From Agarophyton chilense (lineage: Eukaryota; Rhodophyta; Florideophyceae; Gracilariales; Gracilariaceae): 64,000 nucleotides of DNA. Under the pieces are notes generated by a model. It did not search any database, had not been told where the DNA came from, and saw only the letters and a program-made list of their open reading frames with translations. Shown here in pieces: positions 1 through 64,000 of the stretch; the first letter of the stretch is position 1; each line of letters opens with the position of its first letter. The translations under genes and the position numbers were made by a program. The stretch spans positions 248,001 to 312,000 of the forward strand of contig JARGXX010000012.1 of the NCBI GenBank assembly GCA_030374765.1, read 5' to 3'.

Positions 1-510
1 TCTGGCCATATTGTACTTCATTATGGCAGTGATTGTTTCTTGAAGCATTTCTGCTCCTCAGTATTTGCACTCAAATACTACTTCCAAAACATCTGGCACA
101 AAGTCATTGGCAAGCCCTGCGGTATTCTGCAGGCGTTGCGCTCTCTCACCGAATAATCGGTCGGGGGTTTTGATGTGCCCCAATCGTTTCGGGGCAAAAC
201 GAATACAAAAGTTCGTCTATCACTCGGGTTAATTCAATCATGTTATCTTTTTCATACTAGACGCACGGTTTCTAAGGAGTTTCCACCTGCGTTTATACAT
301 GAAAACGTTACTTGGCTCCACATTTGACTGGAGAGCATCTTACTCTTCTCCAGCGTGTTGTCAAGAGGAGTCATATGGCAGCTCACCGGACATGCAACGG
401 CCGTAGAGCTTCGCTTCCCCCGTTCATTTGTGTTCAAGCTTCTTTGTCCATAGAAATGATACAGTCTTCCGCTCTGAGAGCATGTACATAACGCTATTTT
501 CTGATCCTAT
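1..510. other. Leading intergenic stretch
   Basis: No coding frame, RNA gene or repeat that I can support. Only short unconvincing frames are present. It may hold the promoter of the membrane-protein gene that begins at 511, but I see no distinct motif. Confidence 0.4.
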
Positions 511-2110
511 TTGCATCATTATTCTAACAATTTTCGGCTAAGTCAGTCATCCTGGACGACGCCATCATCCAAAGCGATGCTCATCCCCAAAGGCTCTAAA
601 ATTTTCGAACTAGACGTCTGCAATAAATCTGGAGTGGGAAATGACAATGTGTGGCATGTTCATGACTTTTACGAAAATCAGTTCAACGATCCGATGAATA
701 TCAACCTTGGTGAAAATGCTGTATCTCTTATCACTGCCCTTACAACGTCTATTTCTCACGGCTTTTTGGTGGATATCGTGTATCGAACGATTGTTCGTGG
801 CAGAAAGGGTAGCGCCACTAAACGCTTTGTTTTGAGGCGATACCTTGTAGATATTTATACCAATCCCGTACATCTCTTCTCGAATCTTATTGGAGTTTTC
901 AAAAGAAATCCTGCTTGTGAAGATGTTCAAGGACAACAAATTCAAGATTTCATGCCGTCTTCCTCCGTTTTGGCTAGAACAACTAGCAAAACAGGCATGC
1001 AACTGACCGTGTTTTCATTGGGACTGTTTACCGTATTTGTTGAATTTTTGTTCATCTTCCTGGCCACCAAAACAGAACAAGGTATACGACGTGCACCTGA
1101 AAAATGTTCCCTCGTTTGAAATGGAAGTCAGGGGTTGTGAACGACTTGAACCTCCTGTGTTGGGTGGCTGTTCAAATGAAGGACCTGTGCCTAAAACAGA
1201 TGGCTTCACTTCGAAAGGAAACATACAAATCTGTCATGGATGGGCTCTTGTGGGGCCTTTGACTCCACTTAAGCATGGAACCAATGAGGTTTTGGTGTAC
1301 CTTGGCGTCCAAAACGGATTCAGAATTCAAGTCTTCGTAGAAGACAAGAACATTACGACCAACGAAAACATAAAACTAGGGTTGATGCTTGAAAACGGTC
1401 AGTTTTATGTGGGCCAAAACACTCAAACCAGTGTTCAATTGAAATCTGCCTTAGAACGACGACTATCAAGAACAAATGCCACTGTTTTATTCCGTTCTTC
1501 ACAAAGCTCAGATAATCCAAACCCTGAACAAAGGATGCACCCGGATTCATCAAACATACATCTTCCGCGTCGCCGACAATCAATCCTCAAAAATTCCAGT
1601 TCGATTGCAACCACTATGTTTGTGGTTGACGTGAGCCGGGTAAATTCAAGTGAAACCGTTTACACGCTAAATTCTGCTGCGGTGGGGAACGAAGTAACTC
1701 TTGGAATACCAAGAATGCATAAATATCTACATGGTGCAGTGCAGTCCATCATGTTTCCCACAGGAAAAAATCGCGGGATCAGCACTTTGAGATCAAACCG
1801 AATTCGGTATCTGGATGAGGAAACCACTCCCATAGCGTTCTACAACAGACCTTGGATTGGAGTCGTACCTAGCATGATCATTTGTGCCGGTCTGATACTT
1901 ATCTGGATTGTACTTGCCACTCTAGGCCTTGAAAGTGGGGTGGACGCGCGATGGGCTTGGAAAGAGTTCTTTTCTGACACATACACTGTTTCAGACTTCG
2001 GTAAAGGAAGTGATGAAACAAAAGAATTGAATTGGAGATACGATAATATGGCGGAAGGTAACTTACTGTACGAGATAGATATAATCAAGCAGACGGAAAT
2101 CCAATTTTAG
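511..2110 (+). pseudogene. Membrane protein gene with one frame change, family unknown
   Basis: Two frames together look like one protein of about 530 residues. The first (511-1119) ends in a hydrophobic helix (LTVFSLGLFTVFVEFLFIFL) and then runs out of frame. The second (open across 1037-2110) picks up from about 1073-1081 with a long polar segment and ends with another helix (VVPSMIICAGLILIWIVL) plus a short tail. A further weakly hydrophobic stretch lies near residues 72-90. The layout suggests a protein with a large non-cytoplasmic domain of roughly 250 residues between the last two helices. The join needs a one-base shift near 1075-1085, so this is either a recent pseudogene, a base error, or a very short undetected splice. 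I do not recognise the family. The ATG at 511 is the first in the open frame. No neighbour suggests a role. Confidence 0.5.
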
Positions 2111-2962
2111 CATTAATTAGCCCTCACCTTACAGTGGAATGGTGTCCAATGGCCAATCAGCGTTCGATGAGCACGTTATATCCACAATCCTCGTGCGTTA
2201 CCGTCTCCCTCGGTTGTGAATATCTACGAAGGGTTCCTTCGTATATTTTCGCTCAGAGGACGGGTGGCGTGCACTATGCTGCGATGCTATACAACTTTCG
2301 GACAAACCCTCTCTGTGGAGCCGTTCGGGAACGGCGTCGCCTTTATCCGACCTTCTGCGATGATGGGCGTGTTTCGAAATTGACGATCTCTACACGGCAT
2401 GTCTAGACTCACCTAGAGTGAGTTGAGATTCGTTTCTCAAATCAGCACCGCGATTCTTTACACCCTCGACCGTGTCGCCAAGTAGCTCATTGACGCCATT
2501 TCTTCGAACCACAAGAGCTTGGTGGAATCAAGATCTCTTGATTTCGTGCCGCATTTCAACCAGTTGTCTGTCGTACGTACTGTAGCGTGCAAGTTGCGCC
2601 TGACTGAAGTGGCAATGAACGATTTGTTTGCGGAGCATGTGCAGATTTTTGACCGCATTGTTTACGTTAAGCAAGCTTCATTGGATCAACGTTATTAGAT
2701 CCGTGCTTGTGTCGACTGCTTCTTGTCTCTAGAGCTACTGCTCTTTGTTATCGCAGGATCGCATCAGTACGACTGTTGTATCCCAAGTTGTCAGACTTTC
2801 TGTTTTAAGACATAAGATGTCGAGAGGATCACAGCGCATGATCACACGTTTATATTTACACAGCTGATGCTCTCTCTGTACCCAGATGAATTTCTAATCC
2901 ATCTTGATGTGCGATACACCTAACACTAAACCCCCATCCCATCAAGCCAGCAGGCCTGCAAG
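2111..2962. other. Intergenic stretch with one short open segment
   Basis: No recognisable gene. A plus-strand frame without an ATG stays open from about 2485 to 2696 and has protein-like composition (for example VPHFNQLSVVRTVACKLRL). It could be a fragment of a lost gene or transposon. I cannot name it. Confidence 0.25.
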
Positions 2963-4098
2963 TCAGTAGCATTTGGAGCTGGGCAAAGAGGACATAGCAT
3001 TCTGCATCTGAGGGCCAAACCGACTGCATGTGTTTCCGGAACATCTGACGAATACAAGAGAGTAGACGGAGAAGCGAGTGCTTCGTCCGGACATGCAGAC
3101 TTGATACGTGTTCCTGCTGTTCAAGTAGTTGGTAATAAACTGATGTCTATTGAAATCAATTGTGACGAGATAATCTGCCATACGGTTGCCACCTTTGTTT
3201 TGATACCCCTTGTACCAACCAGAGTTACCTGAAACCGATCTACTTCCGGGCTTGTAAATTTGGAAGCCACCGGAGAATCTGAACCATGCATCATTGTGTT
3301 CAGTGCCATGCGGTGCGGGAGACTGAATTGTGAATTAATACTGTCCGTCTGTGTTAACCTTGATGTCGGTGCAAATTGGCCCGCCATGACGGTCAATACC
3401 GCCACCACCTCCCGATTTATACGTCATGGATCCATCGCCGTTCTTTTTCCAACCTGGAGCACCTGGAAGGGCTCATACAGGAATCACAATCTTATCGCCC
3501 TGCGCTCTGTAAGCACAGCTTCCGTTCGGTCTCGACCTAGGTCGAGGTGCACGCGGTGCAGACTTGGGCGGCAGCGGTCTCGGAGCGGCAGGCCCGGGTG
3601 CCTGTCGTGCAGGTGTATTTCCTTTGAAGCAGTTCTTGTAGATAGCTAGTCGACGACATACAGACACATCAAAACGACGACTTCCAACGAAACAGTAATT
3701 ACAGGGTACTTGTTTGCAAGACCGTGGCTGAGCGCTCATCCAGAGTCTGGATTCAGACCCCAAACACTGTAGACCCAATTGGGTAGTTGCTACTTTAAGG
3801 TATTGCTCAATTAGGCTCACGCTACCTTAGATGCAGCCTGTTTAGGCTGCATAACACTACATAAAAGCCTGGTCAGAGCACCTCTGCTGCTGAACTGAGG
3901 CATTGGACTTCCAACTCTTTCGCCAGACTCATCCGCGAGCTGCGCACAATAGGGCATGCACACCAAAGATGACCCAGCTATCCATGGAATGCATCTAGGC
4001 CTCTCGCCAGCACACTGGGGAGCAATGTAGTTGTCACCGAAGCGAGCTGTGGCACAAGGCAGCACTGACCAGAAGGAAACGGCAACGGCGACACGCAT
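2963..4098 (-). pseudogene. Decayed gene for a secreted Cys- and Pro-rich protein
   Basis: On the minus strand an ATG at 4098 starts a signal-peptide-like N-terminus (MRVAVAVSFWSVLPCATA), followed by a cysteine-containing segment to about 3820. The frame then changes. The next segment (3819-3476) is cysteine-rich and then strongly Pro/Arg/Ala-rich, like a linker. After a TGA at 3473-3475 the same frame continues through a Gly-rich segment and, after a TAA near 3328-3330, through a compact domain rich in Trp, Tyr, Asn and Gly that ends at 2963. Two in-frame stops plus one frame change in an otherwise continuous coding signal indicate a pseudogene. An intron around 3780-3830 is an alternative explanation for the frame change only. 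The modular plan (signal peptide, Cys domain, Pro linker, C-terminal domain) is typical of extracellular matrix or carbohydrate-binding proteins, but I do not recognise the family. Confidence 0.5.
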
Positions 4099-4504
4099 GA
4101 TGACGATGTGGTTTGAACAGCAAGTCTCGTAGCTGGGCTGGGACAAATGACTCGGACTACGTAACGCTTTGAGTGGGGGGAGGAATGAAGCATGTGGCGG
4201 GGCCGGAGTCAAGGGGTTTTAGGTACGAGCCACGCATCGGCGCTGGGTGAGGAAGAGCAGAAGCCGCATGCTCAAACGGCGATGTGGCAAAGCCACAACA
4301 TTGCAGAGAACAACAGGGTACAAGCCAAATGACATGAAAAAGCAGTGATGTGCGCATTTTTCGGCAAAGGGATGCGGCAGAGAACGGTTTTTTCGATTTG
4401 TGGGTTTGAAAGTATAGTTGTATCGCTTTCTCGCATGTTGCATAAACATAGCTTAATTCTTTCCTGCTCTGTACATTGTATTTTAGTGTAACGGAAACGC
4501 TTAA

Positions 4505-4700
4505 CATGCGTGAGACGCACGGCACATGGATGGCGAAGATTGCGCAGACTGCTCCAGCCAGCGCGGATTACACGACGCGTATGGGCAATTGGAGCCGTTG
4601 AACTGAAGATCGCGCGCCGCCGTCGGCAGTATAAAAGCGCCAAGGAGCGGCCCGACGATAGTGGCGATGTGATTGTCTTCGTGCCTCTTTCTTTTCAAGA
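4505..4700 (+). repeat. Dispersed repeat, copy 1 (LTR-like, with TATA box)
   Basis: About 190 bp aligns with 26268-26462 in the same orientation at roughly 65-70% identity by eye. The best block is GATCGCGCGCCGCCGTCGGC here against ATCGCGCGCCGCCGCCGGC there, followed by a shared AG-rich block and GTGATTGTCTTC / GTGATCGTCTTC. A TATAAAAG motif lies at 4630-4637. The two copies bracket the decayed retroelement at 5.4-8.1 kb and its nested insertions, so they may be its terminal repeats. Confidence 0.5.
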
Positions 4701-5429
4701 TTCCCGGATAAACGGCTTTAGGCAGTTCGTGTTAGCCAAACGGATTTGGTTGAGCAAATCGGTGATCTGTATGACAATGAGTGCCTTCAAAATTAGCTTG
4801 GCAGACGCTAGAACGCTGTTGGAAAATTCGAAAACGTTGCAAAGCAAATGTTCTTTGGAGGTCGCAGGGATTGACGAAACCTGCATTATTGCATACGCCA
4901 AACTTGCTTGACGTTTTGGAGATGATAAAAACTTTGGATTGACTCGATATCCGTATGAACAGGGCCCCGCTGTTCAAGAGGGTCATGGTGGGTTTATTGC
5001 GCATCTTAAATGATCCTTGCGCAGGTATATAGAGAAGCAAACCAGCATGAGGCCTGTGTCCGAGTACGAGGCTAACTACAGTAACGCAGCTGGATGATGT
5101 AAAGTATGGCTTTTTATTAAGCGCCCATCGAAATACGTGTAGAGTCAGTGGCCGATAATATAGGGAGAAAAAAGAAAAGAAGTTTGACATTTGGGCTATT
5201 GTTTCAATTCAGTATGCCCTGCCAGTGGTGAGTCTTTTCTGCGAGTTCTACACAATAACTCTGGACGATCCCACTCACGAAAAACTGGTGCTATATTTGT
5301 TGTAGAAAAAAGAGATTTTTGCGGCAGCATAAGATTTAAAAGAACTCATGAGATGTCTGTTATCATACATGGTGACCCGAATTATGAAGGTAGTAGCCGC
5401 CCTCTACTCTAGCAATGAGACAAATCGCA
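4701..5429. other. Degenerate region upstream of the retroelement remnant
   Basis: Only short open stretches broken by stops are visible, such as plus-strand frames at 4771-4911 and 5191-5412. They look like decayed coding sequence, possibly the 5' (gag-like) part of the element whose reverse transcriptase lies downstream. No motif allows a firm call. Confidence 0.25.
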
Positions 5430-8127
5430 GTAGTAGATGAGGTTCTTCCTCATGTAGAATTAGACAAGATCAATTTTTCGCGTTATCTACGGTGGGCATC
5501 ACAGAGCAAAGCCGAAGGATGGCGGGAGATTGGTTGTTCAGAATACCTCTACTGAGAAATCAAGTATGGTGTGTACGAAATTCTCGCTCTGTCCTTCACC
5601 CCGAGTTATGGTGTGCAGCTACGCGACATGCTGCATTTAGAAAAAGACAAAAACTTCGAGCTGAAGGACTTGGAGGGGGATTGCAAGCTTTGGATATATC
5701 AAGAAGTGTCACGAAAGCATGTGGATTGTTTTTGACGAGAGAGAGTGGTTATCTCGTCGGGCTATACTACCTGGCACTTGAAAGACGTAGGAAGCAAGGG
5801 TTGTTTCGTCGTCAACCTTCGGTACAGTCCAAGCACGAAAACCGTTGCTCCAAACGCATAGAATCCGTGGAGTAATTTCCCATGAAAAGGCCGCAGAGAG
5901 ACTACATGATGCCCATGGACATCTTAAAAGGATACTGACATATACAGCTTGCGCCGGCCATGCGAGACTTGCTTCTGCTCTCCTACTATGGAAGATAATT
6001 TCGTTGTGTGGCGTTGCCGTTTGGGGTGGCGGCACTCGCCGATCTGGTTCATGCGATTGATGACTCCATTCGTTACGGAATTGCGGCGTTTGGGCTACAG
6101 GATCTTGGCCTACTTGAAAAAGTTCTTGATGGCACGTAGTAGAATTGTACCGTCATCCAGATAAGGGAGATTGTAGTCATTCGCAGGTCGTGAGTCAGCT
6201 GGGCGTCGTAAAAAAGACGCGGACAATATGTTTCTACGCCCAGCCTAATAAGCTTCGCGGTGTACAAGACCTTCCGCGAAACTTGCTCTTCAATGTTCTT
6301 CGAGGGCGGCGCTACGTTGGTGTCATGATGCTACAGCATTTCTGTGGCGTCTGCATGTCTTTACTGCTGGGAATGCCTTGGGCTCGTTTCGAAACGCGCT
6401 CTTTGCATTGAGGTATCAGCCACGGCAAGCGGGACTCGAGAAAAAGGTGGAGGTTCAGACATCAGAGTTTCCGGGATCTTTACAGTTGGAAGAGCCTCAC
6501 AGGCCAATAGTTGGATGGTCGTCTCATGGTTTTCTTCACCACCTACTGCGCAATGCACCTTGACGTGGCGGATGTTTTTTATGGAGGAACACTCAACTTA
6601 GTGGACTTCTCTGCTGACATGAACGGGGATTGGAAATCTCAGGGCATCTAGAACGGACAGAACTGCACAGTCTATCACTCTAAGAAAGTTAAAGGCCGTT
6701 GGACTTCTACTTTCTGACAGTCTCGGTCGCAAGATTGTGGAGAGCCGACGAAACCCTACTCCATTACATCTCGAAAACCAGGCCGTCGTGGTCTCTCATG
6801 CAGGAGGTCCGATGTCTGCAGATTGTCTTAAATAAACTAGGAATGAGAATGCCGTCCGAATGTCTTCATTCCGCAGCGAACAGATTCGCAGAAGCATTGT
6901 CGCGACGATTCCCTCGCGGAGACCTCCTGATAACACAACGGCTCAGACGTTCCTTTCTGGCTGGAATTAGAGCTCCACTACATGCGTACCCTACCGCCCA
7001 CTTGGGAAAGACCCGGTATTTCAGCGTTGGAAAACGTACCAAGAACTGTCGCAACCTTGGAAGAGAACCGATGAAGTGCGCCTGTTGTGCCCACCAGTAG
7101 ACCTGATCGTGGCAACCTTAATGAAGCTTCGACAGAATCGAGCTCCGATAATGCTGATTATCCTGAAATGGCCTCGACAGGACTGGTATTATCACGCCAA
7201 ACAAATACAACAGAGAACAACCATCCTACCAGAACCTCCACCCTACGTTGTGGACGCACATCGGTCCCTGAATCCGGCATGGAAAGCGGCTCTCATGGAG
7301 ATCAACCTCTCACACAATCGACGCGTTGTATGCTCATGTCAACCGATGGCCGGCATAGAGTGACCACTGTTCCTGTGGAAACTGCAGGAGCGCTTCCTTC
7401 ACTCAAAATAGTCATTAGATTTGCTTGGGTCGAGCGGACAACGCGCCCTCGCAATTGTCAATAGGAGATTTGGGCAGAGTCCTGTCTCAACCAAAATCGA
7501 ACAATACTGTTCGTTAGAGATGGACATTCTGTGGCATATATCGACTGGCTTTGCTTAGCTCGCGAGGAACGACGGCATAGAATCACTTCCGCCTCGGTTC
7601 AGCAATATCTCTGCGCCGTTCGAAAAATGCAAGTTCTACATACAAGAGACCCTGTTCCAAATTTTCCATTTATTTTCGATGTCATTTGAGCCTAAACTCG
7701 TTGAGAAGAGAGACAATTTCCGACACCAGCCGAACGTGGCGCTGTTTTCACTGAATACGTACTCAAATTATGGGCAATGGCAAGGACAAGCTCAGAGCAA
7801 ACAGTACGCAATAGTGGTGTTTTACATATTGCTTTGACAGTCTTCGGGCCATTTCGTTCTGTTTTATCTTACCGATCAGGTTATTGTTATTCGTTTGAAT
7901 ATAACTGCCCCTATGTCCGTGTTCAAAGGCAGAGCAGTTGGTCAAGAAGCTTTAATACAATATCACCGTCTCGCAGATTTGCAGTCCCCTATTGACATAA
8001 TCCAGCGCTGGTCCGTAGTTCGTGGAAAAATCATTCGCTTTTTCGCTCTGCATTGGAAACCCTTAGAGTATTGCAGTGCTACTTTGACGACAGCCTCAAG
8101 CAGATGTTTCATAGCCATCTCTATTTC
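5430..8127 (+). pseudogene. Decayed tyrosine-recombinase (DIRS-like) retroelement: RT, RNase H, recombinase remnants
   Basis: The coding signal is broken by many frame changes and stops. At about 6010-6140 a reverse transcriptase stretch reads WRHSPIWFMRLMTPFVTELR then YLKK, where the catalytic YLDD box is expected. This B-to-C motif spacing resembles DIRS-type RTs. At 6690-6930 an RNase H-like segment ends in PSECLHSAANRFAEALSRRF. At 7075-7300 follows the conserved post-RNase H block (PPVDLIVATLMKLRQNRAPI, then WPRQDWYYHAKQI). At about 7520-7690 a segment reading ITSASVQQYLCAVRKMQVLH resembles the N-terminal core of tyrosine recombinases. The order RT-RH-YR is that of DIRS/PAT/Ngaro-type elements. 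The recombinase catalytic residues cannot be seen, because the reading decays and the Copia element is inserted at 8128. The element is certainly inactive: the YLDD box is lost and there are many lesions. Confidence 0.55.
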
Positions 8128-8453
8128 TGTCGAGATCTACAGTACAGTATGACTTTGTGTACTGTAAGACACAATACTTAGGGCTACTGTAATTATTTGA
8201 GGGCGCCGGCGCGCAGAATCTGCGAGCCGGACGCTCGCCGCCGCATATATGTATCGATTGCGTATGTCAAAAGGGGAGAGAGAGGGAGGAAGGAAGAGAG
8301 TAAAGAATAAGGTTTTTTGAAACCAGGTTCTGTGCAAGCGTCTCAGCGCGGGCCCTTTCTTCGTTCTCACACCCCCTCAGACCAAGCCTTACAGCCAACC
8401 AGTAGCTTGGACTACTCGTGTAACGGCTTTGGCATCAACGGCGTCCCACGACA
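8128..8453 (+). repeat. 5' LTR of Copia element
   Basis: 326 bp, TGTCGAGATC...CACGACA. It matches 25629-25954 except for one base (GCGTATG here, GCATATG in the 3' copy). It begins directly after ATTTC. It contains a purine-rich run near 8275-8310. Confidence 0.95.
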
Positions 8454-8520
8454 ATCCGGATTTGGGATCATTCCTTGGTGCCGGTAACACATACAAGTGG
8501 TATACCATTGACAACTCAAC

Positions 8521-9455
8521 ATGTCAGAATCAAGTGGTGTTCTCAGTAAAGCGCAGGCTACGGCTCGTTACAATCGCCTGGTGAGAAACGCAAAGAATGT
8601 ACACATCAGCACCCAAGCAAGCCTACCTCTGCTTAATGCGGCACAGACTTTGCTTGATGTTTATCCAGTTACTGGACACGGAAGCACACCAGCTTCGCTA
8701 CCGAACGCTGAGCAAGTGAAAGAATATCTGCAGAGTCTATTGCCTCCTTCCACGAAGATATACACCGAGACATTCTTCAAGGAACCGCTTTTTGCAGCGA
8801 TATTTCTTTTCGATTTGGCCAAGTTGTATGGATTTTCAGACATTACTGAAAACTTCATCGAGAATCTCAATCTTTCTGCTCAAGATCGATCTGACAAGAG
8901 TATCGAAACGCACATATGGCTCGCACAGTTCCTCAATCTCTCACCAAAAGACATTATTGCAGTCGTAGAGATGTATAAACGTACTCGAGGATCTCCCAAT
9001 GTGCTAATCCGCTCTCGATCGAATCGCACAAGCGATCATTTAGAGGTCATACCAGACCCTGCTTCGGACACGATGGCTCGTCCGGTCAATACACCGATGG
9101 ATACCGATCGAAGACCCCAGGGGCAACTTCGGACGGATAATTACACAATTCGACCAGACTTGAGTCCCCGCACGAACCTCCAAGACGCAGATGATAATTC
9201 AGTAGCACGATCCGTTGCGCCAGCAGTTCCACTCAACCAGTCTCGGACTCCAAATATGGCTGTTCGTCACAGCATGGGTCATGCAGGTCAACCTCCTCCC
9301 ATGGATGATACACGAAACGCTTCTTACGTATGTCAGTACTTCAAGGACAGAATGTACGATGGAGACATAACTCAATCGGTTGAGCATGTCATTCGTGACT
9401 ATGACGCCTGTGCACAACAACACAGGTTGTCAACAAGTCAGAAGGCCGATTACTT
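8521..9455 (+). pseudogene. Copia gag, N-terminal part (interrupted)
   Basis: ATG at 8521 opens a frame of 311 codons up to the Gypsy insertion point. The coding sequence resumes in the same frame at 20874 once the Gypsy element and one copy of TACTT are removed, so gag was split by the insertion. This half is an alpha-helical, capsid-like region (for example LFAAIFLFDLAKLYGFSDI) followed by a polar, probably disordered segment rich in Pro, Thr and Asp. No zinc knuckle lies in this part. The apparent C-terminus beyond 9455 is LTR sequence and not part of the protein. Gag would package the element RNA in a virus-like particle. The assignment rests on position after the LTR and on the continuity across the insertion. 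Confidence 0.8.
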
Positions 9456-10317
9456 TGAAGAGCAACGTCCTCCAGGGAGGGTTTTGGGGACTTAAGTTTT
9501 TTCCGGAGCCTCCGGCGTGCAACCTCGTTATGAGTAGGAGTAATCCGTTTTCACGGCGTTTCCGGAACGCCGGTGATGCACCGGCGGGACCGGGTGCCAT
9601 ACACGTGGCCGCAGCGCCCGCGCAACACGTGGCCGCCAGATTGGCCCCTTTGTTAGACGGACATTTAGCTATTTAGGATAGACTTTATTTATTCCATTCT
9701 ACGGTGACTACAGTACTTAGGCCGCCGGCCTCGCGGCCGCCGGTCCAGTAAAGTCTCCCCAACAAGGGTGATCTTGGCCTTTCAGATCTTGGCTCTGGGT
9801 CGAACCGCCTGCGCGGATATACAACTCCTTACGGAGGGATTTCCCGTGGTGCACGGCTTCCCAACCCCCTTGGACGTTCAAGCAGCCTTCGTGTGTTGGG
9901 TATCTATTCCCACTTTCGTGGTTCCGCCCGTGTATACGGTTTGCTACACCCGACAGTGCCGGCTATTCCCGAGTCCCCTCTTGCGACTCGTGGTCAATTT
10001 CGCCCTCTTGCCTCCGTTCCCATTTTCCTTCCCTTTTCCTCCCCTTCATTGGACAATTCCCGCTCTTGCGGCTCGCACTGACACCTGTCGTGATCGCCAC
10101 TTTCGTGGGTTTTCCTCCTCAGAGGATACGCAAGCACCGCTTCGGCGGATATTCTCGGCTTCTTTCAGCCTCTCTGCGCCCGTCGCGACGGTTCGGCTCC
10201 GGCTTGCACCCGGCATTGCGCGCCGATCCCTGGGAGGGCTCTACCGCGCCGGTTACCTCGTGAGAGGAAGATCCGGACGTCTTCGTAGGTTTTCCCCCTT
10301 GGGGGCATTGTCCTACA
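9456..10317 (+). repeat. 5' LTR of chromovirus 1
   Basis: 862 bp, TGAAGAGCAACG...GTCCTACA. Paired with 20006-20868. It contains a short GC-rich palindrome-like block at 9721-9744 (GCCGCCGGCC...GGCCGCCGG). Long open frames inside it occur in both LTRs and are not genes. Confidence 0.95.
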
Positions 10318-10319
10318 AA

Positions 10320-10340
10320 TTGGTCTCCCGACTTAGAAGT
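10320..10340 (+). other. Primer binding site of chromovirus 1
   Basis: Two bases after the LTR, TTGGTCTCCCGACTTAGAAG begins. TGG pairs with a tRNA CCA end. The same 21 bases occur at the equivalent place in chromovirus 2 (59506-59526, minus strand). It is not the usual initiator-Met site; I cannot assign the tRNA. Confidence 0.7.
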
Positions 10341-10440
10341 CAAGACCGCTTGTGTCCTCTCTGAGGTTGTTTTCCGTATAACGGGTTTTCTCCGGTCTCA
10401 CCGGTTTGCTTTCTATTCTTCCGTCGAGACGGTGTGGCCA

Positions 10441-12291
10441 ATGTCAAGGAAACCGCCTAGCATGGAGCCTCCTGCAACACGCAGCCGTTCCCGCCAAAGC
10501 GGTGATGCCAGGGGCACTGATGTTCCACAGGCCCTGGCTCCAACACCGGATTCCCGGGAGATACCGGTCACCGGCACTGAAGACCCGCAGCCCGATTCCG
10601 GGTTAACGACCGTCGCAACGGTGGTTTCTCCGCCTCCGCGGTTGGTCGACCAAGCGCGGATTGTACGCTTGGAAGAGCAGCTCCGCTCCCTGCGGGCTGC
10701 TCACAATACCCTCTCGAGGGAGTTCACCTCTCTACGAGGAAGCCTCGCTAACCCCCCTACAAGTGAGTTAGCCGAGGATATCCGCGTATTGCGGTCGGAC
10801 GTCAATACACTACTCGAGTGTTTTGGCGCTCCATCTTCCTTCGCAGAAGGTATGGAGAATCGCTTCGAGCGTCTCCGAAGCCGACTTGAGTCGGTCGAGA
10901 GGACGTTAACCTCGCCCGCGAACGCGGCTAGACCGGTTGTCTCTCATCGAGAGACCCAGTCGCGGAACCGGAAGAGCCGGAAGAACCGGGATTCTAACCG
11001 TAAGCACGGACACTCGTTCGACTCATCATCTGAGTCGGACTGTAAACCGAGTGACTCGGAGAGTTCCGATTCGTCGGTGAGCGATGACCCACAGGATCGT
11101 TATGGGCGCTCTTCCCGCTCAAAGCGGTCCTCTGCCACCTACGGGGCCATCCGGTCGCGCCCCAAGGGTCGGCGACATCCGGGCCTCAAACCCTTGAAGC
11201 CCAACAACCCTCTGTACAGGACACTCCTGTCCTACCGGTATTACCGGCTAGAAGATTCCTCTTTAGGTCGGACACCGCGTGACACGGGTAAAGTGAAAGA
11301 CTGCATCAAGCGGATGCAGCTTTCACTTCGTAACCAGTCGTTTACTGGGGATGATCCAATTCTGGTCTTGGATTTCCTACACCGCTTCGTCGTGGAAGCC
11401 GATATACTCGGAATGAACGAAGGGCAAGCCTACGTGGCGCTACCCTACTTTCTAAGGGGTGTCGCTGAAGATCAGTTTTTGTCGGTTCGGGGCTCGTCGC
11501 GAGCTTCCGAAGGAGGTGTGACCTGCTGGCCCGAGGCCGTGCAGTACCTCCTGCGTTCCTACGCAACCAACTCCGCGATACAAGCGGCGATACTCGCTTT
11601 GCGAGACACTCGACAACGCTCCGGCGAGCTCGAGACCGATTACTCGGTACGCCTGAATAAGACTTTCCACCGTTGTGGTAATGTATACCCCGCTGGGGAA
11701 CGCTGTACGATGTTCATTGATGGCTTGGATCCAGCCATCAAGACTCTTTTCGCCCGTGACAGGGAACAAGAGCCGAAGGTGACCTACCTTGAACTCGTAC
11801 AGTTTGCCCGCGCAGAGGGAGATGCACTACGTGCACGCAATCCGGGAACCCGGTCGAAGGCCGCTAAAGCATTGCTGCTTGAGTCGGACTCTTCTTCACC
11901 GTCATTTGCGACGGATGGCATCCCCAAACAGGGTTATGACAATATGAATGTCATCCATCACGATGGTTTATCTATTCCGACAACGGAATTACCGTCTACG
12001 ACGGATGGCTCGGTTGACTCAACCACAAGGGACACGGAGAACAGGCAGGTCTTTTATCTTAATGACCGCCGCACTCCGGCCCCCCGTATGCCGTACTCGA
12101 ACGGAATGACACGAAGTCAGCGCCCTGGATGGGTTGGAAACCGGGAACCCGGAAGATACACCGATACTCGGAATGCCGTACCGCGAAACGCGGGAGTGAC
12201 GTTGGTGTGCCACTTGTGCTACGAGCGCGGGCACACCTCCCCGCAATGTCTTTTATCGCTACGCGATATGGCGCGAGTGGTGGATAATTAG
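10441..12291 (+). CDS. gag: Gag polyprotein of chromovirus 1
   Basis: The open frame begins with a GTG at 10432, but the first ATG is at 10441, giving 616 residues. Residues about 75-130 are coiled-coil-like (VRLEEQLRSLRAAHNTLSRE). A highly charged Ser/Asp/Arg segment follows near 180-240. The retrotransposon gag domain covers about 285-460, including a capsid-like core (FLHRFVVEADILGMNEGQAY). A zinc knuckle of the form CX2CX4HX4C (CHLCYERGHTSPQC) sits about 16 residues from the C-terminus. Gag should form the particle and bind element RNA through the knuckle. The gene ends with TAG at 12289-12291, and pol is open in the -1 frame from 12288. The homologous region in chromovirus 2 (57176-59452) confirms the family. 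Confidence 0.92.
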   Translation: MSRKPPSMEPPATRSRSRQSGDARGTDVPQALAPTPDSREIPVTGTEDPQPDSGLTTVATVVSPPPRLVDQARIVRLEEQLRSLRAAHNTLSREFTSLRGSLANPPTSELAEDIRVLRSDVNTLLECFGAPSSFAEGMENRFERLRSRLESVERTLTSPANAARPVVSHRETQSRNRKSRKNRDSNRKHGHSFDSSSESDCKPSDSESSDSSVSDDPQDRYGRSSRSKRSSATYGAIRSRPKGRRHPGLKPLKPNNPLYRTLLSYRYYRLEDSSLGRTPRDTGKVKDCIKRMQLSLRNQSFTGDDPILVLDFLHRFVVEADILGMNEGQAYVALPYFLRGVAEDQFLSVRGSSRASEGGVTCWPEAVQYLLRSYATNSAIQAAILALRDTRQRSGELETDYSVRLNKTFHRCGNVYPAGERCTMFIDGLDPAIKTLFARDREQEPKVTYLELVQFARAEGDALRARNPGTRSKAAKALLLESDSSSPSFATDGIPKQGYDNMNVIHHDGLSIPTTELPSTTDGSVDSTTRDTENRQVFYLNDRRTPAPRMPYSNGMTRSQRPGWVGNREPGRYTDTRNAVPRNAGVTLVCHLCYERGHTSPQCLLSLRDMARVVDN

Positions 12292-15200
12292 GAAGCCTTC
12301 TCCCCGCAGGAGAAGGGCTCCGTGCCACTCACGTCATATCTCCGCGCGAAGACGGACTTCCCCAACGCATTGGCTCACACTCCGAATTCTCGGTACAAAC
12401 CGGCTCAGCCGGCACGCGCCGCACCAGCGCCAAACCACGCTGGTGGATCTCAACCCGCTCCTGCGGTAGCTACCGTGCAACGGAATCATGCACTCTTTGC
12501 CGAGGAAGTCGGGCCTTCGCCCGACCAGGACCCTGTACAGAGAAAAGAATAGAGGGAGTCTCCCCTTCGGGAGAGGCGTCCTCAGAGTTGAGGCTGACGA
12601 CGCCCGAGGCGCCAATGCCTCGCTCCCCGGTGAAAATCCTGACAAGGAAGGACACCGCAGACGCGGACTCTAAACACCTCGGTGTTTTGCGTCGACCGTG
12701 GATACGGATTAGAAATAACCGGATCCCGGATAGAGTCTTGGTAATGGCCAAGCGTAACTACAAGTTTTACGCTGACCTTGGTCTGCACACGCAGTTTATG
12801 GTGAGACATCTCACTGTCCTGGATACAGGTGCTGGGCCGAACTTTATTGTGGAATCGGTTTTACCCCCGCCATTGCGGTCACTCATCCGTTCTGAAACGG
12901 TACCCGACGTGTCGGACGCCAATAACAACCCGTTGAAAATGGCTGGTGTGATCGACCTGATCGTCAGGCTAGGGCGGATGGTGGTTAAACTAACTTTTAT
13001 TGTGTGCCGCTCGCTGGCCGCGCCAGTTATACTGGGATGTGACTACTGCGACAGGTTTGTCGACGCCATCCGCCCACGCCTTAAGCAGGTGGAACTTGAG
13101 GACGGATCGACCGTCCCCATTGTTCGTCAACCGCTGAAGCGGGCATCGAGGAAACACGTTCCTCTACCTGCTGCGCAGAAACCCACACCGGCGAACCGGG
13201 ATTCTACGAAGCTACGCGTTGCCTCGTCAGTAACCATACCCCCGGAGAGCCAGGTTATGGTTTCAGTCAATTCCCGTCAACACGGTCTTCGGGTTGTTCA
13301 GCCCTTGCCCTCGTTGTACGAGAAATTTCAGTTAACCGTTGCGAACGGAATCGTGCAAGTCACGCCGAATTCCCCTTTCAGGGTGTTGGTTGCCAATCTG
13401 GAAAAGGCTCCCCAGACGCTGGCAAAGAACCAAGTCATTGGGTTTGTGACGCCGCACCCGCTCGCGATGCTCTCTACAAAGGTGACGGCTGCCAAAGTAC
13501 TCGGAATAACTCCCTCTACCGAGGATTGTCTCCCGGTATCCGGTGCAGAAACCTCCGGGGAGGCACAGCAGTTGGCGCTCGATAAAACCGTCAAGACGGA
13601 TGCATTTCCGACCTCGTCGGTTCCCACACCTGACACCAGGGCACAGCCTACGAGCTACGATAAGATAGACCCGATCAAGGCCCTCGAGGACCTGGACCTG
13701 AGTCATGTACCTGTATCACACCGGGACCGCTTACGCGGAATGCTACGCGAGTTTGCCACAATGTGGGACGGCTCACTGGGTGAGATCAATACAACCGAAC
13801 ATCGGATAGACCTGCTACCGGACGCACGTCCGGTTGCACAACCCCCTTACAGGGCGGGACCGAAAGCTCGGGAGGAGGAAGAATTTCAGGTGGACAAGAT
13901 GCTCCGTGCTGGAGTCATCGAGCCCGCCCAATCTCCTTGGGCCTCACCGGTGGTGCTGGCCCTCAAGGCTGACGGCACGTGGCGGTTTTGCGTTGACTAC
14001 CGCCGCCGCAATGCCGTCACCGTGAGGGACACCTACCCGATTCCGCGCATGGACGAGTGTATAGACTCGCTCGGGGACGCTACCGTGTTTACGGCTCTGG
14101 ATGCTAACTGGGGCTACTGGCAAGTCCCAGTCCGGGAAGAGGACCGAGACAAAACCGCGTTTGTTTGCCACTCGGGTTCCTACCGCTTCAAGCGGATGCC
14201 GTTTGGTTTAACCAATGCACCGGCCACCTTTCAAAGGGCAATAGACATACTGATGTCGCGTTTCAAGTGGCGCACGTGCCTTGTCTACTTGGACGACATC
14301 ATTGTCTTTTCCAGAAACCTGGACGATCACCTGACCCACGTGCGGGACCTGATGACCGTACTGCGAGACGCAGGAATAACCCTCAAGTTGAGGAAGTGCG
14401 AGTTCTTCACCGACACGGTGAAGTATGTCGGGCACGTCATCCGTCCAGGACGGTTAATGATCGAACAAGTTCGTATCAAGTCCCTCTGTGAGGCGAAGGA
14501 GCCCCGTACTCAAACGGAGCTCCGATCCTTTTTAGGTCTGGTCAACGTCTATCGACGGTTTATACCGAGTTTCTCGGATATCGCCGCTCCGCTAAACGCG
14601 CTACTGCGGAAGGGCCAGCCACCAAAGCTTGCGCCATTTACCACCGATCAGTCGGAATCTTTTCGCTCCTTGATTAAGGCAGTTACGACAGCTCCCATAC
14701 TATCCTTGCCCAAACCTGGGCTTCCCTACTCCATCGACACCGACGCCAGCGACCACCAGGGGGGCGGCGCACTGTTCCAAACCACCCCCGAGGGGGAACG
14801 CAAACCAATTGGCTATTGGTCCCGCACGCTGAACGTCCACGAGCGCAACTACTCGGTCTCCGAGAAGGAGTGCCTCGCAGTGGTCTGGGCGCTATCGACT
14901 CTGCGCCCATACCTCATGGGCGTTCATTTCACCGTGTACACGGACCATGCCTCGTTAAGGTGGCTGCTGAACATCGCAGATCCTTCTGGCCGCTTAATGC
15001 GGTGGCGCCTCCGCTTAGCGGAATTCGACTTCGAGGTCGTCTACAAAAAGGGTGTCCAGAACACCCAAGCAGACGCCCTCTCTCGATTACCTACGACAGG
15101 TGAAGCACTTGCCGACCCGGAGGTCGACGAGATCCCGTGCTTTACCTTGGAAGGGGGAACACCGACGGAGTCGAATTGGCCCGAAACCGGGGAAGACACC

Positions 15201-17831
15201 ATGGAAATGGATGAGCTACTCGCAGCGCGCAAGAATACAACACCCGTACCCGGGACCTTTGTACCCATCTCCACCGAGGAGATGACCCGAGTACAGTTCG
15301 GCGACCCGTTCTGCACGCGCATACGGGCCCGCCTAAACGGTGGAGAGGACCTCCCGTTCGAGGTAAACGACATCGGTTACCTCGTCTGGACGGTGGACCA
15401 CCGATCCCAGATCGTGGTCCCGCACACCCTGCAAACCAGGGTGCTCCACCTCTCACACTACCCGACCCTCGGGGGACACTCCGGTGGGAGAAAAGTTTAT
15501 CTAACCCTGCGAAGAGACTTTTATTGGCCCGCTATGGCGGTTGATTGCTACGCTACGGTGCAGTTCTGCACCCAATGCGCAAAGAACCGGGTGAAACTCC
15601 GGAAGCACTCCAAACGGATGAAGCTTTTCCCCGCAAGGGCGCCCCTCGAGTTTGTCGCAATCGACATTCTCGGGCCTCTACTCAAGACGCGCAAGAGAAA
15701 CAAGTTCCTCTTGGTTATCACTGACCGCTTTTCGAAGCTGGTGCGCACCGTACCTTTACGGAAGATCACCGCTTTCACGGTTGCGAACGCCTTCGTTACG
15801 CACTGGGCGTTCGTTTATGGCCCTCCGATAGAGGTTCTATCCGATAACGGTAAGCAGTTCGCCTCTAAGTTCTTTCAGGACGTCTGCCGCATCCTCGACG
15901 TCAAGAACCTGTTTACTACCACCTACCACCCGCAAACAAACGGGCAGGTGGAACGCTTCAACCGCACCCTACTCGCGTCGCTACGCTCCTACGTATCCGA
16001 TCACCCAATGACGTGGGACATTTATTCTGATGCTATCACCTACGCCTACAACACGCAGGTTCACCGGACAACCGGTCTGACTCCCTTCGAGCTTGTGCTC
16101 TCCAGGACACCCCCACCAGTGGCGGTCGAACCCCAACACAGGGTCAACTCTTTCCCATCCGTGGGTCAATACCGCCTCAAGTGGAAGAACTGGATTACCA
16201 AGCTCGTACCGGTCGCCCGGAAGTCCATGGAACGTGCCCAGGCCGCCTACAAGCGGGATTTTGATAACCGCTTACGCGGACCACTGCCGGCACCGCCCAA
16301 GCAGGGAACCTACGTGTTCGTTCGCCGGGAGTACTACAACCCCCGGACCAACAAGCGTCACAAGCTCTCGCCTGTCGCTGAAGGTCCGTTCCGGGTCGTG
16401 TCCTCCCTCCCCGGCACCGTTGTGGTGGACAAGAACGGCGACCACGAACGTCTTTCACAAGACCGCATCGTAGCCGCCCCACCGCCGCAGGCGGAAAACC
16501 CATCAGCCCCCGTCGAAACGGCCTCGGATACCACGGGTACAACGGTGGCATCACGCCCCGCCGTGGTACCGCACCCCTCACGGGGTCTCTCCGATATACC
16601 GACTTTATCGGAACCACCGGCAATGCCGGAAACACCTGGCCCTTGCGGCCAGCTCCCTTTACGGGCGCCGCGAAGCGGTATTTATACCCGCCATGCGGTT
16701 AGCCCACCATCACCCGTCGCTCCGTCTAAGGAGGGGGAGGGGACCCGCTCAATCGCGGAAGCATCGCCGTCGCAACGGAAGTTTAACCGGACACCCCGGG
16801 CAAGGCCGCCGAGCGGGCAACTGGCATCGTCGCCGGACGTTACTCCGCTCCCGCGGGACGCGACGGTCAATCCGACCACCACGCAACCCCGCAAGGGGAA
16901 CCGAGGCGCTGGAAGACCCGAAGCCGGGAAACGAGACCCTACGGACGCTCCGCATCGCGTGGAAGCAACTAAGGGCTCCCCGCACATTCGCTGTCGCACA
17001 CCGAGCGTTTCGGTCGATACCGGTACTCCGGCGGGCGCTGCGCAAGCAGGTCTAGCGAGCCACTCCGTTGAGAACGGTACGAACCCCATGGGGGAAAAGG
17101 GGCGCGACGACAAGTCGAAAACCGCCTCCCTTGCCGAACAATCGGAGCCAACCGTCCGCGACGGCCCGACCACCCGTCCTCAAGGTCACGTGACCCGGGC
17201 GGGAGATCGGACCAATGGGCACCCGGCATCCCGATCATTGGCTGACAGCCACCCCGCGGAGGCGGATCGCCGGGACGGTGAACCACTCACCGCCCACGGC
17301 GCACCGCACAGCGGAAACTGCCCACCAATGGGAACGCCGCATGCCGCAAATCAAGCGGAGGCCTCCGGCGAACCGTCACCAAGACGGAAGGACCCCCGCA
17401 AACTCGTGGTAAGGGCGGACTTCAGGGAAGCCCCTACCGCCCAGCGGAACCACAACCCGGCCGCGCCGGCAACTTCCGCGAAGCGGTACGGCAGCCCCGG
17501 CAACCCGGCAACAACCGCAGAGCGGAATAACAAACCGGGTGACCCGGAACAGGCGACGAAGAGCCCAGCACCACGCGGCGCTGAGGCTCGGGCCACCACC
17601 ACCCGGCAAGGCCGGCAAGTTTACGTGCAGGAGTACGTCCTCGACCGAATCGTCGGACATAGCTACGATGAGCATGGGGTGCTCCAGTACCGGGCCCGCT
17701 GGTACGGATACGGGCCGGAGTGGGACACCCCGGAGCCCATCGAGCACCTCCCGCGCTCCGCGGTAATGCGATACCACCGCCTTGCGGGGACCGCACTACC
17801 AGCCACGCTGGTAGACGCCCAAGAGGGATAA
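12288..17831 (+). CDS. pol: Pol polyprotein of chromovirus 1: PR, RT, RNase H, integrase, chromodomain
   Basis: The frame is open from 12288, overlapping the gag stop in the -1 register; the first strong protein-like segment begins near 12588. Residue numbers here count from 12588. The aspartic protease has DTGA at 79-82. The RT has the motif A Asp (TALDANWGYW) near 504 and YLDD at 567-570. RNase H begins with IDTDASD near 715. The integrase has an HHCC-type zinc domain (HLSHYP...CTQC) around 955-1000 and a DD35E core with D1026, D1086 and E1122. A linker of about 350 residues, rich in Pro, Arg, Ala and Gly, follows. The chromodomain (YVLDRIVGHSYDEHGVLQYR, then WYGYGPEWDTPEPIEHL) lies at about 1678-1735, near the C-terminus at 1747. 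The chromodomain should direct integration to particular chromatin. Order and domains are those of Ty3/Gypsy chromoviruses. All catalytic residues checked are present, so the protein looks functional. Confidence 0.93.
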   Translation, partial: LGSLLPAGEGLRATHVISPREDGLPQRIGSHSEFSVQTGSAGTRRTSAKPRWWISTRSCGSYRATESCTLCRGSRAFARPGPCTEKRIEGVSPSGEASSELRLTTPEAPMPRSPVKILTRKDTADADSKHLGVLRRPWIRIRNNRIPDRVLVMAKRNYKFYADLGLHTQFMVRHLTVLDTGAGPNFIVESVLPPPLRSLIRSETVPDVSDANNNPLKMAGVIDLIVRLGRMVVKLTFIVCRSLAAPVILGCDYCDRFVDAIRPRLKQVELEDGSTVPIVRQPLKRASRKHVPLPAAQKPTPANRDSTKLRVASSVTIPPESQVMVSVNSRQHGLRVVQPLPSLYEKFQLTVANGIVQVTPNSPFRVLVANLEKAPQTLAKNQVIGFVTPHPLAMLSTKVTAAKVLGITPSTEDCLPVSGAETSGEAQQLALDKTVKTDAFPTSSVPTPDTRAQPTSYDKIDPIKALEDLDLSHVPVSHRDRLRGMLREFATMWDGSLGEINTTEHRIDLLPDARPVAQPPYRAGPKAREEEEFQVDKMLRAGVIEPAQSPWASPVVLALKADGTWRFCVDYRRRNAVTVRDTYPIPRMDECIDSLGDATVFTALDANWGYWQVPVREEDRDKTAFVCHSGSYRFKRMPFGLTNAPATFQRAIDILMSRFKWRTCLVYLDDIIVFSRNLDDHLTHVRDLMTVLRDAGITLKLRKCEFFTDTVKYVGHVIRPGRLMIEQVRIKSLCEAKEPRTQTELRSFLGLVNVYRRFIPSFSDIAAPLNALLRKGQPPKLAPFTTDQSESFRSLIKAVTTAPILSLPKPGLPYSIDTDASDHQGGGALFQTTPEGERKPIGYWSRTLNVHERNYSVSEKECLAVVWALSTLRPYLMGVHFTVYTDHASLRWLLNIADPSGRLMRWRLRLAEFDFEVVYKKGVQNTQADALSRLPTTGEALADPEVDEIPCFTLEGGTPTESNWPETGEDTMEMDELLAARKNTTPVPGTFVPISTEEMTRVQFGDPFCTRIRARLNGGEDLPFEVNDIGYLVWTVDHRSQIVVPHTLQTRVLHLSHYPTLGGHSGGRKVYLTLRRDFYWPAMAVDCYATVQFCTQCAKNRVKLRKHSKRMKLFPARAPLEFVAIDILGPLLKTRKRNKFLLVITDRFSKLVRTVPLRKITAFTVANAFVTHWAFVYGPPIEVLSDNGKQFASKFFQDVCRILDVKNLFTTTYHPQTNGQVERFNRTLLASLRSYVSDHPMTWDIYSDAITYAYNTQVHRTTGLTPFELVLSRTPPPVAVEPQHRVNSFPSVGQYRLKWKNWITKLVPVARKSMERAQAAYKRDFDNRLRGPLPAPPKQGTYVFVRREYYNPRTNKRHKLSPVAEGPFRVVSSLPGTVVVDKNGDHERLSQDRIVAAPPPQAENPSAPVETASDTTGTTVASRPAVVPHPSRGLSDIPTLSEPPAMPETPGPCGQLPLRAPRSGIYTRHAVSPPSPVAPSKEGEGTRSIAEASPSQRKFNRTPRARPPSGQLASSPDVTPLPRDATVNPTTTQPRKGNRGAGRPEAGKRDPTDAPHRVEATKGSPHIRCRTPSVSVDTGTPAGAAQAGLASHSVENGTNPMGEKGRDDKSKTASLAEQSEPTVRDGPTTRPQGHVTRAGDRTNGHPASRSLADSHPAEADRRDGEPLTAHGAPHSGNCPPMGTPHAANQAEASGEPSPRRKDPRKLVVRADFREAPTAQRNHNPAAPATSAKRYGSPGNPATTAERNNKPGDPEQATKSPAPRGAEARATTTRQGRQVYVQEYVLDRIVGHSYDEHGVLQYRARWYGYGPEWDTPEPIEHLPRSAVMRYHRLAGTALPATLVDAQEG

Positions 17832-18163
17832 ACCGTGAACACGGAATCGAATGGCTGATGGCGCCACGCGCCATCTCCGTCCATGCCCCAACGCGGGGAA
17901 GCAAGCAACCGCTCACGCTATCCCAACGTCGTTGGTGGTCGTGCCAGTTACCTGGTCCGCGCGCGAAGCGCCCACCGTTAGACACGGAACTCCCAGCTAG
18001 GCTGGTTCCCTGCAACGCCGGAACCCCGGTAGAAGGCCGATACCCCGGAAAGAAAGAAGCGGACTTGGGAAAGGGCGTCGGAAAGGCGACCCTCTTCTTT
18101 TATTTCTCACTACTGGCAAGGGCGCCCTAGTGGCGCCGCCCTACATTCTACCGGAAGCTCCGG
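17832..18163. other. Spacer between pol and the antisense ORF
   Basis: About 330 bp between two convergent stops (pol on plus, antisense ORF on minus). No gene seen. It should contain the 3' ends of the antisense transcript. Confidence 0.5.
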
Positions 18164-19957
18164 TCATTCCTCCGCACGAGGTGGACCCCCGCCCAGGCGG
18201 TTGGCTAAGACATCCCGCATGGCGGCCACATCACCCGAGATCTCGGAAGGGCGAAGCCCCACCTCCCGAAGGAAGCTCGCGATGACCTCGCCCCGCTCCG
18301 CGCCAGCGGCAGTTGCGGGCGGGCCCGCCACCGATGGAGTCGGATAGGAATCCATTCGCACGGCATCAGCAGCCCCGGATGGAGCCGCACCACCGTATTC
18401 AACGGACTCCTCACCGGCCTCGCTGGACTCGTCACCCTCCATCGGAGCGTAACCCGGATCCTGCGGTTCGTTGTTGACCATCGGGTCACCATCCGCATAG
18501 TCGCGGTAATAGTCGCTCGAGTCGACATACCCTCGCGGGTGGTCGGCCGGGACTTCACGCGGCGCATGCCGGTTGGCTTCTGCTTCCTCGCGGCTGATCT
18601 CGTGGTAATCCCAGGGGTCGAAGTAGATGAAATCTCCCGCTAGCGCGGTATTCCTCCCGAGTCCGGGGCCAGACCCGCGACGCGGTTGAATGCGTTGGGA
18701 GTTCTCCAGCGGGACCTCATCCCACTGGACCCCCTCCACAAAGTCGAGGAGGCCCAGCATCTCTTCTTCGTTCGCCTCGCCCCCGAGGGGGATGCGCATG
18801 TCCAAACGGCGGATCGCAGCCCGCAGACGCGGTGGCACGTACCACAATCGGTATTGGTCATACGCCTCAGCGAGGATAAAAGCCGCAGTGCGGACGGCCC
18901 ATTCGCTTACCACGACGGACCACCACCCCGACTGGGGATCGTTCAAGAACGACGACCCTACATAGGTGAAGACTGGGGGCAGCTCAATGAAGCAACCCCA
19001 GCACGCCTCCAAGGAGGACCACCAGTCTGGGAGACTGACGTACCGACCGCGTCGGTGAGCAGGCGCGATGCGCTCAATCTCCGTGTTCTGGTACGGTACG
19101 AAATACCCGGTCCGGGCCCGCCAACGCCGCTCATCGCGGATGAAGTTCTGAAGGAAGTTCGAGCGCGACTGCCGCGGTTGGTAGCGGAACTCTGCCCGAA
19201 GAATCGGTCGTACCCAGCAAAGGGCTTCTTGCCGAGCGATCCGTGTGCCCCTCCAAGCGAGGGTTTCCAATCCGTTTAGACGGTCACAGTACGACATTTC
19301 CCCACGAGTGCGGTAAAGGTGGACGTCGAATTCGACCTCTGGCGGTATCGGGAACTCGAAAGGCGCCCAATGGTGCCTGAGATAAGCGATCCGCACGAGC
19401 GCGGCCTGAGCCTCCGCAGAGGATTCACCGCGTCGGCGGAGTATGTGGTGTACCGGGATGGCGATACGATTACGCCAATCCCAGGACATGGTCACCACGC
19501 CGGGCAGGTCGCCCGGGAGCATCTCCGAATTATCGGTGTGGGACTGGATCAAATCCTCGTCGCGGACAGCCAATGCGTGAAACCGAGGCGCATACCGCAA
19601 CATCGCGGAGCCATGCCGAGTTCTCGGATTTGCACCCACAAGGGCGTCGTAGGTCGGCCACTGCGGTGGATCCGCCTGTCCGCGAAAGCGGGCGCCAATA
19701 CGGCGGTCTTCGTACGCGAGGTTGACGGCCGGAGTTCGGTTGGTAATATCCCCAGGGTGGGGCGCGGACCGGAAGCCGGTGGAACCGCCGAGGGCGAGAG
19801 TCGCGGATGTGTTATGACGGTCGGGGTTAGACATGGTGCGCGTTGGTGTGCTGTGGTGGGAATCGGAGGCGGAGGGCGTGCGTGGGATCCTTGGTGAAGG
19901 TGTGTTGGTTTCCGGAGACCCGGTGTCGGACGCGCTCTTATCATGACGAGCTGCCAT
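18164..19957 (-). CDS. Antisense ORF of chromovirus 1, function unknown
   Basis: An uninterrupted frame of 597 codons lies opposite to gag-pol, between pol and the 3' LTR. The ATG at 19957 is 48 bp from the LTR edge, so transcription would most simply start in or near the LTR on the opposite strand. The N-terminal ~60 residues are Ser/Thr/Pro-rich and probably disordered. The centre, about residues 70-420, is Trp- and Arg-rich with ordered character, including NPRTRHG, WDWRNRIAIPVHHILRRRGE and LPDWWSSLEACWGCFIELPP. The tail is acidic with Tyr and ends in a short helical segment (EVIASFLREVGL). No transmembrane helix or known domain is evident. Chromovirus 2 has a homologous frame in the same place and orientation (49565-52051). 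Shared blocks include NP-basic-TRH and a P-x-W...PPV-x-x-Y block, which argues for a real, selected gene. The function is unknown; additional antisense ORFs are known in some plant Gypsy elements such as maize Grande. Confidence 0.75.
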   Translation of the reverse strand: MAARHDKSASDTGSPETNTPSPRIPRTPSASDSHHSTPTRTMSNPDRHNTSATLALGGSTGFRSAPHPGDITNRTPAVNLAYEDRRIGARFRGQADPPQWPTYDALVGANPRTRHGSAMLRYAPRFHALAVRDEDLIQSHTDNSEMLPGDLPGVVTMSWDWRNRIAIPVHHILRRRGESSAEAQAALVRIAYLRHHWAPFEFPIPPEVEFDVHLYRTRGEMSYCDRLNGLETLAWRGTRIARQEALCWVRPILRAEFRYQPRQSRSNFLQNFIRDERRWRARTGYFVPYQNTEIERIAPAHRRGRYVSLPDWWSSLEACWGCFIELPPVFTYVGSSFLNDPQSGWWSVVVSEWAVRTAAFILAEAYDQYRLWYVPPRLRAAIRRLDMRIPLGGEANEEEMLGLLDFVEGVQWDEVPLENSQRIQPRRGSGPGLGRNTALAGDFIYFDPWDYHEISREEAEANRHAPREVPADHPRGYVDSSDYYRDYADGDPMVNNEPQDPGYAPMEGDESSEAGEESVEYGGAAPSGAADAVRMDSYPTPSVAGPPATAAGAERGEVIASFLREVGLRPSEISGDVAAMRDVLANRLGGGPPRAEE

Positions 19958-19991
19958 GCCGACTCCCTCTTCGAGATGTTCGCCCTGTCTT

Positions 19992-20005
19992 AAGGGGGGG
20001 GGATA
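19992..20005 (+). other. Polypurine tract of chromovirus 1
   Basis: AAGGGGGGGGGATA lies directly before the 3' LTR start (TGAAGAG at 20006), where plus-strand priming is expected. Confidence 0.75.
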
Positions 20006-20868
20006 TGAAGAGCAACGTCCTCCAGGGAGGTTTTTGGGGACTTAAGTTTTTTCCGGAGCCTCCGGCGTGCAACCTCGTTATGAGTAGGAGTAATCCGTTT
20101 TCACGGCGTTTCCGGAACGCCGGTGATGCACCGGCGGGACCGGGTGCCATACACGTGGCCACAGCGCCCGCGCAACACGTGGCCGCCAGATTGGCCCCTT
20201 TGTTAGACGGACATTTAGCTATTTAGGATAGACTTTATTTATTCCATTCTACGGTGACTACAGTACTTAGGCCGCCGGCCTCGCGGCCGCCGGTCCAGTA
20301 AAGTCTCCCCAACAAGGGTGATCTTGGCCTTTCAGATCTTGGCTCTGGGTCGAACCGCCTGCGCGGATATACAACTCTTTACGGAGGGATTTCCCGTGGT
20401 GCACGGCTTCCCAACCCCCTTGGACGTTCAAGCATCCTTCGTGTGTTGGGTATCTATTCCCACTTTCGTGGTTCCGCCCGTGTATACAGTTTGCTACACC
20501 CGGCAGTGCCGGCTATTCCCGAGTCCCCTCTTGCGACTCGTGGTCAATTTCGCCCTCTTGCCTCCGTTCCCATTTTCCTTCCCTTTTCCTCCCCTTCATT
20601 GGGCAATTCCCGCTCTTGCGGCTCGCACTGACTTCTGTCGTGATCGCCACTTTCGTGGGTTTTGCCTCCTCAGAGGATACGCAAGCACCGCTTCGGCGGA
20701 TATTCTCGGCTTCTTTCAGCCTCCCTGCGCCCGTCGCGACGGTTCGGCTCCGGCTTACACCCGGCATTGCGCGCCGATCCCTGGGAGGGCTCTACCGCGC
20801 CGGTTACCTCGTGAGAGGAAGATCCGGACGTCTTCGTAGGTTTTCCCCCTTGGGGGCATTGTCCTACA
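20006..20868 (+). repeat. 3' LTR of chromovirus 1
   Basis: 863 bp, same ends as the 5' LTR. Twelve differences from 9456-10317 (eleven substitutions and one inserted G near 20664). Followed by TACTT at 20869-20873. Confidence 0.95.
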
Positions 20869-20873
20869 TACTT

Positions 20874-21912
20874 CGTTAATACACTGGATGGTCCAGCAAG
20901 AACCTTCTTTTTTAACAACGTCAAGATTGATATGTCGTACTCTGAAACTGTTCAAATGATGACAAAGGAGTTCAACAGTGATGATCGACAGCTGCAGGTT
21001 CAAAACGCTTTGGAGAACCTCAAGCTAAACCGTTTTATGACTGAAAGGGAGATTACATCGGTCTCTGATGGACTTACAAAGGTAGTTGACCATATTGAGA
21101 AGTTGGCACCACAGTGCCCACCCGATTTTTGTGGCGACTCGCACAAGACTCGGTACCTACGTGGCGCAGTGATTCGGTACTCTTGGGCTAAACCTGCAAT
21201 CACAAATATTGTCACCGCCAAGTACTCCTTCAACCAGTTTGTTACCTCACTCCGAGAAAATTTGGAGCTCGAAGATGAGATAGCAAACGATCCTGCTACT
21301 TCTCACAGCCGTCTAAGCTCAACAGTACCCGATAAGGAGACCCTTGGAACATTCTTCCAGAGGTTTGGTCGGAATCCAAGGCATGTTAAGAAGTATCCCA
21401 ATCGCTCCTTCCTTAAGAAGTCACAAATGGTACCAAGAGCTGTGTTCAAAGAAGCTCGTCGTCGTAACGAGTTCGTCAGATGTGGAAGCGGCTGGCAACC
21501 AGGACACCGATGTCAGCCCGGTGCCATAAAGAGTAACATCCGCCAACGTTTGCAAGCTGGGGAATCAGCTGTTCATCTTGTATCCGATCTCGTGCTCGGC
21601 TTGGAGCAGGAAACCCAGCTTGATGTGAGCAGGAGCATAGATTCCACCGACGGCAGTCATATAAATCCCCCGAGTGACGTCAGGTTTGATGAACAGGTCC
21701 CAGACCTAGAGAGATTTGATGAGCTCACAACCGGCACTGACGAACCTATACAGACAGGTTTCGTTGACGAGATGGACAAACGTTGGTACTATACTCACTT
21801 TGCAGCTGGAATGTCGGACGGAGTGCCCCACGAAGACAACAATTTAAATGTGCATCAGGAGGATTTTAGAAGGGCGACGCAGTCAAGAGCCTCAGGCCCG
21901 TCGCCCTGCTAG
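20874..21912 (+). pseudogene. Copia gag, C-terminal part
   Basis: This continues the frame of 8521-9455 directly across the Gypsy insertion. The first residues lack an ATG, so the ATG at 20932 is only an internal Met. A helical capsid-like stretch (RYLRGAVIRYSWAKPAITNI, then FNQFVTSLRENLELEDEI) is followed by a zinc-knuckle-like block, RCGSGWQPGHRC. Compared with CX2CX4HX4C, the first cysteine is missing or replaced, so RNA binding may be impaired. The frame ends with TAG at 21910-21912, and the protease lies in the +1 frame. Because gag is split by 11.4 kb of foreign sequence it cannot be made as one protein. Confidence 0.8.
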
Positions 21913-21914
21913 AT

Positions 21915-22924
21915 GGGTAGCAGCCCACCGAACTACTCATCCGAGGCGCAGAAGAAATTTGATCGATGTCGACTGTACGGACATATTCGTTACCAAACTT
22001 GCAGACGAAAATGGAAGAAAGCAGTTAAACGGGTTTTGCGCGGACATTGGATCACCCAAGAGTGTAATTGGCAAAGCTGAATATAACAGGATTCGAAATG
22101 CTTTTGGTTTGCGCGGTCACCGGGTCACGCCATCAACAAATCGATTCCGCTTTGGAGATGTAACATTCGAATCGTTGGGTAAAGTCTCCATACCTTTATT
22201 GACGCCTCCGGGAATACCAAAGATATTGGTTGACATGGATATCGTACCCGCGAATATAACAGCCCTCCTAGGTATGGATGTACTGGACCGAGAGAAGCTC
22301 ACTGCAGACACGGTAGTGAACCGTCTTGCGAACCGGACTGCTATTGAGGGAGACAAAGGGCAGACATTATAAGTGGATAACTGGTCTGTACCCATGTACC
22401 GGTCTGCAAGTGGTCATTCTTATGTGGCAATGGATCTATCGTCTACTTGTCGATCGTATCTAACCAGAATGCAGCTTCACAAGCTCCACAGGAACTTCTT
22501 TCACCCGTCTTCCGAAAAATTGTTCAACCTTTTGCGACGGGCAAGACCAGAGGACGCCACACTAGAAACAAGAAAAGTACTTGATGACTTGACGAGACGA
22601 TGCGTTCCTTGTCAGAAGATTCAGAGCGCACCTAAACGCTTTAGAGTTTCCTTCGGAGCAGAGCACGTACAGTTTAACGAACGTATTATCATGGACATCA
22701 TGTACATCGATGGAAACCCGATTTTGCACATTGTAGACGAGGGAACAAAATTCAGTGCCGCACTTTTCTTACCAGATGTTTCGACTTCCACGGTGTGGAA
22801 AACGATTCTATGTATTTGGGCCAACATCTATACCGGACTTCCCAACCGAATTTTGGTCGACCAGGGTAGCCAATTCGGCAAAGGTCTTCATAGACATTGC
22901 CGCCATATCCAATGTTCAGGTTGA
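21915..22924 (+). pseudogene. Copia protease and N-terminal half of integrase
   Basis: Frame 2. The protease segment (about 21970-22330) carries DIGSPKSVIG where Copia proteases have D-S/T-G. A TAA at 22370-22372 interrupts the frame; the following codon is GTG, so no new start is obvious. Downstream is the pre-integrase zinc region (LHKLHRNFFHPSSEKLF ... RRCVPCQKI) and the first part of the integrase core, with catalytic Asp in MDIMYIDGN and in ILVDQGSQFG. The frame then runs out at 22924 while the +1 frame carries on from about 22885. The lesions may be real decay or, for the frame change, a +1 shift. The neighbouring gag-to-protease change is also +1. Confidence 0.8.
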
Positions 22925-25079
22925 GAGCACGGGAGTTGAAGCGCACTCAAGCCTTGGTTTAGGTGAACGATACCACCAGCCATTGCGCACGACATACAGG
23001 AAGATTATGGCGACACTACCAGATACAGATCGTGAAATTGCACTTTCATGCGCTGTGAAGTCGATGAATGACACACTAGGTCCCGAGGGTCTGGTACCTT
23101 CAGCCCTCGTGTTTGGTGAATTCCCAAACATCACATCGAAGTCGGAAACTCCAACGCCAAGAGCTTCTGCACTGAGTCGTGCAGCGATAGCTGCAACAGC
23201 TCGAGAAGAAATGTCTCAAATAATGGAAAGGATGAGAGTGCGGCGCGCTCTCAAGCATGCCGTACCGCAGGCTGCCGATCGAAGTTACCAACCTGGAGAC
23301 GACGTGTTGGTATGGAGGGAGAGATTAACGGACAATCGCATTGGCGAGTGGGTAGGTCCTTTTAAAGTGCTTTCTTTCGCACCGGAGAAGAAAATAGTCT
23401 ACATACAAGACGTTAAGATTGGAAATGCCAAACCGTTTAATGTAGCGCAGGTCAAACCATACCTTGCCCCCGAAATGGTAGCTCACTCTTTCATGCAGAA
23501 AATGCATAATACATTCGTCTCGTATGGAAACCCGTCGGATTGCAATGTGTACATGACAGAGATTCTTAACGAGAAGGATCCGAGAGCACATTCGCAGAAG
23601 ATGTCAGAAGCGAAGAAGTCGGAGATAAGAAACCTTCAACGTGGCACGTTTAAAGATATCCTCCGCGAAGAAATCCCTGAAGACGCCAACATCCTCCCAG
23701 GAAGGTTTGTTCTTGCTATAAAGTCAACTGTGGATGGTGAAATCAAGCACAAGCCAAGATACGTGATTGGAGGTCATCGCGACAGATTCAAGAACCTCAT
23801 GGTACACTCCTCTTCTACACTACAGCCACAGTCAGTGAGACTTCTCCTGGCACTAGCCGCCATTCATGGATTTAATGTCTGGACACCAGACATACGACAA
23901 GCCTACCTCCAGTCCGCTGAGCCCCTCGTTCGCCAGATATTCATTAAGGATACTGTCCCGGAGTTCGAATTGAACCCAGGTCAATGCTTACAACTGTTAA
24001 AGCCATTGTATGGGCTTTGTGAATCGGGAGATTTATGGTACAAGACGATGGATGATCATCATCGGAAGGAACTGGGTATGCAACGGTTCAGGTTTGACCC
24101 TGCACTATATATGCTAATGTGCAATGGCATCTTACGTGGGCTAAGCGGCGGCTATGTTGATGATCTGATACGAGTAGGAGACATAAGTTTCAAGGAGCTT
24201 GCAAAGAAGACACACGAGCGCTTCGACATGGACACCGACAAAACCTTGCCATGTTCGTTTACAGGATTTTCTTTGAAGAGCAGTGGAGATGGAGAAATGG
24301 AACAAGATCAGCACAACTACATGCGAAATCTGGAACATCTCGGGCAAGATGGATCATTTTCGCAGTTTCGATCAATGCGCATGAAGCTCGCGTGGTTAGC
24401 TAATACGAGACCGGACTGCTTATTCGAAATATCTCAGCTAGCTCAGATAACAGAAGACCGATATCTATCATCGCCGAGGGAGGCTGTGAAGCGTCTCAAC
24501 CGAGCAGTCAAATTTGCTGTGGATAATCGATTGTCACTGCGAATCCGAAAGCTCGACCGAAATTCGATTCGAGTGATTGGGTTTAGCGACTCATCCTTTG
24601 CTAACAACCATGACCTGTCGACACAGCTGGGACACATTTGTTTCATTGGAGACAAGAATGATTCGGTTGTCCCTATTCACTTCAAGTCATACAAGTCAAA
24701 GAGGGTGGTCCGTTCACCAATGGCGGGAGAAGTCGTCGCATTCAGTGATTTATTTGACGTGGCAGGGACCTTGGCTTCAGAATTGGCTGTTGTATTCGGG
24801 CGCAAGATCCCTGTTCACCTGTTCCTGTTCACGGACAGCAAATGTTTGTTTGATGTCATATCTAAAGGTTCACGAACCGCTGAAATGAGAATGATGCTCG
24901 ATATTGCAGCAGCACGTCAGGGATTTAAGGACAAGATAATTTCGGACATAGGATTCGTAAGAAGCTCTCAGAATGTTGCAGATGGACTTACAAAGTCAAT
25001 GGCACAAGCTGCCTTACATCGCATAGTCGCTACAGGGAAACTAAATGTAAATCCCGAGCAATGGATAATCAGAAACTAG
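22885..25079 (+). pseudogene. Copia integrase C-terminal half, reverse transcriptase and RNase H
   Basis: Frame 3, open for 774 codons if counted from 22755, but homologous sequence starts near 22885. It contains the third integrase catalytic residue (GVEAHSSLGLGERYHQPLR), then a linker. The RT has motif A in TPDIRQAYLQSAEP and the catalytic box YVDD in SGGYVDDLIRVGD. RNase H has the acidic residues in FSDSSFANN, GEVVAFSD, FTDSKCLFD and the terminal SSQNVADGLTKS. RT and RNase H look complete, with all catalytic acids present. The order IN-RT-RH identifies Copia. The stop is TAG at 25077-25079. Only the upstream stop and frame changes keep this from being a full polyprotein. Confidence 0.88.
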
Positions 25080-25628
25080 GGTCATCTTCATGGAGCCGTG
25101 GGAACCTTTACTTTGAAATTATCTGCGACACAACGGATGAAAGGTGACTTATTATTCTCGTGCACAAGCTGAATGCACTATTGCTGAACCCCGAAAATTC
25201 GACGGATTCATATTCGATCATATGATAGCTCTCGTAGCTACCATGCGTGCTGGCGGCTCCGTAGAATTTCCCTTCTTCAAGTTTCCTTCCCCCCTGGCCA
25301 ATGCTCCCATCACTGCAGAGAACAGTATCGACACCCCAGCGCGATTGATCATCCTCTCCTAGAGGGTTCCTTGGCGATTGCAAGTTGTGACCAAGGGCAG
25401 GACCCGAGGGTAAGACGGAAAGGCTTCGACCTTTGTCGGTTTGGAGTGGCGCTGAAGGGGACGATTTCGGGTTACGGGTTTTCGGTTTGGAGATACCTCC
25501 GATGAGAGGTAATCTCAGAGTGACAGGGTTCGCGGAGACACGGCGGACAATGATAAGACGGCAGTGAAGGATGTGAGGAAAGCGTAGGGGTACGAGTTAT
25601 GCGACGGCTGTCCTCAAATAGGAGGGAG
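25080..25628. other. Copia 3' untranslated region
   Basis: About 550 bp between the RNase H stop and the 3' LTR without a supported gene. It ends in the purine-rich tract AATAGGAGGGAG right before TGTCGAG at 25629, the likely plus-strand primer. Confidence 0.6.
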
Positions 25629-25954
25629 TGTCGAGATCTACAGTACAGTATGACTTTGTGTACTGTAAGACACAATACTTAGGGCTACTGTAATTATTTG
25701 AGGGCGCCGGCGCGCAGAATCTGCGAGCCGGACGCTCGCCGCCGCATATATGTATCGATTGCATATGTCAAAAGGGGAGAGAGAGGGAGGAAGGAAGAGA
25801 GTAAAGAATAAGGTTTTTTGAAACCAGGTTCTGTGCAAGCGTCTCAGCGCGGGCCCTTTCTTCGTTCTCACACCCCCTCAGACCAAGCCTTACAGCCAAC
25901 CAGTAGCTTGGACTACTCGTGTAACGGCTTTGGCATCAACGGCGTCCCACGACA
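25629..25954 (+). repeat. 3' LTR of Copia element
   Basis: 326 bp, one difference from 8128-8453. Followed by ATTTC at 25955-25959, the target duplication. Confidence 0.95.
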
Positions 25955-26267
25955 ATTTCTGCTCTTGTGCATGAAAAGTAAACTTCGCACTCTTCACGCA
26001 TTGGAGCACACACTGAGCAAGTTCATATTTATATCTGCTTGCCAATTAGACTAGCTAAAATTATTGGGTTGTGTCTTAACAGCAATGAAATTGCTATTCT
26101 ATACTTCGATCACACGCAGCGAACCAGCGCTGCGCCTTACTTGTTTTCGGAGGCTCTTTATCTCCACTTTCTGTTTTTATGCTCTCTATACTGTCAGACA
26201 CGTCACGAACAAGTTCAGAAGATTGCATTCCTTGAAGGTTTCGTGTAGTATAGACGTTTCATATGAA

Positions 26268-26462
26268 TCAAACGCACTGCACATAGATAGCGATGATAGT
26301 GCAAACTGTTTCAGTCAGTGGGGATAAGACGACGCTTACGGGCAATGGGAGCCAAGTTCCTGACAATCGCGCGCCGCCGCCGGCGATACAAAAGTGTAAA
26401 AGAGAGACCCGACGATGATGGCAACGTGATCGTCTTCTTGCTTCCCTCTTCTCTCGGCATAC
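26268..26462 (+). repeat. Dispersed repeat, copy 2
   Basis: Same orientation as 4505-4700 (see there). The TATA-like box is diverged here (ATACAAAAGTG at 26386-26396). With the Copia insertion removed, the two copies are about 4 kb apart and flank the decayed retroelement. Confidence 0.5.
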
Positions 26463-28990
26463 CTCCCTTCTCGGACTTACTGCTTTCTCCCTCTCCCTTT
26501 TCTAACTTGGCTAGTAATGTATTTCATTGTGTTTTTGTTGAAATTCTCCGCTATAGGATATGTAAGATATATAAAAACGAATGCGTTGCAGTAATAATTA
26601 TTTGTTGATGCTTCAAGTTGCGCAGCATCATTCTTATTGGAAAAGAAAGCTGTTAATCTCCGCAGATAGAACGAGACATGTCCTGCTACTGTAAAAAATA
26701 TATAACAAAAAAGAAAAACACGACTTCTCCACTTTTGAAGCCATCCCAATATTTCGAATTATGTTTGCCTATAAAAGTGAATTTGACATCATTCCATATA
26801 GCAGCAGTAATTAACCTTTCCTTCTTATTTATTTGGAGAATGTGAAATCGAAAAAGAGCATCGGTAGGGGTTACAACATGTAGTGTTATACGCATGCGAC
26901 AACAGTGAGACATTAAAACTATGCCAATTATGCATATAATGCCTTTCCGTGCCAACATTCGCACAAGTGAAATAAGTTTGCAGGGTGCTGATCATTCCTC
27001 ACAGAATGCATACGTTTATGGAACTATGACAAATTATTTAGTTTCGTTATTGTAGTTATGCTTACGACGCTCCTCCTGAGCGTTTGAGAAGTCTATATGA
27101 AAGACCTCAAATACCCCACCCGGCGTTGGAGTCTCAACCGAGGAAGAGAAAAAACCCGAATAGAACTACTTGCATTCAACTACATCAGCATCTCATACTA
27201 TTCGAGTACGGGCAGTGCTGCGATTATAGTAAGTTACCCTTCCTGTGCATCTTTTGCGTTTATTCATTTTCTTTTGCTTGCGCGCTTGCGTGAGCACTGC
27301 AAAACTATGCGACCCACCTGTAACCGGTTAGAGCGTCTTAAAGCCTACACGGGAGACGGGTAGCGTGTATCAAAGATGCTTAGTCTGTCGAGAGAGCCCT
27401 CAAAGAGTTAAAAACCTGTCCCGGTCGTAAAGATCTAGTGGATACCCTGTATTCAGTGCTGGACGGGAAACTGTACGCTGAGAGAGTCTTAAAGTGCCGA
27501 GAAACGTTTCACGCACGAGGCTAGCTTGGGTATAGAGCGAAGATTTCTCTTTAGTTAGTAGATCTCCTTGAGACGCCTCGTAAGAATTCCAAGCGCCTGT
27601 GTCTGGAAAAGCAGAGGTGAGCTAGGCTGCATGTAGCTCGTGTGCAGTTTCGATTCTTCTTCATCTTTTCTTAATTTCTTCCATTTACAATCGAATTGCC
27701 TTTAGCTTGTGACTTCTTTTACTTCTTTTATTCGTCAGACGTAATCTATCTGTTCCAGTCTTTTACATTGTTTTTTTAAATTCTGGATCCACGTTGATTA
27801 CCGTTGGTGGCTGGTTCCTCTTTTTAATTCATATCCTTTATTTTGCAGACTGCGGGACTCTATGAAGGAGCAAAGATTAAGGTTGATTCCTGTAAGCCGC
27901 CAGGGCCTGGGATATCTTACGGACGCCACGTAGACTGGCCGACCTTCGCTGGCCATACTTAGATAATTATTTTATGTCAATTAGTGTAATAGGATAGCTT
28001 TACAGTGCAAGGGAGATTGCAGCGCCTCACCATTGATATTTACTTGGCTCCAGTGACGCTTCTTCCTTAGAATAGGGTAGGAACCGTTAGGATACTAAAT
28101 TACCCTCTTTGGTACATTAGTTCCACGAATTGGTCTTCAAGCCATCGTTTCTGTAGCTCCGACCTGTAGGACCGTAAACGCCCGCCCATTGCACCAAGTA
28201 CTCTGGGAGTGCCACCGTCAAGGATACGGATATTAAGACCCGCTCTACCAAGTTACCTCAGGTTGAGACCAGTACGCTGACCCACCACTCATTGCGTTAC
28301 AAACACCTCCAGTAGATTTTGTTCATACCCGCGTTTTTTTCAACCAGAATGACGTCCATAGGCATCATCAATTATTTGTTTAATAAAAAAACGGATTCAT
28401 TTGAAAATCTCGTAATTACTAAGTATATCTTTTACCAATTTCATAGCCCTAAAATGTTTTTGGATTGCTCTGGAGATATCATATCCGGTCCATAGTCGAA
28501 TGCATGGAATACAGCTGAAAAGGGAGTGTCGCAAACCACGCTGGAGGTTAGTTTAGAGAGAAATCGTGTCATATGGTCTCGTTACGTCGGCAGACACAGC
28601 TGACATAAACAGTTTTGTTTAGATTCGAGTTTGTTGACCAACTCGGAGAGAGAAAGGGGGGTGGTTGTCTATAAAAAACACAGGTTCTTTGGCTGTCGGC
28701 GGGGGCGAGCCAAAAGAACTAAACGCAAGCGTACTGACACAGATCAGTATCGTTAACAGCTTATTGTCACGAAACAAAGATGATATCATGAGACTAAGAG
28801 AGTTCGGCTCCCTCGATCGATTATCAATAGAAAAAGATGCTGCTTATAAGACTTATGGTATCGACAATGGTCTCGAACTAATATAAATATACTTATGAAT
28901 GTCGTTGATGTCGTGATAGACATCTAATCGACAAGAAAAAACTGACATTACATTGCAACCGGTCAAACATTTAATTGTATTCAAACTGCA
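26463..28990. other. Long region without a recognised gene
   Basis: The stretch 26463-27080 is AT-rich with no coding signal. The stretch 27300-27660 has a different, GC-richer texture and recurring short blocks (CTTAAAG, GAGAGAG) that I cannot assign. A good 3' splice-site-like sequence (pyrimidine run ending TTTTGCAG) lies at 27834-27848, followed by an open stretch to 27961, but no matching upstream exon is visible. A TATA-like CTATAAAAAAC lies at 28669-28679 upstream of the Gag remnant at 29.1 kb and could belong to its LTR. Confidence 0.3.
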
Positions 28991-29123
28991 TTACTTGACA
29001 GTTTTCGTACTAGCATTTAAACACAACTGTGTGCTACTTAGAGTCATTTGACCACCACATACAGCTACCAAGCATCTGTAGCTATCTGAAATCTCATTTG
29101 GTACCCGAATACTGCTTAATACT

Positions 29124-30398
29124 TTGTTTATGGGTCCAGCACCAATGTCTTCGTCAGGTATACCCAGTCGTCCGCGCGTTTCTTGGGACCTCAAAAACGT
29201 GCCCTGGACCGATGGAAAGGGCAACCAAGAAGGCTACGCGAAATCCGTGGCGCTGTGGACCTCGTTCCATGACAAGATGCCAGATTCCAACTCGAATAAG
29301 ACTGACGTTTCACTCAAAGGTATTATGCTCAAATATCAGTTGTACGGGAGAGCTAAAGATCTTTGTTCATAAATCACGGACGACGTCGTTTTTTTCTTAA
29401 ACTGGGGCAGAGTGCATCGTAAAGAAAATATATAAGCGCAACTCACATTTGGTTGTTAGTGAAGTTTATGGAAACTTTATGGGACTATTTCTGTTTAATC
29501 GGGGTAACAACGAGTCCTTCAAAACTTCGAACTCCGTTTTGGTGCACAAGATACGAAAATCAATTCACAATCAGAGTCGGCAATGCTGCCAGAAGCACTT
29601 ACAACGTTATTGCTATTGGCGCATTCTGCGGTCGATAATAGACAGCGCTTTTCTGTCCTTGCGACGGCGTCGAGCGACTGCTCTCTCTCTGTAGACGCCA
29701 CCACAACCGAGTACCTCGACTCCGTGAAATACAAGAAGATTGACTCCGTTCTTCGACAATTTGATGACATCAATGCCTCATCCACGATCAGAACGCCGAA
29801 AGGGCAATCTTTGTCTTCAAGTGCTGCTCAGATTCCGCCTCTCAACACGCACTGCCCCGACAGCCGTAGAAAACGGATTTTGCTAACGTTAAAATTCCCC
29901 TGCAAGCTCTGCGGAAAATTCTGGCATTTGAAACGAAATCACAATGCCAACGTCTCGCTTCCGTCGCACATACGCTGCGTCGAAGCACCTGTCTTGTTGA
30001 GGAGCGGCCAGCATCGTTTCGGCCAACGCAGCATCTCAACTGAAGCCAACAACAAAACTGTGTTCTTTAACTCAGCCACTCTCGTCTGTTCAAATTCAAA
30101 CTACTCCTGGAGCTCTTTGCCACAGAAGCTAGGGCCATTCGTTGACGATGGTGGGCCGTACTCGGCCATCGGCCAAGTTGACTTGCAACTTCTCGCTTCA
30201 GAACTTGGGATTCTGAACCGTACCCAGTTGGACACGATTTCACCCTCGATGAAAGGTCACAATCATTGGCAGTACGGCATGGGCAACAATGCCAGCCCGA
30301 CAAGAAGGATTCTACTATTTGTTGTCCTACGTGCCACTTTTGACATCGGATTAGATGTTTCTATCACCCACATAGTCTTAGAAGGCTCTTCACAGTGA
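29124..30398 (+). pseudogene. Copia-like gag and protease remnant
   Basis: Frames change several times. The stretch 29124-29372 is gag-like (VPWTDGKGNQEGYAKSVALW, then SNKTDVSLKGIMLKYQLYGR). The stretch 29449-29530 continues with VVSEVYGNFMGLF. The stretch 29583-30398 carries a helical gag tail, a zinc-knuckle-like CKLCGKFWHLKRNH, and a protease-like block, FVDDGGPYSAIGQVDLQ, where the usual D-S/T-G is D-D-G. The order gag, knuckle, protease supports an LTR retroelement. A Tc1/mariner copy is inserted just downstream at 30523. The matching integrase end is found at 31.9-32.8 kb, so a large central part is missing as well. The element is dead. Confidence 0.6.
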
Positions 30399-30524
30399 GT
30401 GACTGGCCACAACGTGACTTGTCGGACTAATATTGTCCACCTTGCCAAAGATGCCTTGTGCTTTGAATCGGGAGAAGCAGCTGATTCGATCAGCATAATC
30501 GATGTTAGCTTACTTAGCTACATA

Positions 30525-31819
30525 AAGTCTGTTTCAAAATCATATCCGTCGCGCAAATTTTCCAAAAATCGACGTTTTGGCTACAGTAAAACTAACAGAA
30601 TCAGTTTGAAAAAATTTACAAGTAAAACAACTGTTTCTGAACCATAACCTTTATTGCATCCTTTTTATTCTAACGCAAGTTTAGTAGTTTATTTTTGCTC
30701 TTTTAGCCTGTATAACACTTACACAACGCTTTGGCATTGATTCTATAAAACGATTGATAGCATTACAGTCAATCTTTTCCCAGCAATCTTTGATACAATT
30801 TTTTAGATCAAAAAATGTGTCAAATTGCTTGCCCATGAACCATTCGGGCCATCATTCCCCAAATGATTTCGATAGAGTTGAGGTCAGGAAGGTGCGCAGT
30901 TCATACCATAACCGACATATTTAGACTATTGAACCAATGTTTCATAGAATTAGATTTATGCACAGGTGCATTATCTTGCTGAAAAATGAATTCTTCTCCG
31001 TGCATACAGTATGAAAAAGGTAAAAGATAGTTTTCTAGAACCTCAGCATACTTCTCAGAGTTCATTGTAGTTTCAACAAAAGCCATATCAGTTGCTCCTT
31101 TCGTGGAGATTTCAGCCCAAACCATTACTGATGCGCCTCCTGAATGCCTAATCACACATTCCTTCTTTTCTTTTCGTAGATCATGCCAATAAAATTTATA
31201 GCAATCTGGACCATCAAGGTTAAACTTTTTTTCGTCGGAAAAGATAACATTATTCCATTCCGTTTTCCAATAAGCCTTTTGAGCACACCATTTAACTCGA
31301 TTTTTCTTGTGATTATCTTTTAAAAAAAAAGTTTTCCTCATTTTTGTGTGCTTGAACAAATTTTGACGGTTGACTTCACGCCATATTGTAGATCGTGATA
31401 GAGGCAAATTTAGATTTTTGACAGTTTTCCCGCAGGATGAAGTGTTGCGGAATAGTTCTCGCTTAATTCCACGCTTATCGGCCGGGGATAGTGCCGTAGG
31501 ACGGCCGGTTGAACGCTTTGTTCCGTATGTAGCGGGGTTTTTGATGACGTTGCTGATTGTTTTTGGGCTGCGCTTGAGTTTTCGGGCTATATCTGCTGGA
31601 ATCATACCCTGACCTACTAATTCCATGATTTCCAGCTGTTCAGAGCGTGTCAGAGGTGCGCCACGAGCCATAATTGAGCGAATGATTGTATAAAGGATAT
31701 ACTTTTGAAACAGTGTTATTGACTTGGTGGTTTTTATTTGTTGTGAAATGTGCTCTACAGTACGTGAAATGCCTTTTTGGCGCAGTTTTTGTAAAGGGAT
31801 ATGTTTTTGAAACGCACTG
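30525..31819 (-). mobile_element. Tc1/mariner transposon, copy A
   Basis: 1295 bp between TA dinucleotides at 30523-30524 and 31820-31821. The ends are imperfect inverted repeats of about 25-30 bp (AAGTCTGTTTCAAAATCATA on the left, CAGTGCGTTTCAAAAACATA read from the right). It is nearly identical in structure to copy B (36795-38094). It lies inside a Copia-like remnant. Confidence 0.9.
30681..31671 (-). pseudogene. Tc1-like transposase, copy A, broken
   Basis: The ATG at 31671 (MARGAPLTRSEQLEIMELVG) starts a protein with N-terminal helix-turn-helix DNA-binding domains (ADIARKLKRSPKTISNVIKN), then the DDE domain: first Asp in IFSDEKKFNLDG, second Asp in FQQDNAPVHKS. The open frame extends upstream of 31671 into the inverted repeat, but the family starts at this Met. 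A TGA at 30901-30903 ends the frame after MSVMV, just before the block that carries the catalytic Glu. The remaining C-terminal sequence down to 30681 has a further stop and a small deletion relative to copy B. The protein therefore lacks its third catalytic residue. Confidence 0.85.
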
Positions 31820-31889
31820 TATACGGCCACATCCGCATGCTTATAAGATTGAAAGTAAGAATTCGATAACCAGGAGCGTATTTTGGCGG

Positions 31890-32833
31890 CTGAAGTTCGC
31901 AACAGGTGACTCCTTCAATACAACGTGTGATGCCTACAAGACGGTACTCATTTCGAATTCATTGTGTGTCAATAGACAGATGTCTGCATTCGAAATGGCA
32001 GAAGGGTTCATCAAGCTATTTCTGCAAATTTCCAGGACACTGCAGTGCCGGCACAAGTCATCGAGGCAAGAGACAAGTTCATTGCTAGGAAAAACCTGAA
32101 CAGCATTCTCAAAACAAAGGCGATTACAGTGTGTCCTATCTCACCCGGAGACCTTGTCGAGGTATACGTCAAGCCTGAGAAAAAGAAAGGAGGTAAATGG
32201 TCGATGCCAAAGACAGTGGCATCTTTCAATGAAGATGGCATGATCGTCACTGTACCAGGAAAGAACAACAGGCTTGTGACGGTTTTTTTTGAAGACACCC
32301 GCATGGCACTAACCTACTATAGCTTTCTCAAGCTAGTGCAAGGATGGTTAGATGCAATCAGAGAAGATGCCAGCACTGACATAGTGATGTCGCAGAGTAA
32401 TGGCACCAGCATGTCGACATCTTCTGACAGCAATATCGATGACAAGATCGACAATGATGCTGACTCTGAAGCAGAAGACGATTCCCGCAATGATGTGAAT
32501 GTCGGAGATCGCATAGAGATCTACTGGCTACTTAATGACCATTTCTACCCTGGGGTTCTTCACTCTGCTGAAGACGACGGACAAAAGAACGGTTATTATG
32601 ACGATGGCGGTAAAGAAGTCCTAGACATGACCAAAGAAATCTGGAACTATACCGACAGTCTGTCGCAAAGCCTCACCGCAAGCTCATGCAAGATCCAAAA
32701 AAGACTTGGAGTGCAAAGCCAAAAGGCTACAGTGTTACAGCAGTTACTTGGACATTTTGGCAATAAGCCGTTTTTGCTCGGTAACAGGGGGTTCCTTAGC
32801 AAGCCCCACAAAATACCAAATAGCCCACTGTAG
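31890..32833 (+). pseudogene. Copia-like integrase C-terminus with Tudor-like segment
   Basis: Up to about 32045 broken frames encode the end of an integrase core (MSAFEMAEGFIKLFLQIS). From 32045 a 262-codon frame continues with the post-integrase region (PGDLVEVYVKPEKKKGGKWS ... MIVTVPGKNNRLVTVFF), an acidic Ser/Asp linker, and then a compact segment, VGDRIEIYWLLNDHFYPGVL, followed by YYDDGGKEVLDM. The W-Y-PG and Y-DDG pattern resembles Tudor-type barrel domains. The reading ends before any reverse transcriptase. The upstream gag-protease remnant at 29-30 kb is probably from the same element, separated by deletion and by mariner copy A. It is not a host gene, although it has the longest open frame in the area. 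Confidence 0.55.
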
Positions 32834-32844
32834 CAGTGCTGATA

Positions 32845-35000
32845 TCTGAGCGGTCCTTGGTTATCACACTCGTTTAAGTGTGATATCAAATCGGGCCTTT
32901 TTTCTCAACACAGATCTGAAAGAACCTGTCAACTATTCCTAGTAGCGTGTCCTCATCTTTTGCATGTACGATGGAATCATCAATTCATAGTTTAAAGATG
33001 TCCTGCATCTCAGAAAAAATGCTGTCTGGACGCACAGTTGAAAATGTGGTACGGCATTCGTTAGTCCCATGAGGACTGTTAGTGAGGAATATTTTTCGGA
33101 GGGACTTATTATACAGCACTTATCAATATAGTCAAGGTCAAGAGGAACTTTCCAGAATCCAGATAGGAAGTCAATAATCGTAAAGACTTTGTTGTCCGCG
33201 AAGTCATGGATTTAAGAATCAAAGTGAGGCATCGGCCAGACAATCTTCTCTGCAGCGGAGTAGATCGACCGTAGGTCCACTTTCGTCCTCAACCTCGATT
33301 CAAGGCTCGGCCTTGCGACACACAATGGTGCAGCAAGCTGTTTTGCGCATGGATTAGGCATCATGAAGTCCAGTTTGACAAGCTTCTTTAATGGCATCAA
33401 GGAATATCCGTTGAGCTGGTGGATACTTGCGCGGTTTTGTCTTTGTAGAATTTCTTTGCTTGTATATGTCGATACTTAACGGTGGAAAGCAGGTTGGATG
33501 CGACTTTCCCAGCCTTTACTGAAAACCTGCTTGTTCTTTCGAAAGCAATCTTCTAGACATTCCTTCCCGTCCTCTGAAAGTTCATTCTCTCTACAGTGCT
33601 CAAGTTCTTTTTCCTTAGCTCTTTTCCAATTAGCTTCAGATTCTTCACCGACATCTAGATATATGTCTTCGTCTCCGATGCCGTCTTCTTCGTCATGGAC
33701 CATGCCGTGCGCAACTCCTTTCGCAGAGACAAGTGCTACTTGTTGATGTCTTGCAGTCGTTCACGTTCCATCGATGATGCATACAGTATTGGAATGTCCA
33801 TATCTTCTCCGACACGCGAAATAGCTACGTCAAGAAGCACTTTGTTGTTTCAACCCAATGAATTTAAGAGCTGATGTCCGACAACATATCCGGATTTTTG
33901 CCCGTTTGCAACCAACCAAACTACATTGCGCACTATCATGTTCTTCCATGCCAAATCTGCAACATGACATCAATAGTGACTTTGAAATCACATGTGATTG
34001 GGAGTGCCGCCTTGGTAAACACATCAAACGTTGCTTTTCGTGTAAGCATATGAACGGATTTGCATGAATCAAGCTTACGAAGCTATTCATAGACATCCTT
34101 CTGAAGAATGTTTCTAGAAGCTCCTTGATCAACGGTCACTTCCGCCTCAAGCTCACCCTTAAAATAGTAGGCATCGAAAATAGTCGACGATCGTTGCCAA
34201 TCTTCCCCGATCTTCTTTACAGAACCTTCTTCTTTGCTCCTTTTAATTTCTTTGAACTCTTTGAGTAGCTCTTTGGCCTTCTGTGGTGCGTAGTTTGCAC
34301 TATTTCGGATGAAATGCCTTTTTTCTTTACACTTTTCTTTGTTCGAGTAAGAAAGTACTTCCCTTTTTGCCTTGACATTACGCTTTTCATATTCATCATC
34401 ACGCTTACGATTATTATATGTCGTATGCAGATTGATTAGAAGAATTGGGTCATTCACTGCCTCTTTTTTTTTCCATTCAAATACTCATTGTTATCTGCTT
34501 CCCCTGCCATGCGCATCATATAAGCTCCAGAATCTTTCTTGTGAAGACCCGCGCGCGACTCGATTCGAAAAATCCCTTCCATGTATTCTTGGAAGCAATG
34601 AAGCTTCACAAGCTCATTAATGTGCTTAATGGCAGCTTCAGGATTCTTCGTTATGGGTTTCGAGTACCCATGATCGTATAGAGCGTTTTTGTACGTGATT
34701 AGGATATTAAAGAATCTTCCTTCGGCATCATCAATGGACATATCCATCTTAACGTCCTCAATGATTTTATACCAATGATACACTCTAATTTTGTTTTGAG
34801 TGATCTTAGATTTCTCTTGAAGTCATATCCTGATCATACTATCAGTGACGACTTTGACCTAGTCTGCTATGGTGAAGTTACCTTCAATCATAGTTTTCAT
34901 TACGGCTTCCATCACACTCATCTTAAGAGATACCGGATTTATACTCGAAACATCTTTGTGTTTTTCAGTGATCTGTTCTTCGTATCATTAATGCTTGTGC
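32845..35000 (-). pseudogene. Gypsy-like gag, protease and RT remnant
   Basis: Read on the minus strand from about 35000. A gag-like helical segment is followed at 34783-34454 by MSIDDAEGRFFNILITYKNA and related sequence, and at 34457-34083 by a Lys/Glu-rich stretch. The protease-like block has DQGA (VTVDQGASRNILQKD) instead of DT/SG. At about 33200-32900 the RT shows motif A (FTIIDFLSGFWKVPL), motif B (LMGLTNAVPHFQ) and, after a stop, IDDSIVHAKDEDTLL at the place of the catalytic box. Frames shift repeatedly and stops are frequent. The RT style is Ty3/Gypsy-like but unlike the two chromoviruses here. No LTRs could be found. Confidence 0.6.
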
Positions 35001-36030
35001 ATAAATTGAGCGATTTGAGCGACGTCGATTTGCTCCAATTGCTAAGGTTTAATGCCAACTACTGTCGTCTGCTCACCATGAGGGTCCATCGGTTGTATCT
35101 TCTTTCTGAGTCATCGTACAGCGAAAAGTCGTATAAAGCCTTTTTGCACGAAGTTATAACTGTGCGGATCTGCAGACTCTTCCCCGTTCGCCGTCGGCAA
35201 GAAAGAAAGAAAGGCCCACGGATCGATGATCGGGAGCTTCTCTGTTCCCCCATTGTCCGGGCTTTATTCTGAACTCTAAGTAGCTAAGGTTTCTATTTCG
35301 ACTCTGCATCCACTGTCTCCACGTCGAGTAGAATTAGAGAATCTGCAACGAGTTCGATAGCATCCCAAGATTGATATTTGAATTCACTCTCCCGCATTTT
35401 GGCGGAGTTACTCGGCACGCAATAGAGTGCAAAAACAGCGCTTACGCTGTGGCGACGATGGAGTTCATCCCTGTAAAAAGGGTACGTAACCATCTTCTGG
35501 TCTCAGAGGAAGAGGGGAATCGCTCTGCCAGGCTCAATGAAGAACACTCAGTTTCACTTTGGTTCCAAAACCACAAATCGATGGCGTTTTGCATCAGGTT
35601 CGCATAGTCGAACGGTATTAGGCCTGTTCTTTAAAGCAAATATAACTGCGTCGGAAATCAAACGGAAACTCTTAGTAGTTTCCATGCGCACTGTTTTTGT
35701 AACGAGTAATACGTTCGGGTCGATACCATTTGCGTCTAACTGTTCTACGAATTGCTTTAATCTAATCCAAATTCTAGACTGAGAATGATGAACCACGTAA
35801 TCGAGTGTATCTTCTTGACAATGTTCCCAGACGCAGAACGATCGAGAGAATAGTTAGGTTTCGAAAAACGGGGCATAGAGAATCCTATGTCAGTGAAAGA
35901 CAGGTCTGGCATGTTGCTTTTTGACGAACCAATATATATATATATATATATTTCCGATAGTTTATATAGTGGACGGTTACCGCTCGCCCCGAAAAACGAG
36001 AGAAGCAACGATGTCTCCGATGTCTCCCAT
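35001..36030. other. Intergenic region, possible coding fragment
   Basis: A minus-strand open stretch at 35796-35554 has protein-like composition (QFVEQLDANGIDPNVLLVTK), but no start context or family is recognisable. It may belong to the decayed retroelement or be a lost gene. Otherwise nothing is supported. A TA microsatellite lies at 35932-35952. Confidence 0.25.
35932..35952. repeat. (TA)n microsatellite
   Basis: About ten uninterrupted TA units. Confidence 0.95.
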
Positions 36031-36534
36031 CTACAAAGGAGTCAAAGATATGGCCATATCGATCCAGGCATCTTTTCCATGTGACACGGAGCTTGTTCCA
36101 ATCACTCTAAACCCTTGTGATTCATAAAATCCCACCAAGTACTGTTTCGACATTAGTATAATGCGGTCGTATTGGCCTGTTCGTTTTATATTGCGCACAT
36201 ATGCGGATAGCATCTGCTTCCCCAATCCTTTCCTTCGAAGCTTTGCATCAACTACAACGCTATGTACGCATACAACATTTCCACCAACACAGTGTACTTT
36301 CATCATTTGGGAATTCATTCTTTCAGTGCCGTCGGGGGCTCCGGATGCAGAAATGAAACCAACAATTTCTTTCGTTGAAACGTTTCGTGCAACCTGATTA
36401 AGCTCGTGGGCTACGCGTGCTCGGTATTCAATGTCTTGTAAGGAAGCGGCTTCATCTGGTGGAAAGCTTTCCTTCTCCAAGCGGAACGCGGTAGAAACAT
36501 CTTGAAATTTCATCATGTCCATTTCAAAATCCAT
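36031..36534 (-). CDS. AANAT-like GNAT N-acetyltransferase
   Basis: A 167-residue protein of the usual length for a single GNAT domain. Near the N-terminus it has FPPDEAASLQDIEYR, the signature of arylalkylamine (serotonin) N-acetyltransferases. In the middle, VCVHSVVVDAKLRRKGLGKQ contains the acetyl-CoA pyrophosphate loop (R-x2-G-x-G/A type: RRKGLG). At the C-terminal end, YESQGFRVIGTSSVSHGKDAW carries the motif B Tyr and the terminal part of the fold. Expected activity: transfer of acetyl from acetyl-CoA to an amine, probably in the cytosol. It matches the non-vertebrate AANAT type, and the natural substrate cannot be told from sequence. It is a single exon with no targeting peptide. The gene is divergent to the 38166-39650 gene, with mariner copy B in between. 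Confidence 0.85.
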   Translation of the reverse strand: MDFEMDMMKFQDVSTAFRLEKESFPPDEAASLQDIEYRARVAHELNQVARNVSTKEIVGFISASGAPDGTERMNSQMMKVHCVGGNVVCVHSVVVDAKLRRKGLGKQMLSAYVRNIKRTGQYDRIILMSKQYLVGFYESQGFRVIGTSSVSHGKDAWIDMAISLTPL

Positions 36535-36794
36535 GGTGGTTTGTTCTCTTCGAAGATGCTGGAGAAGGCAGAGTTTGATTTAGCGAGGATTCGAGATTAG
36601 ATGGCACGTATGAAATCCACGTAATGCATCTGTGACGGCAGAGACAGCTGTGTAACGTGTATCAGACGACGTGCGCCTATTTTATCAATGCCGCAAAATT
36701 CAAGAAATAAATGATTCCCGCCTTTTTTGTTTTCGTTGTTGGGTAAACGAATCGCATTAGGGACGGCTCCTCTCTGCTTGGAATTTGCGAGGTA

Positions 36795-38094
36795 AAGTCT
36801 GTTTCAAAATCATATCCCTCGCGCAAATTTTCCAAAAATCGACGTTTTGGCTACAGTACAACTAACAAAATCAGTGTGAAAAAATTTTCAAGTAAAAAAA
36901 CTGTTTCAAAATCATAACCTTTATTGCATCCTTTTTATTCTAACGCGAGTTCAGTAGTTTATTTTTGCTCCTCTAGCCTGTATAACACTTATACAACGCT
37001 TTGGCATTGATTCTATAAAAGGATTGATAGCATTACAGTCAATCTTTTCCCAGCAATCTTTGATACAATTTTTCAAATCAAAAACTGTATCAAACTGCCT
37101 TCCTTGCCCATAAACCATTCGGGCCAACATTCCCCAAATGTTTTCGATAGGGTTGAGGTCAGGAGAGCGCGCAGGCCATTCCATAACCGACATATTTAGA
37201 CTATTGAACCACTGTTTCATAGAATTAGACTTATGCACAGGTGCATTATCTTGCTGGAAAATGAATTCTTCTCCGTGCATACAGTATGAAAAAGGTAAAA
37301 GATAGTTTTCTAGAACCTCAGCATACTTCTCAGAGTTCATTGTAGTTTCAACAAAAGCCATATCAGTTGCTCCTTTCGTGGAGATTCCAGCCCAAACCAT
37401 TACTGATGCGCCTCCTGAATGCCTGGTCACAAATTCCTTCTTTTCTTTTCGTAGATCATGCCAATAAAATTTATAGCAATCTGGACCATCAAGGTTAAAC
37501 TTTTTTTCGTCGGAAAAGATAACATTATTCCATTCCGTTTTCCAATAAGCCTTTTGAGCACACCATTCAACTCGATTTTTCTTGTGATTATCTTTTAAAA
37601 AAAAAGTTTTCCTCATTTTTGTGTACTTGAACAAATTTTGACGGTTGACTTCACGCTATATTGTAGATCGTGATAGAGGCAAATTTAGAGTTTTGACAAT
37701 TTTCCCGCAAGATAAAGTGTTGCGGCATAGTTCTCGCTTAATTCCACGCTTATCGGCCGGGGATAGTGCCGTTGGACGGCCGGTTGAACGCTTTGTTCCG
37801 TATGCAGCGGGGTTTTTGATGAAGTTGCTGATTGTTTTTGGGCTGCGCTTGAGTTTTCGGGCTATATCTGCTGGAATCATACCCTGACCTACTAATTCCA
37901 TGATTTCCAGCTGTTCAGAGCGTGTGAGAGGTGCGCCACGAGCCATAATTGAGCCAATGATTGTATAAAGGATATACTTTTGAAACAGTGTTATTGACTT
38001 AGTGGTTTTTATTTGTTGTGAAATGTGCTCTACAGTACGTGAAATGCCTTTTTGGCGCAGTTTTTGTAAAGGGATATGTTTTTGAAACGCACTG
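36795..38094 (-). mobile_element. Tc1/mariner transposon, copy B
   Basis: 1300 bp between TA at 36793-36794 and 38095-38096, with the same imperfect inverted ends as copy A. Copies A and B are almost identical throughout, so the family moved recently. It lies in the region between two divergent host genes and ends 71 bp before the start codon at 38166. Confidence 0.92.
36951..37946 (-). pseudogene. Tc1-like transposase, copy B, one nonsense codon
   Basis: The same protein as copy A, with ATG at 37946 and TGA at 36951-36953, about 331 codons. A single TAG at 37656-37658 interrupts it after NLPLSRSTI; copy A has TGG (Trp) there. The frame is otherwise open. It contains the helix-turn-helix region, Asp in IFSDEKKFN, Asp in FQQDNAPVHKS and Glu in PDLNPIENIWG. 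Thirty-four residues separate the second Asp and the Glu, so this is a DD34E Tc1-type catalytic domain. Apart from the nonsense codon it looks intact, so the copy probably arrived recently or was mobilised by transposase made elsewhere. Confidence 0.88.
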
Positions 38095-38165
38095 TACGAA
38101 CCCACACTACGCACACCACTCGTTGCACCCGAAGTGCCAAATGTCTAAAAGCGCAACGTTGGCAA

Positions 38166-39650
38166 ATGCCTCTTCGTCGAAGCGCTCGAGTTCTCCAGGC
38201 GAAATCTAATGCTGAGCAGACGCATGCTGCAAAGCGCCAGCGTGAGGAGAGACCCTCTATTGATGTAGACAACTTACGTGTGCCCTTAGCGGATGTATCT
38301 AACGCCATGTCAACCGCAAGGCACAAAAAGAGCCGACTCCGTACGCCCACCACAATTGCCCCGAAAACTTACAAGCGAACATGGATCACGGAGAGAACAA
38401 ATTCCAACCCAGAAAATCAGTTGCGTAGTATGCCACTCTCACAGCCGAAGTCACCCACCGTTACGACACGACGGAAAAAACAAACACGAAAATCTCTGCG
38501 CTCACTCACAATTCGAGAGCACGACGAGAAACGCATAGCTGACGGCGAAACATCAGGAAAGACCTCATCCATTTCGGAACAAGGAAACGCGGCATCCAGT
38601 ACTCCAGTTCTGGAAGAATTCGAGAACGACCCCGAGAAGTCGTTTTCCGCGAAAAACAAGTTCAACCGTTCCTTATCGTCATCGCTTATGCATGAACCGG
38701 AAGATGCTCCTGTTGTGAAGCCTGCATCACAACACAACAATGAGAACCGTCCGAAGCCTAGTCTTCAGAGTCTATCTCCCCCTCCTCTGCATCCTGAAGA
38801 TGACATACAGCCTACTAAACTTCAGCATAAACCTCCCCGGCAAGAAAGATATTCGAAGCGTCCATCCCGACCACCTTCTCCACCACCTTTGTATCCCGAC
38901 GATGAAATCCAGCCGTTGCCAGTAAAGCCAAAGAAGACGCAATATTCTTATGGCGCCAGAACTGAGCTGGACAATGTGGCCCATTCAAGGGTCCTAGATT
39001 CAAATATCCAAAGCCCAAGTGTAAAATCGTCTATCCCGTTGGCTCTATCGCCCCCGAGCCCTAGCGTCCCAACATCTCCTTCAAGTCCTTTACAGCGGGA
39101 AAACGAAATCGAACAATCCTTTGGTTCGGTTGATATCTCAGCGGGAAAGAATGTGAAACAAATGCACTCGAGAAGCGAGATTTTGCAGCCACCATCGGAT
39201 AGTCTCGAAAAGAATCAACTGCGTCAGAAGAGTCCGGGTTCGGTGCTTGCACTGCGTTCGCAGACACCCGGATTTCGTTCTGAAGCAGAATCGCAATCTA
39301 TGTACCGATCCCATGTTGGCTCCAAAGCTCCACCTCCGATGTACACCTACAGCAAGCGACGGCAGAATGTTCAGGATTTCGCTCTTCCAACGAGAAGGGC
39401 GCTTGGAGTGCGCCCAAGAGCATCAAGTGGGGGAAGTCCAAATTCGAGAGATGGCAATCCGCACGGCTCACAAAATGAGGGACTGAGCAATGAAGAAGAA
39501 TATGAGGATTCAGAGTCTGAAGAAGAGTCTGGAGAAGAGTCTGAAGAAGATTCTGAACATGAAGATGCAGACCTAGTTTCCTTCATGGGAGAGCAAAAAA
39601 GGCTTTGGGATGAAATTGATAATGTTGAATTGGAAGAAGACTTGGTCTAG
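38166..39650 (+). CDS. Disordered protein with acidic C-terminus, possible sororin-like cohesion factor
   Basis: The frame is open from 38076 inside the mariner end, but the first Met outside it is at 38166 (MPLRRSARVLQAKS), giving 494 residues. Most of the protein is low-complexity: basic and Ser/Thr-rich at the N-terminus, then Pro-rich with two related repeats (SLSPPPLHPEDDIQP near 232-246, SPPPLYPDDEIQPLP near 268-282, counted from 38076). A Glu/Asp/Ser tract near the end precedes a short helical tail, FMGEQKRLWDEIDNVELEED. Possible short motifs are LRRSARV, RVPLADVSN and NNENRPK. The combination of a basic RRSxR head, a PLxDVSN motif and a C-terminal aromatic-acidic EID...EL motif recalls sororin proteins, which protect cohesin. 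This is a hypothesis from motifs only. It is a single exon; mariner copy B occupies its upstream region. Confidence 0.75.
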   Translation: MPLRRSARVLQAKSNAEQTHAAKRQREERPSIDVDNLRVPLADVSNAMSTARHKKSRLRTPTTIAPKTYKRTWITERTNSNPENQLRSMPLSQPKSPTVTTRRKKQTRKSLRSLTIREHDEKRIADGETSGKTSSISEQGNAASSTPVLEEFENDPEKSFSAKNKFNRSLSSSLMHEPEDAPVVKPASQHNNENRPKPSLQSLSPPPLHPEDDIQPTKLQHKPPRQERYSKRPSRPPSPPPLYPDDEIQPLPVKPKKTQYSYGARTELDNVAHSRVLDSNIQSPSVKSSIPLALSPPSPSVPTSPSSPLQRENEIEQSFGSVDISAGKNVKQMHSRSEILQPPSDSLEKNQLRQKSPGSVLALRSQTPGFRSEAESQSMYRSHVGSKAPPPMYTYSKRRQNVQDFALPTRRALGVRPRASSGGSPNSRDGNPHGSQNEGLSNEEEYEDSESEEESGEESEEDSEHEDADLVSFMGEQKRLWDEIDNVELEEDLV

Positions 39651-40886
39651 ATGAAAAGTAGCTTGTCTTTTTCGTCCTTCATGTACGATTAACTCACTGA
39701 CGTTGACTGCAGCTCTTCAGCTAACATTGCTTCCTATCAGGACACGGTCAAACTATGTATGACATTAAAGCTTGTCTCACTTAGCATGTCATGTTTCGCC
39801 AGACAACTTCTCTTTCTCTCAGCCCCGCCCGTAACTGAGACACACACATCCAGCGGTGAAAGCTCATATGCGGAGTTCCCGTTTGCCAAACTTGAATTAA
39901 CGATCCTGAATCGGTGGCCATCAACGATACGCATGACGTCAAGAGGCCATACAACGTGCCTGCGAACAAACCAACTTCAAAGGAAGCGGTTTTGCGAAAG
40001 CTTTAGCAGGGGTAGCACAAGCTCTTGAGATGAAGAGGTTGCACGTTCTAAGCAAAGAACAATTCTTTTTGCTTGAGAAAAGTCTATGTGAGAAGGCCGG
40101 CAGTGGGGCGTATCCGATAGACATTAACCCAAGAACCCTTTCTGACACGGCCAGAGCGTTGCACATGATCGTATGACCGTCTACTCTCCTAGGGAAACTA
40201 GAAACCATCTAGGCGCGCTCTATTCATTCACACACACACAAACACACACACAAACACACACACACTCTCACACACACTCTCTCTCTTTGTCACATTCTGC
40301 TTTGCGCTTCGCCTTCAACGTTTCCGCATCGCTCTACACTCCACCTTTTTGTTTTGTTTTGAGCACATCAGTGCGTAGTGAGCCAAACAGTTCTCTTTGT
40401 AGGGATCACTGTGTCTCGCTTATTCTCTCCGCCACTTTACAATGTTTACGTACTCTCCGCTCATTCACCATGGAGTGGTTGTGGCAACCACTTCATGGTA
40501 AATGAGTGCATTTTGGCAGCGCCAAATGACAAGCAGGGACCGTATAAAAATATACCAGTGCATTCCGGGGTCGTCTGTGCAGAGGTTTGCCCAAACGCCG
40601 GGGAACAAGAACGCTTCAAGCCGTAGCTCACGGTTTTGCAGACTACAGGGTACAAAAGTACAGTCTTCCCTGAAGTCTTAGCATCCCGCTTTCATAGCAG
40701 ATTTTTAAAAGATTACGATTGCGTCGTGAGTTCATATATTCGGTTTGGCTCCGCGTTAAACCTAGCATTCGCATAGTTCTCCGAGATACCTTTGCAGATG
40801 CGATCAGACCCGCCTTCTAGCTCGTACAATTTTCACTCTCACATTGGGTACCTGTCAGAAACAGCGGTTTTGAGGGCGCAAATCAA
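39651..40886. other. Intergenic region with a possible coding fragment
   Basis: Plus-strand frames at 39902-39994 and about 39985-40176 have protein-like composition (for example KRLHVLSKEQFFLLEKSLCE), but they shift frame and show no known motif. This may be a small broken or spliced gene. The rest holds a CA microsatellite and the region upstream of the YlxR-like gene; the in-frame sequence there is open back to a stop at 40818 but has no ATG. Confidence 0.25.
40228..40288. repeat. (CA)n / (CT)n microsatellite
   Basis: Interrupted CA repeats with AACACA variants, grading into CT repeats at 40265-40286. Confidence 0.95.
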
Positions 40887-41306
40887 ATGGCTTTCATGTC
40901 TCCATTCTGCCGGATTCACGGTCCCAGGCAAGGGAAAGATGTGCGCATGTGCGTAGTTGCTCGAGAGCGTCTGCCCCGTAGTTTACTCTGGCAAATCGTT
41001 CGCGCCAAAGGTGCAGACGGTAGCTACGTTGTGAAAGTAGGAAGAGGAGAAGGGAGATCGGCTTATGTATCCAAAGATTACAATAGTGTGAACGAATGTT
41101 TGAGACGAAAACGACTTTCAAAGGCGTTGCGCTGTCCAGTTCCCAAGAACGTTGGCGAGGAGCTTCGAACGATTGCAAGAAAATGGGATACAATGCCGCT
41201 GTGTGAACGGGGTCTTGTCTTCGCGGAGGTGTACGGGGCCGAAGGTGTTTGTGCGGCTGTCGATGAGATACAAGGACCTTGTGCACTAAATCTAGATCCT
41301 TTTTAA
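40887..41306 (+). CDS. YlxR-family (DUF448) RNA-binding protein, nuclear copy
   Basis: A 139-residue protein. The region from about residue 18 matches the YlxR fold: RMCVVARERLPRSLLWQIVR corresponds to the R-x-C-V-x-x-R/G-E start, followed by an acidic or Gly turn, then GRGEGRSAYVSKDYN (the GRGAY-type loop), a helix, LRRKRLSKALRCPVP, and a C-terminal helix. Bacterial YlxR (RnpM) sits beside translation factors and acts on RNase P and other RNAs. A nuclear copy in an alga most likely serves the plastid, being of cyanobacterial type, but the N-terminus here is only about 17 residues before the domain. That is short for a transit peptide; an upstream exon cannot be excluded, because the frame is open upstream without an ATG to 40818. 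It is convergent with the GluTR gene. It is not embedded in bacterial-type sequence. Confidence 0.8.
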   Translation: MAFMSPFCRIHGPRQGKDVRMCVVARERLPRSLLWQIVRAKGADGSYVVKVGRGEGRSAYVSKDYNSVNECLRRKRLSKALRCPVPKNVGEELRTIARKWDTMPLCERGLVFAEVYGAEGVCAAVDEIQGPCALNLDPF

Positions 41307-42275
41307 CATTAGACACCGCTGGCTTCGGGGACATGAGCTATCGTAGGAATACTTGCTGTGCTTCAAAGCACACCTTGCCCCACATGCATGGAACATGCTC
41401 GGGAGGGATACAAGGGCTTTGTTGATTTTCCCCTCTGAAAGTCTCGGCACGGTTGCAGGAATCCATTTCTTCGTCGAGAGACTTCATTAAATTAGTTCAA
41501 TATCAACTTGGACTCAGGTACGGACAAAAGAATTGAATATGAAGAGAGCAAAGTCGCAGAATTGGGTTTCCCATGATTCATCTGAACAACCTAGAGCGGG
41601 CTCAAGAAAAATGTACTGAGTGGTAACGTAGATACTACACAAGTTTCGTCTACTAAGACCGAAACGTACGCGATCCACGTAAGAAGGTCTGCTACGAGTG
41701 TGGGCCAACTGCTTCCGTGCCACCGTTGTGATGCATATTGCACCAGCAAAACATGTGAGGAAGCACACTTTCCGCCCCCACATCCCCTTTCCCCGGGGCA
41801 GGTACAAGCATTTCTGTTCTAGGCGGCCTTCATCGCTTACAACCTACATTATACAACCACAGCCATCACTGGCTCAACGTCATGCTCTCGATCTCCCCTC
41901 TAACAGCACTACTGTGCAGGACTTCTCAATTCGACTGGTATCGGCTCCCGTAAGGAGATGACCTTGGAAGCTAACAAAGTGCACAACAAGGATGATGGTT
42001 ACGTATGAACAGTTTTATTACATTTATTTTTAAATTGGTGACGTTTGTGAAGAAACTCGTTGTCAATCGTTCATGCCAGAGAAAGAGAAAACGTCGTAAA
42101 ACTAAGCGGAGGCTTTTGAACTATTCCAGCACATGACAAATGACACAACACGAACACATCGGGGGCAAGACAGCAAGACAGAGCCTCACATCCAGCTGTC
42201 ATAAGTAGAAAAAACTATGAGGCGACAAAAAGCCAAGAACAAACCACACGTGCAGCTGTTACTCTGTCAAACCCA
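41307..42275. other. Intergenic region between convergent genes
   Basis: No supported gene. The part near 42000-42275 is probably the 3' untranslated region of the minus-strand GluTR gene. Short frames around 41514-41961 show no motif. Confidence 0.4.
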
Positions 42276-43796
42276 TCAGAGCTTGAACAACGCCTCAATG
42301 TTTTTGAGTGTTTGCGTCCTTTCTTCCATGTCATCGAGACCTCGTAAATGAACCATGGGCGAATGCAGCATCTTGTTAATTATGCCCTTCGAAAGCTGCT
42401 CAACAGCCTTCATTTCACTTGTCGAGAGCGAGGCCAACTTGCCTTTCACACGCTCAAGTTCATCTTGTCTGATGCACTCAGCACGCTGTTGTAGCTTCGA
42501 GATTGCTGGGATGCAACCAAGAGAATTGTGCCAGTTATTGAATGTAGTTTGCTCCTCCTCCAAAAGATCCTCTGCTTCCAGCATCAGGCGCCGTCTCTTC
42601 GCCTGATTCTTGGCCACGACTGCCTTCAAATCATCCACATTGTACGAGAAGATGCCTTCCATGCCACTCACATCTTTGCTCACATTTCGCGGAACCGAAA
42701 TGTCAATTATCATGTGTCGGCCGTTCCTATCAAAACATTCTTCTAATAGAGACTGGGTGAGAATCGGTTCAGGTGCTGCGGTAGATGTGAAGATGATATC
42801 ACTCTCGGCAATAACATCTAGCAAACTACCCCAGACCTTCACTTTGATGTCAGATCCATGAAACATCTTGACAAGCTCTTCCGCACGGCCCATTGAACGA
42901 TTGACGATAGTAATCTCCTTTACGTTTCTCGATAGTAGATGTTGAACAAGTAGTCGCGACATCTTTCCAGCACCCATGATGCATACGCGAGCATCTTGAA
43001 GAGGAACGAACACGTCCTGTTCGGTCTTCATATCAGCAAGCTCGACAGCGGCACTGGAGATAGACACGGCACCTTTCGCAATGCCAGTTTCAGACCTCAC
43101 ACGTTTCCCAGCAGAGACGGCGGTGTTCAAAACACGCGATAGAATCTTTCCAGCATGACCATCCTTTTCGCTCGCCAGCTCATAACACTTCTTTACCTGG
43201 GAGAGAATTTGGCCTTCACCGATAACGAGGGAGTCGAGTCCCGCCGAAACTCGGAACAAGTGCCAACTGGCCTCATGCTCTGTGAGCATGAAAAGATGCT
43301 TTCGCAGTTGACCAACAGCCAATCCACTGCGTGAAGAGAGGTGGGCAATTACCTCTTGAATGGCTTGGAACGGATGGTCAGTGACAAGGTAGACTTCAAA
43401 ACGATTGCAAGTGGACAAAACGGCAGCCTCGGAGACAGCCGACAACGAACAAAGGTTTCCGGCGGCAGATTTCCACTCAGCTTCTGGAATGGAGAGCTTC
43501 TCGCGAACATCGACGGTAGCAGTGTGATGTGAAAGTCCCATTACAACAAGCTTGCCCAAGGCTGTGGAGTTACCCTTCTTCTTCTTCTGCCTGGAGGCGA
43601 CGGGGGTTCGACTCACAGGACGATCATCTGGATTGTTCGCTGAGGCGTTGGACCCAGTCTTGACAGCAGCCTGGGCGGCTCTTAAAGAGCGGGCACCGAC
43701 ACGAACGGACGGGCGAAGTGAGCGGCGTGCTTGCAAAGATCGCGAGGCGGTGAAAGACGAACCCAGCACAGGGGCGACAAAATTGAGGGCATCCAT
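42276..43796 (-). CDS. hemA: Glutamyl-tRNA reductase, plastid-targeted
   Basis: Reduces glutamyl-tRNA to glutamate-1-semialdehyde with NADPH, the first committed step of tetrapyrrole (chlorophyll, phycobilin and haem) synthesis in plastids. I take the ATG at 43796, giving 506 residues that begin MDALNFVAPVLGSSFTASRS. The first ~75 residues are Ala/Ser/Arg-rich with few acids, as expected of a transit peptide. The frame is open 51 codons further upstream. The catalytic domain starts at about 82 (LVVMGLSHHTATVDVREKL), with the catalytic Cys130 in STCNRFE. The domain continues with the conserved SGLDSLVIGEGQILSQVK. The NADPH-binding Rossmann loop GAGKMSRLL lies at about 270, and FTSTAAPEPIL follows. 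The C-terminal dimerisation helices contain WHNSLGCIPAISKLQQRAE. Length and motifs agree with plant and cyanobacterial GluTR. Single exon; all key residues checked are present. Confidence 0.97.
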   Translation of the reverse strand: MDALNFVAPVLGSSFTASRSLQARRSLRPSVRVGARSLRAAQAAVKTGSNASANNPDDRPVSRTPVASRQKKKKGNSTALGKLVVMGLSHHTATVDVREKLSIPEAEWKSAAGNLCSLSAVSEAAVLSTCNRFEVYLVTDHPFQAIQEVIAHLSSRSGLAVGQLRKHLFMLTEHEASWHLFRVSAGLDSLVIGEGQILSQVKKCYELASEKDGHAGKILSRVLNTAVSAGKRVRSETGIAKGAVSISSAAVELADMKTEQDVFVPLQDARVCIMGAGKMSRLLVQHLLSRNVKEITIVNRSMGRAEELVKMFHGSDIKVKVWGSLLDVIAESDIIFTSTAAPEPILTQSLLEECFDRNGRHMIIDISVPRNVSKDVSGMEGIFSYNVDDLKAVVAKNQAKRRRLMLEAEDLLEEEQTTFNNWHNSLGCIPAISKLQQRAECIRQDELERVKGKLASLSTSEMKAVEQLSKGIINKMLHSPMVHLRGLDDMEERTQTLKNIEALFKL

Positions 43797-44684
43797 GTCG
43801 AAAGCAATCACAAAGAAGCTCAAAGGATTCGAAGCGTTAGCTACGAGACTAAGGTGCGAGGGATGCGGACGATAAGTAGGGGGGGTCCAAGCAGCGCACA
43901 AGCAATACTTTATGCAACAATGAGAACAGGCGAGCAGCGCGAGGGCCAAATGTGCGAGGTAGGGGTTGGCGATTTGAGCAGCGAGCGACGCGGGTTGCCG
44001 ACGAAAACGGCCAATGGGACGACGCCAGGTGCGCGAGGAGAGGCGGATCTTATCTTACTGCACTGTGTTCTGTGTTGCAGACCAGCGCTGCGCGCGAGAT
44101 GCGCCACGGCGTGCGTGGCGCGCTTGCTGCACATTGGCTGCCGCGTTGTGGGCACGCCTACATGTTGTCTGCTCTCTCGCTGGTTCCTCACAGCGCCAAC
44201 GGCGCTGCCAGGGCGTCGTGAGATATCTTCCTCCTCTTAAGATATTTCGCCGTCGTGTTGTTATTCTGGGCGCCTGGTCCGTCGGAGCCATCCGCCCTCC
44301 CGTGACAGGCATTCCCTCGACAAGAAGCGGCCAGGTTGTACGCACTTCTTTCTTTGGCGCAGTATCGCCTAGTATCCACTCTCATATCTGCCCATGGATA
44401 TTCTTTGCTTCTGATGCAGACCTTGCCATCGGTAACTTGCCGTAATTTACGAAATCATATCCATGGATAGCCGTGATCGTAGAGCCATGAAGCGTGAGTG
44501 CACACGCGTCTCGGTTCTGGCACAACCTAGACTACGTCACGTACGTTACTGCAAGCTATTGCAGCTTCTCCTCTACGTTCTAATATTCTAGATCACATCC
44601 ACTCTCCGACTGATCCCAGCGCTCTTCATATCTCCACTTCCATCAGCACATCTCTACTACGACTCTCTACTGTCTACAGAACCA
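43797..44684. other. Upstream region of the GluTR gene
   Basis: The part 43930-44230 is GC-rich and contains open frames on both strands without motifs, which I regard as compositional. It probably includes the GluTR promoter. No repeat or RNA gene was found. Confidence 0.4.
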
Positions 44685-44940
44685 TTGGCCTCATATGGGC
44701 AAGTGCCAAATCGACACGACGTCGCCGGCGTCGCAAACGTGACCAGCTAGAGGTCTAGGCTCAGACATTGGTCCCCACCACCATTGCACCAAGAGCATTC
44801 TCCCTCTGCCAATGGCTATACAGTACTTTTGAATTTCGACGAATAAAAACAGTAGGCTCAAATACCGTTGCACCTCTGCCCAATGGTTCCAGTCCAAGTC
44901 CTCCCCTTTGTCAGTCATTATCGTCAAGTTCAATCGTCTT
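44685..44940 (+). repeat. Left terminal inverted repeat of the MULE
   Basis: Pairs with 63135-63405 reversed. Shared blocks include AATCGACACGACGTCGCC, TTCTCCCTCTGCCAATGGCT and GTTGCACCTCTGCCCAATGG. Confidence 0.75.
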
Positions 44941-45479
44941 CAAAATGTGACCATCGACGTCGTCAGAGCGTGACCATCATTGATGTCCGGTGGCCAGAGC
45001 GTTCTCCTGTCGCAAGTATCATATCCATCGTTGATATCCTATCGCCCAAGCGTTCTCCTTTCGCACGGTCTCCCGTCGAATCCATCCGGTTGCCAGAACG
45101 TTCTCTCGTCGCCGGTTCTCCCTTCAGTATAACACCAGCATCAGCGTTTTAACCATTTTTACTCTTCACTTACTACAGTTTTAGACTAAAAATGAAGGCA
45201 GTAAACCATAAATTGTTCTTTTACTTCAACTTCATTCATTTTCAAAGAATCTAATACTAACAAAAACGATTTCTTTTCTTGTCCACTACCGAATCTAATT
45301 TTTTTAAATTTGAACAATTGCTTGAAGCCGATCTTAGCGCGAAGATTTCTAATACATGAAGAAACGTTTACGAAGGGCTAAAGCAATTTGGAAAACTAAA
45401 GATCACAGATATCGAAAAACGGTTTAAATTAGTGCAACGGCACGTGTCTGATATTTTGTAAGCTAAATACCGTGAGAGT

Positions 45480-46150
45480 CCTCGAATGTTGTTCTTACAA
45501 AGCTCTAAGCCGGAAGTGTATCTTTGTTCTGATCTCATAACCACATCTTTTATGGACATGAGACCACTTCCGGTTGTGTGTTACTGCATCTGTAGTACAG
45601 GGATATTTCTGGCTTCTTACGGAAACCGGATAAATAAAGAACCATCGCAGCGAGAATCGTTTCTATTGAATATGAAAAAAGCATTCACGATGAATGCAAT
45701 GCAACTAAAGATTCAATAAAAATAGACACTGCCTTCGTCCCGATTAACATGAGTGGAGTTCATTGGCGATTCTTGATTGGAAAACGCTTTGTTGAATTTG
45801 ATTCAGGTTTAAAAGAGAAGCCTACAGTTTACTTTGGAGACAGGTATGGATGAAAATGTCTTTATCAAATTCTGAGGTTCTTCAAGAAAGCATTCGACTA
45901 AAGTGTTCTCCATGGCTAATCTACGGCCAATTTTTTCAAGAAAAACTATATGTTGGATGTTCAATACGCCAAATAACAGTCGGATGGGTATAAATGTGGT
46001 TGTTTCGTTATAGCAACGGCGACGGAACTACTGGAAGATACGGGGTTTTCGCCGAAGAAGTTTAGGAAGTCTGGAATGAATGCTGAGCTCTCGGAGTTGT
46101 ACAGATGGATGGAAATAAGAAATTGCATCTTGGAGACTATACTGGCATCC
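45480..46150 (+). pseudogene. Ulp1-like (C48) cysteine protease remnant
   Basis: Broken frames carry the C48 catalytic signature in order. The His lies in PINMSGVHWRFLIGKRF and the Asp in VEFDSGL (both around 45740-45820). After a frame change and about 130 bp come the Gln and Cys in QSDGYKCGCFVIATATELLE (about 45974-46033). C48 enzymes cut SUMO from proteins; copies are carried by some plant MULE and other transposons, where the role is unclear. The upstream part (45486-45719) includes PEVYLCSDLITTSF and reads like the N-terminal half of the domain. Both conserved halves are present, but at least one stop and two frame changes separate them. The neighbouring transposase and the flanking inverted repeats place it inside the transposon. 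Confidence 0.7.
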
Positions 46151-47740
46151 GTTTTTTTAAGACTAAAAAAGTCAGTGAGACTATGGTATGTAAATATCAG
46201 TTGAGCTTTCGTCAAGATTATTTTCAACATCACTCTGATGCAAATAGTCAACTCAAAAAGATGAATCCATTCTTGGAGAGAAGCGGCTTCAGCATGGCGA
46301 ACCGCAGGCAAATTTCCAACCTCTTGGAAAACTCCAGGCTTACCGATACATCTTTCATGGACTAGGAAGTTTAGGTTATCGAGACCATTAGAACTCCAGC
46401 AAAGGAGAAGGCATCTGTATCGAATTTTGAAAAGAGAGCATGTCATCTAATCACTAACGATTCATTTTGCCGTTTCCGCAGGTCAACAAAGAAGCAGGAA
46501 CTTGTCAGGACTTTGGAAAAGAAAGGTCGTCTAGACAATTGCATCTAAACGAAGAATTGTATTCTTTGATAGAAATTTGGCTGCTTTATGGATTCTTGAT
46601 GACGTCATAGAAGCCGCTGTTAGTAACAATGAGAAAATGGTGGCTCAAAGCGTCGGAAAAGAGAAGAAAGGTCTGGTTAAACCGAATTCTATCGTGGTTC
46701 TAAAAGTTTCCAGCTCTGACGGAAAGCGTTTATGTGAAGATGTTTCTAATTTTCTTGGGTTCATGGATTCAATCGCACGCTCCGAGGGATTCATGTATAA
46801 AATTCACTACTTTCGATACGTCCAGTTCCCTAAGAAGGGTTCGTGTCGTATTATCAATTCCCGTCTATGGTGTTTGCGACACAGTAGGTACGCGAACTCT
46901 TGTCCTTGTAACCTGATGATACAATTAAATATCTCAAATCGAACTGGACGGTGTCACTCAACTGCATTAATTCACATGAAAGAGTCAATTTCAGTGAGGC
47001 AGAGTTGCGAAACCGTTGTGAATCTCTGAAAGTCTCCATAGAGAAAATATTATTGGAATGGAAGAAAGCAGATCGTTTAAAGACAGAAGAGTTCTGGAAC
47101 TAACTCTATAGAAATTGTTCTCCTCAAGAAGACGAGTCAACAAACCTACAACGCAATTCAGACGGCGTTCTACAGCTTCCAAAAGGTCTCTTGTTTCAGA
47201 GACCCACGTTTCCAGGCGTTCTACCGAAAGTTTCTCCTAATGTTTCTCGTTGCATTAATTTTACCTTATTTGCAGACAATTTAAAGGCGCCTAAGAAGCC
47301 ATCTTTTGCGCTGATTGTTGGTACAATCCCAGTAGTGTCAACTTCATGGGCAAGATGTTCTACTTTGGACAAACAAAATGCCTTGCAACATACTTGGGAT
47401 ATCGCTGGTTCATAGTCGAGCTCACGGGGTGACGTCGGTGACGTCAGAATTTTGGTAGAAAAAGACGCCATCCACGTACCAACCGCGTCAGATGATTGTT
47501 CCATATTTATGGAATCATCGGCTGGTGGAAATATGTCTGCCATGGATAGTGGTTCAAAGCCCGATCTGCGGTTCAACTATCTTGAGATGCAAACTTAAAA
47601 ATTGCGCTCTATCGGATAAGGAGAACAACGGAAAGTAAGAAGGAGATGATGTTAACTATGGAACAGATGCCAAACTGATCGGTAAGTTTTGAATTCTTGA
47701 CGATCAAGAAGAACTACCAATCGAGCTCATCCAACTTCCG
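46151..47740 (+). other. MULE interior without a recognised gene
   Basis: Several short plus-strand open stretches (46577-47029, 47191-47415) look like decayed coding sequence but show no motif. They may be the C-terminus of the Ulp1-like gene or a third transposon gene. Confidence 0.35.
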
Positions 47741-47746
47741 ACAGAA

Positions 47747-48608
47747 TTGGAGTATACGAATGATTGTGGTACTGGCAGCGAGGTCAAGGAAAAAGTCTTG
47801 CCTGGAACACAAAGTGATGATAGGTATACAGAACCAGACGAAGGTGAAGTTGATAATTTCTTTAAAGCAACTGTCATATCGTACTTTGGAAGCTTACCGC
47901 TTGACTCTCCTGGACAGGACGTGATAAGAGAAATCAGGTTTATTGCGGAGACCATGGGATACAGCCTTAAGTGTAAAACGTCCATATTTCTTGGACACAA
48001 AGACGTCGAAAGAAACATTGGGATGGCTGAAGATAAAAGGGTTCTGAAGAAAAGTATACTGAAATGTAAAATGAAAGAAGAAAGGGAGGCTTGTCTCTTC
48101 TCCCTAACAACCAAAACACTAACTCCCGAAAAGGAGGGCGAGGTAAGGTCATATGTCGGAGACTTCCGGGACGCGAGACACAATCACCCACCTTAGACAA
48201 CCAAGGCCGGAATTCGCCATCTGGTAGGGAAGCCTTTCACATGACAAGAAAGCTACATTTTTCTCTCTCAGATACCGTAAGGTATTTGCAATATATATAT
48301 ATGGAATTGTCATAAACCCAACATCTGTCCGAAAGATGTTGGGGTATGGACGCGGAATAAGTAACCCAAAAGACATTGAATATACGAAGCTGTTCAAAGA
48401 GTTGGTCATGTTACATGAGGAAAACGTCGAAAATAGGTACTACATTACTCATGACGGTGAAGGACGAATGGTATCGGCATGCTGGGCTTTGGCTGAGTGG
48501 ATTTACGACTACAAATCGTTCAAAGTTGTCCCCGGTGCTTCTATTGATCGTAATGCAGTAGCAAATCGTTAAAGATTTCCGCTTATAACAATTAATGGAA
48601 GGTCAAAT
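47747..48608 (+). pseudogene. MULE transposase, N-terminal part
   Basis: The stretch 47747-48196 encodes an acidic lead and a zinc-binding head of the FLYWCH/WRKY-GCM1 type used by MULE transposases and FAR1 proteins: Cys in KCKMKEEREACLF and a terminal RDARHNHPP with His-x-His. After a frame change, 48265-48608 encodes the start of the transposase core (VRKMLGYGRGI ... ITHDGEGRMVSACWALAEWI) and the segment with the first catalytic Asp, PGASIDRNAVANR, followed by a TAA at 48570-48572 and RFPLITINGRSN. The coding sequence stops at the chromovirus 2 target site and resumes in the same frame at 60095. The tandem of zinc head plus DDE core identifies a Mutator-like transposase. Confidence 0.75.
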
Positions 48609-49171
48609 TGTGAGATAGCGCCGAAAGGCGTGTAAGTTTCCTAGAGGCGCGATTCGTGCGGAGTCCGTAAGCGGGGCGTGCGTGTCACACGAGGCCGGTC
48701 GGGGAACGGTGACGCGTGGAGACGAGCGCCAGCACCGGGCGGTCGTAGGGAGACTAGGCGGTTGGGAACGTCAGGCGCGATCGAGGTACGCGCGAAGAGT
48801 CCGAACGGCTTGTAAACCTGTAGATATCCCGTGCGGAGTAACGCTTCAGGTCTGCTTTAGAAACGATACTTAGACTAGGACGGTGGTGCTTACCCTTTAC
48901 TGTTTGGAGGGTGGCGGGGAGCGGAGGTGCATAAGTAGTGTGCACCTCCGAGCTGCAACCCGCATTACAGTCCGTGGTGGCGCCTGCACCCACGTGGCGG
49001 AAATATCACGGGGTGGGGGACGCCAACTACCTACAACTATGCTACGTGTTAACCTACTGTACATGTCCGTCCGGTGTGCCATCTTCGCACACGTGTGCGA
49101 CCAGGCCACTTGCACTCAGTCCTTACCACGCCCTTCTTACCTGACAACCCGCTCGGATTCACTATACCACA
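48609..49171 (-). repeat. 3' LTR of chromovirus 2
   Basis: 563 bp; on the plus strand it runs from TGTGAGATAGCG to CTATACCACA. Ten differences from 59527-60089. Confidence 0.94.
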
Positions 49172-49185
49172 GACCCCCCTCCTAG
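49172..49185 (-). other. Polypurine tract of chromovirus 2
   Basis: On the minus strand AGGAGGGGGGTC lies directly before the 3' LTR, the expected site of plus-strand priming. Confidence 0.7.
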
Positions 49186-49449
49186 AGTGCGCGACGTCCT
49201 CGGAGCCCCAATATCCTAGGCGGTAGCTGGTTGAGCGCGCACCGAGCGGACACGGGGTTACTTTCGCGGACCGACACGAAACGCGCTAGAAGCGACCGGT
49301 CGCGTTATACGGGCCCGTTCGGAGATCCGCATTGTGCCACAGCCGCTCGGAAAGGCCTGTAATAGCGCAGCCGTCCGGGAGTAGACGTTATATCGCAGCC
49401 GTTCGGTGGTGCCCGTCAAATAGCGCCCGCCGGCGAGCGGTCGTCGGTG

Positions 49450-49462
49450 GTATATTTAAGCA
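49450..49462 (+). promoter_or_regulatory. TATA-like box upstream of the antisense ORF
   Basis: GGTATATTTAAGC lies about 105 bp before the ATG at 49565, in the orientation of the antisense ORF. The surroundings are GC-rich, so it stands out. Function is inferred only from position. Confidence 0.4.
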
Positions 49463-49564
49463 CGTCTTTATCCCGGGCGGAGTGGGGGGTAGACTCCAGA
49501 GAGGACCGTTGCGGCAGTTCCGAAGAGTACAGACTCAGAGGCCGCGTGTCCGTTTGGTTCAACC

Positions 49565-52051
49565 ATGGAGGACAACAACAGCGCTGTCAACCGTGACCGG
49601 GAGGAGAACGCGGGGCGTCAGACAACTTCAGCCCTGGCAGATATACCAATACTGCGACGGGTAACGGTAACCGCGCCCGCTGCAGCGCCCGTAGAACCTC
49701 CGTTCGGTGCCCAAAGCGGGTGCTACGCGGTTTGGGATGCCTGCCAGGCGGGGGTTCCACCGGTGTCGTCGGGAAACCCTCCCGTGCCTTCGTTTCTCCC
49801 GTTCGGTGCCTTACAGTCGCAGATAGCGGGGCGTGTTGGCGCGGACGTGCTGAAGCTTCCGTTCGGATACGGAACACCCGGAGCGGGCTTGCCCGGTGTG
49901 TTTCGAAACCCGCTACCCGGGCAGGAGCAGGACCACCGCTGACGACGACCGCAGGGCCGTAGGGGTTGGCCGACCGGGAAAGAGCCCCCGTTTTCGGTCG
50001 AGACGTTGATCTCGGGGGACGAATGGAGCGGATGCTTGGACGCGCGGCGGTTCGGCGCAATACCGAAGCAGCGAACGTTTTTCGAACGCACCGGCCGGAA
50101 TCCGAAGCGGACGCGCCACGAGGCGTGGCGTGCGCGATGGAGGCATCTTCCGCGAATAACTGGTCGGGAGGGGGACGAAACAGTAGGCAGCTGTGACATG
50201 CCGTTCCTCCGTTGCCCGGAGGAGTATGAATACCAGGGTCGTATGCGCGACCTCGTTACGCAGATGCTGTCAGATGAGAGTATTCCCAATCCGCACGGTA
50301 ATCCGTTGGGGCTTGTGATGTTTTCCCCTCTGTACGACGGGCTCTATTTCCTGAACCGACGCCGCTGGGGCGACCATGTCGCGACCGAAGCACGGATCCA
50401 GTCGGGCTTGGGTGGTTTCGTGTACGGGTGGCATAACGTGGAGTTCTTTGACGTTCCGGTGTCTTAGCGGGAAAACTTGTACGTGAGGATTCCGGAGAAT
50501 TGGCCCGACGTGGATGTGCCCCGAGATCTGTCCGTGATGATCCCGCCAGTTCTGGCCTACTATTCCGACGATGTTCTTAGTGGGACGTCGATAGCCGAAC
50601 GGATCATGCGCGTAGCGTACGCAGAGTAGGCGGTATGCGCCCTCATGTCATTTCTTCAGGCCGTAACGGAGGGTGTGAGGGTCTTCACCAAAACGGAGGA
50701 TCCGCGGCTGAACTTGTACAGAGGAGATCCTGGTCCGCGCGAGCCCCCTGGGTTGGGAAGGTTACTACCGTTACCGTACGGTCTAGTCTGCGTCATCATG
50801 CAGATGGGGCTGCGAAATGTGCTCCGCGGAACGCGGTATACGCCCGGAGAAGCAAGAAGGTGGCTCTTTTTATCCGTCATGACGGACTGGAGGTCGACTC
50901 CTGGTTTCTTGTGGTTCGAACCCCGGTCGGGCGGTTTTCCCACAATGCCCATCCTCCGCGTCGGTGACAATCCCATCGTCCATCGCCTGATCCCGGAGGC
51001 GGAGAGGCCTTCATGGGAGTTCGAAGACGTCACTGATTACTTTCCGCTAGGATTCATGGACCCCCATTCGCGAAGTGGGGACGGTGACGGGCCCATTGCC
51101 GATGCGGATCTACCCCTTCCGGCGAACGAACCGTCGACGGTCCAGAGGGCCGTTACCGAAACGGGCATGCAAATGGAAAGTCCCCCGAGAACGGTAAATG
51201 CCGGTGTGCAGGTATCCGCATCGGAAGGCGGCGAGGAGCGTGACGCTTTGAGAACGCTGCAGGAAGTTTGCCGGGCGAATGACGAAGAGCCCCCCGTGTC
51301 GGTCGTCGAAGCTTTAGAAATGGCGGCTGAGGTATGGGTGCCCCGCGCGGATGCGTTCACCAGCCTGTTGAGCGGGGAGATGGTCAGTACTGTCGACTTG
51401 ATGTCATATGTCAGTGCTGTCTGCGTTTAGCTCCTCCAGCAGCGCATCAATGCCTTTGGAGACATGGTAACCCGACCGGGCGGCGCGACAGTGTCCCAGC
51501 TTATTGGGCGTCTGGACCTGTCGATGGGGCGTACGAACGATGCCGCCCAAGAGTGGCTGCAGAGAGTGCGAGCGGCAATACAGTCCGGGTCATTCTCCGC
51601 GGCGCCTGGGGCTTTCGGCGTCCCGGCGGCTGAGGTCGCGGCGGGCGCATCGATGCCGGACCGGGCGGGGGATGCTGAGGACTCACCGACAGTGAGGGCG
51701 GCGGCTCAGGCCGCTGCGTCGCCGCGCGGGGAGGAAGAAACCGAAGGGCCCACTCCTGGCTGGGGTCCGACGGACGAGGCCTCCTTACCGACCGGGCCTC
51801 TTTCCTCTCTGAGTCGTACCGTTCGGAGGGTCGCGCATGGTACGGCGGTTAGTGCCCTCTTTCAGCCGTTCGGACGTCGTTTGGGCTCGCCGTCGCCGGT
51901 ACCAGCTCCTGGAGTTGCTGCCAGGGGTGCTTTGAGAGGCCAGCGAGGAGGCCGCCGCGGTGGGCGTCGTAGCGTTAGGGACTTTGCGTCCCTTCCGGTG
52001 AGTTCCCGTATCTCGGAAGCGTCTTCTCCGTCCGGAAAGCGGGGAAAGTGA
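49565..52051 (+). pseudogene. Antisense ORF of chromovirus 2, decayed
   Basis: One frame of 829 codons, opposite to gag-pol, is broken only by stops at 49940-49942, 50465-50467, 50627-50629 and 51428-51430. A non-coding frame of this length in GC-rich DNA would be expected to contain many more. It resembles the intact antisense ORF of chromovirus 1 in several blocks. NPKRTRHEAWRARWRHLP corresponds to NPRTRHGSAMLRYAPRFH there. LYVRIPENWPDVDVP followed by IPPVLAYY corresponds to YVSLPDWWSSLEACW followed by LPPVFTY. The tail differs: here it is Ala/Gly-rich and ends in a basic RGG-like region (RGQRGGRRGGRR), absent from copy 1. The function is unknown. The conservation of place, strand and sequence is the main evidence that the frame was once a gene. 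Confidence 0.7.
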
Positions 52052-52991
52052 GTCAGTCCGCCTCGCGGTTGGACATGAGTGAAAGATCCTAGCATCTCCA
52101 TCATGCTTCACGGCGCGAGCCACGGAGCAGCGACGCGTGCGGGATTGCGGTGCTTGCGCGCGCGTTGCCACACACGTGCGCCACGCGCGTGCTTTACCGA
52201 CCGGTGCGTTTGCAGACTTAATGTGCACGTGCCGTTACAGCAATGCCCGGCTAGGTCGGTATCCGATTCGGTATACAGTAACGCGCGTAGTGCGCCTTTG
52301 CGTCTGCTCAAAAAATCACAAGTCTTTTGGCCGTGCGGAGAGTCCAAATCGGGCATTCTCAGAGCCCGCGGCGGCTTCGTTTCCGAGATATCGGCCAAGA
52401 CTTTTTTCCGCGTTTTTGATACCATACGGGGCGGTAATTTTCGCGTCGGATTTTTTTGATTATCCTTGCAGGTAACCGCTCGGTTTGGCGTGGGGCGCAG
52501 TGCGTATACGCTTGTTGCGGGTATGCACGCGGGCACCGCCGGCGCGGGCAGGCACCGAGTGCCATGTTGTAATCGGTGTACGCGTGTTGCTTGGCTCCAG
52601 GCGGGCTGTGGTGCCGGAGTTACCGAGTATATCACGGTAGTGGCGTCGGGGGGTTGTTGGTCGATGTCCATGTCCGGTCGCAGGGGGGTACGGTGCCGAC
52701 GGAGTCGCACACAATCGCCCCCTTCTTCCCTTTGCCGCACGGTAGTTCAGCACCCGCTAGTGGTTACCGATCGGAGGTGATTCCCAATGTTCTGCCGGAG
52801 GCCATGTCCAATTTTGGGATTCCCTCAGTGCTGACGGAGTCGCACGGAGTCACAACACACGCTGGTGAGTGCCGATCGGAGGTAAACTGCAATGTTCGGC
52901 CGGAGGCCATGTCCGATTTTGGAATACCTCCTATCGTTCGGCTTGTATCCCCCCCCCTTCTAGATGCGACGGCCCCGCCCGGCGTACAGTT
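52052..52991. other. Spacer between antisense ORF and chromodomain end of pol
   Basis: About 940 bp without a supported gene. It contains two partial direct repeats near 52770-52850 and 52860-52930 (both include a GATCGGAGGT...AATGTTC-GCCGGAGGCCATGTCC pattern). Confidence 0.45.
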
Positions 52992-55900
52992 TCATGCCGT
53001 TCGGGATTTGCGCTTCCAATATCGGCTAATAAAGTGTTGCGGAACATTCTTGGGAGATTCCCAAGAGTCTTCCGCAGCACTGCAACCGTACCAGCGTACG
53101 CGATAAACAAGACCGTGCGGAGGGTCGTCGGCCCGCCCATGGTCGAGGATTCGCTCGACAATGCCAATGCTGTCCGGTTGGGTAGAGTTAGACTTAGCCG
53201 AATCGAGTTGTGAAAGCTCCGCTCGGTGATTATTTCCAGCAGGGGGCGAGGTAGTGTCCGTCACGGGTTCCTCTGCAAACGGACCGTACGGGCGCGTTCT
53301 GTTGTAACTGGAACGGGTTGTATCCGAGCGGGGGCGCGAGAGACGCGGTCAATGCTGATGGTATCGTGTATCCCGTCAACATTGATCGTGACCGTTCTGT
53401 CCGTCGCGGAAATGACTTTGTAGGGCCCCGTGGTCTTTGGCAGAAGTTTCCGTGAGGTACGTTCCTGCTCCTCGAGCACGCCACCGGTCGGAGTTGTCGT
53501 AGGACCGTCAAGGAAGACCTCCTCGTCGGGCGCAAATGTGGGGGTTGCCCGTACGGATTTGTCGAAGTCCGCCTTGTAGCGCTGTTGCGCATTTGTGAGG
53601 CGGTTCCGAGCGGACTGGAGTGTAGCCTTGAGAAGCCTGAGTGTGTAGCGCTTCATATGTCCCGGGGTTGGCTGCGTCGGTGTTGCTGGGTGCGTGGCGG
53701 AGCTGGGTTCGTCCAGGACGACGTTCGGAGGTACGCAGGTCAGGGCCAAATCGAAAGGCGTGGTGCCCGTGCTTCGGTGTACCTAAAGGTTGTAACCGTA
53801 CGTTAGCGGCTGTATATACGCGTGCCAGTTAGATTGGTGATCCGCAACGTAGTGCCGTAGGCGCTGGACGAGCGTCTTATTAAACCGTTCGGCTTGTCCG
53901 TTCGCCTGAGGGTGGTACGCCGTCGTTGTGACGTGTTTCGTACCTAAGGCCCTGCAATTCTCCTCGAAGAACTTCGAGACAAACTGAGGTCCGTTGTCGG
54001 TGAGCAAATAGTTCGGAATTCCGTACGGGTAAGCCCAATTCTCTAAGAACGTCCGGGCCACCACCGGGGCGGTTGTGGACCGTAGCGGAACTTCTCCGCA
54101 GAGCTTTGTGAACCGGTCGGTGATGAAGAGGATGTACTCATGTCCAGTGACTGACTTCGGAAATGGACCGACGATGTCCATTGCCACGAACTCAAGTGGC
54201 CCCGCAGCGGAAAAGAGCTTAAGCCGCTTCTGTGAGCGGTTTTGTGTGCCGCGCATTGCGGCGCACGAGCGGCAATCCGAGCGGTTTGATAAACATCATT
54301 AGCCATCTGTGGCCAGTAGAAGTCCCTTCGGAGAGTGTTGTACATTCGAGTCCCGCCCGGGTGTCCTTCCAGGCGCGGATAATGCGAAAGATGGAGGACG
54401 CGCGGAACCAGCGAGCGGGGTACCACCTTCTGTAGGGCTCCGTCCAGCGGGGAGCGACGGATGAGAACTCCGTAACGGTTGATGTCGAAGAGGGTAATCC
54501 CATTACCAACGTCCTTCCGCACGGATTTGCAGTACTCGTCCTCCGCCTGCTCTCGGATGAGCTCTTCCAAAGTGACCGGTCGGACGTTCATCTCCTCTTC
54601 GACGATGGCCATGACCTCGGGGCAGCCGATCGGGTTCTGTCCGTCGTGCCAGTCAAGGACAGCGTCTGTCTTGATCTCACCGTTGACGGTGATGTCCGCA
54701 ACGAGGTCGTCGTTCTCTTCCGCACGGTCCGCAAGGAGTAGGCATGGGACCTCCTCGTCCAGGGAAGTGGTGTTTTCTCCGTCCGTCTGGATTCGCGACA
54801 GCGCGTCAGCGGCTTGGTGTTTTATGCCCAGCCGGTGGACTATATCGAGGTCATACCCCATGAGACGGAGCCGCCAACGAGCCAGCCGTCCGGAAGCGTC
54901 CGCCAGGTTGAGTATCCACCTCAATGCGTGGTGGTCCGTACGGAGGGTGAAGCGGGCGCCCTCGAGATACGGTCGGAGGTGCAGTATTGCCCACACGACA
55001 GCGAGGCATTCCCGTTCCGTTGTGGAATATGACCGCTCAGCCTTATTCAGCGAGCGGCTCCAGTATCCGATTGGGAGTAAGTCACCGTCCGGTTGCTTCT
55101 GTAATAAGACGCAACCGACTTGCTTATCGCAAGCGTCGGTATCCAGGACGTACGGAATATCTTGACGTGGGATAGCCAGAATGGGGGGACGTATTAACCG
55201 TTTGCGAAGTTTCTCGAAGGCCTCGTGCTCCGTATCGGCCAGGGTCTCGAAGTTGAACGGTTTGTTCTTTTCGAGCTTGCTGTTCAACGGGGCCGCAATT
55301 CGGGCAAAGCTTTTAAGAAAACGTCGGAAGACGTTGCACAGTCCCAAGAACGAACGGAGTTCGGTTTGGTTAGTGGGGGGTTTAGCCGCTCGGATAGCAT
55401 CTTGGGTCCTTGTGGAGACCTGCAGCATGCTCGGGCGGATAACGTGACCCAAATAGTCGACAGTATCGCTGAAAAATTGACCTTTATCCAAACGGAGAGT
55501 GATACCGGCCGATCGGAGTGATGAAGGAATGGTCCGAACATGGTCGAAATGCTCTGAAACCGTGTGGGAGTAGATTACAACGTCATCCAGATAGACCAAC
55601 GCGTATTGCCACTTGACGCGGAACAGTATGATGTCCAAGGCCCGTTGAAATGTGGCGGGGGCGTTCTTCAAACCGAACGGCATTCGAACATACCTGTACA
55701 GTCCCATATGAGACGTGAACGTTGTTATATCCCGGTCGGCTTCATCCACCTCGGTCTTCCAATAGCCGCTGTTCGCGTTCAGGGTGGAGAATATTTTTGC
55801 TTCTCCAAGAGAATCGATGCATTCGTCCATTCTCGGTAATGGGTGAGTATCCCGAACAGTGACTGCGTTTAGTCGACGGTAGTCCACACAGAAGCGTAAA

Positions 55901-57083
55901 CTTCCGTCTTTCTTTTGAGCGAACACAACCGGACTGGCCCACTCGGCCGAGGAAGGCTCAATTACACCGAGCTCCAACTGCTTGGTGACCTCCTTGCGTT
56001 CGAGTTCGCGACGCGCCGGACCTGCACGGCATGGCATCTGGTATATCGGCATTGTACCAGGTTCCAATTGGATCCTGTGCTTCGCTGCCGCGATACGGCC
56101 CAGATGGCCGTTCCACAAGTCCCGAAACGGTTTGAGGAGCTCAATGACCCTTTCTCGTTCGGACTCGAATTCGGGGGACAACTGGACCTTTGCGATCCAG
56201 TCGTCTTCTGCATCAGGCGTTGGCTCTTGTCCGGTGGGCTTCGACACGTCCGAAACGGAAATAGATGCGTCGTTGGGGCCCCCCCTCCTTAGTTTCGTCG
56301 CTCCGAGACGGAAAGTCGGGTGTTATTAATGCGACGGGGGAGGGTAACGCCAGGCCGATGATTTTGCCTTTGTGAAGGCGAACCGAACGATCGGAAAAGT
56401 TAGCTACCTGAACGTATAATGCCACGTCCGGTCGGATTTCCATTACCCCGTTAGCCAAGAGGGTTAACTCCTCTTTATGAGCAGAGCAGTGATGTCCTTG
56501 GATAAACATGAGGCCAGCGGCCCGGGAGATTACCAATACATGAGATTCCGACATTGGTGGTATAGAAACCGGGCGGGCGACACGAATCTTGTTCGACGGA
56601 GGTTCCCGAACGGTAGCTTGGGCTGGTAGCATAGATTGCCCTGACGGGGTTGAGCTCTGCCCGGACGCGGATTGAATCGCCACGGGGGGCGAGTTGCGTA
56701 GTACAACAATTCGTTTCGGAGGTAGTATCGCCAAAACGTACTTGTCTATGAAAGACGTGCCAAGTATGCAGCTGGCAGCGAGATTGCTGGATAAACTGAA
56801 CCCGGACGGTCAGCGCTCCAAGCTGGAAAAGGAGGGGTACGACCCCCAATATGTCCATTCGGTTGCGAGACGCAACCGTAATGTTATCCACCGACCGGGG
56901 TTGCAAGTGCCCTCGCCAGTGGGGAGGAAGGTGCCGCACGTGAATGAGGTTCGGACCCGTGCCAGTGTCCAGTACACCTGTAAGTGGAAACATTACCGAT
57001 CGGGAGAAGCCGACGGAGAAATTCACTTTATAGAGCAAACTGTTTAACAACATTACTGGCGCGGCCGGATAGGTTTCATCCAA
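52992..57083 (-). pseudogene. Pol of chromovirus 2, broken: PR, RT, RNase H, integrase, chromodomain
   Basis: The polyprotein is spread over at least five frame segments: 57083-56475, 56734-56213, 56247-54043, 54256-53261 and 53264-52992. The protease has DTGTG (GVLDTGTGPNLIH). In the RT, motif A reads STLNANSGYW, with Asn (AAC, 55777-55779) in place of the catalytic Asp that is present in chromovirus 1 (TALDANWGYW); YLDD is intact. RNase H has LDTDACDKQVG. The integrase has a partial zinc region (HLSHYPRLEGHPGG), the core Asp residues (VAMDIVGPF, LLTDNGPQF) and Glu (GQAERFNKTL). The C-terminus is a chromodomain, IVERILDHGRADDPPHGLVY then VRWYGCSAAEDSWE. The lost Asp alone should abolish polymerisation, and the frame changes prevent a full-length product. 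Confidence 0.85.
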
Positions 57084-57175
57084 AGTGTCTACCGGGCGTC
57101 GCTCCGTCAGGTCGGAGGTCGTACCCGTGTAATCCGCTTCGGTGAGGCTTTCCGGCCTAGGAGAGTCGTGCGCCT

Positions 57176-59452
57176 CTACACGCCCTCCTCGGCTTTTTCC
57201 TGTTCCATAACGGGCTGAGCTGGAGGTAGCTCGCCACTCGTAGCTCGCGGGGCCTCTTTCTGTATGAGCATAACCGGCCGGGGTGAGCTAGCGCGGAACG
57301 GGGTAGCCCGTGCAGGGTTGCCAGAGCGTACGCCAGTAGAGACCCGAGCGGAGCCATTAGTACCATCACGGTTGTAGTATCCCTTTTCACGACGGCGTTG
57401 GTAGTTTCTCTCCCGTGCGGCCAGTAAGTCTTCCCGGACGCCCGGAGGTACCATTTGACAGCAGTTGGGCTCTCGCGAGAGACAGATCCGGCACGGGCGA
57501 TTCACTAACTGACCAGGCGGTGCCGTACTAACCGAAGGCGTCTGGCCGGTACCTGGGGTCATAGCTTGTGCCGTGCGGTATGTGCCCGAGTTGGAAAAGG
57601 TCGACGACGACGGTGTTGTCGGGACCGACGGGGTGGAGCTTCCACGTCCAAAGGCGAGAATGGCTTCGCCATCTTCCGAGTCGGTGTCAAAGGACTCCGT
57701 TGGGGTCCCCACGCTCAGGACTTTCCATGCGGAACTCCGGGGAGTGAGCAGCTTCGTGCCGGGCGGTGTCTCGGTCCGGACGGACTGGCGTCTAGCCGAG
57801 CGGTGGGTATCCCCGTAGGACTCGCCGTATCGGGCGAGTGCGTCGTATCCGATGTGGGGATGAGACGTGAGATGATTTCTCACCTTCGCCCGTATGGCGG
57901 GAAGCAACCCCTCTACGAAGATAGACTTCATCCTCCGGTCGGAAAAGACATTGCCGCAGCGGAGGCCCTTCGTCCACAGTTTCTGAGAGTATTCCGTTTT
58001 GGACATTCCCGAGGACTGGTGGTACAGAATAACCTCCGAGTAAGCGTCGGAAATGACTTCATCCGTGGCGTACGTAGTCAACAGAAAGGTGACGACTTCC
58101 GAGTACGTACGGAGCATTTCGCTGCGCCGCACGTCAACGGCGCCCGTTTCTCCCAAGAGGCGAGACTGGATCAACGCGTGAGCCGGTCCGGTCAGGTAGA
58201 ATTAGAAGCACCAGAGTGCTGCTCCCTCGGACAGTCCGTTGTGGTTGCAGGCGGTTTTAAACCGCTGCAAGAAGTTCAAAACTGAAATAGCGTCAGCTCC
58301 GGAGAAGGAATGTCCCTTCATCTGGACATTCAACTTCTTTTGGTAGCGCGCGATTCCCCGCGCTACCTTCGAGTTGTACTTCCGACTACGGTCGTTGAGC
58401 CGGTACGTACGGTAGTCCACCACCTTGGTGAGCAGTTCGTTCAGCGGCTTGATGCGCCTGGGTGCAGATTTCTCCGAACGGGAACGATACCGGTCGGAGC
58501 GTCTTCTGCGATCAGAACGCTTTGAATCAGAGTCACTGTCAGTCCGGGAAACGGCATCCGAACTATCCAAGCGGTCAGAATCAGTGTCCAAATCGGAGGA
58601 GCGTCGTTTCTGTCTACGACGACGGCTCTTCCGCGCGCGACGGTGGCGATCCGAATCGGAGTTGGAATCAGCCCTACCGCCCTTCTTGCGGCAGCCTCTT
58701 CCCACGTCATCAGAGGAGGAGTCGTCTGAATCTCCGTTCGGATCATCTCGGCGTGAATTAACCGGACGGGCTGGGACCATGGGGGCACTCTGCTGTCACC
58801 CTTCATGTGGTTCCAGGATTCGTTCGGGTTCGTGGTCTGGGGCTACGTCCGGGCGGCCCATTGAAAATTTTGGGAGGGGTGGCAACGTCGCCGTTTTCGT
58901 GTAAACTGCCGGTCGGTCTTCCTTATTTCCTTTTCCAAACCCGATCGGTGTCAACTGCTGCAGCACCTCTTCGACGGTCTCGCGCACTATCGGGGAGATG
59001 ATTTCGGAGAGCAACTCCGGTAGGCGCTCGAGCAGATAACGCTAAACCCGAACAGGAACACGGGACTCGATCTTGGTCTTGACCTTATAGTGCCAATACG
59101 GTTCAAGTTCCTTCCACAGTTCTGCCAGTGTCCGCGGAAGGCTATTCGGAGGGTTCTGTCCGATCGGAGCGGGGGACTGCTGGGCAGCCCCTGCAGCGGC
59201 CGAACTCACTGGGGGGCTTTCGTACCGTGCGGATGAGGAAGCGGAGGGCCCAGGGGGCCTCGAGGTTTTTCGGACGAGAACCTCGGGATTCCCAAGGGGG
59301 AATTCCAGGGTAGGTGCAGTGCTGCGGATGCTGCGGCGGCCAACCGAAGCGGTGCCCGAAGCGGTCTGCAGGGGTGGCTCGCCGGACGGAGCCAATTCTT
59401 TTTCGACATCAACCCGTGCGGTCGAATCCACGTTTGCGTCACGGGGCTGCAT
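57176..59452 (-). pseudogene. Gag of chromovirus 2, with three in-frame stops
   Basis: A single frame from ATG at 59452 to 57176 (TAG at 57176-57178), with stops at 59042-59044 (TAG), 58796-58798 (TGA) and 58202-58204 (TAA). The N-terminal part is Pro/Ser/Ala-rich. A charged Asp/Ser/Arg domain lies at 58780-58480. The gag core includes VDYRTYRLNDRSRKYNSKV, GHSFSGADAISVLNFLQRF and GLRCGNVFSDRRMKSIFVEG, corresponding to YRYYRLEDSS, QSFTGDDPILVLDFLHRF and RCGNVYPAGERCTMFIDG in chromovirus 1. The zinc knuckle is degenerate (CRICLSREPNCC, lacking the His). Same layout as the intact gag, so homology is clear. Confidence 0.85.
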
Positions 59453-59505
59453 CGCGTGACTCCTTTTCCAGATCTGATCTAACCCGTTCGGTAAACACGA
59501 ATCCC

Positions 59506-59526
59506 ACTTCTAAGTCGGGAGACCAA
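59506..59526 (-). other. Primer binding site of chromovirus 2
   Basis: Directly adjacent to the 5' LTR; on the minus strand TTGGTCTCCCGACTTAGAAG and one more base, identical to chromovirus 1. Confidence 0.75.
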
Positions 59527-60089
59527 TGTGAGATAGCGCTGAAAGGCGTGTAAGTTTCCTAGAGGCGCGATCCGTGCGGAGTCCGTAAGCCGGGCGTGCG
59601 TGTCACACGAGGCCGGTCGGGGAACGGTGACGCGTGGAGACGAGCGCCAGCACCGGGCGGTCGTAGGGAGACTAGGCGGTTGGGAACGTCAGGTGCGATC
59701 GAGGTACGCGCGAAGAGTCCGAACGGCTTGTAAACCTGTAGATATCCCGTGCGGAGTAACGCTTCAGGTCTGCTTTAGAAACGATACTTAGACTAGGACG
59801 GTGGTGCTTACCCTTTACTGTTTGGAGGGTGGCGGGGAGCGGAGGTGCATAAGTAGTGTGCACCTCCGAGCTGCAACCCGCATTACAGTCCGTGGTGGCG
59901 CCTGCACCCACGTGGCGGAAATATCACGGGGTGGGGGACGCCAACTACCTACAACTATGCTACGTTTTAACCTACTGTACATGTCCGTCCGGTGTGCAAT
60001 CTTCGCCCACGTGTGCGACCAGGCCACTTGCACTCAGTCCTGACCACGCCCTTCTTACCTGACAACCCGCTCGGATTCATTATACTACA
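59527..60089 (-). repeat. 5' LTR of chromovirus 2
   Basis: 563 bp, paired with 48609-49171. Followed by CAAAT at 60090-60094. Confidence 0.94.
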
Positions 60090-60094
60090 CAAAT

Positions 60095-61874
60095 GACGGA
60101 TTCGTCCTTACTTTCTTTATGGGATTTATCAGTTGTGAAGCGGAATCTGACTTCGTAGATGTCCTAACGCAGATTAAGTCCATGATTCTGATATCACCGG
60201 CCATTATTACAATGGACCGAAGTGCAGCTTGCATAGCAGCTACAGAGAAAGAATTTCAGAATTCGTTTATTGTTCTTGATGATTGGCATGTGAATCAAAA
60301 CCAAATCAAGAATGTTACTACATGGTGTGCCCAAATCGAACGAAGTAGTTGGTGTGAGGACATGTCCAGAGATCTCTTCCATATTCGGAGGTCCAAGTCA
60401 GTGGCCATTTTCATACAGCGGCGCCATGACTTCCAGAAAAGATACTTGAAGCCGTTCACAAACAAATTACCTATGTGGTTTACTTATACGTATGTTCACA
60501 GACCACAATTGCTTGCTTAATGTTTTCGAATCATCGCAGTTCCAAGGCGATAACTCTTCCAAGGAACCAGATATACCGAAGCTTCCAATTCCGGATATCG
60601 TGCCTATGTGCTATCTAAGAAAATCCCTTTTTCAGACATTCCAAGACATCTGCAAGTGTTGACTCACAGACGTGCTGAGGAGCGCAAAGAATCACGCATA
60701 CACTCCATGTACCCTCTCAGTTCTAGATATTGTGCTATACAGAATTGTATGTTGCCTGTACCCCCCGAGATCCTCGATGATCTATTGCAGAATACACCAG
60801 CTATTCATTGAAAAAGTTTATAGAAATAAGTATAGAACCATCGAGTAACTCTTCTGTTCGGCGTACATTTGTCAAGAATATGGAAAACGTGCACTGACCT
60901 GAGCTCCTCTTGCAAGAAGAGAATAGAACCGGCTTCGTTGCGTGTTTTCAGCTAACTTGGAGCTTTTATTTCATCCGAAAGCATGATACTTCTAATTCAA
61001 ATACACTTCTCCCTTCAACTGAAACACTACGAGTTTTATTTGCACTTCAGAAGGTGAGGAGCGATGATGGAGGAGAAAAGATCTATTCGTACGATGCGAT
61101 TGTAGGAACATGGATTCACTCGGATTTCCCTGTCGGTACATTGTGAAGTGTGCGTTTTCATATAATGAATACGTCCTAACTGAGCCTAGATTGAAAGAGG
61201 GCTTGGACGAACACATTGAAATCGAATCGTTCTGCGACCCATATTGGAGGTCCAACCGTGAGTTCTATTCTTTTAATGACGTCTGCAATGTAAGGAACAT
61301 GTGCGGTGTTATTTATATGTATTCGTTGCAAAAGAAAATGGAATCGTTTACCAGTAATTCAATTCACACAGACATAGGCGTTGATCTATTTCTCCATAAA
61401 TCTACAGAGCAAGAAGTGAGAAAGCATGTGAAATGGTCCGATAACAACTCTCTGTTTAATCGAATACATCGGCTTGTAGAAGGGATGGGCCCTGTCGCTG
61501 TGGAAGAGTTGTTTGAACTGCTGAAGGAAGCGAAAAGAAGACTAAGTAAAGGATCTATGGTAACGAAACAAATGCTTGATGACTTTCCAACAGTTGTCGG
61601 CACTAAAGATAAAAAGAACTAGAGAGTTCACAAAATGGATAAAGGAACTATTCACACCACACTAACTCTACTGCCTCCAAACATGTCCCGAGTGAAGATC
61701 ACCAAAAGAAAAAAAGGCTTAACCGAAAGATTAAAGGCAAAGAAGAGCAAACTTAGCAACAAGGTGAAACAACGCGTGGAGATGGACGCAAACGGAAATG
61801 GGCTGAAATCATCACAAGGTTCCGCTGATGATTCTAAATCACTAATTCACAGAAAAGCAACCAAAGAAGCGTAG
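60095..61874 (+). pseudogene. MULE transposase, C-terminal part
   Basis: The first codon (GAC at 60095) continues the frame that was open at 48608, so the chromovirus inserted within the catalytic domain. Residues GFVLTFFMGFISCEAESDF follow, then the second catalytic Asp in PAIITMDRSAACIAATEKEF and the LDDWHVNQNQ block, equivalent to the C-DWH motif of MULEs with Asp in place of Cys. After 60520 the reading changes frame several times. A SWIM-like piece (MDSLGFPCRYIVKCAF) lies at 61110-61157 and a helical tail runs to 61622. A Lys-rich end (KITKRKKGLTERLKAKKSKL) lies at 61635-61874, possibly a nuclear localisation signal. I cannot locate the catalytic Glu with certainty. Confidence 0.7.
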
Positions 61875-63134
61875 AAGAAGGCCTTTGATATTATGGAAAA
61901 GGGTGATCGTCGGTGAATCCTGATTGAGGTTCTACCCTGTAAGATTCTCCGTCCTACGAATAAAGCAATAAATATACACGTCAATAACAAGTATCCGTTA
62001 ATTATCTTTTTTAAGCTTCCAAACCATTCAAATTAATTGTTCATGGAGCATCCAGGCAGAACAGGTCACGATTTGACTTTGCTGGCCAAGGAACACCACC
62101 TCAAAAGGCAAGTTATCCACTGCGATCTATTCGGTTGAATAGCAATGCGACCCCGAAGAGAGTTCCTCCTATTTGTAGAGTTCATTTCAATCAAAACGGC
62201 TTTATCGCGTCGATAGCCCAACTTTCAAAACAAGAAAAGCTCGCTTCCATACTTAGCTCTGCACAAATCTCAGGAGCAGCCTTCCGCCCATGCCAACTTT
62301 TAATGCCTACACCGATCCCGTAGCTAATCCCAATATTCATGCGATCCCTTCCAAGCCGTTAACACTTCATGATTCCCATCGTTCCTTTCGATTTGCAACT
62401 CGCGCGGGCCAAGTAGTTTCAAAAGCGAAGTATCGTGTTCCAGAAATGATACACCCCCGTCAATAATCAATTCCTTCGCCGGATTTTAAGGGAGACCACG
62501 CCTTCCATTTCACCCGGAATCCATTTCAGTCGAAAAGGATTCGACTAACTCGGGCGTGGCTAAGAATGTGGCATCTGGCGTAGACGTATCGGTTTCAAAG
62601 AAGAGACCCAGTACCAAAGAAGAGTTAGTAAGAGCTGGGACTGAAAATCATGAAGCCGAGAGGAGAAAGTTAAACCCTTAATGAAGGCTTGATAAGTAGG
62701 GAAGGAATACAAAAGAAACGACAGATCGAGTAAATCTTAAAAAAATAAAGCAGAAAAGTTCGAAATCGGCTTTTTCCACGCCGGCTGTGCATCCCATTCG
62801 GGTCACTCAACCTGTAAAAGTCACACAGGCTCACTCTGCACACTCTGTTAGAAATTTGTAGCTGTCTCAAGCGTTTCAGCGTGTTAAACCAGAACAGCCT
62901 GTAAAGGTGACATCAACTGCCTCCGACTCCTGCGCGTGCATCATATTGTTTCGCTCATCGGTATCCACAGCAAGCAGCAGCTCGCAGAATTCTGGTGGGA
63001 GATTTTGAGGCCGGCAGCGGTGCGGTTTGCATTGGCATCGACATACAAATCGGAAGGTCGAATGGTGACCATCACAGATATGACCGCAGTGGTCACGCAG
63101 ATAACAAAAGCAGCAGGTGTTACGTTTGGAAAGC
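61875..63134. other. MULE 3' interior
   Basis: Short protein-like stretches (for example 62135-62323 on plus) are present, but no motif is recognisable. Probably decayed transposon sequence. Confidence 0.35.
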
Positions 63135-63405
63135 GCGCCAATTTTTGAACCTGACGATAATGACTGAAAAAAGGGAGGACTTGGACTGGAACCATTGGGC
63201 AGAGGTGCAACGATGTTTGAGCCTAATGTTTTTATTGGTCGAAATTCTAAAATACTATATAGCCATTGGCAGAGGGAGAATCGGCCTCCTGGTGCAATAG
63301 TAATGGAAACAAATGTCTGAGCCCAGACCTCTGGCTGGTCATTTTTGCGACAACGGCGACGTCGTGTCGATTCGGCATTTGCCTCTCATATGAGCCAATA
63401 ATTAC
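63135..63405 (-). repeat. Right terminal inverted repeat of the MULE
   Basis: Reverse complement of 44685-44940 with scattered differences. The outer end contains CATATGAGCCAAT. Confidence 0.75.
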
Positions 63406-64000
63406 AACATTGAAAGAGATTTGTAAACTTAGTCATTATTCCTAAATTTTTGCGCCGGGATGTTTTCAACAATCTCTTCATCTCTGGCGTCAACCTCCGA
63501 CACCATAAAAGATCGTCCACAATCTGTAGGAAACACCATTTTCACGCAGGTTTCTCACAGTTTGTGTAACATGTGAACATCTACTGATCCCCGATGTGTG
63601 GTCGGCAATAGAGCCCACACCCGCGCAAGTCTCGTTAAGTCAGAAAAAAAACTTTAAACGATTCTTTTCCAAACAATAAAATTTGAATGCATCTGTTGCA
63701 ATCGCTATAGAACTTTTGAAAAGAAGAATGACATTCATTATTGTTGTAGAAAAGGCCACCAAAAGATTTCCTTTAAAATATCTTTCGGTATTATCGATGA
63801 CTTCACGAGGCCACAACATTTTAATGGTGAATAACTTTCCCGGATTAAATCACAGTTTTATGTCTGTGTTCTGGGTCGATCGCTAAATGAGGTTTTTTAT
63901 CAGCCTTTGCAGCCGTATCCAACAAGAAACTCTTTTTTTTGTGAAAGATGGAGGACAACGGATACAGTAAGCAAGGAAATCCCGCATTTTTTCTGTTTCA
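63406..64000. other. Sequence outside the MULE
   Basis: A 67-codon plus-strand frame (63683-63886) has plausible composition but no known motif. Nothing else is supported. Confidence 0.25.

Follow-up and report, generated by a model that had tools for sequence, protein, structure and literature searches.

Some LTR retrotransposons of flowering plants and of a fungus carry accessory genes in antisense, the function of which is treated as open in a review (PMC7264820). In the Retand lineage of Gypsy elements, represented by gene23 of maize Grande, by rice RIRE2 and by Silene Retand, an antisense ORF lies between pol and the 3′ LTR and is kept across copies and species (PMC7264820, PMC11963269). 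Retand is a non-chromovirus lineage, and TRP28 (PF04195) is given as present in 97% of its clusters (PMC11963269), and the product of Grande gene23 is called nuclear in the review (PMC7264820). An additional antisense gene, brtn, is reported for the Boty / BcGypsy1 retrotransposon of Botrytis cinerea (PMC7264820, PMC8365987). Antisense coding is also described for HTLV, in which HBZ (HTLV-1) and APH-2 (HTLV-2) are coded antisense, HBZ is nuclear and the antisense promoter lies inside the 3′ LTR (PMC7264820, PMC11963269).

Here, we describe an antisense frame of a chromovirus in the red alga Agarophyton chilense, found in a 64,000-nucleotide stretch of contig JARGXX010000012.1 (hereafter the window). 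In the literature on red-algal elements or chromoviruses, covered mainly through open access, no report of such an antisense gene was found. The layout is already known; the protein family and the host group, red-algal chromoviruses, appear to be new.

Results

The host element and its antisense frame

The element that carries the frame, here clade A, is a complete chromovirus, with LTRs of 862-863 bp that are 98.6% identical and have TG...CA ends; the paired LTRs are accompanied by a polypurine tract and a target-site duplication (Table 1). Pfam places RT, RNase H and integrase of pol in the Ty3 order, which assigns the element to Ty3/Gypsy, and the chromodomain piece at the end of pol recurs in clades B and C (see below). 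The gag frame gave no Pfam match; by eye, it contains a CCHC-like stretch near its end. A polypurine-like tract was also seen by eye in clades B, C and D. Copia-like frames, recognized by eye from translations, flank the chromovirus at 8521-9495 and 20932-25079, and the chromovirus seems from these to sit inside a copia-like element.

The preliminary description, made from the letters of the window, had reported an intact antisense frame of 597 codons between pol and the 3′ LTR of an otherwise complete chromovirus. Both points hold, since the frame runs exactly from ATG to TGA without an internal stop, and the LTRs, target-site duplication, gag and pol (ending at 17831) are all in place. The frame has the placement that defines an aORF-3R, namely antisense in the interval between pol and the 3′ LTR.

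Table 1. Features of the two chromoviruses in the window.
Feature	Position	Strand	Basis or remark
Target-site duplication TACTT, left copy	9451..9455		outer flank of 5′ LTR
5′ LTR, clade A chromovirus	9456..10317	+	direct repeat with 20006-20868
gag frame, clade A	10432..12291	+	open reading frame; GTG is merely the first start-like codon
pol frame, clade A	12588..17831	+	Pfam RT, RNase H, integrase, chromodomain; protease-like DTG by eye; 12588 is the first start-like codon of the frame, not necessarily the true start
Chromodomain, end of pol	17634..17774	+	Pfam PF00385, E 9.5e-5, 22.7 bits, slightly below the Pfam cut-off of 25.1
Antisense accessory gene, 597 aa	18164..19957	-	ATG to TGA, stop 18164-18166
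Conserved core, residues about 120-440	18638..19600	-	protein alignments
Polypurine tract TTAAGGGGGGGGGATA	19990..20005	+	between antisense ATG and 3′ LTR
3′ LTR, clade A; proposed antisense-promoter source	20006..20868	+	direct repeat with 9456-10317
CACGTG box 1, U3 of 3′ LTR	20152..20157		inside ACACGTGGC
CACGTG box 2, U3 of 3′ LTR	20176..20181
Target-site duplication TACTT, right copy	20869..20873		outer flank of 3′ LTR
3′ LTR, clade D element	48609..49171	-	repeat of 59527-60089
Clade D antisense frame, remote homologue	49565..52051	+	between pol and 3′ LTR; four in-frame stops
Chromodomain-like piece, clade D pol	53019..53204	-	tblastn E 2.5e-4 to clade A chromodomain
Decayed pol, clade D	53330..57056	-	tblastn with clade A pol
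5′ LTR, clade D element	59527..60089	-	repeat of 48609-49171

Properties of the antisense protein

In clade A, the core of 321 aa contains 14 Trp, 41 Arg and 0 Lys, and the tail has a net charge of -21; acidic tails are shared by all four clades. The head and the tail look disordered by composition, as judged by eye. The Trp/Arg-rich centre and the acidic tail named in the preliminary description were therefore recovered, whereas its ordered centre was not: two AlphaFold runs with alignments of seven sequences gave no usable model (mean pLDDT 31.8 and 35.7). Among the seven aligned sequences, 50 columns are invariant, all within the core, and since one of these is a cysteine, a zinc-finger-like cluster is not kept. 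The head carries the motif FRSxPxP in clades A and C, with FRSVPLP in the protein P0002 and FRTAPLP in P0003, and in A and its near kin the tail terminates in a short conserved motif around FLREVGL. A simple pattern for NLS-like sequences found no match in A-C. The core carries a net charge of +2, 0, -8 and -5 in A, B, C and D, respectively, values that do not favour a simple basic binder of nucleic acids; the earlier proposal of a nucleic-acid-binding protein loses ground for the same reason as far as a basic core is concerned.

A search of about 5.8 billion proteins returned six relatives, three of them unnamed and three from Gracilariopsis chorda, a florideophyte red alga. The latter are hypothetical proteins with 55, 40 and 56% identity over 99, 80 and 38% of the query. 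With Pfam at E 1, no match was obtained for the clade A protein and four relatives or for the proteins of B, C and D; TRP28 (PF04195) was absent from all of these, and no antisense protein matched a bZIP domain, the class to which HBZ belongs. No match was found in NCBIfam (four proteins) or PHROGs (three proteins), none of 18 pattern matches in IMG/VR was confirmed, and PDB sequences gave no credible match (nothing, or chance matches at E 3.4). The earlier remark that the protein matches none of the familiar standard retrotransposon proteins is supported. On these searches, the antisense protein appears to be a new family without detectable relatives of known function.

Copies and clades in the genome

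The genome (79.8 Mb in 135 contigs) was searched for further copies. Because scoring was restricted to the best candidates, the counts are lower bounds and are biased towards good copies. With DNA, the best 40 of 397 candidates were scored, at 95-100% identity, and all but one covered approximately the whole frame. With protein, the best 73 of 1869 candidates for clade A had 92-100% identity, and internal stops were present in 22 of the 73. Queries with two distant relatives brought up clades B and C. The best 77 of 1823 candidates scored for clade B are 41-44% identical to P0003, with internal stops in 23, and clade C appeared at 37-39% identity among the 107 scored, the fetched ones being confirmed as clade C. 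The reference copies of B (L020) and C (L043) encode 618 aa and 608 aa, compared to 597 codons in clade A, and the cores of A, B and C are 38-45% identical to each other. Homologous frames in other copies, the presence of which the preliminary description had made a test of its claim, thus occur in at least 73 clade A copies, at least two further clear clades and one remote clade. Like an aORF-3R, the frame is present in many copies and is conserved across element lineages.

The remote clade, clade D, is represented in the window by a second chromovirus, on the minus strand at 48609-60089, with LTRs that are 98.2% identical. Genome-wide, the clade D frame was found in 11 places, including the window copy, with 93-100% identity over at least 260 of 261 query residues; 9 of these 11 are stop-free over the 261-residue query stretch, and open frames reach up to 852 codons. 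In one copy (L069), the frame is open for 820 aa to the end of the fetched stretch. This frame aligned with the A-C profile in hhalign over 149 collinear columns (P 1.7e-6, probability 90%), scoring 57.8 versus a maximum of 25.8 for 100 shuffles and 15.1 for the reversed sequence. As further controls, gag scored 13.9, pol 29.5 and the sense frames of L069 itself at most 18.4. In the window copy, the piece at 50468-50626 matches the A-C profile, and the pieces at 50645-51427 and 49943-50464, each run alone in hhalign, did not match it. Taken together, these results show a protein that three or more element clades have conserved in the same position and orientation, and of which a fourth carries a remote form.

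Two side observations concern clade D. More than 100 further places in the genome are 28-42% identical to part of the clade D protein, mostly over the first 137 query residues, and form a group that exceeds A-C in size and diversity. At position 63948, near the end of the window, the 12 bases that begin the clade D antisense gene recur, perhaps as another D copy leaving the window.

LTR signals and the proposed route of expression

The gap between the antisense ATG and the LTR is 48 bp in clade A, in agreement with the preliminary description, and 81 bp in B and 24 bp in C, where the LTR starts were set by eye at the purine-tract/TG junction in one copy each, without a partner LTR. Since this gap is short and is partly polypurine tract, an mRNA that includes the ATG almost must start in the LTR. 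In clade D, 393 bp separate the ATG from the LTR, so that a start outside the LTR is possible and the leader differs there.

Between the LTRs of the three clades A-C, alignment is limited to short words, the longest match being 23 bp. The hexamer CACGTG, first noticed by eye, was subsequently compared with every other 6-mer; it alone is present at least twice in the first 400 bp of the A, B and C LTRs (both strands), and the only 8-mers common to these regions are ACACGTGG and CACGTGGC. The clade D LTR also has two boxes, at positions 77 and 176. The chance of two CACGTG boxes in 400 bp, taking each clade alone, is 0.0026 for A, 0.0016 for B, 0.011 for C and 0.026 for D. CACGTG is the core of the G-box, a target of bZIP/bHLH proteins in plants. 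As a palindrome it would suit a two-way promoter, without being proof of one, and the boxes may serve the sense promoter alone. An antisense mRNA driven by the LTR is, judging from this arrangement, the likeliest route of expression and a probable one. A bacterial promoter scan of the LTR was set aside as not meaningful for this host. In one locus with a clade B gene, a 183-bp tandem duplication (L046:4575-4940) lies just upstream of the antisense gene on the LTR side, probably in U3.

Selection on the protein and alternative explanations

Between A and B, the core has a dN of 0.55 and a dS of 2.28, with 35% identity at fourfold-degenerate sites and 56, 68 and 35% identity at the three codon positions. 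The core dN is 0.67 for A-C and 0.66 for B-C, and dS was beyond the range of the method in both. Values of dN of 0.55-0.67 with synonymous sites near saturation show that the protein is constrained. The spacer between pol and the antisense gene gave no DNA match between A and B. For the other proteins of these two clades, gag is 57% identical over 395 aa with a dN of 0.37. Two large stretches of pol have dN values of 0.18 and 0.29, and the chromodomain (73 codons) has 0.37; in gag and in each of these stretches, dS exceeded the range of the method. The antisense protein is thus constrained, less so than gag and pol.

This higher rate bears on one alternative, in which the product is a suppressor of host silencing, acting on RNAi or on chromatin, and its retention and its evolution faster than gag are both explained by that task. 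A core dN above that of gag and of all three pol stretches is as in host conflict, and the accessory position of the gene also fits. Fast evolution has other causes, however, and no motif or fold was recognized, and we consider a suppressor unlikely.

Within clades, the mean pairwise dN/dS is 0.71 in A (16 copies), 0.54 in B (21) and 0.70 in C (12); these and the variant counts omit L060, L062 and L067 (incomplete) and L068 (partial). The shared and private counts additionally omit L061 (rearranged) and L052. Variants private to one copy have an N/S of 0.87-0.94 of the neutral expectation, and those common to at least two copies 0.64, 0.60 and 0.79 in A, B and C. When the shared variants were pooled, 58 of 151 were synonymous versus 29.5% expected (P 0.011), and 1 stop was seen versus 6.7 expected (P 0.009); the direct comparison of shared with private variants was not significant (Fisher P 0.09). 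Since most variants are private to one copy, the within-clade dN/dS is not decisive. The preliminary description had counted a dN/dS near 1 across copies against the gene; private variants within clades come close to this value, and the comparison between clades, with synonymous changes near or beyond saturation, does not.

Neither a stop nor a frame-shifting indel is present in 8 of 16 copies in A, 10 of 21 in B and 2 of 12 in C. When clade A copies were picked by RT similarity, ten were fetched of 40 listed, six were readable and one of these six was intact. Of 73 scored copies of a pol stretch of equal length (597 aa), 40 contain stops, versus 22 of 73 for the antisense frame, each list being ranked by its own protein. 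Within clades, recently inserted copies decay in a nearly neutral way.

The near-neutral private variants would also be expected if the antisense RNA is what matters, with the frame open by chance or drift and the transcript regulating the sense RNA or feeding small-RNA silencing; antisense non-coding transcripts are mentioned for other LTR elements in the review (PMC7264820). Against this, conservation is at the protein level across clades with synonymous sites near saturation. In a six-frame comparison between clades, the antisense frame reached 234-291 bits, far ahead of the best other frame (72-108). Its length also exceeds everything in 5000 dinucleotide-Markov versions of the 2174-bp region from pol to the LTR, in which the longest ORF had a median of 153 and a maximum of 484 codons. 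An RNA-only role is therefore very improbable.

Another reading takes the frame as a host gene captured by transduction, a passenger that does nothing for the element, which the lack of similarity to known protein families would allow. However, the frame was scored in at least 73 clade A and at least 77 clade B copies, and the diverged clades differ in gag and pol too while the place and orientation of the frame stay constant. Eight fetched 9.9-kb loci hold nine antisense frames, one from clade A and four each from B and C (L043 and L048 have identical frames); in nine of nine, the adjoining half of the element has its chromodomain and pol pieces on the opposite strand. No host gene of known function was named among the six database relatives either, and a captured passenger is slightly less credible still. 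Least probable is a structural or env-like product, whether expressed through splicing or in another way: the review places env-like frames in this same interval upstream of the 3′ LTR (PMC7264820), but this frame is not on the sense strand, as an env-like frame would be, and no segment of transmembrane strength occurs in A-D (maximum Kyte-Doolittle mean over 19 residues 1.11-1.53). Taken together, these results indicate that the frame is very probably a conserved protein-coding gene belonging to the element.

Discussion

The explanation that we favour is that a red-algal chromovirus lineage carries an antisense accessory gene between pol and the 3′ LTR, driven by the LTR and encoding a trans-acting nuclear regulator; as a whole, we give it a probability of about 0.6. 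An unspliced antisense mRNA would start in U3 of the 3′ LTR, near the doubled CACGTG box, and run back towards pol, which would make the LTR a two-way promoter. The product, with its FRSxPxP head in A and C, conserved core and acidic tail with the final motif, would act in trans in the nucleus and would regulate the cycle of the element itself, by analogy with HTLV HBZ or Grande gene23; contacts with other proteins are a more likely mode of action than basic nucleic-acid binding. By analogy with these two proteins, the nuclear regulatory role is a tentative assignment that we hold at somewhat less than even odds, and a nuclear regulator with protein partners is a guess from the same two cases.

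The results suggest that the element uses both DNA strands for proteins it needs. A bolder version, which we regard as speculative and improbable, is that the red-algal chromovirus radiation is obligately two-stranded, with sense gag-pol from the 5′ LTR and, from a two-way 3′ LTR, a fast-evolving antisense protein of unseen fold that counters silencing. If this were true, the antisense gene of red-algal chromoviruses would correspond, in a retrotransposon, to the accessory gene of a virus.

With four or more diverged clades, this compact genome offers a comparative handle on the kept residues, the LTR signals and the spacing, and an apparently new protein family, with no relatives of known function detected, is added to the accessory genes of retrotransposons. 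The distribution points to more than one origin or gain of such genes among Ty3 elements whose hosts are distantly related.

Compared to chromoviruses in general, the clade A element shares the Ty3-type gag-pol with chromodomain, the LTRs, the polypurine tract and the target-site duplication, and differs by its extra antisense gene. HBZ resembles the product in being coded antisense; here, however, no Pfam match (bZIP) is present and the element is not a retrovirus. Boty and its brtn share the extra antisense gene and differ in their fungal host. A close counterpart is the Retand lineage, where the antisense ORF lies between pol and the 3′ LTR as it does here. The layout like that of maize Grande, to which the preliminary description had pointed, is confirmed by the accounts of that lineage in the two sources (PMC7264820, PMC11963269), whereas the present gene belongs to a chromovirus of a red alga and encodes a protein without a Pfam match, TRP28 included.
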